Assembly: GCA_964019135.1 (NCBI GenBank)
Contig: OZ025258.1
Location: forward strand, 32,172,186 to 32,236,185
DNA length: 64,000 nucleotides
DNA from: Arenicola marina
Taxonomy: Eukaryota; Annelida; Polychaeta; Arenicolidae
Reading direction: 5' to 3'
Position 1 is the first letter of the stretch. Each line of letters begins with the position of its first letter. Below, piece by piece: positions 1 through 64,000 of this stretch. A program made the translations under genes and the position numbers. Under the pieces are notes generated by a model. It was given only the letters and a program-made list of their open reading frames with translations, had not been told where the DNA came from and searched no databases.

Positions 1-605
1 ATATGTTATTGACATGTTCGATGTGCTCAAGGACTGTCGTTTTATACGTTATTGACATGTTCGATGTGCTCAAGGACTGTCGTTTTATATGCTATTGATA
101 TGTTCGATGTGCTCAAGGACTGTCGTTTTATATGCTATTGATATGTTCGATGTGCTCAAAGACTGTCGTGTTATATGTTATTGACATGTTCGATGTGCTC
201 AAGGACTGTCGTTTTATACGTTATTGACATGTTCGATGTGCTCAAGGACTGTCGTTTTATATGCTATTGACATGTTCGATGTGTTCAAGGACTGTGGTGT
301 TATATGTTATTGGGATTTTTGATGTGTTCAAGGACTGTGGTGTTATATGTTATTGACATATTCGATGTGTTCAGGGAATGTGGTGTTATATGCTATTGGG
401 ATGTTTGTTGTGCTCAAGGGATGTGGTGTTATATGTTATTGACATGTTCGATGTGCTCAAGGACTGTCGTGTTATATGTTATTGACATATTCGATGTGTT
501 CAAGGAATGTGGTGTTATATGCTATTGGGATGTTTGTTGTGCTCAAGGACTGTGGTGTTATATGTTATTGTGATGTCCGATGTGTTCAAGGACTGTGGTG
601 TTATA
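1..605. repeat. 43-bp minisatellite, left block (runs off the left edge)
   Basis: About 14 tandem copies of a 43-bp unit whose core reads ATGTTATTGACATGTTCGAT followed by GTGCTCAAGGACTGTGGTGTT. The same unit forms the much larger array at 5841-10410. Because 43 is not a multiple of three, all three plus frames are sampled and the short reading frames with repeated MLL/CSMCSR and VID/FDV words are by-products. The block starts before base 1, so its full length is unknown. Confidence 0.93.
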
Positions 606-609
606 TGTT

Positions 610-3320
610 ATGTTCCGGTATCATACTCCGGTAACATGCCCCGAGATCATGCCCCGAGATCATGCCCCGATATCATGCTCTGATACCATATCTGAGATCG
701 TATCTGAGATCATACCTGAGATCGTATCTGAGATCATACCTGAGATCGTATCTGAGATCAGACCTGAGATCGTATCTGAGATTATACCTGAGATCGTATC
801 TGAGATCATACCTGAGATCGTATCTGAGATCATACCTGAGATCGTATCTGAGAATATATGTGAGATCATGTCCTGAGATCATGTCTTGAAATCATGTTCT
901 GAGATCTATCCTGAGATCATGTCTCGAGATCATGACATTCATATCTGAGATTATATCTGAGATTATATCTGAGATTATATCTGAGATCATATCTGAGATC
1001 ATATCTGAGGCCATGTGTTGAGATCATATCTGATATGATACCCCGAGATCATGTTTCGAGATTATACTCCGATATCATGCCCCGAGATCATGTTCTGATA
1101 TCATGTCCTGATACCATACCTGAGATCGTATATGAGATCATATGTGAGATCATGTACTGAGATCATGTCTTGAAATCATGTTCTAAGATCATATCTTGAA
1201 ATCATGTTCTGCGATCTGTCCCGAGATCCTGTCCAGCGATCATACCCGAGATCATGTCCCGCAATCAAACTCCGAGATCACGTTCTGAGATCATGTCCTG
1301 AGATCACATCCTGAGATCCTGCCTCGAAATCATGTCCCGAGATCATACTTTGAGATCATGCCCTGAGATTATGTCCTGCGATCATATCTGCGATCATATC
1401 TGTGATCATATCCTGAGATCATATCTGAGACCGTTTCCCGAGATCGTCTATGAGGTGATACCTGAGATTATGTCTGAGGACCGTGTCCTGAGATCATGTA
1501 TGAGATCATGTCCTGACATCAGGTACTGAGATCATGTCCTGAGAGAATATCTGATATCATGTCTGAGACCATGTCCTGAGATCATATCTGAGATCATGTT
1601 CTCAGATCATGTCCTGAGATCATATAAGAGATCATATCTGAGATCATATAAGAGATCATATCTGAGATCATATAAGAGATCATATCTGAGATCATGTCCC
1701 GGAATCATATCTGACATCATATCTGAAATTATGTCCGGATATCATGTCTGATGTCACCTCCTGTGATCATGTCCTGAGATCATATCCTAAGATCATGTCC
1801 TGAGATCATGACCCAAGATCATATCTGATATCATATCTAAGATCATATATGAGATTATATATAAGGTCATGTCCTGAGATCATATCTGAGCTCACACCCC
1901 GAGATTATGTTCCGAGATCATGTCCTGAGATCATACCTGAGATCATATGTGAGATCATGTCCTTAGATCATGTCCTCAGATCATGACCTCTGATCATATC
2001 TGAGATTATATCTAAAGCAACGTCCTGACTTGATACCTGAGATCTTATCTGAGATCATGTCCTGATATCGTGTCCTGAGATCATGTCTTAAAATCATATT
2101 CTGAGATTTGTCCTGAGATCATGACTTGAAGCCATTTTCTGAGATCTGTCCTCAGATCAAGTCCTGAGATCAGATCCTGAGATCAGATCCTGAGATCAAG
2201 TCCTGAGATCAGATCCTGGGATCAGATCCTGAGATCAGATCCTGAGATCATGTCTTGAAATCATATTCTGAGATCTGTCCTGAGATCATCACTTGAAACC
2301 ATTTTCTGAGATATGTCCTCAGATCAAGTCCTGAGATCAGATCCTGAGATCAGGTCCTGAGATCAGGTCCTGAGATCAGGTCCTGAGATCAGGTCCTGAG
2401 ATCAGGTCCTGAGATCAGGTCCTGAGATCTGTCCTTAGATCAAGTCCTGAGATCAGATCCTGAGATCAGATCCTGAGATCAAGTCCTGAGATCAGGTCCT
2501 GAGATCAGGTCCTGAGATCAGGTCCTGAGATCAGGTCCTGAGATCAGGTCCTGAGATCAGGTCCTGAGATCAGGTTCTGAGATCAGATCCTGCGATCAGA
2601 TCCTGAGATCAGGTCCTGAGATCAGGTTGTGAGATGAGGTTCTGAGATCAGGTCCTGAGATCTGTCCTGAGATCAGCTCCTGAGATCAGGTCCTGAGATC
2701 AGGTCCTGAGATGAGGTCCTGAGATCAGTCCTGATATGAGGTCCTGAGATCAGGTCCTGAGATCAGGTCCTGAGATCAGGTCCTGAGATCAGGTCCTGAG
2801 ATCTGTCCTAAGATGTGGTCCTGAGATCAGATCCTGAGATCAGGTCCTGAGATCAGATCCTGAGATCTGTCCTGAGATCAGGTCCTGAGATTAGGTTCTG
2901 AGATCAGGTCCTGAGATCAGTTCCTGAGATCAGGTCCTGAGATCAGATCCGGAGATCTGTTCTCGGATCCGATCCGGAGATCTGTCCTCAGATCTAGTCC
3001 TGAGATCAGGTCCTGAGATCAGGTCCTGAGATGATGTCTGAGATCATACCTCGAGATCATGTTCCGAGATCATATTCCGAGACCATGCTCTGAAATCATA
3101 CCTGAGATCATACCTGAGATCATATCTGAGATCATGTGTGAGATCATGTCCTGAGATCATGTTTTGAAATCATGCTGAGATCATGTCCTGAGATCATGTC
3201 CTGAGATCATGCTATGAGATCATGTCCTGAGAACATGTCCTGAGAACATGTCCTGAGCACATGTCCTGAGATCATGAGCCGAGATCGTGTCTTGAGATTA
3301 TGTCCATATTCCGATATCCT
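610..3320. repeat. GATC-rich 12-13-bp degenerate tandem array
   Basis: About 2.7 kb built from a short word TGAGATCA with a 4-5-base spacer (CATATC, CATGTCC, CAGGTCC). Sub-blocks differ: 690-860 is a 24-bp dimer (TGAGATCATACC then TGAGATCGTATC), and about 2160-2800 is a very regular 13-mer (CCTGAGATCAGGT). GATC occurs roughly every 12-13 bases. The short two-strand reading frames rich in LRS/YLR or EIV/SEI are a consequence of the period, not genes. The junction with the 43-bp block near 605 is abrupt. Confidence 0.92.
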
Positions 3321-4305
3321 GCCTAATGAAATGAACAAACTGCATGATCACGCCTACTGCATTTACGGGCACTGACACCAGCCTGGTTGATCATTTGTCA
3401 ACCAGCCGTCATCTTTTCCCGAATGTCCCGTGCTGCTTCTGTCCGACACGTCGCTAAGGCGTGGGCCCCGGACGAGTACGAAGAAACTCAGGCTACCACC
3501 GAACAGAAGTGCCTGCAGTAACACGTGCAGTGTGCTCGTGGCTACCTCGTGGCTGGAGATTTCGGGAATGTGTGACTTATCCTTGCAGCTTATGTATATG
3601 CCACAACACATGAACACTATAATCGGGGTCAAATGAACTAATTAGAGAGTTATTGCACCACGTTTCCGCGCCACTGATACGCATCCCGAACCGTTAGCGC
3701 CGATACTTTTACGTTTCGGTTTTTCACTCTCGCGCGGCGCACAAATGAGTTATTGCAGTCGGTATTCTTTCGACAACCGTAAAGCGACGGCTGGCGTTCT
3801 TCACAATGTACGAAGGCAACCACAATAGAAGCAGAATTGAATACAAATAGAAGAGATGGTTTAAACGATTTTGTTTGAAAGTGTTAACACCTGTGTTAGG
3901 GTTTTGTCTATTTCTATTACTTCTTTCGCTATTTTACCTCTAATCAAACAAAAGCACAAACTGTAACAGGGCAGTTTCTTCATGACTAATTCTGTGATGG
4001 ATTTAGACATGATGAAGTACCCATTTCTAGAAAAACACCTTCTGGAAATGGTGATGTCATTCATTTTGTCATTTACATTTGTGAAAAGTGTTTTCACATG
4101 GAACAAGTTCCTCAACAAACAGATTTAAATTTGAAACTTCTTATTGCAACCACAACTATATAATAAATGTAAAACCATCTAAACAGTTGGCATCTTCATT
4201 GAACAATAATTTTTCATGCAGGTTCTTACCGCTGATCAGGAGCTGGCCTGGCCAATAATATTTCGAAATGTAGCGGTGAATTACGCTTACACCTGAATAA
4301 AAAAA
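3321..4305. other. unique non-coding spacer
   Basis: Unique DNA between two repeat blocks, GC-richer at first and then AT-rich from about 3820. No exon with plausible splice signals, RNA gene or element end was recognised. The small open frames here (for instance minus strand 3363-3632) have no motif I know and overlap a frame on the other strand. Confidence 0.5.
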
Positions 4306-5840
4306 AGTCGGGATGACACGGAGTGCAAGGTACGGCAGTTCATGGCTGACAAGATAGGCATCTCAGACGCACATGATACACGAATATGGGAAATCGAACG
4401 GGCTCATCGCCTAGGGAACAAACAGAGGGGCCGTCCGCGTCCCATCATCGCACGGTTTCTCAGGTGGAAGCAGCCTGGGGAACAGACAGAGCAGCCGTCC
4501 GCGTCCCATCATCGTACGGTTTCTCAGGTGGAAGCAGCCTGGGGAACAAACAGAGCAGCCGTGCGCGTCCCATCATCGTACGGTTTCTCAGGTGGAAGCA
4601 GCCTGGGGAACAAACAGAGCGGCCGTCCGCGTCCCATCATCGTACGGTTTCTCAGGTGGAAGCAGCCTGGGGAACAAACAGAGCAGCCGTGCGCGTCCCA
4701 TCATCGTACGGTTTCTCAGGTGGAAGCAGCCTGGGGATCAAACAGAGCGGCCGTCCGCGTCCCATCATCGTACGGTTTCTCAGGTGGAAGCAGCCTGGGG
4801 AACAAACAGAGCGGCCGTCCGCGTCCCATCATCGTACGGTTTCTCAGGTGGAAGCAGCCTGGGGAACAAACAGAGCAGCCGTGCGCATCCCATCATCGTA
4901 CGGTTTCTCAGGTGGAAGCAGCCTGGGCAACAAACAGAGCGGCCGTCCGCGTCCCATCATCGTACGGTTTCTCAGGTGGAAGCAGCCTGGGGAACAAACA
5001 GAGCAGCCGTCCGCGTCCCATCATCTTACGGTGTCTCAGGTGGAAGCAGCCTGGGGAACAAACAGAGCAGCCGTCCGCGTCTCATCATCTTGCGGTTTCT
5101 CAGGTGGAAGCAGCCTGGGGAACAAACAGAGCGGCCGTCCGCGTCCCATCATCTTACGGTTTCTCAGGTGGAAGCAGCCTGGAGAACAAACAGAGCGGCC
5201 GTCCGCGTCCCAGCATCGTACGTTTTCTCAGGTGGAAGCAGCCTGGGGAACAAACAGAGCGGCCGTCCGCGTCCCATCATCGTACGGTTTCTCAGGTGGA
5301 AGCAGCCTGGGCAACAAACAGAGCAGCCGTCCGCGTCCCATCATCGTACGGTTTCTCAGGTGGAAGCAGCCTGGGGAACAAACAGAGCAGCCGTCCGCGT
5401 CCCATCATCGCACGGTTTCTCAGGTGGAAGCAGCCTGGGGAACAAACAGAGCAGCCGTCCGCGTCCCATCATCGCACGGTTTCTCAGGTGGAAGCAGCCT
5501 GGGGAACAAACAGAGCAGCCGTCCGCGTCCCGTCATCGTACGGTTTCTCAGGTGGAAGCAGCCTGGGGAACGAACAGAGCAGCCGTCCGCGTCCCATCAT
5601 CTTACGGTTTCTCAGATGGAAGCAGCCTGGGGAACAAACAGAGCGGCCGTCCGCGTCCCATCATCGTACGGTTTCTCAGGTGGAAGCAGAAGACTCAAGT
5701 TGTTCGCAGTGCTAAGGCTATCCCGAAGCAGAGCCAAGTCAAGATGTCTGAGGACTACCGTGAACATGTCCGAAATGTGAGGGAACTATTGTACTCTAAA
5801 GTGAAGGAAGCGAGCAACTATGAAAGGGAACCAGTCTGCA
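4306..5840 (+). mobile_element. LINE ORF1-like fragment, expanded internally into a minisatellite
   Basis: The plus frame entering at about 4306 reads like the RNA-binding half of L1-type ORF1 proteins: DDTECKVRQFMADKIGI, then EIERAHRLG, then RPRPIIARFLRWK. After the tandem array the frame resumes at about 5680 with FLRWKQKTQVV, SEDYREHVRN and ELLYSKVKEA, which corresponds to the next stretch of such proteins. In family members IERAHRxG, PRPIIxxF and the following basic Lys/Arg helix are consecutive. Here about 1.27 kb of 64-bp repeats separates them. No reverse transcriptase, endonuclease or poly(A) end is visible, so this is a dead fragment. It passes directly into the 43-bp array at about 5841. 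The L1-type assignment is by motif only; other non-LTR clades with similar ORF1 are possible. Confidence 0.7.
4425..5690 (+). repeat. 64-bp minisatellite inside the LINE ORF1-like fragment
   Basis: About 20 copies of a 64-bp unit covering ...GGGGAACAAACAGAGC, GGCCGTCCGCGTCCCATC and ATCGTACGGTTTCTCAGGTG. The unit is the piece of ORF1 encoding roughly GNKQ-GRPRPIIxRFLRWKQ. Since 64 leaves remainder 1 on division by 3, successive units are read in successive frames. None of the three plus frames has a stop in the consensus, so three overlapping open frames of 457, 464 and 516 codons arise. They are shadows of one repeat and I do not call them genes. Confidence 0.92.
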
Positions 5841-8800
5841 GCATGTTCGATGCGTTCAAGGACTGTTGTGTTATATGTCATTGGGATGTTCGATGTGCTC
5901 AGGAACTGTGGTGTTACATGTTATTGATATGTTCGATGTGCTCAAGGACTGTGGTGATATATGTTTTTGACATGTTCGATGTGCTCAAGGACTGTGGTGT
6001 TATATGTCATTGGGATGTTCGATGTGCTCAGGAACTGTGGTGTTACATGTTATTGACATGTTCGATGTGCTCAAGGACTGTGGTGATATATGTTTTTGAC
6101 ATGTTCGATGTGCTCAAGAACTGTGGTGTTACATGTTATTGACATGTTCGATGTGGTCATTGACTTTGGTGTTATATGTTATTGACATGTTCAATGTGCT
6201 CAAGGACTGTGGTGTTTATATATTATTGACATGTTTGATGTGTTCAAGGGATGTGGTGTGATATGTTATTGATGTTCGATGTTCTCAAGGACTGTGGTGT
6301 TATATGTTATTGGGATGTTCGATGTGTTCAAAGAATGTGGTGTTATATGTTATTGACATGTTCGATGTGCTCAAGGACTGTCGTTTTATACGTTATTGAC
6401 ATGTTCGATGTGCTCAAGGACTGTCGTTTTATATGCTATTGATATGTTCGATGTGCTCAAAGACTGTCGTGTTATATGTTATTGACATGTTCGATGTGCT
6501 CAAGGACTGTCGTTATATATGCTATTGATATGTTCGATGTGCTCAAAGACTGTTTTGTTATATGTTATTGACATGTTCGATGTGCTCAAGGGATGTGGTG
6601 TTATATGTTATTGCGCTGTTAAATGTGCTCAAGGACTGCGGTGTTATATGTTATTGGGATTTTTGATGTGTTCAAGGACTGTGGTGCTATATGTTAATGA
6701 TATGTCCGCTGTGTTCAAGGACTGTCGTGTTATATGTTATTGACATGTTCGATGTTCTCAATGACTGTCATGTTATATGTTATTGACATATTCGATGTGG
6801 TTAATGACTGGTATGATATGTTGTTGGGATGTTCGATGTGTTCAAGGACTGCGGTGTTATATGTTATTGGGATGTCCGATGTGTTCAAGGACTGCGGTGT
6901 TATATGTTATTGACATGTTCGATGTGTTCAAGGGATGTGGTGTTATATGTTATTGACATGTTCGATGTGCTCAAGGACTGTGGTGTGATATGTTATTGGG
7001 ATGTCCGATGTGTGCAAGGACTGCGGTGTTATATGTTATTGACATGTTCGATGTGTTCAAGGGATGTGGTGTTATATGTTATTGGGATGTCCGATGTGTT
7101 CAAGGACTGCGGTGTTATATGTTATTGACATGTTCGATGTGTTCAAGGGATGTGGTGTTATATGTTATTGATATTTTCGATGTGCTTAAGGGATGTGGTG
7201 TTATCTGTTATTGACATGTTCGATGTTCTCAAGGACTGTGGTGTTATATGTTATTGACATGTTCGATGTGCTCAAGAACAGTGGTGTTATATGTTATTGA
7301 CATGTTGGATGTGTTCAAGGGATGTGGTGTTATATGTTATTGACATGTTCGATGTGCTCAAGGACTGTGATGTGATATGTTATTGGGATGTCCGATGTGT
7401 TCCAGGACTGTGGTGCTATATGTTATTGATATTTCCGATGTGCCCAAGGACTGCGGTGTTATATGTTATTGACATGTTCGATGTGCTCAAGGACTGTGGT
7501 GTGATATGTTATTGGGATGTCCGATGTGTGCAAGGACTGCGGTGTTATATGTTATTGACATGTTCGATGTGTTCAAGGGATGTGGTGTTATATGTTATTG
7601 ACATGTTCGATGTGTTCAAGGGATGTGGTGTTATATGTTATTGATATTTTCGATGTGCTTAAGGGATGTGGTGTTATATGTTATTGACATGTTCGATGTG
7701 CTCAAGAACAGTGGTGTTATATGCTATATAGATGTCCGATGTGTTCAAGGACTGTGGTGTTATATGTTATTGGGATGCCCGATGTGCCCAAGGACTGCGG
7801 TGTTATATGTTATTGACATGTTCGATGTTCTCAAGGACTGTGACGTTATATGTTATTGACATGTTCGATGTGTTCAAGGGATGTGGTGTTATATGTTATT
7901 GATATTTTCGATGTGCTTAAGGGATGTGGTGTTATATGCTATTGACATGTTGGATGTGTTCAAGGGATGTGGTGTTATATGTTATTGACATGTTCGATGT
8001 GCTCAAGGACTGTGGTGTGATATGTTATTCGGATGTCCGATGTGTTCCAGGACTGTGGTGCTATATGTTATTGATATGTCCGATGTGCCCAAGGACTGCG
8101 GTGTTATATGTTATTGACATGTTCGATTTGCTCAAGGACTGTGGTGTGATATGTTATTGGGATGTCCGATGTGTGCAAGGACTGCGGTGTTATATGTTAT
8201 TGACATGTTCGATGTGTTCAAGGGATGTGGTGTTATATGTTATTGACATGTTCGATGTGTTCAAGGGATGTGGTTTTATATGTTATTGATATTTTCGATG
8301 TGCTTAAGGGATGTGGTGTTATATGTTATTGACATGTTCGATGTGCTCAAGAACAGTGGTGTTATATGCTATATAGATGTCCGATGTGTTCAAGGACTGT
8401 GGTGTTATATGCTATTGGGATGCCCGATGTGCCCAAGGACTGCGGTGTTATATGTTATTGACATGTTCGATGTTCTCAAGGACTGTGACGTTATATGTTA
8501 TTGACATGTTCGATGTGTTCAAGGGATGTGGTGTTATATGTTATTGATATTTTCGATGTGCTTAAGGGATGTGGTGTTATATGCTATTGACATGTTGGAT
8601 GTGTTCAAGGGATTTGGTGTTATATGTTATTGACATGTTCGATGTGCTCAAGGACTGTGGTGTGATATGTTATTGGGATGTCCGATGTGTTCCAGGACTG
8701 AGGTGCTATATGTGTTTGATATGTCCGATGTGCCCAAGGACTGCGGTGTTATATGTTATTGACATGTTCGATGTGTTCAAGGGATGTGGTGTTATATGTT

Positions 8801-10410
8801 ATTGGGATGTCCGATGTGTTCAAGGACTGCGGTGTTATATGTTATTGACATGTTCGATGTGTTCAAGGGATGTGGTGTTATATGTTATTGATATTTTCGA
8901 TGTGCTTAAGGGATGTGGTGTTATCTGTTATTGACATGTTCGATGTTCTCAAGGAGTGTGGTGTTATCTGTTATTGACATGTTCGATGTTCTCAAGGACT
9001 GTGGTGTTATATGTTATTGACATGTTCGATGTGCTCAAGAACAGTGGTGTTATATGCTATATGGATGTCCGATGTGTTCAAGGACTGTGGTGTTATATGT
9101 TATTGGGATGTCCGATGTGTTCAAGGGATGTGGTGTTATATGTTATTGATATTTTCGATGTGCTTAAGGGATGTGGTGTTATATGTTATTGACATGTTCG
9201 ATGTGTTCAAGGACTGCGGTGTTATATGCTATATGGATGTCCGATGTGCCCAAGGACTGCGGTGTTATATGTTATTGACATGTTCGATGTTCTCAAGGAC
9301 TGTGGTGTTATAGGTTATTGACATGTTCGATGTGTTCAAGGACTGCGGTGTTATATGCTATTGGGATGTCCGATGTGTTCAAGGACTGCGGTGTTATATG
9401 TTATTGGGATGTCCGATGTGCTCAAGGACTGCGGTGTTATATGTTATTGGGATGTCCGATGTGTTCAAGGACTGCGGTGTTATATGTTATTGACATGTTC
9501 GATGTGCTCAAGGACAGTGGTGTTATATGTTATTGACATGTTCGATGTGTTCAAGGACTGCGGTGTTATATGCTATATGGATGTCCGATGTGCCCAAGGA
9601 CTGCGGTGTTATATGTTATTGACATGTTCGATGTTCTCAAGGACTGTGGTGTTATATGTTATTGACATGTTCGATGTGCTCAAGGACTGTGGTGTTATAT
9701 GTTATTGACATGTTCGATGTGCTCAAGAACAGTGGTGTTATATGTTATTGGGATGTCCGATGTGTTCAAGGGATGTGGTGTTATATGTTATTGGGATGTC
9801 CGATGTGTTCAAGGACTGCGGTGTTATATGTTATTGACATGTTCGATGTGTTCAAGGGATGTGGTGTTGTATGTTATTGATATTTTCGATGTGCTTAAGA
9901 CATGTGGTGTTATCTGTTATTGACATGTTGGATGTGCTTAAGGACTGTGGTGTTATATGTTATTGACATGTTCGATGTGTTCAAGGACTGCGGTATTATA
10001 TGTTATTGGGATGTCCGATGTGTTCAAGGACTGCGGTGTTATATGTTATTGACATGTTCGATGTGTTCAAGGGATGTAGTGTTATATGTTATTGATATTT
10101 TCGATGTGCTTAAGGGATGTGGTGTTATCTGTTATTGACATGTTCGATGTGCTCAAGGACTGTGGTGTTATATGTTATTGATATTTTCGATGTGCTCAAG
10201 GACTGCGGTGTTATATGCTATTGACATGTTCGATGTGCTCAAGGACTGTGGTGTTATATGTTATTGGGATGTCCGATGTGTTCAAGGACTGCGGTGTTAT
10301 ATGCTATATGGATGTCCGATGTGTTCAAGGACTGCGGTGTTATATGTTATTGATATTTTCGATGTTCTCAAGGACTGTGGTGTTATATGCTATTGACATG
10401 TTCGATGTAC
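5841..10410. repeat. 43-bp minisatellite, main block (about 106 copies)
   Basis: About 4.57 kb of the same 43-bp unit as bases 1-605. Variants alternate between TTATTGACATGTTCGATGTG and TTATTGGGATGTCCGATGTG, and between GGACTGTGGTG, GGACTGCGGTG and GGGATGTGGTG. Higher-order repeats of several units occur: the stretch near 7600-7940 recurs almost exactly near 8250-8590, about 645 bp or 15 units apart. The many 70-120-codon frames are the three registers of one repeat. Confidence 0.93.
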
Positions 10411-10414
10411 TAGT

Positions 10415-10511
10415 CAAAGAACGAGCTGGAGTGCGTTCGCCAAAATAAAGCACGAGACGCGATAGCGTCGAGTGGTTTATTTGGGGAATTCACGACAGCG
10501 AGTTCTTTAAC
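10415..10511. repeat. short fold-back (hairpin) element at the end of the 43-bp array
   Basis: An imperfect palindrome of about 97 bp. The left arm CAAAGAACGAGCTGGAGTGC plus CCAAAATAAAGCACGAGACGC pairs with the right arm, which ends CAGCGAGTTCTTTA. The loop is around GATAGCGTCG. It resembles a small MITE or a solo fold-back. It lies exactly where the 43-bp array stops, after a truncated unit ending TTCGATGTAC. Confidence 0.6.
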
Positions 10512-11150
10512 GTACTTATAAAATTGTTATAACAAGGCATGACATGTGCTCACGTTTGGACACATGATTTGACCATTGTGTCAGTTGCACTGCCCGACGA
10601 ATACATGAGGCACATTGTGGAAACAACGGTTGGTCATTGTGAAGCCCCAAGGGGGGAGGGGAGGGGTGGGAAGGCGTGGATGAAGTAGACATTTTGGAAG
10701 TAATTGCTTCTTAGTTTCGTGAAAGCATCGCCCCCTGAACAGCGATATGATGGATGTAATGAGAAATGTATGCAATAGATAACTGTGGAATTTCCGTATA
10801 TTTTGAAATTTCTGATCTAATCCCCGCCCCTTTGGTGCTTAACATTGACTTATGCATTCCATTGTTTGTTTTGAAATTGGCAACTTCTGTCAACACCAGC
10901 CAACTTGGCTCCGCTCAGCTCAGCTCGACAGATTATACCGAGACACTTGACGAGTCAATATAAACAACTGTTCTTTATCTAGATAATGCACAATTTTTCC
11001 GTTCATTATTAAAATAAAGCACTGTTTTACAGTTCTTTATTTGAATAACGCACACTTACGTTAATACAACACGGCTAGGTCTGTTTTTCGATCCATTCTT
11101 CAAGATAATGAACACTTAAGACAAAGGCGTGGCGTCTCACAATTTTTTAA
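10512..11150. other. unique spacer, no gene recognised
   Basis: AT-rich unique sequence with two imperfect copies of a word containing AATAAAGCACTGTTTTACAG / TTCTTTATTTGAATAACGCAC near 10970-11060. No splice-flanked exon or RNA gene was recognised. Confidence 0.4.
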
Positions 11151-11157
11151 TTAACGA

Positions 11158-11650
11158 TATCTGTGATACACAGTCTGTTTGGGACTTGCCAGACCGTGAA
11201 GCGGGATACACAGTCTGTCTGGGACTTGCCAGACCGTGAAGCGGGATACACAGTCTGTCTGGGACTTGCCAGACCGTGAAGCGGGATACACCGTCTGTCT
11301 GGGACTTGCCAGACCGTGAAGCGGGATACACAGTCTGTCTGGGACTTGCCAGGCCGTGAAGCGGGATACACCGTCTGTTTGGGACTTGCCAGACCGTAAA
11401 GCGGGATACACCGTTTGTCTGGGACTTGCCAGACCGTAAAGCGGGATACACCGTCTGTCCGGGACTTGCCAGACCGTGAAGCGGGATACACCGTCTGTTT
11501 GGGACTTGCCAGACCGTAAAGCGGGATACACCGTTTGTCTGGGACTTGCCAGACCGTGAAGCGGGATACACCGTCTGTCTGGAACTTGCCAGACCGTGAA
11601 GCGGGATACACCGTCTGTCTGGGACTTCCCAGACCGTGAAGCGGGATACC
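11158..11650. repeat. 40-bp minisatellite, about 12 copies
   Basis: Regular 40-bp unit GATACACAGTCTGTCTGGGA / CTTGCCAGACCGTGAAGCGG. It lies just downstream of the inferred 3' end of gene 1. The minus-strand frames rich in SRFTVWQVPD and YPASRSGKSQ are the three registers of the unit. Confidence 0.93.
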
Positions 11651-11917
11651 GGACTCGCCCGTTGTTCAGCCTTATCGTCAGTCAGCGCGTTTCTTGAGCA
11701 AGAGTGACACAAGTCAGGGCATGACATTCAAAATGACGGTATTACATACACTTTTAATCAAATATCGAGATGATTCAGCAAACACACAGGGGGCATTGAC
11801 CTTATGTCGGGATAAGATAAAACTTTCAAGTCACTCATAAACATGAACATGAATATAATCGCGACTTAACATTGTCGAGGAAGGGTGGATACTTAATTGT
11901 CTAGGTTAGAATACCAG

Positions 11918-11933
11918 TTTTATTAGAATTTAT
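11918..11933 (-). promoter_or_regulatory. candidate polyadenylation signals of gene 1
   Basis: Two AATAAA words on the minus strand (plus TTTATT at 11918-11923 and 11928-11933) lie about 85-100 bases beyond the gene 1 stop codon. Spacing suits a short 3' UTR. This is inferred from sequence only. Confidence 0.45.
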
Positions 11934-12015
11934 TCGAATTATTAGACATGTAAAAAATGGCTCATTGACATTAGACGGCGAGCTTGGGGTACGGCTCGAT
12001 AGATTTACTTGACAC

Positions 12016-14796
12016 TTACCGAGTAAAATAAGTTCCTTGCGCAGTCCCAAAGGCGCGGTCGCAATACATGTCATAGCCATGTGTAATAAACGCCCTTCTC
12101 AGCTGAAATGACAAGCAAACAAGCTTCTCCACCCCACTCGGGGTCGCCAGGTTGTTATCATGGAACTTCCAGCACAAAGGCACATCACAAACAGACATAG
12201 TCGGATCGAATTCGATATGGCTAGTCAACGTCTCGTTGACCAACCATGATCCAGTTCAATGCGATCATGTCAAGTTACATCGACGGCATAAACGACGTAC
12301 CTGTCTGCCGTCAATCGCCGCAACTCCCTCCTCCCTCCACCTACGGCTAGGACTGACTTACCTCATGGCCAGGGTGACCGCTCACTGTGAATTACTAGTG
12401 TTAACATGTCTTACCATCCGTGGGGCTTGTCTGGGTCAAGGCGGCTTCGCCCTCACACCCTGCGAAAAGAAGAAATGCCACAAAATAATTTAACAAATAA
12501 TAATAAACTACGACGACGTGAACTATGTGCAGTCAATCTCACTTATTGATCTATTCGGCACTGCCAATTGAACTCAAATTTCTTGTTCACACTCGTCAGT
12601 GGCGGATTTCATGCTCGCAGTTTAGCCGACTACGGAGCTTAGTCGGCTAAAGTTACCATGTAAATGATGGAAGATTTCGGCCGACAAAGCCGTGTCGCCG
12701 TTATATGAAATAATAGGCCACCATGTCGCCGGGTAAACTATATACGTGAAATAGGCCAAACTGAAGGCTTGTCCATCCACGATCCTTTCAACAGGAATAA
12801 CTACTTCCGATAGCTACTTACTGCATAGTTTATTTATTTTACATTTGTTATTTTTCATTCGTTTATTGTGACAAGATGGCGTGACATGCACTAACGTGTT
12901 ACAAAAGTTTACTGCAGTTAGTGTTTTAGTGGCTGTGAGGATCACTGTGCCGTATTTGCCGCAAGGACGCAATGCATGCTTGACGAGGTAGTTCCACTTA
13001 CCAGTTTGCAAGATGAGGCGAGTGGCGTCGTTGTTACAATCCTCGCCATAGCAAGCAAATTCGCATACGTTCGGTTGAGAACAGACCACATATCCTAGTC
13101 TCAATTCGTCATCCAAGGTGCTGACAGTCGCACACTTCTTGGTGAATCTAAGTCTGCAAACATATGTTTATTTTGGTAAGAGAGCATACATTATATTCAG
13201 ACTCCTGGGGTCGTGTACCGCGGGATACTTGGTAGTAAACATACATCGTGATATCTAAAGTAATCAAGCAAATTATTTTAGCGTTATACAAGGAAGCGTT
13301 AATAATACAATACGACAATAAGTGTTCCTACATTCCTCGGGCAATAAAAGTGTTCCTACATGCCCGGGGCGATACAAGTGTTCCTACATGCCCGGGGTGA
13401 TACAAGTGTTCCTACAAGCCCGGGGCAATACAAGTGTTCCTACATGCCCGGGGCGATACAAGTGTTTCTACATGCCCGGGGCAATACAAGTGTCCTACAT
13501 GCCCGGGACAATACAAGTGTTCCTACATTGCCCAGGGCAATACAAGTGTTCCTACATTGCCCGAGGCAATAAGGTAAGCGTGCTTACGTTCCGGAGGCAG
13601 CATTACAGGCGACCTTGGCTGTGCAATAGTGGTTGTCTGAGTTGCATTCCTCGTCCAGACAGTCTTCTTCGTTATAGACGTTCCTGCATGTCTTACAGCT
13701 AATTCCTGGAATACATCGAAGAAGATCACACTTGTGTTAAATATAATAACAATGGAAGTATATAGATTTGCTTCTCCCGGTCGCTGCCTACAATGCGACT
13801 GGTAGGGTTTAAGGTGTCTTACAGCGTCAGGTCTCACAACAATGGCTTCTGAGCGTAACGACAAAAGCGTCTACATAGACAACATTTCGTTTTTAATCTT
13901 CAAATAACTTGACCATAAGGAAGAGACTAGCAGTAAACCATAGACGCCATGAATGGCGGGTTGTGGACTGTGGTAAATATGACAGAGAAACATTCCCCTT
14001 GGCAGAGGAAAGTTGATCTATTACCGTAACGGATATACAGTGACATGGGGCCGATGCGAAACACTGCATTATTGGGATAAATCAAGGCTACATAGAAGTC
14101 TTCACATAATTATTCACGCAATAGCAAAACTTTGTAATGTGATGAAATTGAAGACGAAACGTTCAGCTGTAATAATTCAGTCGGTTCAAGAATTGGGTTC
14201 TCTCTAGTGTTAAAGTGTTCGTGCCACGATTTTGTCTTGCTCAGAGTCAACTTGGTTTAGGGAAGATTAATAAATAACAATTTGTTTTAATGGGAGGTTA
14301 CAGTTTTTATTCCGCGATATCACTATAAACGGGTTCGTTAAAGTAGCAAAAGTGAGGTGCGGCGGGTTCATTTCTGGGAGCATTTCATCTGAGCGTTATT
14401 TGAAAATTCCCCAATTCCCACAAGATTGACAGGTGAGCTTCGATGCAGTGCGTAGGCATCTGTGGTCGAGGGCGTGTATTGTTTTCATGGTTGAGTGCGT
14501 TTCGTTGAGTTCAAGCCAATAAGCAGACAGAATCTGAGTCTCCATATAAAAGCACGTGCGTTTGTGTTCCCCTTTGACGTCACTTTCCTCGTTAACTTGG
14601 TAAGTGCGAAAAACAAGTGGAGAAAGTATGCCCTTCTATTATTTGGGGCGTTACAGCTCGATAACATAAGCGCGGACACACAGAAGATTAATATGAGCTA
14701 AAGTTGACACTACTATGGAGACCAGGACTTACCCACGCTGAGTCCTATGGACACCAACGCGACCAGAGACCCCAGAAGGGCGGCTGAACACTTCAT
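12016..14796 (-). CDS. gene 1: secreted single-domain Ly6/uPAR-like protein (six coding exons)
   Basis: Coding exons, 5' to 3': 14733-14796, 13588-13705, 13002-13153, 12415-12459, 12362-12384 and 12016-12102. Together they give 489 nt, or 162 codons plus TAA. The first exon encodes a signal peptide starting MKCSAALLGSLVALV. The next two encode one three-finger domain: C-x2-C near its start, KKC in the middle and CEFACYGEDCNN at its end. The fourth exon supplies a twelfth cysteine (GCEGEA) and a short Thr/Ser/Pro linker. The last two encode a polar tail ending GTAQGTYFTR. All junctions have GT/AG and phases agree (1, 2, 1, 1, 0). No transmembrane segment is evident, so it is probably secreted. 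It could be GPI-anchored only if the tail is mis-assigned. The 23-nt exon is the least certain. Confidence 0.75.
13002..13705 (-). CDS. gene 1 Ly6-like domain: exons B (13588-13705) and C (13002-13153)
   Basis: Exon B (118 nt) begins G|GA ATT after a polypyrimidine-AG and encodes ISCKTCRNVYNEEDC, then EECNSDNHYCTAKVACN. Exon C (152 nt) encodes TKKC, a long middle finger, VVC, and NVCEFACYGEDCNND. The terminal C-x3-C-x4-CN is the hallmark of Ly6/uPAR/CD59-type domains. Eleven cysteines are in B+C and the twelfth is in the next exon. There is no A microexon: the signal-peptide exon joins B directly, as inferred for D1 of gene 2. Confidence 0.85.
13322..13575. repeat. 28-bp minisatellite in gene 1 intron, beside the exon B donor
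   Basis: About nine copies of TACAAGTGTTCCTACATGCC / CGGGGCAA. The array ends about 13 bases from the 5' splice site of gene 1 exon B (exon edge 13588). Unlike arrays in genes 2 and 3, its unit does not include exon sequence. Confidence 0.9.
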
Positions 14797-14803
14797 GTTG
14801 AAT
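14733..14803 (-). CDS. gene 1 signal-peptide exon
   Basis: The acceptor CAACAG lies just before ATTCAACATG. The start codon is at 14794-14796. It is followed by MKCSAALLG, then a hydrophobic run SLVALVSIGLS, and the exon ends in phase 1 at GTG G|GTAAGT. The short 5' UTR part (14797-14803) implies at least one upstream non-coding exon. Confidence 0.8.
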
Positions 14804-15222
14804 CTGTTGCCTGTCTGTAAGTAAAGTAAGAAACTCAGTCACATCTATGAACGTTGGAGCTTAGTCACTTGAAAAAGATCATGCAGTTACTATCTAACAA
14901 TATAGATCAAGCAAATAACATACATAAAAATGGCAAACCAGCATCGAATGACCGAAATTCATTACAAATGCATAACATTACTCTTCGCAGTTATACTTTT
15001 CGATCGTAAATAATAAGAACAACAATCAAAAGCGCTAAATATCGATCAAAGACTTTGAACGAATAGGCGATGGTCAGTATGATACCGTTAGAAAAAAAGT
15101 AGTCTGCATGTAAGAACACACATGAATGTATCAGCGTATTCTTAGTGCTAGCGGAAATAATATCAATTGACCTTGTACGGCAGAAGTCCCGAGGATACGG
15201 TCTCTGGTAATGTGATGGCATG

Positions 15223-15229
15223 TTTTATA
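15223..15229 (-). promoter_or_regulatory. TATA box candidate for gene 1
   Basis: TATAAAA on the minus strand, flanked by GGG and CATGCC, about 420 bases upstream of the signal-peptide exon. A start of transcription near 15195 would leave a short untranslated first exon. The best donor I see for it (ACAAG|GTCAAT at 15166-15171) is weak. Position and sequence fit a core promoter; no transcript supports it. Confidence 0.5.
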
Positions 15230-15704
15230 CCCTTCCAGAGAAGGCATGTTGACGCCATGGTAAGTGGGCTGATGGACAGAGGTCGATCAGCAGTGTCAGC
15301 ACCTATAATAGTTATCGATTATCCTTCAGAGCAGCCTACCTTATCCACCCTAAAACTGAAGTTCTCGAAGGCACACGTAAGATTTTGAAATACGGCGCAT
15401 TTACTTTCTTTTGACCATAGATGAAATATGTTCAATATAAGGTGGTTAGGGAGATAATCTTCGCCTCTTTTGGGGTGTTTTTTGACAGGACATTTAAGCG
15501 AGTGATATTGCCAGCCACTGCAGCTGTTGCCAGGGGTGACACATCTCAAGTGCCGTGTTATTATTCCCCTTCGGGCGACGTTTGTAAATAGCTCAATCAC
15601 AGAGACTAGGACCGAAATAAATCGATATGAAATAGAAGATTCATTTGACCGGTGGGCGACCTCACTAACCCAATCGTTCTGCTAACGCAGGTCTGATTTT
15701 GGGG

Positions 15705-17330
15705 TGCCCGTCCTCCATACATTACGCCCGACCTCCATACACACAACACCCGCCTTCTATGCACTACACCCTCCTTTCATACACTACACCCGCTCTCCAT
15801 AACAATACCCGCCCTCCATACACAATACCCGCCTTCTATACACCACACCCTCCTTCCATACACTACACCCGCTCTCCATACCCTACGCCCGTCGTCCATA
15901 CCCTACACCCGTCCTCCATGCACAACACCCGCTTTCTATACACTACACCCTCCTTCCATACAATACACCCGCTCTCCATACCCTACGCCCGTCGTCCATA
16001 CCCTACACCCGTCCTCCATGCACAACACCCGATTTCTATACACTACACCCTCCTTCCATACAATACACCCGCTCTCCATACAGTACACCCGTCCTCCATA
16101 CACTACACTCGTCGTCCATGCGCTGCACCCGTCTTCCATACACTGCACCCGACCTCCAGATACACCCGCCCTCCATACACTACACCCGCTCTCCATACAC
16201 AACACCCGCCTTCCATACACTCCACTCGTTCTTCAAACATAACACCCTTATTTCATACATTACACATGTCCTCCATACACTACACCCGTCTTCCATGCAC
16301 TACCCCCGGACTCTATATACTACATAGTCCTTCATCAAGTACACTCGTATTTCATACTGTACACCCGTCCTCCGTACACTACACCCGCCTTCCATACTCT
16401 GTCCCCGCCTTCCATACTCTGTCCCCGCCTTCCATACTCTGTCCCCGCCTTCCATACTCTGCCCCCGCCTTCCATACTCTACCCCTGCCTTTCATACTCT
16501 GCCCACGCCTTCCATACTCTGTTCCCGCATTCCATACTCCGTTCCTGGATTTCATACTCTGCCCCCGCCTTCCATACTCTGTCCCAGCCTTCCATACTCT
16601 GTCCCCGCCTTCCATACTCTGTCCCCGCCTTCCATACTCTATTCCCGCCTTCCATACTCTGTCCCCGCCTTTCATACTCTGCTCCTGCCTTTCATACTCT
16701 GTCTTCGCCTTTCATACTCTGTCCTCGCCTTCCATACTCTGCCCCACCTTCCATAGTCTGCCCCCGCCTTCCATACTCTGCCCCTGCCTTCCATACTCTG
16801 TACCTGCCTTCCATACTCTATACCTGCCTTTCATACTCTGCCCCTGCCTTCCATACTCTGTCCCCGCCTTCAATACTCTATTCCCGCCTTCCATACTCTA
16901 TTCCCACCTTCCTTACTCTATTCCCGCCTTCCATACTCTATTCCCGCATTCCATACTCTGCCCCTGCTTTTCATACTCTGCCCCTGACTTCATACTCTAT
17001 TCCCGCCTCCCATACTCTGTCCTCGCCTTTCATACTGTCCTCGCCTTCCATACTCTACCCCCGCCTTCCATACTCTACCCCTGCCTTCCATACTCTGTAC
17101 CCGCCTTCCATACTCTATTCCCGCCTTCCATACTCTGTCCTAGCCTTCCATACTCTGCCCCTGCCTTCCATACTCTGCCCCTGCCTTTCGTACTCTGCCC
17201 CCGCTTTCCATACTCTGTCCCCGCCTTCCATACTCTGTCCCCGCCTTCCATACTCTGTCCCCGCCTTCCATACTCTGTCCTTGCCATTCATACTCTATTC
17301 CCGCCTTTTGTACTTCGTCCTCGCAATGCA
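15705..17330. repeat. 20-bp minisatellite, two variants, about 80 copies
   Basis: From 15705 to about 16380 the unit is CCTCCATACACTACACCCGC. From about 16380 to 17330 it is CTTCCATACTCTGTCCCCGC. The period of 20 gives a 20-residue protein period in every frame. This explains a 560-codon plus-strand frame (FHTLSPPSIL words) and several minus-strand frames (EYGRRGQSMEGGDRVWKAG words). The opposite-strand openness follows from lack of stop words in the unit. No promoter, splice site or homology supports a gene. Confidence 0.93.
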
Positions 17331-17575
17331 CGTTTTGTGCGTAAGCTACGTGGTGTCGGTGGTAATTGTGTTGTTTGTTAATTGTGTGGCAACTCCCAAT
17401 TTACTGAAAGTAATAGTTACACGGTCTACATTTCTGGGCCAACTAAGGATGCCATGCTAAGTTTAGCGAAGTGAGATAATACCGAGATGCACTGGTAAAC
17501 AGATTGATGGAAAAACTAGACACCGTCACCCATAGGGTGAAGGATGATGACGGAAATTGTATATTCGGCGACCTG

Positions 17576-17745
17576 CGGATATCCATATCCAGATTGACCT
17601 GTCAGATCCGGATTTGACCTCTCAGATCCAGATTGACCACTCAAATCCAGATTAGGCCCCTACGATCCAGATTTGACCTCCCAGATCCAGATTTGACCCC
17701 TCAGATCCAGATTTGACCTCTCAGATCCAGATTGAACCCTGAGAT
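17576..17745. repeat. 20-bp minisatellite of CAGATCCAGATTTGACCTCT
   Basis: About eight imperfect copies of a 20-21-bp unit with alternating GACCTCT, GACCACT and GACCCCT ends. Not related in sequence to the neighbouring 20-bp array. Confidence 0.8.
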
Positions 17746-19383
17746 CCGGGAGACACCCACAGATGGAAACAACGCAATGCCCCACCCCAGCCTTCCTTCC
17801 CTGTAAATACACACGCACGGATTTGAGCAGTACTCCACCCTGAAAGGCGGCACGGCTTATTGCTCACGATGAGTAGAGCTTATTGCTCAATATGTAGCCT
17901 CATAGACCCCCATGTTAAAGTTTCTTTTTCAAGTTATATTTTTCAAAATATTTTAGCGACCACACTTCTTAATCGATTTCGATGCAAATTGGCACAGGGC
18001 GAGAAACGCCAGAGCGCCATATGTGTATTTTATTTCCAAAGCGCTAGCTCCAAAACTGTCTGTACAGTGACCTGTATTTCAATTACTGGCCCTATCTCCC
18101 AATGGTTAAGGAACAAACAAAAAATTCTTGTGACCTCGACCTTTGATCTACATACCCCGCTAACGAACTTGACCGAACCATGTCGAATACTTATCGGTGG
18201 GTAAAGTTACAGAACGATCTGTTGCGATTTGCGACCTGCAGAGCGCGAACAGATACACACACACACACACACGCACACACACACACACACAGACACACGG
18301 ACAAACTGATAGATTCCGGAAATCGAAGATTTCCGTCATAATAAAATTGCCACGTCAAGGTTTCTGTTTACGTGAAGCGATAAATCCCCGAATAATATGT
18401 GGATATTAAAGTCGCCACTTCGCATGATGTCAATTATCACCAACTGCCGATAGATCGATTGACCCCGGCTGCTGCCAGGTTTCAGAGCCTCAGCATCTGG
18501 CGCTTTATAGTCAATACCGTTGAAACTCCTCTTTTTCATATGTATATAATAAGACGTGGCAAAATGGCTACACTCAATCACACGTTAAAGTCACCAATGA
18601 AGAAGTCGTTTTCGTCCCTCGTATATAGGATATGTATTCCTACGCGAGACTTACAATACACTGCGGTTGTGGCGTTTTATAAGCGCGATTTGCCATGGTA
18701 TATGACCATGGTATACCTTGATAAATGACCATGCTGTACGATGATAAATGACCATGCTATTACCATGGCTCATCGTGGTAGTTACATCGCAAATAGTACA
18801 ATGAATAGTACTAAGTTGTAACTTGAAATAAAATCTAATATATTCTGTGAAACATTAACAGTAGCAATGTGACAAATTGCACTAGTTCTCCAAACCAGAA
18901 GCAGTTTAGTACAAGATGTCTGTGCGTGCACAGTTACAGCATATATATACGTTATATGTGTGGTTTCGTGCAAATGGTATGAGCAAGTAGGCTTGCTGAA
19001 CCGCAATTGTCAGCGTAATTTTGGACATGTATTCAAAAGAAAGCAAAGCATTTACGTAATTAAGTAAAATTTTTTAATCTTATGCTGATTTTCCCTTATT
19101 GAATAATACCTTGGTGCATATATAAACCATAGATGTATACATGTTACACTTATTTACACTCATATCACGTATTAACAATATATGGGAATAACAGTAATGC
19201 AAATGGCTAAGTTAAGCCCACTAATTTGATCATCAAGACGAACTGGATGAAACGGCAGACGATTTTCTGCAACAGACAACGTAATGAAATGCCCCATAAA
19301 CATAGTGTATTACGTAAAGCATTGAACGATATAGGTATATGTAATAATGATGTCTCCATAGTCAATTCGAGTCGAGTGGAATT
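17746..19383. other. intergenic spacer with a (CA)n tract and CCATGG-rich words
   Basis: No gene recognised. It holds an interrupted (CA)n microsatellite at about 18254-18299. At 18693-18778 there is a cluster of ATGACCATG/CCATGGTAT words related in style to the 24-bp arrays that follow. The remainder is AT-rich. Confidence 0.5.
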
Positions 19384-19665
19384 GTGCCACAGTTTACCAT
19401 GGTAAATATACCACAGTTTACCATGGTGAATATACCACAGTTTACATTAGTAAATATACCACAGTTTACCATGGTAAATATGCCACAGTTTACCATAGTA
19501 AATATACCACAGTTTACCATGGTAAATATACCACAGTTTACATTGGTAAATATACCACAGTTTACATTGGTAAATATACCAGTTTACATTGATACCAATT
19601 TTTCATTGGTAATTACACCACAGTTTACATTGGTATATATACCACAGTTTAGATTAATACCATAG
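19384..19665. repeat. 24-bp minisatellite with palindromic core TTACCATGGTAA
   Basis: About eleven copies of CAGTTTACCATGGTAAATAT/ACCA. The core TTACCATGGTAA is a perfect 12-bp palindrome in many units. The period of 24 is a multiple of three, so the plus frame reads PQFTMVNI over and over (93 codons). I regard this as incidental. Confidence 0.92.
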
Positions 19666-19682
19666 TTTTTCATGGAACAATA

Positions 19683-19948
19683 TACCACAGTTTAACATGA
19701 TAATTGTAGCACAGTTTGCCATGGTAATTGTAGCATACTTTGACATGGTAATTGTAGCATACTTTGCCATGGTAATTGTAGCACAGTTTGCCATGATAAT
19801 TGTAGCACAGTTTGCCATGGTAATTGTAGCATACTTTGACATGGTAATTGTAGCATACTTTGCCATGGTAATTGTAGCACAGTTTGCCATGGTAATTGTA
19901 GCACAGTTTGCCATGGTAATTGTAGCACAGTTTGCCATGGTAATTTGT
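19683..19948. repeat. second 24-bp minisatellite (TTTGCCATGGTAATTGTAGCACAG)
   Basis: About eleven copies of a 24-bp unit related to the adjacent array (shared CCATGGTAA and ACAGTTT) but with ATTGTAGC in place of ATATACC. It contains an internal higher-order repeat of about five units. All frames read as short-period peptides and are not called. Confidence 0.92.
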
Positions 19949-21494
19949 ATTATCCGTGACCACGATCTATCTGTAAATGTATCAGATATGGCAACAGCCG
20001 AATAAACTTTTATTGGTCAATATCTTTCACAATATTGTCTTCTTGTATTTATAATGCAGTTATTTATCTAAAGAGGAAGCTCTTTTTCAGTGCCAACCCC
20101 TGCTGAGAACCCCCAATGACCTTTGTGCACCTCTTCATTTCCAAGGTATCATACCAATCACACTAGTATCGGGGAGAGAGATGCGTCCAGAGGGCTCCGT
20201 GATATTGGAGATTAGAAAGCTAGACCTACAGAAAGATGACATTTGATAGGATACTGCATCCCAGGTAGCCATATCGTGTGGCACGTTTCGTGGCACCCAC
20301 GTTACATCGCAACGTAGCCACGATGTTGTATGGCAGTTTGAACATTGCTACTAAGTTGCGAAATACCCAGCAAACACGCCGTCTATGCCTCGTCCATACC
20401 ACTTTCGGCTACGTTAAATTTATATAATTGCCCGTTATTCTCCTTATATCGTTATTGATACTAGAATATCCATATATGCCACACTTTGCGAGAAAAAGAC
20501 AGCAGTGAGTACAGCTGTCTCAGATAAGACACATTTTTATTCCTTTAAAGAACCCTATGACTCGCGATCCCTTTGGACTGTCTTTCTTCCAGGCCGCATT
20601 ATACTAAAACTCACACGAGTGGCAATAATTTGATAGGCAAGAAAGCCTTATCAATCCCATCGCTAAGGAGTACCAAGCGTAGAGCCGCCGTACGCATGCG
20701 CGAATTTGAAATACAGCTGGCGCAATGATTTGGTGCAAAGTACGAAAATAATCGAACTCGCGGTACACAAATGCAACTGAACATTTTACAAATTAATCCA
20801 AAACAGTCCGTGAGGCATGTCTTGAAACTTGTTTATTATACGAAAATTATATATGAAAGCTCAATGTGAGTTTATTGTGCGAAAATAATTCGTTTACATT
20901 CGTTTGCCACGTGGTCAGCACGTGGTTAGTTGTCTGCTGTGTATTTAAACATACATCGTACCACGAATGTTTAAATTCACAGCAAAAACTATTATAATCG
21001 TTTCCATCGTTTTAAGAACCGTATACCTGGGACGTATGACGTTGATATGGACATGTCTAATTCATGCCCTGTGGTAACCACATGGCAGTTCATCACCCCC
21101 CCCCCCCCACAAAACACCCCATTTCGGTACGTGGCTGCAACGTAATGTGATAGCAAGGTTATACCCTCAATTAGTTCAATATCGCCCCAAAAACCTCAAT
21201 TCAACCGGGCACAACATCCGGTGATTATAGAGCCCGAGTCACGTTATAACCGCCTCCTTTAAAATGATCGCCTTTTCACCGAAATATGTCATCTTGAAGA
21301 CTTCTACCAGATTATCTGCGGCATAGCGAGCTATACCTCTGTACAGTCACTACGGGATTTGATCGAGACCTCACGAGACAGTAATTACTTATATGCTCCA
21401 GCATCAGTGGCCTGTACGTGCTACCTACCTTCCGGTTGTTTAATTGCATTCACTCGCTTCACACACCAAATCGGCTAAAGCTGTCATTGGATGC
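19949..21494. other. intergenic spacer, no gene recognised
   Basis: Unique-looking DNA with a poly(C) run near 21098-21107. The words GTGGCACG/CACGTGG at 20280-20340 and 20905-20940 hint at degraded inverted-repeat elements. No splice-flanked exon or RNA gene was recognised. Confidence 0.4.
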
Positions 21495-22318
21495 GTAACT
21501 AACCACTGAAGTTCTGTGCATATCAGAATTATAACCATCAGAGTAGATTTATATAATATATGAGAGGTTAGACAGTTGATAAACCAGAATGCGGTTGTCT
21601 CACTGGTGACTGTCAGTGTCAGGTGATCGTATGTGGTGCTCGGGTTTTTCCATGTCGTATGACGTAATAATCATCATGACTCGCATGTTTTCGAGTCATT
21701 TTTTTCTGCTTTGGTCTAGGCATTTCTAACTATAAAATAATAATAATAAGAGATAAGACATTGATCTCTTCATGAGGAATGCGGTTCGTTCGATCAGACC
21801 TTTGAATGCGACGTATTTCGAGGATAATCATAGTAGTTTACCTTTCTGCGACAAACGGAGCAACTGTTCTTGCCTGATCAGTCCATATAAGGAACATTCT
21901 AACGTAACCATAGATACCACGCGCAGACATTAGTTTCATGATAACATACTTCATAATGCGACAAGAAACCCCCACAAACTATATCAGCACATCAGCCGTG
22001 ATGCCGTCACGTCGAGAGTCTAGTGGGGTTCAATCGACATTGTGGTTAAAATGATCCCTGATTACCAATAGAACGAAATGAAACGATGATAATATTACTT
22101 TGATTTTGTAAACTGACTAATAGAGGCTCGAGAAATACAACTGGACGCTGTCTAACGGGGAACATTCTGCCTTAGCATTTGTATCAGGGGTTGACAGCCC
22201 GCCTGACATTGACATCAAACAGCCGCATTCGAATTTATCAACTGTCTAACCACTAATATATTACATAAACCAATTTCGATGGTTCTAACTCTGATACACG
22301 CATTGAACTCGGTGGTTC
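21495..22318. mobile_element. fold-back / long-TIR DNA element
   Basis: The left arm (from about 21495, containing GAGGTTAGACAGTTGATAAA) is the inverted repeat of the right arm (ending about 22318, containing TTTATCAACTGTCTAACCAC). Arm similarity extends for well over 150 bases, including the pair GTAACCATAGATACC / ACGTAATAATCATCATGACT words further in. A half copy lies at 39580-39930 and another begins at about 63975. There is no coding capacity, so it is a non-autonomous element. It lies in the 3' flank of gene 2; the half copy lies in the 3' flank of gene 3. Confidence 0.7.
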
Positions 22319-23078
22319 GTTTTGCATCTAGGGGTATCTTTTCCATTCCGGCCAATGATTTATATTATTATCTAGAAAGCACACCTAATATGATATATTA
22401 CATTCCTGTCGTTTTTCAAGATCCACTTTGCCCCCGGCCGACAGCGGTATCGGCGAAGGAACGGAGATCTTCCAAACGAATTGGTTTACACCCCTGCTAA
22501 AACGTTCATAATGTTACAAAGACGATATCTTCTTTTGTTTTTCACACAGGCAAGTTAAGTTGTACTGAATTCGATGCATCTTTCGTGTGGCAAACGTGTC
22601 TGTCCCGGGACACCACAGAACACTGTCGCGGCGCTGCTACTTATAACAAAGCATCGCGAAGCACACAAACTGATGACGTGTACCACTTAGTTGTAATCCT
22701 GGGGTTAATTGATATCACGGGCAATCTAAGATACTTCATTTGGCAGTCTGGCATGCGTAGAATATAGACAAAAGAATTTTTTGATGATTCAAGGACTGAT
22801 TCTTGTTTGTATTTTGAACTCTTTAGGTTTGGCGGGAAAGAGCTTGATATGCAACATTAAGTATGTAAAGTAGAAATATCACGCTTTTAGGAACCGTTTC
22901 TGATTTCATGTTGTCATTGAAGTAACTGTCTGTTCGTACTCATCATATCGGACGATTCCCGAGGCAGTCGCAAACCAGGATCAGTTCTGTTGTGCATACG
23001 ATACCAAGTTCCAGCAGGCCTACTTCACTTTGCATCAATGAACAGAACTGGACGCAGTATCATCGTGCTTACAACATA
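22319..23078. other. 3' flank of gene 2
   Basis: No gene recognised. From about 22930 the sequence matches 40200-40400 (3' end of gene 3), for example GAACTGGACGCAGTATCATC against GAGCTGGAGGCCGTATCATC. The paralogy of genes 2 and 3 therefore extends past their 3' ends. Confidence 0.5.
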
Positions 23079-23084
23079 TTTATT
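23079..23084 (-). promoter_or_regulatory. polyadenylation signal of gene 2
   Basis: AATAAA on the minus strand within GTGGAATAAATATGTT. The same word in the same context is conserved at 40325-40330 in gene 3, while much of the surrounding non-coding DNA has diverged. That supports a 3' UTR end near 23.06 kb. Confidence 0.6.
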
Positions 23085-23381
23085 CCACATGACTCGAGCA
23101 ATACAAATGGTCTTCGTCTTGTCCGCCAGAGGTCGCCGCAGGTGTCGTCACCACTGGTTTACCAGTCGTTTCTATAACCAAACACTTCATCGGGTCATGT
23201 ATCGCCATTTATTGACTTAAGTTATATAGTTTTAGACGAACAATTCCGGTAGAGCCTTAGTCGCTGTTCCGAAATACAACGTTGGTTATGGTTTAGTTGA
23301 CTTAATACTACAGTCGTTTTCTGTAATTTGCGATAGCCGTGAAAAAGCTGTCGAAGATTTATTTCTATCTGTGGTGCTCAC

Positions 23382-23691
23382 CCGCAGCATTCAACGCCCA
23401 GGCCTGCGTGATACGTGGCTGTGTAACTGATCCACAAGGATGTCCATCTGGATGAGGTCCTCTCTGTTGTCTCTCGGGGTTGAAGCTGCAATGAGAAACC
23501 CGCACCCACCCACCCACCTACAGTTCTGTGGCCAGAGGGAACGATAGGTATCAGTGGATCGCTTCGCATATCTCAGTCAGGGATAGAATGAGGAAGGTGA
23601 CTCCACTCACCTGCTCCGTGGAGCGTGGCTCCGCACTTACCGTGAAGGCATAGAACCCACTTCGCAGACCGGCAGCAGCGGTCCGCAGAAA
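23382..23691 (-). CDS. gene 2 C-terminal exons
   Basis: Tail exon 23641-23691, or 23611-23691 if the second donor is used. Both donors (GTAAGT and GTGAGT, 30 nt apart) keep phase 1, so the choice adds ten residues. It encodes VSADRCCRSAKWVLCLHG and optionally KCGATLHGAG. The last coding exon (23382-23485) reads STPRDNREDLIQMDI, ending SHVSRRPGR and TGA at 23391-23393. It is followed nine bases later by a GTGAGC donor, so the 3' UTR is spliced. Other frames of these exons are also open, so the tail sequence is the least secure part of the gene. Confidence 0.5.
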
Positions 23692-26600
23692 CTGGACATC
23701 ACGGAATGAGGGTTACCTACCCGCCACGCCCCACTGGATTCACCACACGGCACCGCCCCACCCCCCCCCTCCCCCCACCCACCAACCCACGCCCGCGCTT
23801 AGTCCCCACACAGCACCTGAGCCTCCTGGCGTCCCGTCCGGTCCCTCGGGAATGAGGTCCACGGCAGGGGGCGTGGTCGGCTCCGGGGGTTCCACCTCAG
23901 TTGGCTCCGGCGTGGGCCCCACTGTACAAGCTGCGGCGGTAGTCAGACAACCTCTATTAATTACATTGCTCCCCAGATACAGCCTTAGATCTTACTGTCA
24001 CAGACACCACTATTAATAACATTGCTCCCTAGATATAGCCCGAGATCTTACCGTCACTGACACCACTATAATAACATTGCTCCCCAGATATAGCCCCAGA
24101 TCTTAATGTCACAGACACCACTATAATAACATTGCTCCCTAGATATAGCCCGAGATCTTACCGTCACTGACACCACTATAATAACATTGCTCCCCAGATA
24201 TAGCCCCAGATCTTAATGTCACAGACACCACTATAATAACATTGCTCCCTAGATATAGCCTGAGATCTTACCGTCACTGACACCACTATTAATAACATTG
24301 CTCCCTAGATATAGCCCCAGATCTTAATGTCACAGACACCACTATTAATGACATTGCTCCCCAGATATAGCCCCAGATCTTACCGTCACTGACACCACTA
24401 TTAATGACATTGCTCCCCAGATATAGCCCCAGATGTTACCGTCACAGACACCACTATTATTGACATTGCTCCCTAGATATAGCCCCAGATCTTACCGTCA
24501 CTGACACCACTATTAAATACATTCGTATTACTAAAAGCTGTTTCATGCTGATCTACTTATTATTCTCCTTTACCTCAGCTATTTGAGGATTTTATTCCTG
24601 ACATTATAATCTCTATGAATATGTCTTGTCCATGCACCCAAAAATCATCAGTCGTGATCGGGGCATGCACTGCCGTCAATCCTATTAGGTGTTCACCCAT
24701 GTGCCAACTCGGAGGCTCCGAAACCTTCGACAGTGTGTGAACGCAATCACCAGGCTGATCGCACTAACAAACTACAGATAACGGGCTGTATTTATAGGAA
24801 TGGTGTTAAACAAATTATGCACGTAAGACGAGCTCTCTTGTAGTCTCTCACACTCCTGGCGGCGATATTCTAAGTATTGTCACTTGGGGTTTATGTGTGC
24901 CACTGCTGAAGTTTTTGGGTCATCTTACCCAGGGCGTCAATGACAATCTGGGCGTCAACGTTGCAGCCGTCCTCCCCACAGGTCATCTCACACTTGGTGT
25001 CCTTGGGGCAGACCGGGTTGTCCAGCATGGTGGGGTCGGCGACAGTCTCACGCTTGCATCTCTTGGTGATGCGAGTGCTAAAACAAGGTAACAGAAAACA
25101 AATGCCATTTCACCAGATGCACGGGTAACCCATACCATGTGGCCAATAGTGTACGTTCTGTGTAGACCTGTGTATCAGCTCTGTAGACAGTATTATATGT
25201 TCCGCATACACTCAGTTGGTAAGCATACTGAGCAGCAAATCAAAAGGTCGTGGGTTCATTATATCTGAATATCTGGTATTACATCCGGGGCAAGTCCAAC
25301 TTCATTTCAGTGTCCCTGTGAATTTATTTTTGACTGTCTACTGACAGACGACACGAAACACTGCTATTTACAGACCACACGAAACATTGCTACTTACACA
25401 CCCCATGAAACATTGCTACCTACAGACCACACGAAACACTGCCTACCGACAAACCACACAAAACCAGGCTACTGACAGACCACACGAAACACTACTACTT
25501 ACAGACCCCATGAAACACTGCTACTTACAGACCCCATGAAACATTGCTACTTACAGACCACACGAAGCACTGCCTACTGACAGACCACACGAAACAATGC
25601 TACTGACAGACCACACGAAACATTGCTACTTACAGACCACACGAAACATCGCTACTTACAGACCACACTAAACATCACTACTTACAGACCACATTAAAAC
25701 TGCCAACGTAGAGACCACACGAAACATTACTACTGACAGACCCCAAGAAACATCTCTACTTACAGGCCCCACAAAACTGCCTACTTACAGACCACATAAA
25801 ACACTGCGTACTTACAGACCACACTAAACACTGCCTACTTACAGACCACTATCGCGTTCACAGATGACCTTGGTGTAGCAGAGGTTGCCAGCGCGACACC
25901 TGATGTCTTCGCATTCACTCTCGTCGTACACGTCAGTACATTTCTGGCAGTCAATTCCTGATTTAGACGAACGGTTTAAATATCAGAAACAATAAAATGA
26001 CGATTTGTTGTTTTGTAGGTACAAATATTGCATTAATATCGACACGTATATGTTACAAAAGACAAATATAATAATTATGTGTATCAACAAATGTTGAATA
26101 TTAAAATAGGGCACTGTATAGGACCGAATTATTGGTAATACCATACATTGAGATATGATATGCTCGGACCTAATATTAGATGTCATAAATAAGAATGGCG
26201 ATGAAATTTTGTGACTTCTTACCTGGAGGCCTAACTGGGCAATCTACAAAACAATGAAATAATAAATAAACACATAGCAAGGCGACAGACGAATGCTTTT
26301 AGTTTCAGGATTGCGAAATAACACACAAAGACTCGATATATATGTAGCTTTAATCATCACGCACGTCAATGTATTGCATCAAATGTATATAGGTAAATAG
26401 CCACATCAAAGTTCTTAAATGGCGGACATTTGGTTATTGAGAGCCTGAAAGATGGCTGACATATAGTTATTGAGAGCCTGAAAGATGGCTGACATCCAGT
26501 TATGAGAGCCTGGAAGAGGGCTGACAGCCACTTATGAGAGCCTGGAAGAGGGCTGACATGTACTTACTGAGAGCCCGGAAGAGGGCTGACATGTACTAAC

Positions 26601-29600
26601 TGAGAGCCTGGAAGATGGTTGATATGTACTGACTGAGAGCCTGGAAGAGGGCTGACATGTACTCACTGAGAGCCTGGAAGATGGTTGATATGTACTGACT
26701 GAGAGCCTGGAAGAGGGCTGACATGTACTCACTGAGAGCATAGATGAGGGCTGACATGTACTCACTGAGAGCCTGGAAGAGGGCTGACATGTACTTACTG
26801 AAAGCCTGGAAGAGGGCTGACATGTACTTACTGAGAGCCTGGAAGGGAGCTGACATGTACTTACTGAGAGCCTGGAAGAGGGTTGATATGTACTGAATGA
26901 GAGCCTGGAAGAGGGTTGATATGTACTGACTGATAGCCTGGAAGAGGGCTGACATGTACTCACTGAGAGCCTGGAAGAGGGCTGACATGTACTCACTGAG
27001 ACCCTGGAAGAGGGCTGACATGTACTTACTGAAAGCCTGGAAGAGGGCTGACATGTACTTACTGAGAGCCTGGAAGAGGGTTGATATGTACTGAATGAGA
27101 GCCTGGAAGAGGGTTGATATGTACTGACTGATAGCCTGGAAGAGGGCTGACATGTACTCACTGAGAGCCTGGAAGAGGGCTGACATGTACTTACTGAGAG
27201 CCTGGAAGAGGGTTGATATGTATTGACTGAGAGCCTGGAAGAGGGCTGACATGTACTCACTGAGAGCATAGAAGAGGGCTGACATGTACTCACTGAGAGT
27301 CTGGAAGAGGGCTGACATGTACTTACTGAAAGCCCGGAAGAGGGCTGACATGTACTCACTGAGAGTCTGGAAGAGGGCTGACATGTACTTACTGAGAGCC
27401 TGGAAGAGGGCTGGCAAGCACTTACTGAGAGCCTGGAAGAGGGCTGACATGTACTTGCTGAGAGCCTGGAAGAGGGCTGACATGTACTTACTGAGAGCCT
27501 GGAAGAGGGCTGACATGTACTTGCTGAGAGCCTGGAAGAGGGCTGACATGTACTTACTGAGAGCCAAGAAGAGGGCTGACATGTACTTACTGAGTGCCTG
27601 GAAGAGGGCTGGCAAGTAGTTACTGAGAGCCCGGAAGAGGGCTGACATGTACTTACTGAGAGCCTGGAAGAGGGCTGACATGTACTTGCTGAGAGCCTAG
27701 AAGAGGGCTGACATGTACTTACTGAGAGCCTGGAAGAGCTCGGCTGTGTCTGTGTTACAGTAGTCAGTGTCACAGGCCAGGGAGCAGTTGTCGATGTTCT
27801 CACAGACCATGTTGTTGAGGCTGCTGAGATCGGCGACGGCCGCTATGTTCATGCATCGCTTCTTATAACGCGCTCTGAAGAAATGGAATCATGAATAAAT
27901 CATAGGAGTGTTGTTATTGAAATTAGTGTGGGAGGCACAAACATTTTTTCCACAAAAACCTGAAAATAATGCTTGTGAAACCCTGACATGTAGGCGACCG
28001 TGGTGCACGTTACGTACTATTTGCACACTATAATCGTTGGTAAACACATAAGAGGGCCAGAGGCACAGATATATATTAGGTTCTACAAGGGGGGCACGTG
28101 CTACCCTGTACCCCCCCTGGACACGCCCACGTCAAGACCTGATAGAATACGTGCCCAGTTGATGGCTTGCGTGGGGAGTTAGTTACGTCTGCAAGCCTGC
28201 CCTCACGTCCAGGGGCCGTATTCATAATCCCCTCGGAAGTTATGCACGAAAAGTGTGTTTTCGTCTTATCCTCACCAGCTCATTGTGGTGCTGCTCATGA
28301 TTATGAAAATCCCTTCGATATAATTTCAGCACTTTCTTAATTAGGAAAATCCACTTCTTGGGTGACTATTTATGTATTTTTAACCCGATAATCGATCGAC
28401 AAATCTTACCCTCTGTCTGATGTTAGGAAAAGAATGACCACTACAGAAAATCTCCAGTGTGTTTGATATTAGAAAAAGACTGACCACTACAGACATTCTC
28501 ACCATGTAAGCTGATGCATGACACACTCTAATGCTGAGTGACTTATGAGAATGCAATTTTAGCAAAACCAAACAACGTTGGGACTGTCCAGATGCAGCTA
28601 TGGCACCACATTGCTCTGAAAGAATAATCTTAGGACAATGGTGAGCACCAGACTTACGTCTCATTGGGCCGATCGCAGAGCACTTTGGCGAAGCAGACTT
28701 CACTTTCGCGACAAGTCTGAGGTTCATTCTGAGTGTTGCAGTCTCCTTCGTTGTCCACGTCATCACACACGGTGCAGATGGGTCCTGGAAAATGGGCTGA
28801 GTAATGTAGGCGACTGCTACATCACATCTCTTGCTTAAAGGACAACGAAGTTAGGCGAGGTTCGCCGTCACTGAAGTTACTGAGTATTGAGTAAACAGTA
28901 CGCCGCCGAATCAAACTGTTATTGCTCATATATACAATGAGCGATAAGGAACTGAATATTCGACACACAAACGAGAAGGTGGAATATTTAAAGGGACAAA
29001 GCTGACTTACCCACTCCCCTGGTAGGACAATCTGAAAGGTAAATGGAAGTAGCAATCAATAACGCGTAGGATACCAACAATGTAGACCTGGACTTGATGG
29101 AGAGCATATGGTATTGTGTAGACAAGGCACCGGTGGTTAGTAGTAATGTCAGCTAAGCGATATATACTGTCAGCCAGCAACAAGGATAACGCCGTAACAT
29201 TTGAATAGGGTGTGAGAATGATACAGTACTTTGAGAACATCGACAAAAACATTTATATTTCCACAATGAACGAAGCGACAGCTATCTTTCTATTAATATA
29301 TATTCGACAATGATATAGATTTTTTCTGTGAGCTCTTTCTGTGATATTACGATATTTGTTCTGTATCTTTTCCCCCTCCTTTTTTGTTTACTGATACATG
29401 TTCTGCAAAAAGGATGTTATGTGATGAAACAGGAAAAATTATTTATTAAAGAAAAAAAAAACGCATGACCTGCATAACAGGTAAGACAGCCCGTAAATTC
29501 AAAACAACCCCTCGCTCATGCACTATTATAGGGTGTTATATTTTACGCCAACGTTTTCTAACTTACTTAGTCCAGACCATTATCTGAGCCCTGTAGGAAC

Positions 29601-32600
29601 TCACCAATCACGGTGTCGAGGTACTGCGCGGTGTTGTCGTTACAGGCCTCGCTGTCGCAGTAGTAAGCGCACTTCGAAGTGTCGGCATTCTCGCAGTAGG
29701 GGGTGTCCAGCGCTGTGTCAGTGGGGGCACCTACACATCCCTTCTTCATCAAACTGTCCCTGAAATATATGTCAAAAGAGTTTAAAACGAGTAATTATAT
29801 TCCCATGCCAGGTGGGGCCAGATCTTAGAGAAGCCAACATAATGTTATTCGACCAGCCAAAGATGGGTCGGCTATGTAACTTCTTAGCATAATGCAATTG
29901 TGTCACCGGGTTGGACGCCTGGACCATTTAAATATGAACCGTGACGATTCAAATGGTCCTCTGGACGTGATATAATTAATTAAATATGACGTTGGCGATA
30001 ACATGCATCCAGAGATTGGAGTTGTGGACGCTGTAATGTAAGGTGTGTACAGGGTGATGGTAAAGTATGTATATATATAAGTTACGTATTTATATATTGT
30101 GACAAGAAGGCAGGGCATTTGGTAAAAAGAATAATCGTAATTGAATTAGTTATTAACTTTACTGGCGCTTACCCTCCACTGGTGCATCGGATGCTGATCT
30201 GACACACTTGGTTGGGGTTGCACTGCTCCAACGGACCCTGGTTACAGGTCGCCTCGTCCGGGGCGTCCGTGCATGACCGACAATGAATGCCTGGAACAAA
30301 GCGTAACCACATGTCAACTCTTCTTCCGGTGTTTAGTTGATCGTATTAAACACAATAAAAATCAATGGGATATATAACAAGTGGTAATGTTATCTATTAC
30401 ACGGCTACGGCTAGATAGGAGGTGGGGTGGATATGTTATTATGGTACAGTAGGGGTGTCAGCACATCGGGATTAGTGCACTATTTGAATTGTAATAATTC
30501 TTGAAGAAACTAATGGCTTATTATATTTTATGTTCATTGCATCTATCCGATAGTGACTGTTCGGGGCGACAGTTCGGTAATGAATTATGACTCACCCACG
30601 GCTCTGACTGGGCACGCTGTGAAGACAAGAAAAAGGAGGACGTATTGGTACACAGACAAACAATGATGACAACGGCGACAGATGCAACCACCTTTATGAC
30701 ACCCAAATACTGCATTAATATTGTGAAAAGACTAGAATATGCTGGGTATGGTTGTTCAGGAATGACCCCCCCCTCCCCCTGTTTACATAGATACGTATAT
30801 ATGTAACGCGATAAGGAATCATTTTACGTAAACATTGAGGCAAAACACGCATCAACCTTCCACAGTACCAGTAATCAACGCATCATAACGCACGCAGAAT
30901 AACGGAATCACCCAACTACTATCCTGAGTCACGTACCCGAGGGAACCAGCCATGCTGGACACATGGTCCCGCAAAACCACCCAGAAAATAAATAATTTAT
31001 CATTCAGGTAACACAGGTGGGAGGTAACTCACAGAGCAGGGCGGCTATGAGGCTGACAGGTGGGAGGTAACTCACAGAGCATGGCGGGAGACTGACAGGT
31101 GGGAGGTAACTCAGAGCATGGCGATTATGAGACTGACAGGTGGGAGGTAACTCACAGAGCATGGCGGCTATGAGACTGACAGGTGGGAGGTAACCCACAG
31201 AGCATGGCGGCTATGAGACTGACAGGTGGGAGGCAACTCACAGAGCATGGCAGGAGACTGACAGGTGGGAGGTAACTCAGAGCATGGCGATTATGAGACT
31301 GACAGGTGGGAGGTAACTCAGAGCATGGCGATTATGAGACTGACAGGTGGGAGGTAACTCAGAGCATGGCGATTATGAGACTGACAGGTGGGAGGTAACT
31401 CACAGAGCATGGCGGGAGACTGACAGGTGGGAGGTAACTCAGAGCATGGCGATTATGAGACTGACAGGTGGGAGGTAACTCAGAGCATGGCGATTATGAG
31501 ACTGACAGGTGGGAGGTAACTCAGAGCATGGCGATTATGAGGCTGACAGGTGGGTGGTATCTCACAGAGCATGGCGGCTATGAGACCTACAGATGGGAGG
31601 TAACTCACAGAGCATGGCGGCTATGAGACTGGCACTTTCGTCGTTACAGGCATCGCCATCACAGTACATTCCGCACTTGGTGTTGTCCGCACTCTCACAC
31701 GTCACGACGTTGAGCTCCGGGCCTGCGCCCACACACCCCTTCTTCATCTGGCTGTCCCTGCAAGGTCAGCAAGGACGCTTTTGATCGGCCATGAGCGAAT
31801 GCAAGATTTTAAAAAGGAAACTAGAGGTCTATATTGGATGAGTTCTCCGAAAATCTTGTCAGCGGCGTCAAGGAATGAATAGATACATTATCGACAATTG
31901 TCATATCGTAATTTGTATCAAATAAAAAATAATAACTCCTTAATACTGTTGAAATCAATGCGCGTCTCAGTTGATCTGGCGTTTGTTGTTGTGAACTATT
32001 TGTTCAGCTAGTTGCCCTCTTGCAATGATTTTGTTCTTCTTACTTACTCTCCTATGATGCAGCGGATGCTGGTCTGACACACTTGATTGGGATTGCATTG
32101 CTCCAGTGGTCCCTGGTCGCAAACATTCTCATCCGTCTCTTCCACACAGGTGCGGCACTGGGGTCCTGAAAGGATATGGGCCTTACCATTGCAATCACAT
32201 GAGTCGAAAAGCGGCTCAGTGGCAGCTGTGCAGCGAAATGATTATAATAGTAGCGTGCCAGGCCATGCAAGAGAGTTTAATTACAGGATCAGTGTATCTC
32301 TGCCTCGAGGAGACAACGTTAGTTGGCGGCTTCGGAATAGAGAACTCACCCACATCTTTGACCGGGCAAGCTGCAAGAAATAAGAAAAAAGTAAGTGACA
32401 TCATCTTTACAGAAGCAGCTTCTAGTACAAGTAGCATTTATAGAAGTAAGACTATCCATGCATTACAATTAATACAACAATAATAGTAATAATATTTTTG
32501 AGAATAGTAAAAATATTAAATAATACTAATTATAATAAAATTAATAATATCATTAGTATTAAAAACATATATCTAACAACTGTGATTTTAGCATTTTATT

Positions 32601-34668
32601 CCATCAATCTATCTCTTTCTGTGAATCAGGGCAATATTAACAGTAACAGGGGGGTGAGCAAGGGGTATTTGCGTTCCGTGCCAGGGTTGATTCTGCGGAG
32701 GAGAGATGCCTTGCAAATCGATTAGCTCATAACTTGCGGAGAGAAAATAAGTGCTTCAAGCCCGAACAGGATTCTATATACACTTTAGGCCAAAATCGAG
32801 GGAAAGAGGGTGGGGTGAGGATGGTGAGAAGGGCTCACGCCAACCATTAGTATGAAGATTCAAGACTGATGACATAGGTGTTAATTGCATCCTGGTTTTG
32901 CCGTTAAGCTGAGTAGAATTATTCTGGGAAATGAAGAAGTTGTTGACTGCTTACTTAGGACGCTGTTGATCTCGTCATAGTTGGCAGCATTGCACAGCTC
33001 GGAGTCACAGTAGACAGCACACTTGGTGTTGGTGTTGTCTGTACACGTGGGACCTCCGTTGATGTTATTAGCGTTACTAGCGCCAACGCAACCCTTCTTT
33101 ATCATGATGCTGGAATATAATCGTCGCGCATGTGTGTCAAAACCCACAACATTAAGCAAAACCAGCGGCTAAGTAATTTTGCTTTGAAACTTATATTATA
33201 CTTATTTAGAAGCCTGTATATTTAAAAAACAATCATTTTCAACTATACCCTTGCCGCCCGCCCCCCCTCCCCCGCACCCCTGCCACGCCGGCGAGCACAG
33301 GAAAGTTTGCTGAGTCCCAAACGCATTAAATTTTATTTAATACATAGTGGTCAGTCGTCAATTCATAATTATATCGACGGAAAAAGCGCGGGGTATTTGA
33401 CCTCAATGACTACCCACCCCGTCGGGGAGACGCATCGAACGACCGTCTGGCATATCTGGTTATTGTTACACTCGTCCGTGGTCCCCTGCGACATGCACTC
33501 CTCCTCGCTGGCAGACTCCGTGCATTTGTGACACGTGGGACCTGTTCACCATGCAATCAAATAGAAGTCGCATTGAGTCGTGATACAAGTGCGTCGGGCT
33601 TCCTTACATTACTAGCTGATATTGTATTTGATTTATACACTATTAATCATCATAAGTATAACAACTGTTAAAAAATGTATTGCTTAACAACAGAGCTGTA
33701 ATATGAAATACATTATTCTAAAAAAAAGAAAAGGCAGTTGTGCCTATCAAATTTCGTAATTGTCTTTCCTGTAACATGTATTTCATTTACATTTTTGCTT
33801 TTTCTAAAGTATTTTCCTTTATTTCTGCTCATAGCAGTCAACAATTCTTCAGGTAGTTCCAGTAATCCATTACAGTGAAACCATGGTAGTAGCTATTCAA
33901 TTTGACAAAAATCTTGTGCATTAATGCAATCAGTACTCCTTGTATTACAAACATAACTATAGCCTCATGCACAAAGTTGACGTGTTGTACCAAGTCTTGG
34001 AATGAATAGCACAGTAAATGTTACCATACGACAATGCGTATCTACAGAGCGAGACTAAAAGACAACAAAGGCACTAACATTTCAGCAAAATGCAAACAAG
34101 AGAAACGGCGTTGCCATCTAAATTAATGTTCCTATTGGGTCTTCAAATAAATGATTACCATTGCGGATTATTATCTTCTTATGTGACTATGGTAAGTAGA
34201 TCACCATTTTCATACTAAATAAAGGTTGCTGACCTTAGTACATGAAAAAAATAAAATGAGACAAAATTCCCCCTGCTTCTAAACTCATGAACAATCTGCC
34301 AAATTTGACCCCTCCCCCACTCCTGCAGTGTTGTCCCCAAGGGAACTTCGGGTATCCACCAATCTCAAATCTCAAATGTACTGTTAGTGACGATCTGTTG
34401 AAAGCTTATTCTACTAATATCGAAATAGACAAGAGAAATAAACTGCTTAGGTCGACATCGTTTAGCAAAAACTGCTATGCCTCAAAATCCCCCCCTCCCC
34501 CCATGCCCTCTTTATCTGTCCTTTATAAAACCTTCTGGGAGAAGGCATGTTTGTTTTGTAGGCGTGTTTTAGTTGGGCATTGGTTGATGGGGTGTGGTTG
34601 GCATTACCGGCAGCGTTCACACCGCTGATAACCAACAGCAGGGCGACAGCCAAAGTCCCCATTATCAT
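23391..34668 (-). CDS. gene 2: secreted five-domain Ly6/uPAR-like protein
   Basis: Exons 5' to 3': signal 34608-34668; D1 B 33418-33541, C 32955-33109; D2 A 32350-32370, B 32048-32165, C 31609-31757; D3 A 30596-30616, B 30173-30290, C 29605-29759; D4 A 29011-29031, B 28658-28784, C 27723-27874; D5 A 26223-26243, B 25843-25957, C 24929-25077; linker 23817-23930; tail 23641-23691 (or 23611-23691); last coding part 23391-23485. The total divides by three with either tail donor: 588 or 598 residues. Every junction is GT/AG and phases run 1-1, 1-2, 2-1 through each A-B-C trio. The protein should enter the secretory pathway and display five disulfide-rich three-finger domains. Ligand and function are unknown. 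No clear transmembrane segment is visible, so membrane attachment is undecided. Confidence 0.8.
23817..23930 (-). CDS. gene 2 Pro/Thr/Glu-rich linker exon
   Basis: A 114-nt exon, phase 1 to 1. It begins (A)CTVGPTPEPTEVEPPEP and is followed by TTPPAVDLIPEGPDG. The leading cysteine occupies the place taken by the DCP cysteine of microexon A and would complete domain D5. The rest looks like an extended, possibly O-glycosylated stalk. Its counterpart in gene 3 is 40974-41102. The donor (TCAG|GTGCTG) is weak but supported by the same phase in gene 3. Confidence 0.65.
23940..24520. repeat. 55-57-bp minisatellite in the D5-linker intron of gene 2
   Basis: About ten copies of ATAACATTGCTCCCTAGATA / TAGCCCCAGATCTTACCGTC / ACTGACACCACTATT. 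The array starts just beyond the acceptor of the linker exon. Gene 3 has a single related unit at about 41128-41195 (ATTGCTCCTTACAG, CCCAGACTTCACC), which looks like the unexpanded state. Confidence 0.9.
24929..26243 (-). CDS. gene 2 domain D5 (A 26223-26243, B 25843-25957, C 24929-25077)
   Basis: Microexon A encodes CPVRPPG. B encodes IDCQKCTDVYDESEC, RCRAGNLCYTKVICE. C encodes TKRCKRETVADP, NPVC, KCEMTCGEDGCNVD. This is the partner of D9 of gene 3 (C-x2-C, TKRCKRE, MTCG-x-DGCN shared). The exon B donor (AGTGGTCT|GTAAGT) seeds the 26-bp array that follows it in the intron. This domain has a shorter B exon (115 nt) than the others. Confidence 0.85.
25196..25285 (+). repeat. tRNA-derived SINE fragment or tRNA pseudogene
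   Basis: Contains an A-box-like CTCAGTTGGTAAGCAT and, 35 bases on, a B-box-like GGTCGTGGGTTCATT, separated by CTGAGCAGCAAATCAAAA. The acceptor stem cannot be closed and the B box lacks the usual CGA, so a working tRNA is unlikely. tRNA-headed SINEs with AAGGTCGTGGGTTC are common in molluscs and related animals. Confidence 0.5.
25330..25842 (-). repeat. 26-bp minisatellite seeded at the D5 exon B splice donor
   Basis: About 19 copies of a unit which on the minus strand reads GGTCTGTAAGTAGCAATGTT/TCGTGT. The array begins at the exon edge (25843): exon end AGTGGTCT plus donor GTAAGT is the first copy, so most units carry a GGTCT|GTAAGT donor-like word. The corresponding intron in gene 3 (after 42378) has only about one unit (42350-42377, ACACGAAACACTGCCTACTT). 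Confidence 0.9.
26405..27722 (-). repeat. 33-bp minisatellite seeded at the D4 exon C splice donor
   Basis: About 40 copies of a 33-bp unit, read on the minus strand as CTCTTCCAGGCTCTCAGTAA / GTACATGTCAGCC. The first half is the end of the coding exon (codons LFQAL and the first base of the next) and the second half is the donor GTAAGT and intron start. Since 33 is a multiple of three, minus frames stay open for 361 and 423 codons (LFQALSKYMSA; SRLSVSTCQPS). Straight read-through from the exon meets a stop in the first unit, so the long frame is not a simple extension of the exon. Confidence 0.9.
27723..29031 (-). CDS. gene 2 domain D4 (A 29011-29031, B 28658-28784, C 27723-27874)
   Basis: A encodes CPTRGVG. 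B (127 nt, the longest) encodes PICTVCDDVDNEGDC, SEVCFAKVLCDRPNE. C encodes RYKKRCMNIAAVADL, MVCENIDNCSLACDTDYCN and ends TAELFQAL before the donor. It is the ortholog-like partner of gene 3 D8, with most residues shared. The exon C end is the seed of the 33-bp array. Confidence 0.87.
28205..28425. mobile_element. MITE fragment (GGGGCCGTATTCATAATCCCC family)
   Basis: Starts with TCCAGGGGCCGTATTCATAA and runs through GTTTTCGTCTTATCCTCACC, CTTCTTGGGTGACTA and CGATCGACAAATCTTACC. The same sequence, in opposite orientation, forms the copies near 48.7-49.0, 51.2-51.4, 54.1-54.3 and 56.9-57.1 kb. One terminal inverted repeat is missing here, so it is truncated. It sits in the D4 B-C intron. Confidence 0.65.
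29605..30616 (-). CDS. gene 2 domain D3 (A 30596-30616, B 30173-30290, C 29605-29759)
   Basis: A encodes CPVRAVG. B encodes IHCRSCTDAPDEATC, GPLEQCNPNQVCQIS, IRC. C encodes SLMKKGCVG, TPYCENADTSKCAYY, CDSEACNDNTAQYLD. This is the single-copy counterpart of the five D3-type domains of gene 3 (D3-D7). Confidence 0.88.
31010..31608 (-). repeat. 43-bp minisatellite seeded at the D2 exon C splice donor
   Basis: About 14 units (some shortened to 35-40 bp) reading on the minus strand GTCTCATAGCCGCCATGCTC / TGTGAGTTACCTCCCACCTG. The array abuts the D2 exon C edge at 31609. Exon end CTCATAGCCGCCATGCTCT plus donor GTGAGT is the first copy, so each full unit repeats 19 coding bases and a GTGAGT donor. 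Related arrays head the extra D3 modules of gene 3. Confidence 0.9.
31609..32370 (-). CDS. gene 2 domain D2 (A 32350-32370, B 32048-32165, C 31609-31757)
   Basis: A encodes CPVKDVG. B encodes PQCRTCVEETDENVC, GPLEQCNPNQVCQTS, IRC. C encodes QMKKGCVGAGPELNV, TCESADNTKCGMYCD, GDACNDESASLIAAM. Matches gene 3 D2 (58585-59431). The last codons, SLIAAML, are those repeated in the adjoining 43-bp array. Confidence 0.87.
32955..33541 (-). CDS. gene 2 domain D1 (B 33418-33541, C 32955-33109)
   Basis: No A microexon: B begins G|GT CCC and joins the signal exon directly. B encodes PTCHKCTESASEEEC, NNNQICQTVVRC. C encodes MIKKGCVGASNANNI, TCTDNTNTKCAVYCD, SELCNAANYDEIN. The exon B donor is the non-standard-looking GG|GTGGGT, chosen because only it gives phase 2. 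Partner of gene 3 D1. Confidence 0.83.
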
Positions 34669-34692
34669 CCTGATGACGGGAAACGCTCTCAG
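34608..34692 (-). CDS. gene 2 signal-peptide exon
   Basis: Acceptor CCTCCACAG at 34693-34701, 24 bases of 5' UTR, then ATG at 34666-34668. A second in-frame ATG lies two codons on (34660-34662). The peptide is MIMGTLAVALLLVISGVNA, a clear secretory signal with a likely cut after VNA. The exon ends phase 1 at GCC G|GTAATG, matching exon B of D1. Confidence 0.85.
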
Positions 34693-34989
34693 CTGTGGAG
34701 GAAACAACGGGCAGGAATTCATTTCCGTGCGCAAGGGATAGCGTGGTCCATAAACCTGGAAGGTGACGTTATGTCTATCTGGCAATGCCTGTGTCATGGC
34801 CGAAATCATTATTACCGACTGAACGTGTCATCACTTGCGTCAACAGCAACTTACTCCTTACTAATTTTATTACGAAATCTTGTAGTTTTTAAATAGCAAC
34901 AGTTTACCGTGCAGTGTTAGAGGCACAGAAAATAGCGTGTTTCTTGTGGTAGGTTCCACGCAGGGGGTTTATCGCGAAGCGGTACTTAC

Positions 34990-35080
34990 CAGTAATATGT
35001 TTATACCTGTGAGGTTCGGCCTTCGAGTGCGAGCAGCGTCCTGTGGTGTGCTCCCCCGGCGCCAAACGAGCCTTTATGTA
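34990..35080 (-). promoter_or_regulatory. gene 2 promoter region and untranslated first exon
   Basis: A TATA-like TACATAAAGG (35071-35080, minus) is followed about 30 bases on by a GC-rich stretch, and then an exon end ACTG|GTAAGT at 34990. This gives a first non-coding exon of roughly 50-60 nt spliced to the acceptor at 34692. Inferred from motif spacing only. Confidence 0.5.
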
Positions 35081-37100
35081 CCGCGCGGTGCTTCCATCTG
35101 CCGCCTTAATGTCGTAATAAACAGACACGAAGACAATTGCGACGTCTATCACCTGTTCTTAGACGGTAATTGAAATGAAAGAGATGTCATGCAGAAATGA
35201 AGAATGTCCCGTGACCCACAGCTGTGTGTGTCAGGCGGCTAACGATCCGTAAATGTTTCAATATTGGGTGTCGTCAGCGCTTGTAACTGAGGACACATTT
35301 AATGCTATTGTGGTATTAATATAGAGCAACCCTGAAAAGATAATAGGTTCTCCGTGACATGAGGTAGCAAGTCGCCATCCTGGGCTTACTTTTCTATATT
35401 TTTGGACCACACGGTATAGTGCATCACAGTATTGTAATCGTGGACCGATGAGAAGCATATCATGTGCACAATTGCATATAGGATTACGATGTGAAAAAAA
35501 TCCATATAACAGATCATATAGCAATGTAAGGCCATAATAGTGAATATGCGTTTCTTTTTGGGGGATTTAGTTAGCCTACTTTCTCATCTTTAGGCTGGGT
35601 ATCTTCTCATTTGTGTTGGTACCAGGCCTGATGTCTATGCTATGCTTATGTTGTCTTTCTAGAAAACGGCTTTACGGCAGATGGCGGCATGGACTTTTCA
35701 CCACTGTTCAGTCAGCGCAAACCTCCTCAAGGTCGGATCCAGGGGGGCGGGGTAGGATCCGGCCTCCCCCCCCCCTTTTTAGGAAGAATGCCGCTTTTCA
35801 ATGCAAAATTTAGGCCATCTAAGGTGTGGACCCCCGCCCCCCCCCCCTCCAGCTTTTTTTTTTGAAGAAGAACGCTATCTAATGCGGTGCGGACCCGCCC
35901 CCACTCCTGGTCGTCAAAAAATTGATGGATCCCCCGGTTCCAAGTTCGGACCCCTCCCTTTTCAAATTCCTGTATCAGGCCCTGCTCCTATCCTGTTACA
36001 CACATTACCGTCTGTATGGCCCTGCTCCTGTCCTGCTACACACATTACCGTCTGTATGGCCTTAGACCTTTCCTGCGTATACTTAGCGCACAACATTGCT
36101 CTGTATGATATCGAGATGAGGAAAATTGATTGTCAATGACTAAGGTTGTAGATTTCATGCATTTCGCTGAAGCCTGTTTATAATACACCTGCATTAATAA
36201 CGTGCATCAATTAACTTGGACTGGCCTCCCTAGAAGTTTTCGGAAGTGAACAATACGAACCTGCCCCCGCTGCTGGAGTATTCTTACATTCTCCTCCGAC
36301 AGAGGCTAGACGTGCCTGATGGATATTGACACGTCGATAATGAATCAACAACAGCATTTTAATTTGATATCGTTTTTCAATAATCGTAGCAAATATGCGA
36401 AACTTGTTGAGTTGAAATAGATAGATGAGTCTGAAATTGCATATGGCCTTGTGCTAGATGCGCTCGCCAGTATACATGTCTCACCCTGAGATGCGGAGTC
36501 AACAATGTCAAGCTCACTGTTTATCACCATCTTTCGCTTCTCGGCTCAGAAAGTACAGTACAGGTGCAGCAAGTACACTCTTCCAGCTCCTTCCTAGAAA
36601 ACTCTGGGTCAGATGCCATAATCCAGAACCTAGACCGGTCTTCATTAAATAACTTTAATGAGAAACGTTCTCGTGTAAACCACAAAGAAGCCAGTAGGCT
36701 TACAGAGGCTAAGCTCCGATAAGTTCCACACATGATTTCGAAATGTCTTGGCACCCAATCCTATCCCTTGATAAAAGAAGTATTGACTAAGGTATACCAG
36801 TGGAAAACGTTTGTATTATATTATTTTATTTTGAAAGGCCCTAATTTAGCTCCCACGCCCTACTTGCCTGCAACGCAAGTGGTAAAGCTAAACCTGTATA
36901 TGACCAAGGTAATGGCGCAAATAGACATGTGGTTCTCAGAAGTTTTGTCCAACCCATACCATTCTACCGGGATGTATTGTGGCCTGACCTACCATATGCA
37001 CAAAACTCGCCTAGAGCAGCCACATTTAATGTGTTCTGTTTCCGCGTAGAGAGTTCATGGACATTGCCGTTGTTTCGGTGGTTCGTCCGTCGTGTCTCTC
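35081..37100. other. intergenic DNA between genes 2 and 3
   Basis: No gene recognised. Poly(C) tracts occur near 35766-35776 and 35836-35848. At 35990-36062 a 37-bp word (CCCTGCTCCTATCCTGTTAC, ACACATTACCGTCTGTATGG) is tandemly doubled. The minus frame at 36524-36754 (KLFNEDRSRFWIMASDPEF) looks protein-like and could be a transposon or gene remnant, but I do not recognise it. Confidence 0.4.
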
Positions 37101-37460
37101 GTTAAAGCCATGTCCAGACGACATGATTCCACCTATAGGTCACCCCTATTTCACGCGAGTCATGACCTATAGATCTTACCGTCTGGACAGGCGATTGAAC
37201 AAGCCCATAGGCTATTTTATGACCAATAGGTCTTGTCGGGTGCCATGAAACATGCTCTATTCGTTAGGTCAAACCTATAGGTCATAGAATCTCTGGCCAT
37301 TATTGCATGTCTTTGTGTCACGTGATTGAAACTCCCGTGGTTCGGTAATAAAGATTTGACCTATGGGATAATCGCGCCGTGTGGACAGTGATGTCTCGTA
37401 GGTCAAGAAGCTCACAGGAAAAACCTATGGGAAAAACCTACCGTTTGTACGGGGCTTAAC
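37101..37460. mobile_element. MITE with internal ACCTATAGGTC repeats
   Basis: The ends GTTAAAGCCATGTCCAGACG and (reverse complement of the right end) GTTAAGCCCCGTACAAACGG form imperfect terminal inverted repeats. The interior carries about ten copies of an ACCTATAGGTC-type palindrome in both orientations, typical of subterminal transposase sites. About 360 bp with no coding capacity. Target duplication not certain. Confidence 0.55.
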
Positions 37461-38439
37461 TGTAAGAACTGCTTGGATCAGTTACATGCCTGGATTAATG
37501 GAAGTCATTACCACGGCTAGCTTGTCATCAACCGGTCCGTTGCACATGTCATAGACATATTATTGTAATTTGCGGGGTTGTGCGCAAAATAATATCTTGC
37601 CAACTGTATTCACCGACTATCAATACCGTTGGTGGCATCGGGGACAAGCTGAACCCAAACGATCTATTATGCTTGCTTGTCATAAGGTCATAATAAGATG
37701 AGGCGATTGGCCAGGCAATCAATGGATGCGTGATGGGTGTGTGATGGAGGTGCCATCATTTTGCTGTCAGAGATTCCAACCAAGCTATAATTGTATTGCT
37801 TTGCCGCTCCGTTCCGTGGTTTACGGTGGCATAATGGGGAATTATCGACCGTTGCAATATATGCGGTTTTCGCAACAACTGCGCTGGGAGAGTTTTGTTG
37901 CATTATAGGGGGGGGGGGGGGCTGAGTTGTGTGCGATCCCTCTCGAACAATGAACACGGCTTCTGTAAACTCAGACGAAGATACAATCAACGATTATTTA
38001 TTGTGGAAAATTATCAAATTCACGATAAGTTATTGTGTGTATAAAAAGAAACAGTATCGAACGGAGGAAGAAAATAGGGTCTGTAAGTGACGCGTAGCCT
38101 TGAATATGCAATGAAAATAAAAATTATATCTGTTATACACAGTCAGCGTTTAATTAAGTGCATTCCGAAAGGCAATAAGAAAAGATAATATTTGAAGTAT
38201 TGGAGGCTAATGACTGTTGAATGCATATTAGAAACTTACATAAAGTTATATCAAGATGGTACTTCTGTGCTTCGTAATGATTCGGAAAGTTCGTTTAGAA
38301 GAACATTTCATGTGTTCTCCATTTATATAACCTTTGCAAACTTAACACTGATTGTATCAGTCACAAAACCTACACTTATAGAACCACTCTCTACGGCCTT
38401 GGTTCCCCGTCAGGCTCATGACGGATCCGCTTAAGCTAT
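37461..38439. other. intergenic spacer, no gene recognised
   Basis: AT-rich unique DNA with a poly(G) run at about 37910-37920. The short frame 38192-38434 has no recognisable motif and no splice context. Confidence 0.4.
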
Positions 38440-38890
38440 AGTCCCTCTGCCCCACGTTAAATTTAACCATCAGAATTATCCTTCATACCCAAAAACTGAA
38501 TATGACTCTAATCGGAGATATATTCGCAGTTTGGCGTAATGCCGTAGTACCGTAGCGGACGTATTAATTCAATTTTGATTAATTACACGGCATTTTACTT
38601 TGTTTTTGAGTTCGATCAAGGTCAAGGTTTTTTATTCACTCTTCCATTGTAATCGTACGACAACGAAATGTCAATTTTTATCAAATTCTGCATCGAAAAT
38701 ATAAATTTCAACCTAAACAACCCAGTAAAACTACTCGTGACCTCCGCACCTTAGAGGTCAACCGTGAGGTTGGCGGTTGCCAGGTCGCGCCGCTGACTTA
38801 GGCAATGCGCACCTCGAAGGTGGTTCGGCCCTAAATCGAGGGTCGGGCGACCCGAAAAGGCAGTACCTGGTTACGTGGGGCAGAGGTTAT
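38440..38890. mobile_element. TIR element with CCTCTGCCCCACGT ends
   Basis: CCTCTGCCCCACGTTAAATT at the left and ACGTGGGGCAGAGG at the right form terminal inverted repeats of about 15 bp around some 420 bp. The interior includes a GC-rich patch (38755-38870) with a B-box-like GGTTCGGCCC. No coding capacity seen. Non-autonomous DNA element is the best reading. Confidence 0.45.
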
Positions 38891-39579
38891 GTGAAGAACG
38901 AGCTCCCTCTGATGGCAGAGTGCACGTCTTGATCATAGTGCACAAACACGCAGTGAGACATGTCGCAATCACCACGTGTTTGTTGTTGTTTGTGCTCAAA
39001 ATCTGACGACGAGCCGGATGTGGAAGGAGAACTGACCATGCCTTTCATGTTATTAAACAAGCAGTTAATAATGACGTTAGGGATAGGGACCCACCATTAG
39101 AATCTGTAAACGGGGAGCGGCTAAAAAAAATTGAAAACATAAAATTTATAAGTAGCGACAATTTGAAAAAAAAGCTCGTTGGTTTAAAAAAAAAATCTTA
39201 CTAACTCTAAAGGAAGAAAAACAATATTTTAACAAGCCAGTTTGTTGCCAGACGATTGGCATTCCTATTCAACCCTATTATTCGGGAGTATTATTTTCAT
39301 TTCATCTGCAAGTATACCCGGGTGGAAGGGATCATTAATACATTGCAGCGTTGGGAGGGGGGGGGTCCGCGGTATAGCCCCCTTTCTTCACCTCCAAAGC
39401 AATCTCGAAAATCCGCTCCGGAGGGATATTTATTTCCGTTGACGCGCTATATGTTGCAGTTTCACTCCCTTAACTCTTTTTTTTCACGGCAAACCGGCTC
39501 TGTGAACGTAACTCCCCACCCCCCCCCCCCCGGTCTCGAGTTTTAAGATATCCGCTCAATAAGGGTATCTCTCCATAAT
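38891..39579. other. intergenic spacer, no gene recognised
   Basis: A/T-rich with homopolymer runs (poly(A) near 39166-39198, poly(G) near 39355-39365, poly(C) near 39516-39530). No gene or element end recognised. Confidence 0.35.
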
Positions 39580-39930
39580 GCATGTGGTCCGTTCTTTTGT
39601 CGAGACTGTTGGAAGCGTTGTATTTTGAGGCAAATCGTCGATGTTTACACTTCTGCGACAAACGGAACACCATAGGGTATGGTCCTCGTCTGGTCAGTCT
39701 AGATAAGGAGTGTTGTTATGTAACCATAGATACCTCTCGAAGACATGCGAGTCATGATTATTATGTTACGTCATACGCCAGGTAAAACCCCGCGCGGCAC
39801 ATACGATCGCCTGACATTAACAGTCAGTCATGAGACAACCGCAGTCTGGTTTATCAACTGTCCAGCCGCTCGTATGTTACATAAATTTGATATGCACAGA
39901 AGTTCAGTGATTAGTTGTACATCCACGGAC
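39580..39930. mobile_element. half copy of the fold-back element at 21495-22318
   Basis: TTCTGCGACAAACGGAACAC, GTAACCATAGATACC, GAGACAACCGCAGTCTGG and TTTATCAACTGTCCAGCCGC match the right arm at 21850-22318 in the same orientation. The other arm is absent. It precedes DNA paralogous to the gene 2 3' flank. Confidence 0.6.
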
Positions 39931-40324
39931 AGCGTTAGCCGATCTTGTGTCCGAAGTGAGTGAAGGCAAACAACCGGAAGATAGGTAGCACGATCTTTGA
40001 TGGTGTTGACATGGAGCATAAATATCCCTGTCTCGTGGGGTCTCGATAAGATCTCGTATTGACTGAACAGCCCTATACACTGTAAAGTATCCGTCCACTG
40101 GAGGCCGCGAACCTTATCATTAAGGGCATGTTGTTTTCAACACGTTTTAATACGGCTGTGAGGCAGGGGTGGTGTGTAGCTTACTGCGGGTAGGGCGAGA
40201 CATCCTAACAGTCGCAAGCCAGATTCCGTTCTGTTGCAATACGATACCAGAAAGTTCTCGCACACCTACATCATCCTGTTGCCACGAACAGAGCTGGAGG
40301 CCGTATCATCGTGCTTAAAACATA

Positions 40325-40330
40325 TTTATT
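40325..40330 (-). promoter_or_regulatory. polyadenylation signal of gene 3
   Basis: AATAAA (minus) in GTGGAATAAATATGTT, in the same context as the gene 2 signal at 23079-23084. Confidence 0.6.
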
Positions 40331-40588
40331 CCACGTGACTCAAACAAAATAAATGTTCTTCATCTTGTCCACAAAAGGTCGCCGCAGATGTCCTCCATAG
40401 TGGTTGACTAATCTTATCTGCAATCAGACACGTTTTCGGGTCATTTACGGATACTTATCCACGTAACTTGTAGAGTTTTAGGCAATTCCGTTGTGCTCAA
40501 ATTCAATGTTTTTCATAGTAGATATGCCTTTATACTGCAGTCATGTAATGTCTCATAGCCGTGTATAATGTCTTTCGGTTGTACTCAC

Positions 40589-40871
40589 CCGCATCATTCA
40601 CCGCCCAGGCCTGCGTGATACGTGGCTGTGAAACCGATCCTCAAGGATGTCCAGCTGGATGAGGTCCTCTCCGTTGTCTCTCGGGGTTGGAGCTGCAATG
40701 AGAAACCCGCACCCACCCACACACAGCCCCGTGGCCAGAGGGAACGATAGGTATCAGTATATCGCTTCGCATATCTCAGTCAGGGATAGAATGAGGAAGG
40801 TGACTCCACTCACCTGTTCCGTGGAGCGTGGCTCCGCACTTACCGTGAAGGCATAGAACCCACTTCGCAAG
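40589..40871 (-). CDS. gene 3 C-terminal exons (structure uncertain)
   Basis: The exons at 40844-40871 (or 40814-40871) and 40589-40692 are homologous to the gene 2 tail exons, with the same acceptors and donors. A length difference of 23 nt in the first one shifts the frame. With the first donor the protein would continue in another frame of the last exon (SNPERQQRG) and end at a TGA. With the second it stops at TAA directly after GSMPSR. The conserved frame of the last exon (PTPRDNGEDLIQLDI, ending SHVSRRPGR and TGA) would need a different junction. Which is used cannot be settled here. Confidence 0.4.
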
Positions 40872-43800
40872 CTGGACGCCATGACGGGATGACATGCGGA
40901 AGACACGTCTCCTCCTCTGGCTCCCACACATCACCCCCACCCCCGCCGCTGCCCCTGCCACCCAATTCATCACCTGTGCCGTTCGGCGTCAGCGTTGTCT
41001 GCTGTCCCGGTGCCGAGGTTGTCTGAGGAATGAGGATGTCCACGTTTGGCGTGGTGGCTTCCGGCGGATCCGTGACATTCACCGGGGGTCCGATTGTGCA
41101 ACCTGCAGCGTAGTAAGACATATTCTATAGGTAGTATTGCTCCTTACAGTAATCCCAGACTTCACCTTGACCGCCATTGAAACCGCTTAAACTGGTAAAT
41201 CTTACTTAAACTGTATAATCGTTATTAGGAATAATACTATATACGAGTGCATCTATTATCACTTTAGTCATACTTTTGTCAGTACAAATGACAAATGAGT
41301 TTTCTACCACAGCGATTAGTCTCTTTACTTCGGCCTGTATCGTGCAGCGATGTCGGACACACCTTCTGTCCATTGTCATGTGGCTCAATTATGGAAAGAT
41401 TATAGTTCGAGAACAGTGCTTTTTCGTCGTAGGTTGGTTGTGCTCATGGCCCAGAAATCATATTCAACATACTTTGAACACTTCCTTAATCCAGAAAAGT
41501 TACCTCTTGGGTGAGGACTTTCTTGAAGCCGATAATCGATGTTCTACTTAGCGCTGAGTCTATGTGGTTTATGAATACCGCTCTCGCTGCATCTGCTGAA
41601 GTGTACTTGGGACCCGCGCTTTGCATGTCCTTACCGAGTGCGGCGATGGCAGTCTGAGAATCAGCGTTGCAGCCGTCCTGGCCGCACGTCATCGCGCATT
41701 TGAAGTCCTTGATGCAGACCGGGTTGTCCAGCATAGCGGGGTCGGCTACACTCTCACGCTTGCACCTCTTGGTGATGGTGGTCCTGGAACGAAGCGGCAG
41801 AAAAATGTCGACCATCTCATCATCATGGGTTGTCATCAGCCATATATGCAAGCCATAACAGGTGGTCTACATTATGCGTTCAGTATACACACTGTATAAC
41901 CTATACATGTGTATTCTGGATAGGCTATACTCAATATACATTCTGTATATATATATATACCAAATACACACTAGTTACAATATGTCTACACTCCTTAGGC
42001 AATTCCAATTTTCCACGCATCTTGTCAAGTCGGAAATATTTGTGTAGATAAAACAATTGTTATCGAATAAATATTATGTGATATTGCTTGTGTCAAATAT
42101 TTCCAAAATGCCAGGATCTTGATCACGTGGTACACTAGAGCGTTTCTTGTAGATCATGTAGGTCGTTAACAATTCACCAGACATTTTTTGAAGTGCCTTT
42201 GAAGTGCCCATCTGCCGTATGAGGTGCTTTGGCATGATGTCCATACGAAACCTTTTTAATTTATTAATTTAATAATTTATAGTAATAATATTATTATTTA
42301 TTATTATTATGGTTAAGGATACGTCCGAGTTTTCCTCTTTAGACAATCACAGACCACACGAAACACTGCCTACTTACAGACCACTGTCGCGTTGACAAGT
42401 GACCTTGGTGTAGCAGAGGTTGCCATCGCGACACCGGACGTCAGCGCAATCACTGTCGTTGTCGACGTCAGTACATGTCTGGCAGTCGATGCCTAAATTA
42501 GACGCATATATATACAGACACAGTCAAAGTGTGACTTACTGTTTTGTTACAGTTAAAGATTAAAAAGGATAATACGAGAGCGGGTAATTGATAGTTCGTC
42601 GGGCTTATATAGGATATCCTCTGACATAATGTCATATATCACAGCACAAGAAGTATTTAAAAAGAAGAATAGAGGTCTAATGAATGTCTGTGAATTCTCA
42701 CCTGGAGGCTTAACTGGGCAATCTACAAAATAAAAATATTGCACATTGTCAGACGAATGGGACTTCGGCGCATAATTGTAGCATAAGACCATGAATGAAT
42801 GTAGTTGCAGCTTTAATAAATATGCACCAATCTACAGTTGAATCATGGCAATATGACAATAACGATGGTTAGGGGGGCGTTAGGCAATGTTACTGACCCC
42901 ACATCAAGCTGCTACAGCTTGATGAAGGGCCAATAAAATGTCTAACGCCATGCAACACTCGCGCTATTACAATTACTACCAGTTACATTTTTAGTTTACC
43001 TCACATATATATGCCTTGCTTCTTTGGTTTAATTCGCATACACCGTTCGAAGTAAAATGCTTAGCGCTTACAAGCCTTCCCAGTTCTTGTGAGCCAGTCG
43101 CCTTCTTTACACCATACACCAAGTAAATATCAGTCTATCGTGACCAAGAAACAGCACGCGTAGCTAGGCAACTAGGTGGGCCATTTAAATCAATAAGCAC
43201 AACTCTGTTGCGTGCGACGTCATATTTCATTGTTCTACGCCATGTAACTATGGGCGTGATCGATTCGCCTCTTCCAACGTCTACCTCTTCCGGAACAGTG
43301 CATGCAGTACGATCGTTTTGCTTCTTCTATTCCGAGAAGACCTCTTCTGCTCTTCCGCCCAGGTAGGTGGAAGAGAGAAGAGGTAGAGGCTATTCCAAGA
43401 TGGCGGAAGCTAACTATGCAATATTCGCTCAGTGTGACAAAATAGGTTTTAGGGGAAATACATGAATGAAACAATGAATAAAATTCTGTGAAACATATGT
43501 AAGACCTTTTATTTTGTTATTTGAAAGATATGTGTCAGGTATATGAGGGCCCATATATGCAGTTACCCATGTATCTATCTGTTGAAGTTGGGCGATAATA
43601 TATGGACGTGGGCGATAAATTGTGAGCTATAAGTGAGTTTCCGTTGGCCATATTGAAACTACTCTTTCAACTCGTCCGACGCGATCGATTCATCGCTCAT
43701 TTTCTCTATTCTTGGATGAGCTCTTCTCTTCCTGGAAGAGTTGAATCGATTAGACTCTATGGCAAAGATTGTCTGTCGAAAAGCGAAGGGCCGTTTTGGT

Positions 43801-46800
43801 CAGATTACAGGATTTTAGCAGCCTTCAGATTTAATGCTATTGTACTAGTTACCACGACCATCAACTCATAATATATATATATATATATATAGGCAAGAGG
43901 GCGGCGGGATGAATGTGCTTATGGAGAGCATAAAGGAGGGCTGACATATATTTACGGAGAGCCTGGAAGAGAGCTGATATGAGTCGGGAAGAGGACTGAC
44001 ATGTACTTACTGAGAGCATGGAAGAGGGCTGACATGTACTTACTGAGACTCTGGAAGAGGGCTGACATGTGCTTACTGAGACCCAGGAAGAGGGGTGACA
44101 TGTACTTGCTGAGAGCCTGGCAGAGAGCTGACATGTACTTACTGAGACGCTGGAAGAGGGCTGGAATGTACTTACCCTGGAAGAGGGCTGACGTGTACTT
44201 ACTGAGACCCTGGAAGAGGACTGACATGTACTTACTGAGACCCTGGAAGAGGGCTGACATGTACTTACTGAGAGCCTGCAAGAGGGCTGACGTGTACTTA
44301 CTGAGAGCTTGGAAGATGGTTACCAGGCCTGTCTCCAACGCATCACGGGGTGCCGTTAGAGCCAGGCAGCATTTGCTCTCTTTGCGATGTTGCAGCGCAT
44401 ATTTTTGCGTATAGGGCGCACAGTTTTTAACTAGCCGACAAAATATGGATCTTTCCAGAATCCTTATGCAATTTACTGACCTGGCGGATGGAAAATACTT
44501 TGATTTATTGTTCTAACTTGCAATGTCAGGGCTTTTTCTGGGCACATTTATTCGATCAGCGCCAGCCGCGCCATTATGCGCTGCAACACCGCAAAGACAG
44601 CAAATGCTGCCTGGCTCTAACGGCACCCCGTGATGCGTTAGAGACAGGCCTGGTAAGGAAGAGGGCTGACATGTACTTACTGAAAGCCTGGAAGAGGGCT
44701 GACGTGTACTTACTGAGAGACTGGAAGAGCTCGGCTGTGTCTGTGTTACAGTTGTCAGTGTCACAGGCCAGGGAGCAGTTGTCGATGTTCTCACAGACCA
44801 TCTTGTTGAGGCTGCTGAGATCGGCGACGGCAGCTATGTTCAAACATTTTTTCTTGTAACGCGCTCTGAAAAAGTTGGATCATAAAGTAATCTTATTAAG
44901 GCCAATATATGCCACCATGACGGCCTGGGGTGTCGGGACTGTGTGTCGGCGAGCCTACCCGCAAAGTACATACAATGTGCCCTATGGCCCAGACCGCACA
45001 GTATAGACAATGTACCCTATGGCCCTATGGCTAATTTACATTAGCGTAAATCCAACTACTTCAGAAAATCGCACGGATGTTTGGTGGTTTATTACCGGGT
45101 ATGTTTAATCTTCGAGACCAAGGTTCCCGCATTCTTGACAGCCAAACAGACAGCATAGAAAGCTGATGTAGGACATACCATAATACTAACTAATTGACTC
45201 ATGGTAATGCAATCTTAGGTATACCAACTATGGGACTGCCTAGATACCGCTCTTAGGACGATGGTGAGCACCAATCTTACGTCTCATTCGGTCGATCGCA
45301 GAGCACTTTGGCGAAGCAGATTTGGTTGCGGGTACAGGTCTCGATTCCTTGTGTGTTGCAGTCTCCTTCGTTGTCAGCGTTGTCACACACGGTGCAGATG
45401 GGTCCTGGAAAGAGGGGTGAGCTGTGTGGGCGACTGCTACATCTAAGGCAAATACCTCGCTTAAAGGACAACGAAGCTAGGAGAGGTTCACCGTCACTGA
45501 AGTTACTTATCGAGACAATCACTGAGTAAACAATACGTTGCTAGACATTCGCATACAACGAGAAGGTGAGATATTTAAAAGGACAAAGCCGACTTACCCA
45601 CTCCCGTGGTAGGACAATCTGAAAGGTAAATGGAAGCAGCAATCAATAACGCGTAGGATACCATATCACTTAAAGCACGATAACACGATCAGTGCCCATG
45701 GTCGTGTCTATCAACAACCGCAATGTACTCTAGACGCTGCTCACAACATACATATCAACTACAACATTCGGGCCGAGGGCGGTTTTCAGAGTGATACCAT
45801 TGCTAGCCTAGCAATAGGGTACGCATTCGGTTGTTAAACGGCATCGCAGTTCTAAAGAGATGTCTGCAAGGCGACCTGTACATGACTGCAGACAGAAGAA
45901 GGCCAGCGTCTGTTTTGTATTCCTGCCATTAGGTGGAAGCACGTTGCGACAGTGCACATTGACAGGCATGGGCAGCACGACAGGGGCCAGTATGTTAAAT
46001 ACAACACTACTCATGCACTACTCTAGAGCCTCATGCTTGACGCCACTAATTTCTATCTGACAGGTCCGGACCATTATCTGTGCCCTGTAGGAACTCACCG
46101 ATCTCGGTGTCGAGGTTTTGCGCGGTGTTGTCGTTACAGCCCTCGCTGTCGCAGTAGTAAGCACACTTCGACGTGTCGCCATTTTCGCAGTAGGGGGTGT
46201 CCAGCGCTGTGGCAACGGAGGACCCTACACACCCCTTCTTCATCAAACTTGACCTGAAATATATATCGAAAGATTCGCTAAAATTCCCATGACTAGATCT
46301 ACTGAAACTTCTTCATCTTCATAACATTATGGGGAAAAACTTGAACTCACTTCATATAAAATTGATTTAATGTTCAGCATCGTGAAACGAACTTATGTCT
46401 TAAAGCCGATTTGAGGAATAAAACTGAAAAAAAAACCCAACTAATTCAAACCCCTGTTAGCGGTATGCAATTGTATCGTCCAGTGACGTCATAGTAAACA
46501 ATAAACGTCGCTATTAGGCGAATTGGCTGTTTCTGATTCCGATTCCGGTGCAAAAAAACTAGTTACTAGTTCAATTAGAAGTCTATCGACAAACGTGAGA
46601 AAGGACGCTTATATTTACCAATCCGTACAATTCGCATATAAAATCTGTTTCAATACCCATCACGTCATATTATCTCTTAGAATGGGCATTTCGATGTTCA
46701 GAGAGTTTCCGTGGCGATTATAGGCGACCATCACTCAAACAAGTGTCGCCATGGGCACGTACGTGGGTCATGCAATTAGGTGACCTTAACTGTTGAACAT

Positions 46801-49800
46801 CGCAGTCGGGATGAAGCGGGTTAATAAGCCTGGCCTGGTTGGCTGGCGCTTACCCTCCACTTTGGCATCGGATGCTGGTCTGGCACACTTGATTGGGGTT
46901 GCACTGCTCCAACGGACCCTGGTCACATGTCGCCTCGTCCAGGGCCTCTATGCACGATCGACACTTAATGCCTGCAAAAAAAGCGTAATCACATGTCATA
47001 GCTTTTTCCCGGTGTTTAGTTTTTGGTATTACATGAAATTAAGACAAAAGAGATATATAGCAAGAGATAATTGTCTTACATTGAGTGGGTGAGGTCGGAT
47101 GGCGGGGTGGACATGTTATTAGAAGGGGATTCTCGCTTAAGTAAATAATAGAGGATGACAGCAATATTGTGAATTGTAATCATTCTACTTGAAGAATGTA
47201 AGTTTTTGATTAATGCATCTGTCTGGCAGGGACTTAGTACCGTAATTACGTATGACTCACCAGGCGGTTTCTGAGGGCAATCTGCAAAGCAAAAGAAAAC
47301 ATGACATATCAACAAAGTCAGAAACAATAAGAACGACGGTGACACTTACACACAATATTATTGCTGTGTGAAACACTGCCATCTTTAATACACCTAAGAC
47401 TGCATTGATAGTAGGTAGTGCTGCGTTCGACATTATTGAGAGAACTAGAATATCCTGGGAAGGCGGCAAAAGTATCGTTTTTCACACCTATACATATTTA
47501 TAGCGCTATGAGGAATCATTGTACCTCCATATCTTAGTAGCGATGAAGCCCTACTCACACTCAAAATGCATGGCGGCTATGAGACTGACAGGTGGGAGGT
47601 AACTCACAAAGCATGGCGGCTATGAGACTGACAGGCGGGAGGTAACTCACAGAGCATGGCGGCTATGAGACTGACAGGTGGGAGGTAACTCACAGAGCAT
47701 GGCGGCTATGAGACTGACAGGTGGGAGGTAACTCACAGAGCATGGCGGCTATGAGACTGACCGGTGGGAGGTAACTCACAGAGCATGGCGGCTATACGAC
47801 TGACAGGTGGGAGGTAACTCACAGAGCATGGCGGCTATGAGACTGACAGGTGGGAGGTAACTCACAGAGCATGGCGGCTATGAGACTGACAGGTGGGAGG
47901 TAACTCGCAGAGCATGGCGGCTATGAGACTGACAGGTTGGAGGTAACTCAGAGAGCATGGCGGCTATGAGACTGACAGGTGGGAGGTAACTCACAGAGCA
48001 TGACGGCTATGAGACTGACGGATGGAAGGTAACTCAGAGAGCATGGCGGCTATAACACTGACAGGTGGGAGGTAACTCACAGAGCATGGCGGCTATGAGA
48101 CTGACAGGTGGGAGGTAACTCACAGAGCATGGCGGCTATGAGACTGACAGGTGGGAGGTAACTCAGAGAGCATGGCGGCTATGAGACTGACAGGTGGGAA
48201 GTAACTCACAGAGCATGGCGGCTATGAGACTGACAGGTGAAAAGTAGCTCACAGAGCATGGCGGCTATGAGACTGACAGGTGGGAGGTAACTCAGAGAGC
48301 ATGGCGGCTATGAGACTGACAGGTGGGAGGTAACTCACAGAGCATGGCGGCTATGAGACTGACAGGTGGGAGGTAACGCACAGAGCTGGTAGGAAAGCTG
48401 ACTATATACATCGGCTCTACTTAGCGGCGTCATGAGGCCTTCGGCGTGATACTATTGCCAGCTTAGGGTAGGCATTCGGTTGTGAAACATCACCGCAGCT
48501 CTAAACAGATATATCTGCAAGGCGACCTGTACATGACTGCAGAGGGAAGAAGGCCCGCGTGTGTCTTGTATTTCGGTCACTATGTATGAGCACGTTGCAA
48601 CAATGCCCATGCAGAAACATGATCAGCAGGACCGGGGCCAGTAAGTTAAAGACAATTCCACGCTCATGTGCTAATTCAAAGGCGTTATTATTGAGGACAA
48701 CTCTTGTAACGAATGGGTCCAGGGGCTGTATTTATAGTCGCCAATTGGGCTACGCCACTAGACTTGCTAAGTGGAAGATTTGTCGAGCAATTATCGTGTT
48801 CAAAATACATAAGTAGTCACCCAAGAAGGAGATTTTCTGAATTCAGAAGTGCTAAAATTATATTAAAGAAGATTTCTTAATCATGAACACCACAACAAGC
48901 TGGTGAGGCGAAGACGAAAATTGACTTTTCCTGCGTTACTTACGAGGGGATTATGAATACGGCCTGACCATTATCTGTGCTCTGGAGCAACTCACCGATC
49001 ACGGTGTCGATGTACTGTGCGGTGTTGTCGTTACAGCCCTCGCCGTCGCAATAGTAAGCACACTTCGACGTGTCACCATTTTCGCAGTCGGCTTGGTCCA
49101 GCGCTGGGGCAACGGAGGACCCTACACATCCCTTCTTCATCACACTTGACCTGAAATATATATCGAAGGATTCGCTAAAATTCCCATGACTAGATCTACT
49201 GAAACTTGAGTCTTTATTCATAACATTATGGGGAAAAACTTGGACTCACTTCATATGAAATTGATTTAATGTTCAGGATCGTGAAACGAACTTATGTCTT
49301 AAAACCGATTTGAGGAATAAAACGGAAAAAAAACCCCAACTAATTCAAACCCCTGTTAGCGGTATGCAATTGTATCGTCCAGTGACGTCATAGTAAACAA
49401 TAAGCGTCGCTATTAGGCGAATCGGCTGTTTCCGATTCCGATTCCGGGGCAAAAAACTAGTTACTGGTTCAATTAGAAGTCTATCGACAAACGCGAGAAA
49501 GGACGCTTATATTTACCAAGCCGTACATTTCGCATATAAAGTCTGTTTCAATACCCATCACGTCATATGTTCTCTTAGAATGGGCATTTCGATGTTCAGA
49601 GAGTTTCCGTGGCGACTCTAGGCGACCATCACTCAAACAAGCGTCGCCATGGGCACGTACGTGGGTCATGCAATTAGGTCAACTTCATTGTTGGACATCG
49701 CAGTCGGGATGAAGCGGGTTAATAAGGCTGGCCTGGTTGGCTGGCGCTTACCCTCCACTTTGGCATCGGATGCTGGTCTGGCACACTTGATTGGGGTTGC

Positions 49801-52800
49801 ACTGCTCCAACGGACCCTGGTCACATGTCGCCTCGTCCAGGGCATCTATGCACGATCGACACTTAATGCCTGCCAAAAAAGCGTAATCACATGTCATAGC
49901 TTTTTCCCGGTGTTTAGTTTTTGGTATTACATGAAATTAAGACAAAAGAGATATATAGCAAGAGATAATTGTCTTACATTGAGTGGGTGAGGTCGGATGG
50001 CGGGGTGGACATGTTGTTAGAAGGGGATTCTCGCTTAAGTAAATAATAGAGGATGACAGCAATATTGTGAATTGTAATCATTCTACTTGAAGAATGTAAG
50101 TTTTTGATTAATGCATCTGTCTGGCAGGGACTTAGTTCCGTAATTATGTATGACTCACCAGGCGGTTTCTGAGGGCAATCTGCAAAGCAAAAGAAAACAT
50201 GACATATCAACAAGGTCAGAAACAATAAGAACGACGGTGACACTTACACACAATAATATTGCTGTGTGAAACACTGCCATCTTTAATACACCTAAGACTG
50301 CATTGATAGCAGGTTGTGCTGCGTTCGACATTATTGAGAGAACTAAAATATCCTGGGAAGGCGGCAAAAAGTATCGTTTTTCACACCGATACATATTTAT
50401 AGCGCTATGACGAATCATTGTACCTCCATATCTTAGTAGCGACGAAGCCCTACTCACACTCCAAATGCATGGCGGCTATGAGACACAGGTGGGAGGTAAC
50501 TCACAGAGCATGGCGGCTATGAGACTGACAGGTGGGAGGTAACTCACAGAGCATGACGGCTATGAGACTGACGGATGGGAGGTAAATCACAGAGCATGGC
50601 GGCTATGAGACTGACATGTGGGAGGTAACTCACAGAGCATGGCGGCTATGAGACTGACAGGTGGGAGGTAACTCAGAGAGCATGGCGGCTATGAGACTGA
50701 CAGGTAGGAGGTAACTCACAGAGCATGGCGGCTATGAGACTGACAGGTGAAAAGTAGCTCACAGAGCATGGCGGCTATGAGACTGACAGGTGGGAGGTAA
50801 CGCACAGAACATGGCAGCTATGAGACTGACAGGTGGGAGGTAACGCACAGAGCTGGTAGGAAAGCTGACTATATACATCGGCTCTACTTTGCGGCGTCAT
50901 GAGGCCTTCGGCGTGATACCATTGCCAGCTTAGGGTAGGCATTCGGTTGTGAAACATCACCGCAGCTCTAAACAGATATATCTACAAGGCGACCTGTACA
51001 TGACTGCAGAGGGAAGAAGGCCCGCGTGTGTCTTGTATTTCGGTCACTATGTATGAGCACGTTGCAACAATGCCCATACAGAAAGATTATCAGCAGGACC
51101 GGGGCCAGTAAGTTAAAGACAATTCCACGCTCATGTGGTAATTCAAAGGCGTTATAATTGAGAACAACTCTTGTAACGAACGGGTCCAGGGGCTGTATTC
51201 ATAGTCGCCAATTGGGCTACGCCACTAGGCTTGCTAAGTGGAAGATTTGTCGAGCACTTATCGTGTTCACAATACATAAGTAGTCACCCAAGAAGGAGAT
51301 TTTCTGAATTCAGAAGTGCTAAAATTATATTAAAGACGATATCTTAATCATGAACAACACCACAACGAGCTGGTCAGGCTAAGACGAAAATGGACTTTTA
51401 CTGCGTAACTTAAGAGGAGATTATGAACACGGCCTGAGCATTGTCTGTGCCCTGCAGGAACTCACCGATCACGGTGTCGATGTACTGTGCGGTGTTGTCG
51501 TTACAGCCCTCGCTGTCGCAATAGTAAGCACACTTCGACGTGTCGCCATTTTTGCAGTCGCCATTGTCCAGCGCTGGGGCAACGGAGGACCCCACACATC
51601 CCTTCTTTATCAAACTTGTGCTGAAATACATGTCAAAATATTCGCCAACTTTCCCATCGCCAAGTGAATCTGGATCTAAGACGTAACATGACACTACGAG
51701 AAAACTGTCCGAACATCAAAATTTTCACAATTATTCTACTAAACTTACTGCAACAAGCAGGGACCAAATCCGTACATATATCCTGTCATGATGTATTTGA
51801 ACAGCTGCTCCTCGATTTATATGCTAACAATGCAAGATCCGATGTTTGGAGATTCTTCATGGCGACTTTAGGCGACCATCACTCAAACAATCGTCGCCAT
51901 GGACACGTACGTGGGTCATGCAGTTAGGTCACCTTAATTGTTGCACATGGCAGTTGGGATGAAACGTGCGGGTTAATGAGCCTGGCCTGGTTTGCTGGCG
52001 CTTACCCTCCACTTTGGCATCGGATGCTGGTCCGACACACTTGGCTGGGGTTGCACTGCTCCAACGGACCCTGGTCACAGGTGGCCTCGTCCGGGGCGTC
52101 TTTGCACGATCGACACTTAATGCCTGAAAAAAGCGTAACCACATGTCGGCGCCCAGCTCTTTTTCCGGTGTTTAGTTTATGGTATTACATTAAAGTAAGA
52201 TAGAAGAGATATATAACAAGAGGTAATTGTCTCACATTGAGTGGGTGAGGTGGGGTGGCGGGGTGGACATGTTATTAGGAGGCGATTCTCGCTTAAGTAA
52301 ATAATAGAGGATGACAGCAATATTGTGAATTGTAATCATTCTACTTGAAGAATGTAAGTTTTTGATTAATGCATCTGTCTGGCAGGGACTTTCCAACGCG
52401 ATAGTTCCGTAATGACGTATGACTCACCAGGCGGTTGCTGAGGGCAATCTGCAAAGCAAAAGAAAAAATGATATACAAACAAAGTCAGAAACAATGAGAA
52501 CGACGGTGACACTTACAAACAATAATATTGCTGTGTGAAACACTGCCATCTTTAATACACCTCAGACTGCATTGATAGTATGTAGTGCTGCGTTCAACAT
52601 TATTGAGAGAACTAGAATATCCTGGAAAGGCGGCAAAAAGTATCGTTTTTCACACCGATACATATTTGTAGCGCTATAAGGAATCATTGCACCTCCATAT
52701 CTTAGTAGCGATGAAGCCCTACTCACATTCGAAATTCATGGCGGCTATGAGACTGACAGGTGGGAGCTAACTCACAGAGAATGGCGTCTATGAGGCTGAC

Positions 52801-55800
52801 AGGTGGGAGGTAACTCACAGAGCATGACGGCTATAAGACTGACAGGTGGGAGGTAACTCACAGAGTATGACGGCTATGAGACTGCCAGGTGGGAGGTAAC
52901 TCACAGAGCATGACGGCTATAAGACTGACAGGTGGGAGGTAACTCACAGAGCATGGCGGCTATGAGACTGACAGGTGGGAGCTAACTCACAGAGAATGGC
53001 GTCTATGAGGCTGACAGGTGGGAGGTAACCCACAGAGCATGACGGCTATAAGACTGACAGGTGGGAGGTAACTCACAGAGTATAACGGCTATAAGACTGA
53101 CAGGTGGGAGCTAACTCACAGAGCATGGCGGCTATGAGACAGACATGTGGGAGGTAACTCACAGAGCATGGCGGCTATGAGGCTGACAGGTGGGAGGTAG
53201 CTCACAGAGCATGGCGGGAGACTGACAGGTAGGAGGTAACTCACAGAGCATGGCAGGAGACTGACAGGTGGGAGGTAACTCACAGACCATGACGGCTATG
53301 AGGCTGACAGGTGGGAGATAACACAGAGCATGGCGGCTATGAGGTTGAAAGGGGGGAGGTAACTCACAGAGCATGGCAGGAGACTGACAGGTGGGAGGTA
53401 ACTCACAGACCATGACGGCTATGAGGCTGACAGGTGGGAGGTAAATCACAGAGCATGGCGGCTATACGACGGACAGGTGGGAGGTAACTCACAGAGCATG
53501 GCGGCTATGAGGCTGACAGGTGGAAAGTAGCTCACAGAGCATGGCGGCTATGAGACTGACATGTGGGAGGTAACTCACAGAGTATGGCGGCTATGAGACT
53601 GACAGGTGGGAGGTACCTCACAGAGCATGGCGGCTATGAGGCTGACAGGTGGAAAGTAGCTCACAGAGCATGGCGGCTATGAGACTGACAGGAGAAAAGT
53701 AACTGATAGAGCATGGCGGCTATGAGGCTGACAGGTGGGAGGTAACTCACAGAGCATGGCAGCTATAAGACTGACAGGTGGGAGGTAAGTCACAGAGCGA
53801 GTAGGAAAGCTGACTATATACATCGGCTCTACTTAGCGGCGTCATGAGGCCTTCGGCGTGATACCATTGCCAGCTTAGGGTAGACATTTCGTTGTGAAAC
53901 ATCACCGCAGCTCCAAACAGATATATCTACAAGGCGACCTGTATATGACTGAATAGCGAAGAAGGCCCGCGTGTGTCTTTTATTTCGGTCACTATTTATG
54001 ATCACGTTGCAACAATGCCCATGCAGAAACATGATCAGCAGGACCGGGGCCAGTAAGTTATAGACAATTCCACGGTCATGTGGTAATTCAAAGGCGTTAT
54101 TATTGAGGGCAACTCTTGTAGCGAACGGGTCCAGGGGTTGTATTCATAGTCGCCAATTAGGCTACGCCGCTAGACTTATTGCTAAGTGGAAGGTTTGTCG
54201 AGCAATTATCGTGTTCAAAATACATAAGTAGTCACCCAAGAAGGAGATTTTCGGAATTAAGAAAGTGCTAAAATTATATTAAAGAAGATTTCTTAATCAT
54301 GAACACCACAACAAGCTGGTGAGGCGAAGACAAAAATGGACTACTGCCTGACCATTATCTGTATTCTGGAGCAACTCACTGATCACGGTGTCGATGTACT
54401 GTGCGGTGTTGTCGTTACAGCCCTCGCTGTCGCAATAGTAAGCACACTTCGACGTGTCGCCATTTTGGCAGTCGGCTTTGTCCAGCGCTGGGGCAACGGA
54501 GGACCCTACACATCCCTTCTTCATCAAACTTTTGCTGAAATACATGGCACAAGATTCGCTATTTTTCCCACGCCAAGTGAATCTGGATCTAAGACGTAAC
54601 ATGACACTACGAGAAAACTGTCCGAACATCAAAATTTTCACAATTATTCTACTAAACTTACTGCAACAAGCAGGGACCAAATCCGTACATATATCCTGTC
54701 ATGATGTATTTGAACAGCTGCTCCTCGATTTATATGCTAACAATGCAAGATCCGATGTTTGGAGATTCTTCATGGCGACTTTAGGCGACCATCACTCAAA
54801 CAATCGTCGCCATGGACACGTACGTGGGTCATGCAGTTAGGTCACCTTAATTGTTGCACATGGCAGTTGGGATGAAACGTGCGGGTTAATGAGCCTGGCC
54901 TGGTTTGCTGGCGCTTACCCTCCACTTTGGCATCGGATGCTGGTCCGACACACTTGGCTGGGGTTGCACTGCTCCAACGGACCCTGGTCACAGGTGGCCT
55001 CGTCCGGGGCGTCTTTGCACGATCGACACTTAATGCCTGAAAAAAGCGTAACCACATGTCGGCGCTCAGCTCTTTTTCCGGTGTTTAGTTTATGGTATTA
55101 CATTAAAGTAAGAAAGAAGAGATATATAACAAGAGGTAATTGTCTCACATTGAGTGGGTGAGGTGGGGTGGCGGGGTGGACATGTTATTAGGAGGCGATT
55201 CTCGCTTAAGTAAATAATAGAGGATGACAGCAATATTGTGAATTGTAATCATTCTACTTGAAGAATGTAAGTTTTTGATTAATGCATCTGTCTGGCAGGG
55301 ACTTTCCAACGCGATAGTTCCGTAATGACGTATGACTCACCAGGCGGTTGCTGAGGGCAATCTGCAAAGCAAAAGAAAAAATGATATATAAACAAAGTCA
55401 GAAACAATGAGAACGACGGTGACACTTACAAACAATAATATTGCTGTGTGAAACACTGCCATCTTTAATACACCTCAGACTGCATTGATAGTATGTAGTG
55501 CTGCGTTCAACATTATTGAGAGAACTAGAATATCCTGGAAAGGCGGCAAAAAGTATCGTTTTTCACACCGATACATATTTGTAGCGCTATAAGGAATCAT
55601 TGCACCTCCATATCTTAGTAGCGATGAAGCCCTACTCACATTCGAAATTCATGGCGGCTATGAGACTGACAGGTGGGAGCTAACTCACAGAGTATGACGG
55701 CTATGAGACTGCCAGGTGGGAGGTAACTCACAGAGCATGACGGCTATAAGACTGACAGGTGGGAGGTAACTCACAGAGCATGGCGGCTATGAGACTGACA

Positions 55801-58800
55801 GGTGGGAGCTAACTCACAGAGAATGGCGTCTATGAGGCTGACAGGTGGGAGGTAACCCACAGAGCATGACGGCTATAAGACTGACAGGTGGGAGGTAACT
55901 CACAGAGTATAACGGCTATAAGACTGACAGGTGGGAGCTAACTCACAGAGCATGGCGGCTATGAGACAGACGTGTGGGAGGTAACTCACAGAGCATGGTG
56001 GCTATGAGGCTGACAGGTGGGAGGTAGCTCACAGAGCATGGCGGGAGACTGACAGGTGGGAGGTAACTCACAGAGCATGGCAGGAGACTGACAGGTGGGA
56101 GGTAACTCACAGACCATGACGGCTATGAGGCTGACAGGTGGGAGATAACACAGAGCATGGCGGCTATGAGGTTGAAAGGGGGGAGGTAACTCACAGAGCA
56201 TGGCGGCTATGAGGCTGACAGGTGGGAGGTAAATCACAGAGCATGGCGGCTATACGACGGACAGGTGGGAGGTAACTCACAGAGCATGGCGGCTATGAGG
56301 CTGACAGGTGGAAAGTAGCTCACAGAGCATGGCGGCTATGAGACTGACATGTGGGAGGTAACTCACAGAGTATGGCGGCTATGAGACTGACAGGTGGGAG
56401 GTACCTCACAGAGCATGGCGGCTATGAGGCTGACAGGTGGAAAGTAGCTCACAGAGCATGGCGGCTATGAGACTGACAGGTGAAAAGTAACTGATAGAGC
56501 ATGGCGGCTATGAGGCTGACAGGTGGGAGGTAACTCACAGAGCATGGCAGCTATAAGACTGACAGGTGGGAGGTAAGTCACAGAGCGAGTAGGAAAGCTG
56601 ACTATATACATCGGCTCTACTTAGCGGCGTCATGAGGCCTTCGGCGTGATACCATTGCCAGCTTAGGGTAGACATTTCGTTGTGAAACATCACCGCAGCT
56701 CCAAACAGATATATCTACAAGGCGACCTGTATATGACTGAATAGCGAAGAAGGCCCGCGTGTGTCTTTTATTTCGGTCACTATTTATGATCACGTTGCAA
56801 CAATGCCCATGCAGAAACATGATCAGCAGGACCGGGGCCAGTAAGTTAAAGAGAATTCCACGGTCATGTGGTAATTCAAAGGCGTTATTATTGAGGGCAA
56901 CTCTTGTAGCGAACGGATCCAGGGGTTGTATTCATAGTCGCCAATTAGGCTACGCCGCTAGACTTATTGCTAAGTGGAAGGTTTGTCGAGCAATTATCGT
57001 GTTCAAAATACATAAGTAGTCACCCAAGAAGGAGATTTTCGGAATTAAGAAAGTGCTAAAATTATATTAAAGAAGATTTCTTAATCATGAACACCACAAC
57101 AAGCTGGTGAGGCGAAGACAAAAATGGACTACTGCCTGACCATTATCTGTGTTCTGGAGCAACTCACTGATCACGGTGTCGATGTACTGTGCGGTGTTGT
57201 CGTTACAGCCCTCGCTGTCGCAATAGTAAGCACACTTCGACGTGTCGCCATTTTGGCAGTCGGCTTTGTCCAGCGCTGGGGCAACGGAGGACCCTACACA
57301 TCCCTTCTTCATCAAACTTTTGCTGAAATACATGGCACAAGATTCGCTATTTTTCCCACGCCAAGTGAATCTGGATCTAAGACGTAACATGACACTACGA
57401 GAAAACTGTCCGAACATCAAAATTTTCACAAATTATTCTACTAAACTTACTGCAACAAGCAGGGACCAAATCCGTACATATATCCTGTCATGATGTATTT
57501 GAACAGCTGCTCCTCGATTTATATGCTAACAATGCAAGATCCGATGTTTGGAGATTCTTCATGGCGACTTTAGGCGACCATCACTCAAACAATCGTCGCC
57601 ATGGACACGTACGTGGGTCATGCAGTTAGGTCACCTTAATTGTTGGACATCGCAGTTGGGATGCACCGTGCGGGTTAATGAGCCTAGCATGGTTAGCTGG
57701 CGCTTACCCTCCACTTTGGCATCGGATGCTGGTCTGACACACTTGCTTGGGGTTGCACTGCTCCAAAGGACCCTGGTCACAGGTAGCCTCGTCCGGGGCG
57801 TCCGTGCATGACCGACAACTAATTACTGGAACAACGCGTAACCACATGTCGGAGCTCAGCTCTTCTTCCGGTGTTTAGTTTATGGTATTAAACAAAAATT
57901 AAGTTCAACGGAATGCATGACAATTGGGAATTTTCATCGTTACATTGTTTGGTTGAGGTGAGGTGGGCGGGTTATTACAGGGGCATGTATCGAATATCAG
58001 CGAATACCGAATAGCGGGTGAGGGCCCGATCGTAAATTGTAATCATTCAACTTCAATAAATTCATGGTTTATTAAAAATGTTTGATCAATGCATCTCTCC
58101 GACGGGGACTTGTCAACATAACAGTTTGGTATTGAATTAGGACTCACCAGGTTTGGCGCACGCTGTGAAGGCAAGATAGAAAATAACTTGTTGATATATG
58201 GACAAGTTAGAAACAATGATAACAACGGCGACAGATAGGAACAACATATTAGTGTGGGAGAACCAGAAACCCAACGACATCATTGATACCACTTCGTGCT
58301 GTCATCAATGTTATGGAAATGACTATAACATGCTAGCTAGGGATGAGCAGGGAAGACTACCCTTGCTAACATAGATACACATCTATAACTCTATAAAAAA
58401 TCATTTAAAGTAAACAGTGAGGCGAAACTGCGGTATGCAGAAGATACTGCTTAAAGTAATAAGTACAAACCCTCCATAGCGCACACTTCTCATCAACCCA
58501 TCATAACGCAAACAAAATCATGGTTCTCGCCTATTAGTCTGAATTAATATACCCGTGAGAACTGACAGGTCGGCGGTAACTCACAGAGCGTGGCTTCGAT
58601 GAGACTGGCGGTATCGTCGTTACAGCCATCGCTGTCACAGACCATGCTGCACTTCTTGTTGTCCGAACTGTCACACGTCACGACATTGACTGCCGGGCCT
58701 TCACCCACACACCCCTTGCTTATCTCACTGGTCCTGCAAGGTCAGCAAAGGAGATTCAGAGGCAGCTGGAACATTTGGGTGATCAATCCAGAGGCAGAGG

Positions 58801-61800
58801 AGGTAAAAGTTTGAAAACTTGTGGGTCCACTTTGCATGAGATGAAAGCTTAGGATGGGGGGTGTGGTGGCGGGGACTGTTAGGAAACTGACGACGAGCGT
58901 ACCCAAATAAGGAGCAGTGAAGCGGGGGAGGACGCACACCTAAGTTTACAGCACAATTTACGTTTAATTGGGCCTCTATGCTCGCAGTTTTAGACACGTG
59001 ACCCCCCCCCCCATCCCCATACACCCATTCCCTATATCCGCCAGCGCTATTCACGCATATTCGTGTGTATGCATGTCGTCTATTTACCCTCCGGAGGTAC
59101 ACCGCATTTTCGTCCGACACACTTGGTAGTCTTTGCATTGCACTAGTTGTCCCTGCCCGTCACAAGTACTCTCATCGGCAGAGGCATCGCAGCTGCGACA
59201 CTTGGGTCCTGAAAAGATAATTGTGTTGCCATTGGAAACACATGCGGTGTCTGTGAATGCAGAGCACTGGCTATGATGTGTTCAATTAAACGACTATACT
59301 AGCGTGCCATGTCATTGTAAAAGAGAGTTTAATTACAGGATCAGTTTGTTGGTGTCTCAAAGAAGACTACGTTAACTGGCGGCATAGCGGCCACGGCATA
59401 GAGAACTCACCAACATCTTTGACCGCACACGCTGTAAGAAATAATAAGAAAGTCAGTAATGTCATCATTACAGGAGCAGCCAGCAATAATTAGTAGTACT
59501 AGTAATGTCATGACTCCTACTACCGCTACCACCATATAATAAATATAATTTTCATAAAAGTTCATAATATTTTTAATAATAAAGATACAAGTTTCGAAAA
59601 TGAGTAGTATTTGCATCTATTTATCGAGCAAAGAGCTTTAAATTGACAGCTAATATTCTACAGCTAGAAAGTAACATTTCAAACGACGAGAAGTGTGACT
59701 CATGCAAATGTCTAATGAGTGGCATATGTGTTACTGCGTCTGACTTAGACGTCCAGGTTTCGCCCCGAATGAGATATGGGAGGCCAAGGCCCTGGCGCCA
59801 TGAATAAAGTTAGCCCACATTAGTTCTTTGCCTCAGGACGCTAAAAACAATAGCTGGATAAGTTGATCGTACGGAGGGGAGATGCATTCAAACTCGGTTA
59901 GCGCATAACGGTAAAGTGAGAAAATAAATGGACCTGGACGATGTATGTGTCTTTAGGCCACTATGAAAGGAGTGGGGTTGGGTGTGAATGGTAGATAAGT
60001 ATACGGTTGATGGTGGTGCATGATTGGGTAAGCTGCCAGTGACCAATATAACAATAGCGCGTGTTAGCGGGGCGTTAGGCAATTTCATTGGCCCGACATC
60101 AAGCTGTAGCTGCCAGCCAATTTTCATTATCCGCCCTGGGCCGCAAGGATAATGAAACTGAAGGGCTGCAACAGGTTGATGAAGGTTCCATAAAATGTCT
60201 AACGTCATGCAAAACTCGTTCTATTAGTATTACTGCGAGTTGAATTTAAATCCAACTTTACCTCACATATGTGCTGGGCGTTAACATGTCTCCTTGCTTC
60301 TTTGGCCAAACTTTCTTATACAACGTTCAAAGGAAAATTTTTAGCGCTTACAAGCCTCTCAGATCTTATGAGCTCTTTCAGCCAGTCGCCTTCTTTGCAC
60401 CATATCGGTACATATCTATGAGGCGCCATGAGGGTCAAAAGTCGATGTTGAACGCGTTCAATATTGAACGCGTAAGTGGCACTGACGCGTTCAATATCAA
60501 ACGTGAAAGCCGCCTTACGCGTCTAATATTGAACGTGTCAGTGCCACTTACGCGCGTAAGCTGGCGTTCACGCCCCCTGGCCTACGCGTAGGTAAGGCTG
60601 ACTTACGCTTACAAATATAACATGGTCTATATCTTGTCTTCTAACACGCACGTTGACCCCCCTAAAGAAAAAAAAACCTTTTTTCACCAAAAATGTCTTT
60701 GTTTATCATACATTTTATGATTTACAAGTCTTCTTTGATGCAGCGAATTTACAGTATGTAAGTCTAATATTATTCAATAAATAGATTTTCCCATCCCTTT
60801 TCCATAATTTGGATTTACCTATCAACTTTAGGGTCTATAAAGTAAAAAGTTCGATTACGGGTGTGTGAGGCTTATGGCATAATATACTTTTTTCTATTAC
60901 GTGCTTCCTCCCCCCCCCCTCCTCTCCCCCCATCCCAGTAATTGATGACGGTACGAACCTGGAAATAACAGCCGACATCGTTGCTTCGCTGATGTTTGAA
61001 GAATACAAAACATTGCACAGGCAGCCCTCAAATTTTGACTTTACGTCATGAACGAATTGGGTGGCCATCTTTTTTCAACGTAAATTGAAAGGATTTACCG
61101 ATAGATATTTGGCGGGGAAAATGAAAGCGTGATTCTGATTGGATGACCAGGTTACGCGTTAGTCACCGTAACTTACGCTTCTGTCAGGGTGTGTGAAGGC
61201 TAGCTTACGCGCGTAAAAAGACTAACGCGTTCAATATTGAACTCGTAAGTGGGTTTTCACGTTCGATATTGCACGTGAAAGTCGACTTACGCGTTCGAAC
61301 GCGTAAATGGCACTAACACGTTCAATACTGAACACGTAAGTCGCCTTTCACGTGCGATACTGAACGCGTAAGTCTCCCTTCACGTTGGATATTGAACGCG
61401 TTCAAACGTCGACTTTTGACCCTAATGGGGCCTCATGCTTATCGGTATGTCGTGGCCAAGAAACGGCACGCGCAGCTTGGCAACTAGGCAGCGAGGAGAG
61501 CCATTTAAATCGATAACCACAATTCTTTTGTGTGTGACGTCATGTTTCGTTGTCCTATGCCATGTAACTATGGCAACGATTGCTTATTGAAGAGGCAACA
61601 GGGTGGTTTGGGTCAGATTACAGGATTTTAGTGGCATTCAGATGCTATTGTAATATTAATTGTAATTATATTATTAATTGTCTCGCTCGCCAAGACTTTC
61701 GGTTTACTTACTTTGGGGACAACTTACGGCTGAGAAACTACCGTTTTTTTGCATTTCCTACGAAAACGAGCCATTATGACGTCACAAGGATCTTCCCGTT

Positions 61801-63481
61801 GACAACGATGGCGCAACGCTTAAAACAGAAAACTTGCAAAGAAGGAAGAAATTTGCCTTTTAGTGATCATAAAGGGATACGAAAACATCCAACTGGTCTT
61901 CTTTTACCTTCACCATGTGGTTTAATGACGCATCAGTGTGTTGTTACTGCATGCACTTGAAAATTTTGACAGCGGAATGGTTAATTAAGTCGATCACTTG
62001 CTCTCGCCAATTTTCTCATCGCGGAGGAACGCGACACTCTATGACGTCACTTCCCGATTAGAGAACTCGGGAGAGGCCGGATGCAACTCCAAATATTTTA
62101 ACGTATACCTCCCATAGCCATGTTTAGTGACATGGGACTCATATTCTCCATTTAGAAATAAACCTGGAAAGAGATTGACTTACAGCTGCCTATACTTCAA
62201 CATGTGTTTGTTTGTCCCCAAAACTGAAGTCTCACAGCCCAATCGCGAGAACTGTATAGCCCGATAATGAGAGACCCCATCTGAATATATATTTTCAAAT
62301 CGCACCGCCCCCCCCCCCCATCCGCCCCCTCCCACCCAACTCAGACCCAATTTCCTTCCCCCGACTTGTCTTAAATGAGAGGGGCTCATGTGGACTATAA
62401 TTACTGCGGTTAAGACTGATGACGTAGGTGTTAATTGTTTGCCCGTTCTGTCGTTTAAGATGAGTAGAATTATTCGGGAAATAAGGACGGTGTTGGCTGC
62501 TCACATAGGACGGTGTTGATCTGATCCACGTCGTCACCGTTACACCCGTCGGAATCACAGTAGGTCATACACTTGGTGTTGGTAGAGTCTGTACACGTGG
62601 GACCTCCATTGATGTCAGTAGCGGTTTTAGAGCCAATGCAACCTTTCTTTACCATGACGCTGGAAAGTAATCGTCGCACATGTATGTCAAGGTCACAACG
62701 GTAAGGAAAAACGGCGTACTGGGTAATTTTCGTCAACAATTGCATTATATTGATATGCAAAACGATTATATTTGAACACTGATTGTTTTCACCTATACCC
62801 ATAACCCCCTCCCCCCCTCCAACCCCCACCCTCGGCCCCCGCCTTGCCATCACACAGAAAAATGTTTGCATATTTATATATTACACATTAACACATGGCG
62901 GTATAGGGGGTCGGCGTCATTCGATGTCGACACAAGATGCTGAGTACTTGTGACCAGTTCCCCTTTCCTCTCCCTCGACCGAAAGACCCACTTGACGACG
63001 GTCTGGCAGATATGTTGAGGTCACAACCTACCCATTGGTGAGACATTGACGACGGTCTGGCAAGTATGTTGAGGTTACAACTTACTCATTGGTGAGACAC
63101 TTGACGACAGTCTGGCAGATATGTTGAGGTCACAACCTACCCATTGGTGAGACACTTGACGACGGTCTGGCAGATATGTTGAGGTCACAAGCTACCCATT
63201 GGTGAGACACTTGACGACGGTCTGGCAGATATATTGAGATCACAACCTAGCCATTGGTGAGACACTTGACGACGGCCTGGCAGATATGTTGAGGTCACAA
63301 CCTACCCATTGGTGAGACACTTGACGACGGTCTGGCAGATATGTTGAGGTCACAACCTACCCATTGGTGAGACACCGGACGACGGTCTGGCAGACCTGGC
63401 TGGAGCGACACTGACTCGTCTTCCCGTGTGCCAGGCAGAGAGCCTCGCTGTCGGAATCGGAGCACTCGTGACACGTGGGTC
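40844..63481 (-). CDS. gene 3: multi-domain Ly6/uPAR-like protein, nine domains, 5' end beyond the window
   Basis: Exons 5' to 3': D1 B 63361-63481, C 62505-62659; D2 A 59411-59431, B 59088-59208, C 58585-58733; D3 58148-58162, 57708-57825, 57168-57322; D4 55341-55361, 54919-55036, 54380-54534; D5 52428-52448, 52006-52123, 51466-51620; D6 50159-50179, 49752-49869, 48996-49150; D7 47261-47281, 46854-46971, 46099-46253; D8 45598-45618, 45281-45404, 44714-44865; D9 42702-42722, 42378-42492, 41635-41783; linker 40974-41102; tail from 40871. Domains plus linker give 2742 nt, or 914 codons, with no frame conflict. The signal exon is not in view; in gene 2 it is about 1.1 kb before D1, which here would be near 64.6 kb. 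D3-D7 are all of the gene 2 D3 type. Probably secreted or surface-bound; ligand unknown. Confidence 0.8.
40974..41102 (-). CDS. gene 3 Thr/Pro-rich linker exon
   Basis: A 129-nt exon, phase 1 to 1. It encodes (G)CTIGPPVNVTDPPEA, NVDILIPQTTSAPGQ and TTLTPNGTG, with N-glycosylation sequons NVT and NGT and many Thr/Ser. It corresponds to 23817-23930 of gene 2. The first cysteine completes D9. If the weak donor (CACAG|GTGATG) is skipped, the frame runs on through a Gly-rich stretch and stops at about 40840. Confidence 0.6.
41635..42722 (-). CDS. gene 3 domain D9 (A 42702-42722, B 42378-42492, C 41635-41783)
   Basis: A encodes CPVKPPG. B encodes IDCQTCTDVDNDSDC, RCRDGNLCYTKVTCQ. C encodes TKRCKRESVADPAML, NPVCIKDFKCAMTCG, DGCNADSQ. 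Counterpart of gene 2 D5 with about three quarters of residues shared. The exon B donor AGTGGTCT|GTAAGT is the same seed sequence as in gene 2 but has not expanded here. Confidence 0.86.
42852..42980. repeat. small palindromic MITE with GCGTTAGGC / GTCTAACGCC arms
   Basis: The core GGCGTTAGGCAATGTTACTG ... ACATCAAGCTGCTACAGCTT GATGA ... ATGTCTAACGCC folds on itself. Flanking words (AATAACGATGGTTAG left; CTCGCGCTATTACAATT right) extend the inverted repeat. A related copy is at 60045-60235, where the flanking 0.9 kb is also similar. Confidence 0.55.
42981..43870. repeat. dispersed repeat shared with 60236-61680
   Basis: Words such as TTAGCGCTTACAAGCCT, CAGTCGCCTTCTTTRCACCAT, AACTAGGYRG, CCATTTAAATCRATAA, CCATGTAACTATGG and CAGATTACAGGATTTTAG occur in the same order in both places. 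Each copy carries its own inserted element (43254-43756 here, 60411-61439 there), so the shared sequence is older than both insertions. It ends in a (TA)n tract at 43870-43892. Confidence 0.6.
43254..43756. mobile_element. non-autonomous TIR element nested in the dispersed repeat
   Basis: Absent from the homologous position near 61572. The ends GATCGATTCGCCTCTTCCA and, inverted, AATCGATTCAACTCTTCCA form imperfect TIRs. CTATGG on both sides (43248-43253 and 43757-43762) fits a target duplication of six or more bases. The interior is rich in CTCTTCC/GGAAGAG words. About 503 bp, no coding capacity. Confidence 0.55.
43925..44713 (-). repeat. 33-bp minisatellite at the D8 exon C donor, split by a MITE
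   Basis: Copies of the same 33-bp unit as 26405-27722 (CTCTTCCAGGCTCTCAGTAA / GTACATGTCAGCC on the minus strand): about 12 at 43925-44319 and about two at 44657-44713, which abut exon C of D8. The unit again includes exon-end codons and the GTAAGT donor. Genes 2 and 3 therefore share the array at the same donor, so it predates their separation or arose twice from the same seed. Confidence 0.88.
44320..44656. mobile_element. long-TIR MITE inserted in the 33-bp array (9-bp target duplication)
   Basis: TTACCAGGCCTGTCTCCAAC at the left and GAGACAGGCCTGGTAA at the right are inverted repeats. Similarity continues about 80 bases inward (ACGGGGTGCCGTTAGAGCCA, GGCAGCATTTGCT). Flanks GGAAGATGG (44311-44319) and GGAAGAGGG (44657-44665) are a 9-bp direct repeat with one mismatch, and removing the insert restores a regular minisatellite unit. 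Long TIRs with a 9-bp duplication suggest the Mutator-like group; hAT (8 bp) is the alternative. No coding capacity. Confidence 0.75.
44714..45618 (-). CDS. gene 3 domain D8 (A 45598-45618, B 45281-45404, C 44714-44865)
   Basis: A encodes CPTTGVG. B encodes PICTVCDNADNEGDC, RNQICFAKVLCDRPN. C encodes RYKKKCLNIAAVADL, MVCENIDNCSLACDT, DNCNTDTAELFQSL. Nearly the same as gene 2 D4. Confidence 0.87.
46099..47281 (-). CDS. gene 3 domain D7, D3-type (A 47261-47281, B 46854-46971, C 46099-46253)
   Basis: A encodes CPQKPPG. B encodes IKCRSCIEALDEATC, GPLEQCNPNQVCQTS, IRCQSGG. C encodes SLMKKGCVGSSVATA, TPYCENGDTSKCAYY, CDSEGCNDNTAQ. The following intron (45.62-46.10 kb) carries the ancestral post-D3 sequence, so D7 is the most 3' of the five copies and joins the old D4-type neighbour (D8). 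Confidence 0.88.
47567..48392 (-). repeat. 43-bp donor-type minisatellite ahead of D7
   Basis: About 19 copies of the unit found at 31010-31608 (minus strand GTCTCATAGCCGCCATGCTC / TGTGAGTTACCTCCCACCTG). It lies about 300 bases upstream of microexon A of D7 in the inter-domain intron, far from any exon C. The exon-end piece was therefore carried here with the module rather than made in place. Its 5' edge is the junction word AGAGCTGGTAGGAAAGCTGA. Confidence 0.9.
48718..48967. mobile_element. MITE copy downstream of D6 exon C
   Basis: From CCAGGGGCTGTATTTATAGT to GGGGATTATGAATACGGCCT, whose reverse complement gives AGGCCGTATTCATAATCCCC, so both TIRs are present. It is the same family as 28205-28425. 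It lies 28 bases beyond the exon C donor. Counterparts sit at the same place after D5 (about 51180-51435), D4 (about 54130-54345) and D3 (about 56918-57135, right end eroded), so it was copied with the module. Confidence 0.65.
48996..50179 (-). CDS. gene 3 domain D6, D3-type (A 50159-50179, B 49752-49869, C 48996-49150)
   Basis: A encodes CPQKPPG. B encodes IKCRSCIDALDEATC, GPLEQCNPNQVCQTS. C encodes SVMKKGCVGSSVAPA, QADCENGDTSKCAYY, CDGEGCNDNTAQ. Exons and introns are very close to those of D7: 46.26-47.55 and 49.15-50.46 kb differ at few sites. Confidence 0.88.
50468..50850 (-). repeat. 43-bp donor-type minisatellite ahead of D6
   Basis: About nine copies of the 43-bp unit, the shortest of the four arrays in gene 3. 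Same position relative to microexon A, and same junction word (AGAGCTGGTAGGAAAGCTGA) at its 5' side, as the array ahead of D7. Confidence 0.9.
51466..52448 (-). CDS. gene 3 domain D5, D3-type (A 52428-52448, B 52006-52123, C 51466-51620)
   Basis: A encodes CPQQPPG. B encodes IKCRSCKDAPDEATC, GPLEQCNPSQVCRTS. C encodes SLIKKGCVGSSVAPA, NGDCKNGDTSKCAYY, CDSEGCNDNTAQ. Its A and B exons with surrounding introns are almost identical to those of D4. Confidence 0.88.
52738..53806 (-). repeat. 43-bp donor-type minisatellite ahead of D5
   Basis: About 25 units, including shortened (GGCGGGAGACTGACAGGTGG) and variant (GACGGCTATAAGACTG) forms. The order of variants is largely the same as in the array at 55650-56590, which shows the two arrays were copied together as one block. 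Confidence 0.9.
54380..55361 (-). CDS. gene 3 domain D4, D3-type (A 55341-55361, B 54919-55036, C 54380-54534)
   Basis: A encodes CPQQPPG. B encodes IKCRSCKDAPDEATC, GPLEQCNPSQVCRTS. C encodes SLMKKGCVGSSVAPA, KADCQNGDTSKCAYY, CDSEGCNDNTAQ. Exon C is identical at protein level to that of D3, while A and B match D5. The repeating block is therefore out of register with the domain. Confidence 0.88.
55650..56592 (-). repeat. 43-bp donor-type minisatellite ahead of D4
   Basis: About 22 units with the same succession of variants as 52738-53806, minus a few units near the 3' end and one missing shortened pair. This length change is the main difference between the two youngest modules. Confidence 0.9.
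57168..58162 (-). CDS. gene 3 domain D3 (A 58148-58162, B 57708-57825, C 57168-57322)
   Basis: The A microexon is only 15 nt (2+12+1) and encodes CAKPG instead of the usual seven residues. B encodes ISCRSCTDAPDEATC, GPLEQCNPKQVCQTS. C encodes SLMKKGCVGSSVAPA, KADCQNGDTSKCAYY, CDSEGCNDNTAQ. This is the first of the five D3-type domains and the only one without a 43-bp array in front of its A exon. Confidence 0.85.
58585..59431 (-). CDS. gene 3 domain D2 (A 59411-59431, B 59088-59208, C 58585-58733)
   Basis: A encodes CAVKDVG (the usual CP is CA). B encodes PKCRSCDASADESTC, DYQVCRTKMRC, with donor GG|GTAAAT. C encodes ISKGCVGEGPAVNVV, TCDSSDNKKCSMVCD, SDGCNDDTASLIEAT. The exon end CTCT|GTGAGTTACCGCCGACC resembles one unit of the 43-bp array but is followed by no array, unlike gene 2 D2. 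Confidence 0.85.
59460..60044. other. D1-D2 intron of gene 3, upper part
   Basis: AT-rich intron DNA with ATT/ATA-rich low-complexity sequence near 59530-59580. Part of it (about 59840-59960) resembles 32690-32830 in the matching intron of gene 2 (GAGGGGAGATGCATTCAAA against GAGGAGAGATGCCTTGCAAA), so the paralogy includes introns. Confidence 0.45.
60045..60235. repeat. second copy of the GCGTTAGGC palindromic MITE
   Basis: ACAATAGCGCGTGTTAGCGG, GGCGTTAGGCAATTTCATTG, GACATCAAGCTG ... AGGTTGATGAAGG ... TGTCTAACGTCATGCAAAAC. It is longer than the copy at 42852-42980 because of an internal stretch with its own inverted repeat (TTTTCATTATCCGCCCTGGG / AAGGATAATGAAACTG). Confidence 0.55.
60411..61439. 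mobile_element. hAT-like non-autonomous element with ACGCGTTCAATATTGAACGCG repeats
   Basis: TATCGGTA stands on both sides (60403-60410 and 61440-61447), an 8-bp target duplication. TIRs contain CATGAGGGTCAAAAGTCGA against ATTAGGGTCAAAAGTCGA. Subterminal zones on both sides hold many copies of GAACGCGTTCAATATTGAAC and TTACGCG words. The homologous dispersed repeat at 43.14 kb lacks the insert. The central 500 bp has no frame resembling a transposase. Confidence 0.7.
61681..62470. other. D1-D2 intron of gene 3, lower part
   Basis: Intron DNA with a poly(C) run near 62310-62320. From about 62400 (AAGACTGATGACGTAGGTGT, TAATTGTTTGCCCG) it matches 32860-32940 beside D1 exon C of gene 2. No other gene recognised. 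Confidence 0.45.
62505..63481 (-). CDS. gene 3 domain D1 (B 63361-63481, C 62505-62659)
   Basis: B encodes PTCHECSDSDSEALC, SSQVCQTVVRC and ends LTNG at donor AATGG|GTAGGT. C encodes MVKKGCIGSKTATDI, TCTDSTNTKCMTYCD, SDGCNGDDVDQIN. Counterpart of gene 2 D1. B starts in phase 1 with no A microexon in sight up to 64000, so it should join the signal exon directly as in gene 2. Confidence 0.85.
63000..63360 (-). repeat. 55-bp minisatellite seeded at the D1 exon B splice donor
   Basis: About 6.5 copies of a unit whose minus strand reads GCCAGACCGTCGTCAAGTGT / CTCACCAATGGGTAGGTTGT / GACCTCAACATATCT. The first 30 or so bases are the end of exon B (codons QTVV-CLTNG) and the rest is donor GTAGGT and intron start. 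Each unit could thus be read as exon end plus donor. The matching gene 2 exon (33418) has no array. Confidence 0.9.
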
Positions 63482-64000
63482 CTGTCAATCAATCAGAAAG
63501 AAGTCGCATTGAGTCGTGATACAATGGAGCATGTCAGCTCTCGCGGGTTCAACTTCCGGCTTGGCAGGTTGTAGACAAATAAACGAACACGTGTTTTCTG
63601 TTCTCTGCGCAGTTTAACTAGTTTCAACTCGCTGGACTCTGCAGTCTGCTCTTATTCGGTTCCTCCAACATAAATCTTGAAGATCATATTAAATTATTTA
63701 AAGCAGTACAAACTTTTATTTCTGGAATAGGCCGATTCATCTAAGGAATGCTGTCTATTTCATTTTCAGTGTTGTATGCCACTCAATCTTTGTCACTGTA
63801 TTGAATTTGAACTTTCTGTATATTTGATCAACTGTACTTGTTAATGACTTAACCTCAACTCCACCACTATAATTTTATTACATGTTGAGGTGGCCGTTGA
63901 TATGTGTATTTGCTATCGGTAATCTCGTTAAATAAATAAAGTTTATACAAAAAAAGGCTTTAACTCGTACCCTGCGTAACTATGGATACCAAGCGCAGAG
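63482..64000 (+). other. possible 3' end of a retroposed element, then start of a fold-back copy
   Basis: From about 63640 the plus strand runs through AT-rich sequence to GTTAAATAAATAAAGTTTAT followed by ACAAAAAAAG, which looks like a non-LTR retroposon 3' end with a short A tail at about 63955. From about 63975, CTGCGTAACTATGGATACCA matches the fold-back family at 21.9 and 39.7 kb. No signal-peptide exon for gene 3 is visible. Confidence 0.35.

Follow-up and report, generated by a model that had tools for sequence, protein, structure and literature searches.

Minisatellites straddling the 5′ splice sites of five exons in a paralogous gene cluster of Arenicola marina

Tandem repeats at exon-intron boundaries in known genes

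Minisatellite-like tandem duplications of an exon-intron boundary, in which many units carry splice signals, form a named class in lancelets, the mirages, which are described in Adh3, the globins BflGb6 and BflGb9, troponin C (TnC) and PGBD5, at 3′ boundaries as well. The data on the Adh3 and globin mirages are said to show no interference with regular splicing, and the repeat of lancelet PGBD5 abuts a 5′ splice site, the splice sites of that gene being largely predicted with little cDNA support. Moreover, a minisatellite in the human gene IFI6 (6-16/G1P3) supplies multiple splice donors, and two downstream repeat units are stated to be used as donors, which results in three mRNAs. Tandem duplication at exon edges also appears in the AGGT model of Rogers (intron change with extra splice sites), in Zhuo 2007 (intron change by tandem repeats), in human internal tandem repeats within segmental duplications (extra splice sites, in recently duplicated genes too; PMC2812944) and in a potato case that likewise yielded extra splice sites. 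A previous sequence-only reading of the locus analysed here had known of no named system like it, but the lancelet mirages bear a name, and the multiple-donor minisatellite of IFI6 has been cited.

The gene cluster and its arrays

The window (the whole stretch of DNA that was analysed, 64 kb) carries a minus-strand gene cluster encoding two-exon cysteine-rich domains, with 30 domain exons (15 exons B and 15 exons C) whose edges were set by homology among them and by intron phase. A single candidate phase-2 donor was present in the stretch scanned for all 15 exons B. For exon C, a canonical phase-1 GT was found in 13/13 scanned cases, with one candidate in five of them and a second, mostly poorer one in eight, for which the first was taken; two further D2-type exons C were positioned manually. 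When profile models made from these very exons were used for a search, 15 + 15 of them were recovered at E-values of about 7e−13 or lower, with no other match below 0.4. By phase, the acceptor of gene 2 D3 exon C falls at 29759 (29753 in the exon list used), with no array nearby. Furthermore, gene 3 may lack a full protein product, given that a TGA spans its D1-D2 junction.

Two protein searches with the gene 2 protein and one domain returned no homologue, or none at the cut-off. No Pfam family matched gene 2 at E up to 1, no PDB sequence matched domains 1-3 at E up to 10, no Rfam family reached the gathering score and a tRNA search found none. The domains recall, presumably by cysteine pattern only, the Ly6/uPAR (LU) three-finger domain, in which neither profile nor sequence comparison (Pfam, PDB) placed them.

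Four unrelated minisatellites (26, 33, 43 and 55 bp), located with TRF, each cover the donor of an exon and the 7-34 coding bases before it, and the 33-bp one straddles the donors of two paralogous exons, so that five exons are involved in total. The TRF arrays and the exon edges set by homology and phase thus agree with the sequence-only reading, which had placed repeats of exon end plus donor at five exons of two paralogous genes. It had also made each array start exactly at the exon edge; the unit is indeed tied to that edge, but it straddles it, the exon-side end lying 7-34 nt inside the exon.

In gene 2 (all coordinates on the minus strand), the 26-bp array (25333..25849, about 20 copies) reaches 7 nt into the 3′ end of domain 5 exon B (25843..25957; donor TCT/GTAAGT, first intron base 25842), the 33-bp array (26434..27738, about 39 copies) 16 nt into that of domain 4 exon C (27723..27874; TCA/GTAAGT), and the 43-bp array (31013..31631, about 15 copies) 23 nt into that of domain 2 exon C (31609..31757; TCT/GTGAGT). 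In gene 3, the 55-bp array (62989..63394, about 7 copies) extends 34 nt into the 3′ end of domain 1 exon B (63361..63481; TGG/GTAGGT). Domain 8 exon C of gene 3 (44714..44865), which is paralogous to D4 exon C, carries the first 2.2 copies of a 33-bp array at its donor (44657..44729), with the exon-side end 16 nt inside the exon. This array is split by a 337-bp element without assigned strand (44320..44656), with terminal inverted repeats that agree at 58 of their first 60 positions, and its distal part (43987..44316, about 10 copies) is degenerate at the intron end.

Four extra 43-bp arrays, absent from the sequence-only reading, start 581-612 nt downstream of their exon, and their unit is the end of D2 exon C plus its donor. 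They occupy 47568..48386, 50467..50853, 52737..53798 and 55650..56586 on the minus strand, at 609, 612, 581 and 581 nt past a D3-type exon C, respectively. The upstream flank matches the last D3-type intron of gene 3 in all four (74-79% over 217-222 nt) and the downstream flank matches D2-D3 introns, at 66-68% over 408-446 nt in two of them and at 66-72% over 149-290 nt in the other two. The introns around these arrays are chimeric, and the arrays were apparently moved by domain duplication: a 43-bp donor array, once formed, would join a duplication of the domain (exon B plus exon C), leaving array copies in mid-intron. Conversion between genes 2 and 3, considered on account of a common 33-/43-bp consensus, was dropped because intron starts are conserved at some array-free donors too (18/20 nt at D4 exon B and 19/20 at D3 exon C). 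Viral contigs contained no match to a 29-base exact segment of the 43-bp unit, in a search from which records of the window's own genome were possibly excluded.

Array position and origin

Array position was compared with random placement, using a band in which the exon-side end lies 0-40 nt inside a donor. After merging overlapping rows, 54 TRF rows gave 15 array families, a count that leaves out rows of period <10 and, except in the retained families (31, 40, 35 and 17 bp), rows of <3 copies; each family was represented by one array, the one nearest a donor. With bands set after the data had been seen, and in a window picked for its odd look, 4/15 families overlapped a donor in the whole window (P = 1.8e−4) and 4/6 in the span of genes 2 and 3 (P = 1.2e−5), wider bands giving 1.1e−4 to 4.1e−4 (5/15 and 4/15 families) and 2.7e−5 to 1.0e−4 (4/6 families), respectively. 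The earlier view that the common rule is one of position holds. Of the 23 arrays taken individually, 5 overlap a donor. No family out of 15 in the window overlaps an acceptor, and one lies within 30 nt of an acceptor. A 28-bp array (13320-13571) close to the donor of gene 1 exon B is at most a possible fifth donor family: 16 intron nt lie between it and the exon, and its similarity to the end of that exon was not significant (p = 0.10 and 0.07).

The reading that we favour, at a probability of about 70%, is that these are near-neutral arrays of the mirage type, born by duplication across the donor, with splicing kept on the first copy. A short tandem duplication with its ends on both sides of a 5′ splice site would give a unit that comprises the final coding bases of the exon, its donor and the intron start, which slippage or unequal exchange could then multiply, and the array would be tolerated because everything past the first donor is intron. 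The donor bias is left unexplained by it, because, if tolerance were all, arrays would be expected at acceptors and throughout introns too, yet none of the 15 families, a small number, overlaps an acceptor.

Paralogous exons without arrays were found for the 26-, 43- and 55-bp cases, all on the minus strand: the array-poor gene 3 domain 9 exon B (42378..42492), in which only GTGGTCTGT recurs, gene 3 domain 2 exon C (58585..58733), with one copy of the 43-bp unit, and gene 2 domain 1 exon B (33418..33541). In D9 exon B the two occurrences of this 9-nt sequence are spaced by precisely one unit (26 nt), with a shuffle p of 0.0115 uncorrected for the 25 donors tested. Such a bounding repeat appears in only this one of the three (p = 0.14 for D2 exon C and 0.79 for D1 exon B), and any of them could be a collapsed array. 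Array copy number varies between paralogues, one sequence being compared.

An active role of 5′ splice sites, whereby U1 binding, R-loops, a nucleosome edge or polymerase pausing would promote tandem duplication, is unlikely in our judgement, even though it would fit the excess at donors over acceptors. It also draws on the array-less donor of gene 3 D1 exon C (62505), whose 24-nt-spaced exon/intron repeat has the lowest p among 25 non-array donors (0.001), and on repeats with p <0.05 at 3/25 such donors versus 1/30 acceptors. Against it, the four units share neither skew, fold nor sequence: their coding-strand GC skews are +0.50, −0.29, −0.33 and −0.07, no unit clearly surpasses its shuffled versions in folding (lowest z −0.45), and the six unit pairs gave a lowest shuffle p of 0.020 (26 versus 33 bp, both starting GTAAGTA), followed by 0.056 and values of at least 0.27. 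The units are therefore mutually unrelated, as the sequence-only reading held, and the lack of a common signature in skew or folding speaks against its suggestion that splice-site sequence or R-loops promote slippage. Moreover, the lancelet mirages described at 3′ boundaries do not fit such a donor role, and the asymmetry comes from four families within a single window, for a band set afterwards. The broader proposal that 5′ rather than 3′ splice sites of this genome are birthplaces of minisatellites, through recurrent transcription- or splicing-coupled duplication across donors, with the arrays then providing breakpoints for domain duplication, is likewise unlikely. A donor bias that extended to the whole genome would indicate a mutational process coupled to splicing, and the stages from no array through one or two copies to many copies and to copies displaced into mid-intron would form a natural series in which to study how spliceosomes disregard dozens of decoy donors, as well as the gain of introns and domains.

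Donor copies and comparison with known systems

Past the first donor, in-frame stops lie at +1 (D5 exon B), +23 (D4 exon C), +44 (D2 exon C) and +1 (gene 3 D1 exon B), and in these four of the five exons no in-phase unit donor precedes the stop. In D2 exon C there is an in-frame GT at +18 that does not belong to a unit. D8 exon C has one open in-frame alternative unit donor, at +33 (within 44657..44729), besides two weak GTs within the inserted element. The 26-, 43- and 55-bp units shift the frame and the 33-bp unit preserves it. Judged from the reading frame, this suggests that the first donor copy is the one in use, and it lends no support to the earlier idea that any donor copy works.

It is improbable that the copies form a functional bank, serving as interchangeable donors or as regulators of splicing and producing variable inter-domain linkers in the way reported for human IFI6, given that three of the four units break the frame and a stop intervenes in 4/5 exons. 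The frame-preserving 33-bp unit and the open second donor of D8 exon C would agree with it, as would the junctions whose score equals or exceeds that of the weakest real donor (30/39 in D4 exon C and 18/20 in D5 exon B) and the low GT mismatch (0.02-0.03, below the other unit parts) in 3/9 arrays, namely the 26-bp one and two of the mid-intron arrays (52737 and 55650), the latter two being near-identical copies located well away from any exon. The donor copies have nevertheless drifted without preferential conservation of the hexamer, whose mismatch among copies (0.06-0.13 in nine arrays) is below that of the remaining intronic part in 1/9 arrays, below that of the exon-derived part in 3/9 and below both in none. 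Intact GTs were counted at 19/20 (26 bp), 31/39 (33 bp, D4), 8/15 (43 bp, D2 exon C, with GT lost at 7/15) and 6/7 (55 bp) unit junctions. Divergence of the copies along the nine arrays showed no consistent polarity (nominal p = 0.036 for D4 exon C and 0.066 for the six full copies of the 55-bp array). A coincidental overlap within a region rich in repeats, following no rule, is very improbable at random-placement P-values between 4.1e−4 and 1.2e−5 by band and span, despite the density of arrays in a window chosen as odd and the band set afterwards.

Under the favoured origin by duplication across the donor, splicing would stay in vivo on the exon-adjoining donor by exon definition of the 115-155 nt exon, a switch to a unit donor farther downstream would in most cases change the frame or run into a stop, and the extra donors would be drifting decoys rather than a bank of working sites.

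The donor-straddling arrays are most likely a further example of the known mirage kind. As in lancelet mirages, the tandem units hold exon-end and intron sequence (five exons, 7-34 exonic nt) and many of them retain a splice signal. Unlike in the lancelet cases, several arrays with unrelated units occur within one paralogous gene cluster, they lie at donors and not at acceptors, and they reach about 39 copies, with further array copies in mid-intron; the name mirage is not known to have been applied outside lancelets. In contrast to IFI6, the frames argue against the use of downstream copies in 4/5 exons, and in contrast to the model of Rogers, Zhuo 2007 and PMC2812944, no new intron arises, existing introns growing at their 5′ end instead. 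At present, the locus is a rich additional example of mirages within one gene family.

Domain exons of the paralogous genes

Judged by its intron structure and domain type, the window appears to be animal DNA. Genes 2 and 3, both on the minus strand, are paralogous and multi-domain. Gene 2 comprises a likely signal exon (donor at 34608) and domain exons from 33.5 to 24.9 kb, and gene 3 has domain exons between 63.5 and 41.6 kb and no start visible in the window; a partial third gene (gene 1) appears on the same strand at 13 kb. Two exons encode a domain, B (115-127 nt) and C (149-155 nt), with donors of phase 2 in 15 of 15 exons B and of phase 1 in 15 of 15 exons C, and compatible acceptors. 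For exon C, the first in-phase GT was taken as the donor, a second one being present further on in 8 of the 13 exons scanned. Models built from these same exons and run on both strands recovered 15 exons B and 15 exons C, with no further match below E 0.4. By cysteine pattern, the domains resemble Ly6/uPAR domains, an assignment for which no supporting Pfam or PDB sequence match was found. A TGA is created across the junction of D1 exon C (62505) and D2 exon B (59208) of gene 3, so this gene may be partly pseudogenic, unless its D1 is spliced in another way.

Arrays straddling the donors

Tandem arrays are abundant in the window (54 TRF rows). Each array was aligned to its own unit, which was set to start at the donor GT. 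Units straddling the exon end and the donor were thus described at five exons (the slash marking the exon edge): 26 bp at D5 exon B, ending GTGGTCT/GTAAGT; 33 bp at D4 and D8 exon C, ending CTCTTCCAGGCTCTCA/GTAAGT; 43 bp at gene 2 D2 exon C, ending CAGTCTCATAGCCGCCATGCTCT/GTGAGT; and 55 bp at gene 3 D1 exon B, with 34 coding bases and then GTAGGT. The sequence-only reading had these arrays starting exactly at the exon edge; the donor-straddling units stood, but not the exact start, which lies 7-34 nt inside the exon since the units hold coding bases ahead of the donor. Its view of the units as mutually unrelated was borne out, no relationship being found outside the donor.

Donors were overlapped by 4 of the 15 array families in the whole window (P = 1.8e-4) and by 4 of 6 in the gene 2-3 span (P = 1.2e-5), with P rising up to 4.1e-4 with wider bands, all these values resting on bands set post hoc, a single array selected to represent each family and a window chosen for its odd look. 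Acceptors were overlapped by none of the 15 families in the window.

A 337-bp element (44320-44656), whose terminal inverted repeats are long, splits the 33-bp array of D8. A 56-bp array (23944-24523) has the donor-like GACG/GTAAGAT in its unit and ends 13 nt upstream of the last exon of gene 2, and a 28-bp array (13320-13571) starts 16 nt beyond exon B of gene 1, its unit showing no significant similarity to the end of that exon. Elsewhere, at 4297-5780, a 64-bp array has expanded inside an ORF resembling an ORF1-type protein of LINE elements, the 44-aa piece upstream of it having no Pfam match, and a 4.6-kb array (5842-10408) consists of 106 copies of a different 43-bp unit, also found at 1-611.

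Candidate donors and mid-intron array copies

When the exon frame was extended into the intron, a stop was first met at +1 nt from the exon-edge donor in D5 exon B and gene 3 D1 exon B, +23 in D4 exon C, +44 in D2 exon C and +137 in D8 exon C. Among the five exons, the only downstream unit donor in phase before the stop was that of D8 exon C at +33; ahead of the stop, D2 exon C also has an in-phase non-unit GT at +18, and D8 exon C two weak GTs within the inserted element. Scored with a matrix of 17 distinct donors from array-free exons, 18 of 20 copies in the D5 exon B array and 30 of 39 in the D4 exon C array equalled or exceeded the weakest real donor. Compared with the rest of the intronic part of the unit, the donor hexamer was better conserved in one of nine arrays (26 bp); compared with the exon-derived part, it was so in three of nine; and in none of the nine did it surpass both. 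GT alone was well kept in three arrays (the 26-bp array and two mid-intron ones) and lost at 7 of 15 unit junctions in the D2 exon C array. On balance, although unproven, these sequence features fit array donors that would be drifting decoys, with selection on the first site.

Furthermore, four 43-bp arrays lie in gene 3 introns, 581-612 nt from the intron start. Upstream, their flank is similar to the last D3-type intron of gene 3, and downstream to the introns that follow D2 exon C in genes 2 and 3. The likeliest reading is that these arrays are chimeras from domain duplication, in which a D3-type domain would have been duplicated with one breakpoint inside a donor array, further rounds presumably following. 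Two neighbouring D3-type units in gene 3 (52006-57825) have intron flanks that are >99% identical and arrays that are nearly so; they either arose by tandem duplication very recently or represent one unit duplicated in the assembly.

Array origin and comparison with known systems

Genes 2 and 3 supply paired exons with and without arrays. The partner of D5 exon B is D9 exon B of gene 3; in the latter, the exon-edge GTGGTCTGT is found again 26 nt further along (uncorrected p = 0.0115), as would be expected of a repeat flanking an initial duplication. The same test was negative for the other two array-poor partners (p = 0.14 and 0.79), and any such partner may instead be a collapsed array. In gene 3, the donor of D1 exon C (62505) is spanned by an exon/intron repeat, CAACACCGTCCT, with 24-nt spacing (62440-62545; p = 0.001, the lowest among 25 tested), perhaps a nascent array. 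The proposal that R-loops promote array birth found no sequence support, as skew and folding showed no common signature.

Like boundary repeats appear in the literature. PMC3902484 describes PGBD5 repeats abutting the 5' splice site and cites TnC too; heterozygosity or assembly error is allowed for one repeat, its authors arguing against assembly error. For human IFI6, PMC4526556 reports two downstream repeat units used as donors, citing Turri 1995, which is also in the reference list of PMC2572611. According to PMC2812944, new introns may form from variable repeats that lie at exon-intron boundaries in duplicated human genes. Intronic minisatellites are present in earthworm metallothionein and abalone TSSK1-like introns, but the corresponding passages hold no donor-straddling unit, unlike this window. 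Because such boundary repeats have been described, the arrays fit a known kind, the mirages of lancelets, contrary to the claim that no named system resembles them. No like cluster of donor arrays was found in the literature surveyed, whose coverage was partial; what this window adds is the number of separate donor arrays in one gene family, together with the apparently carried mid-intron copies.
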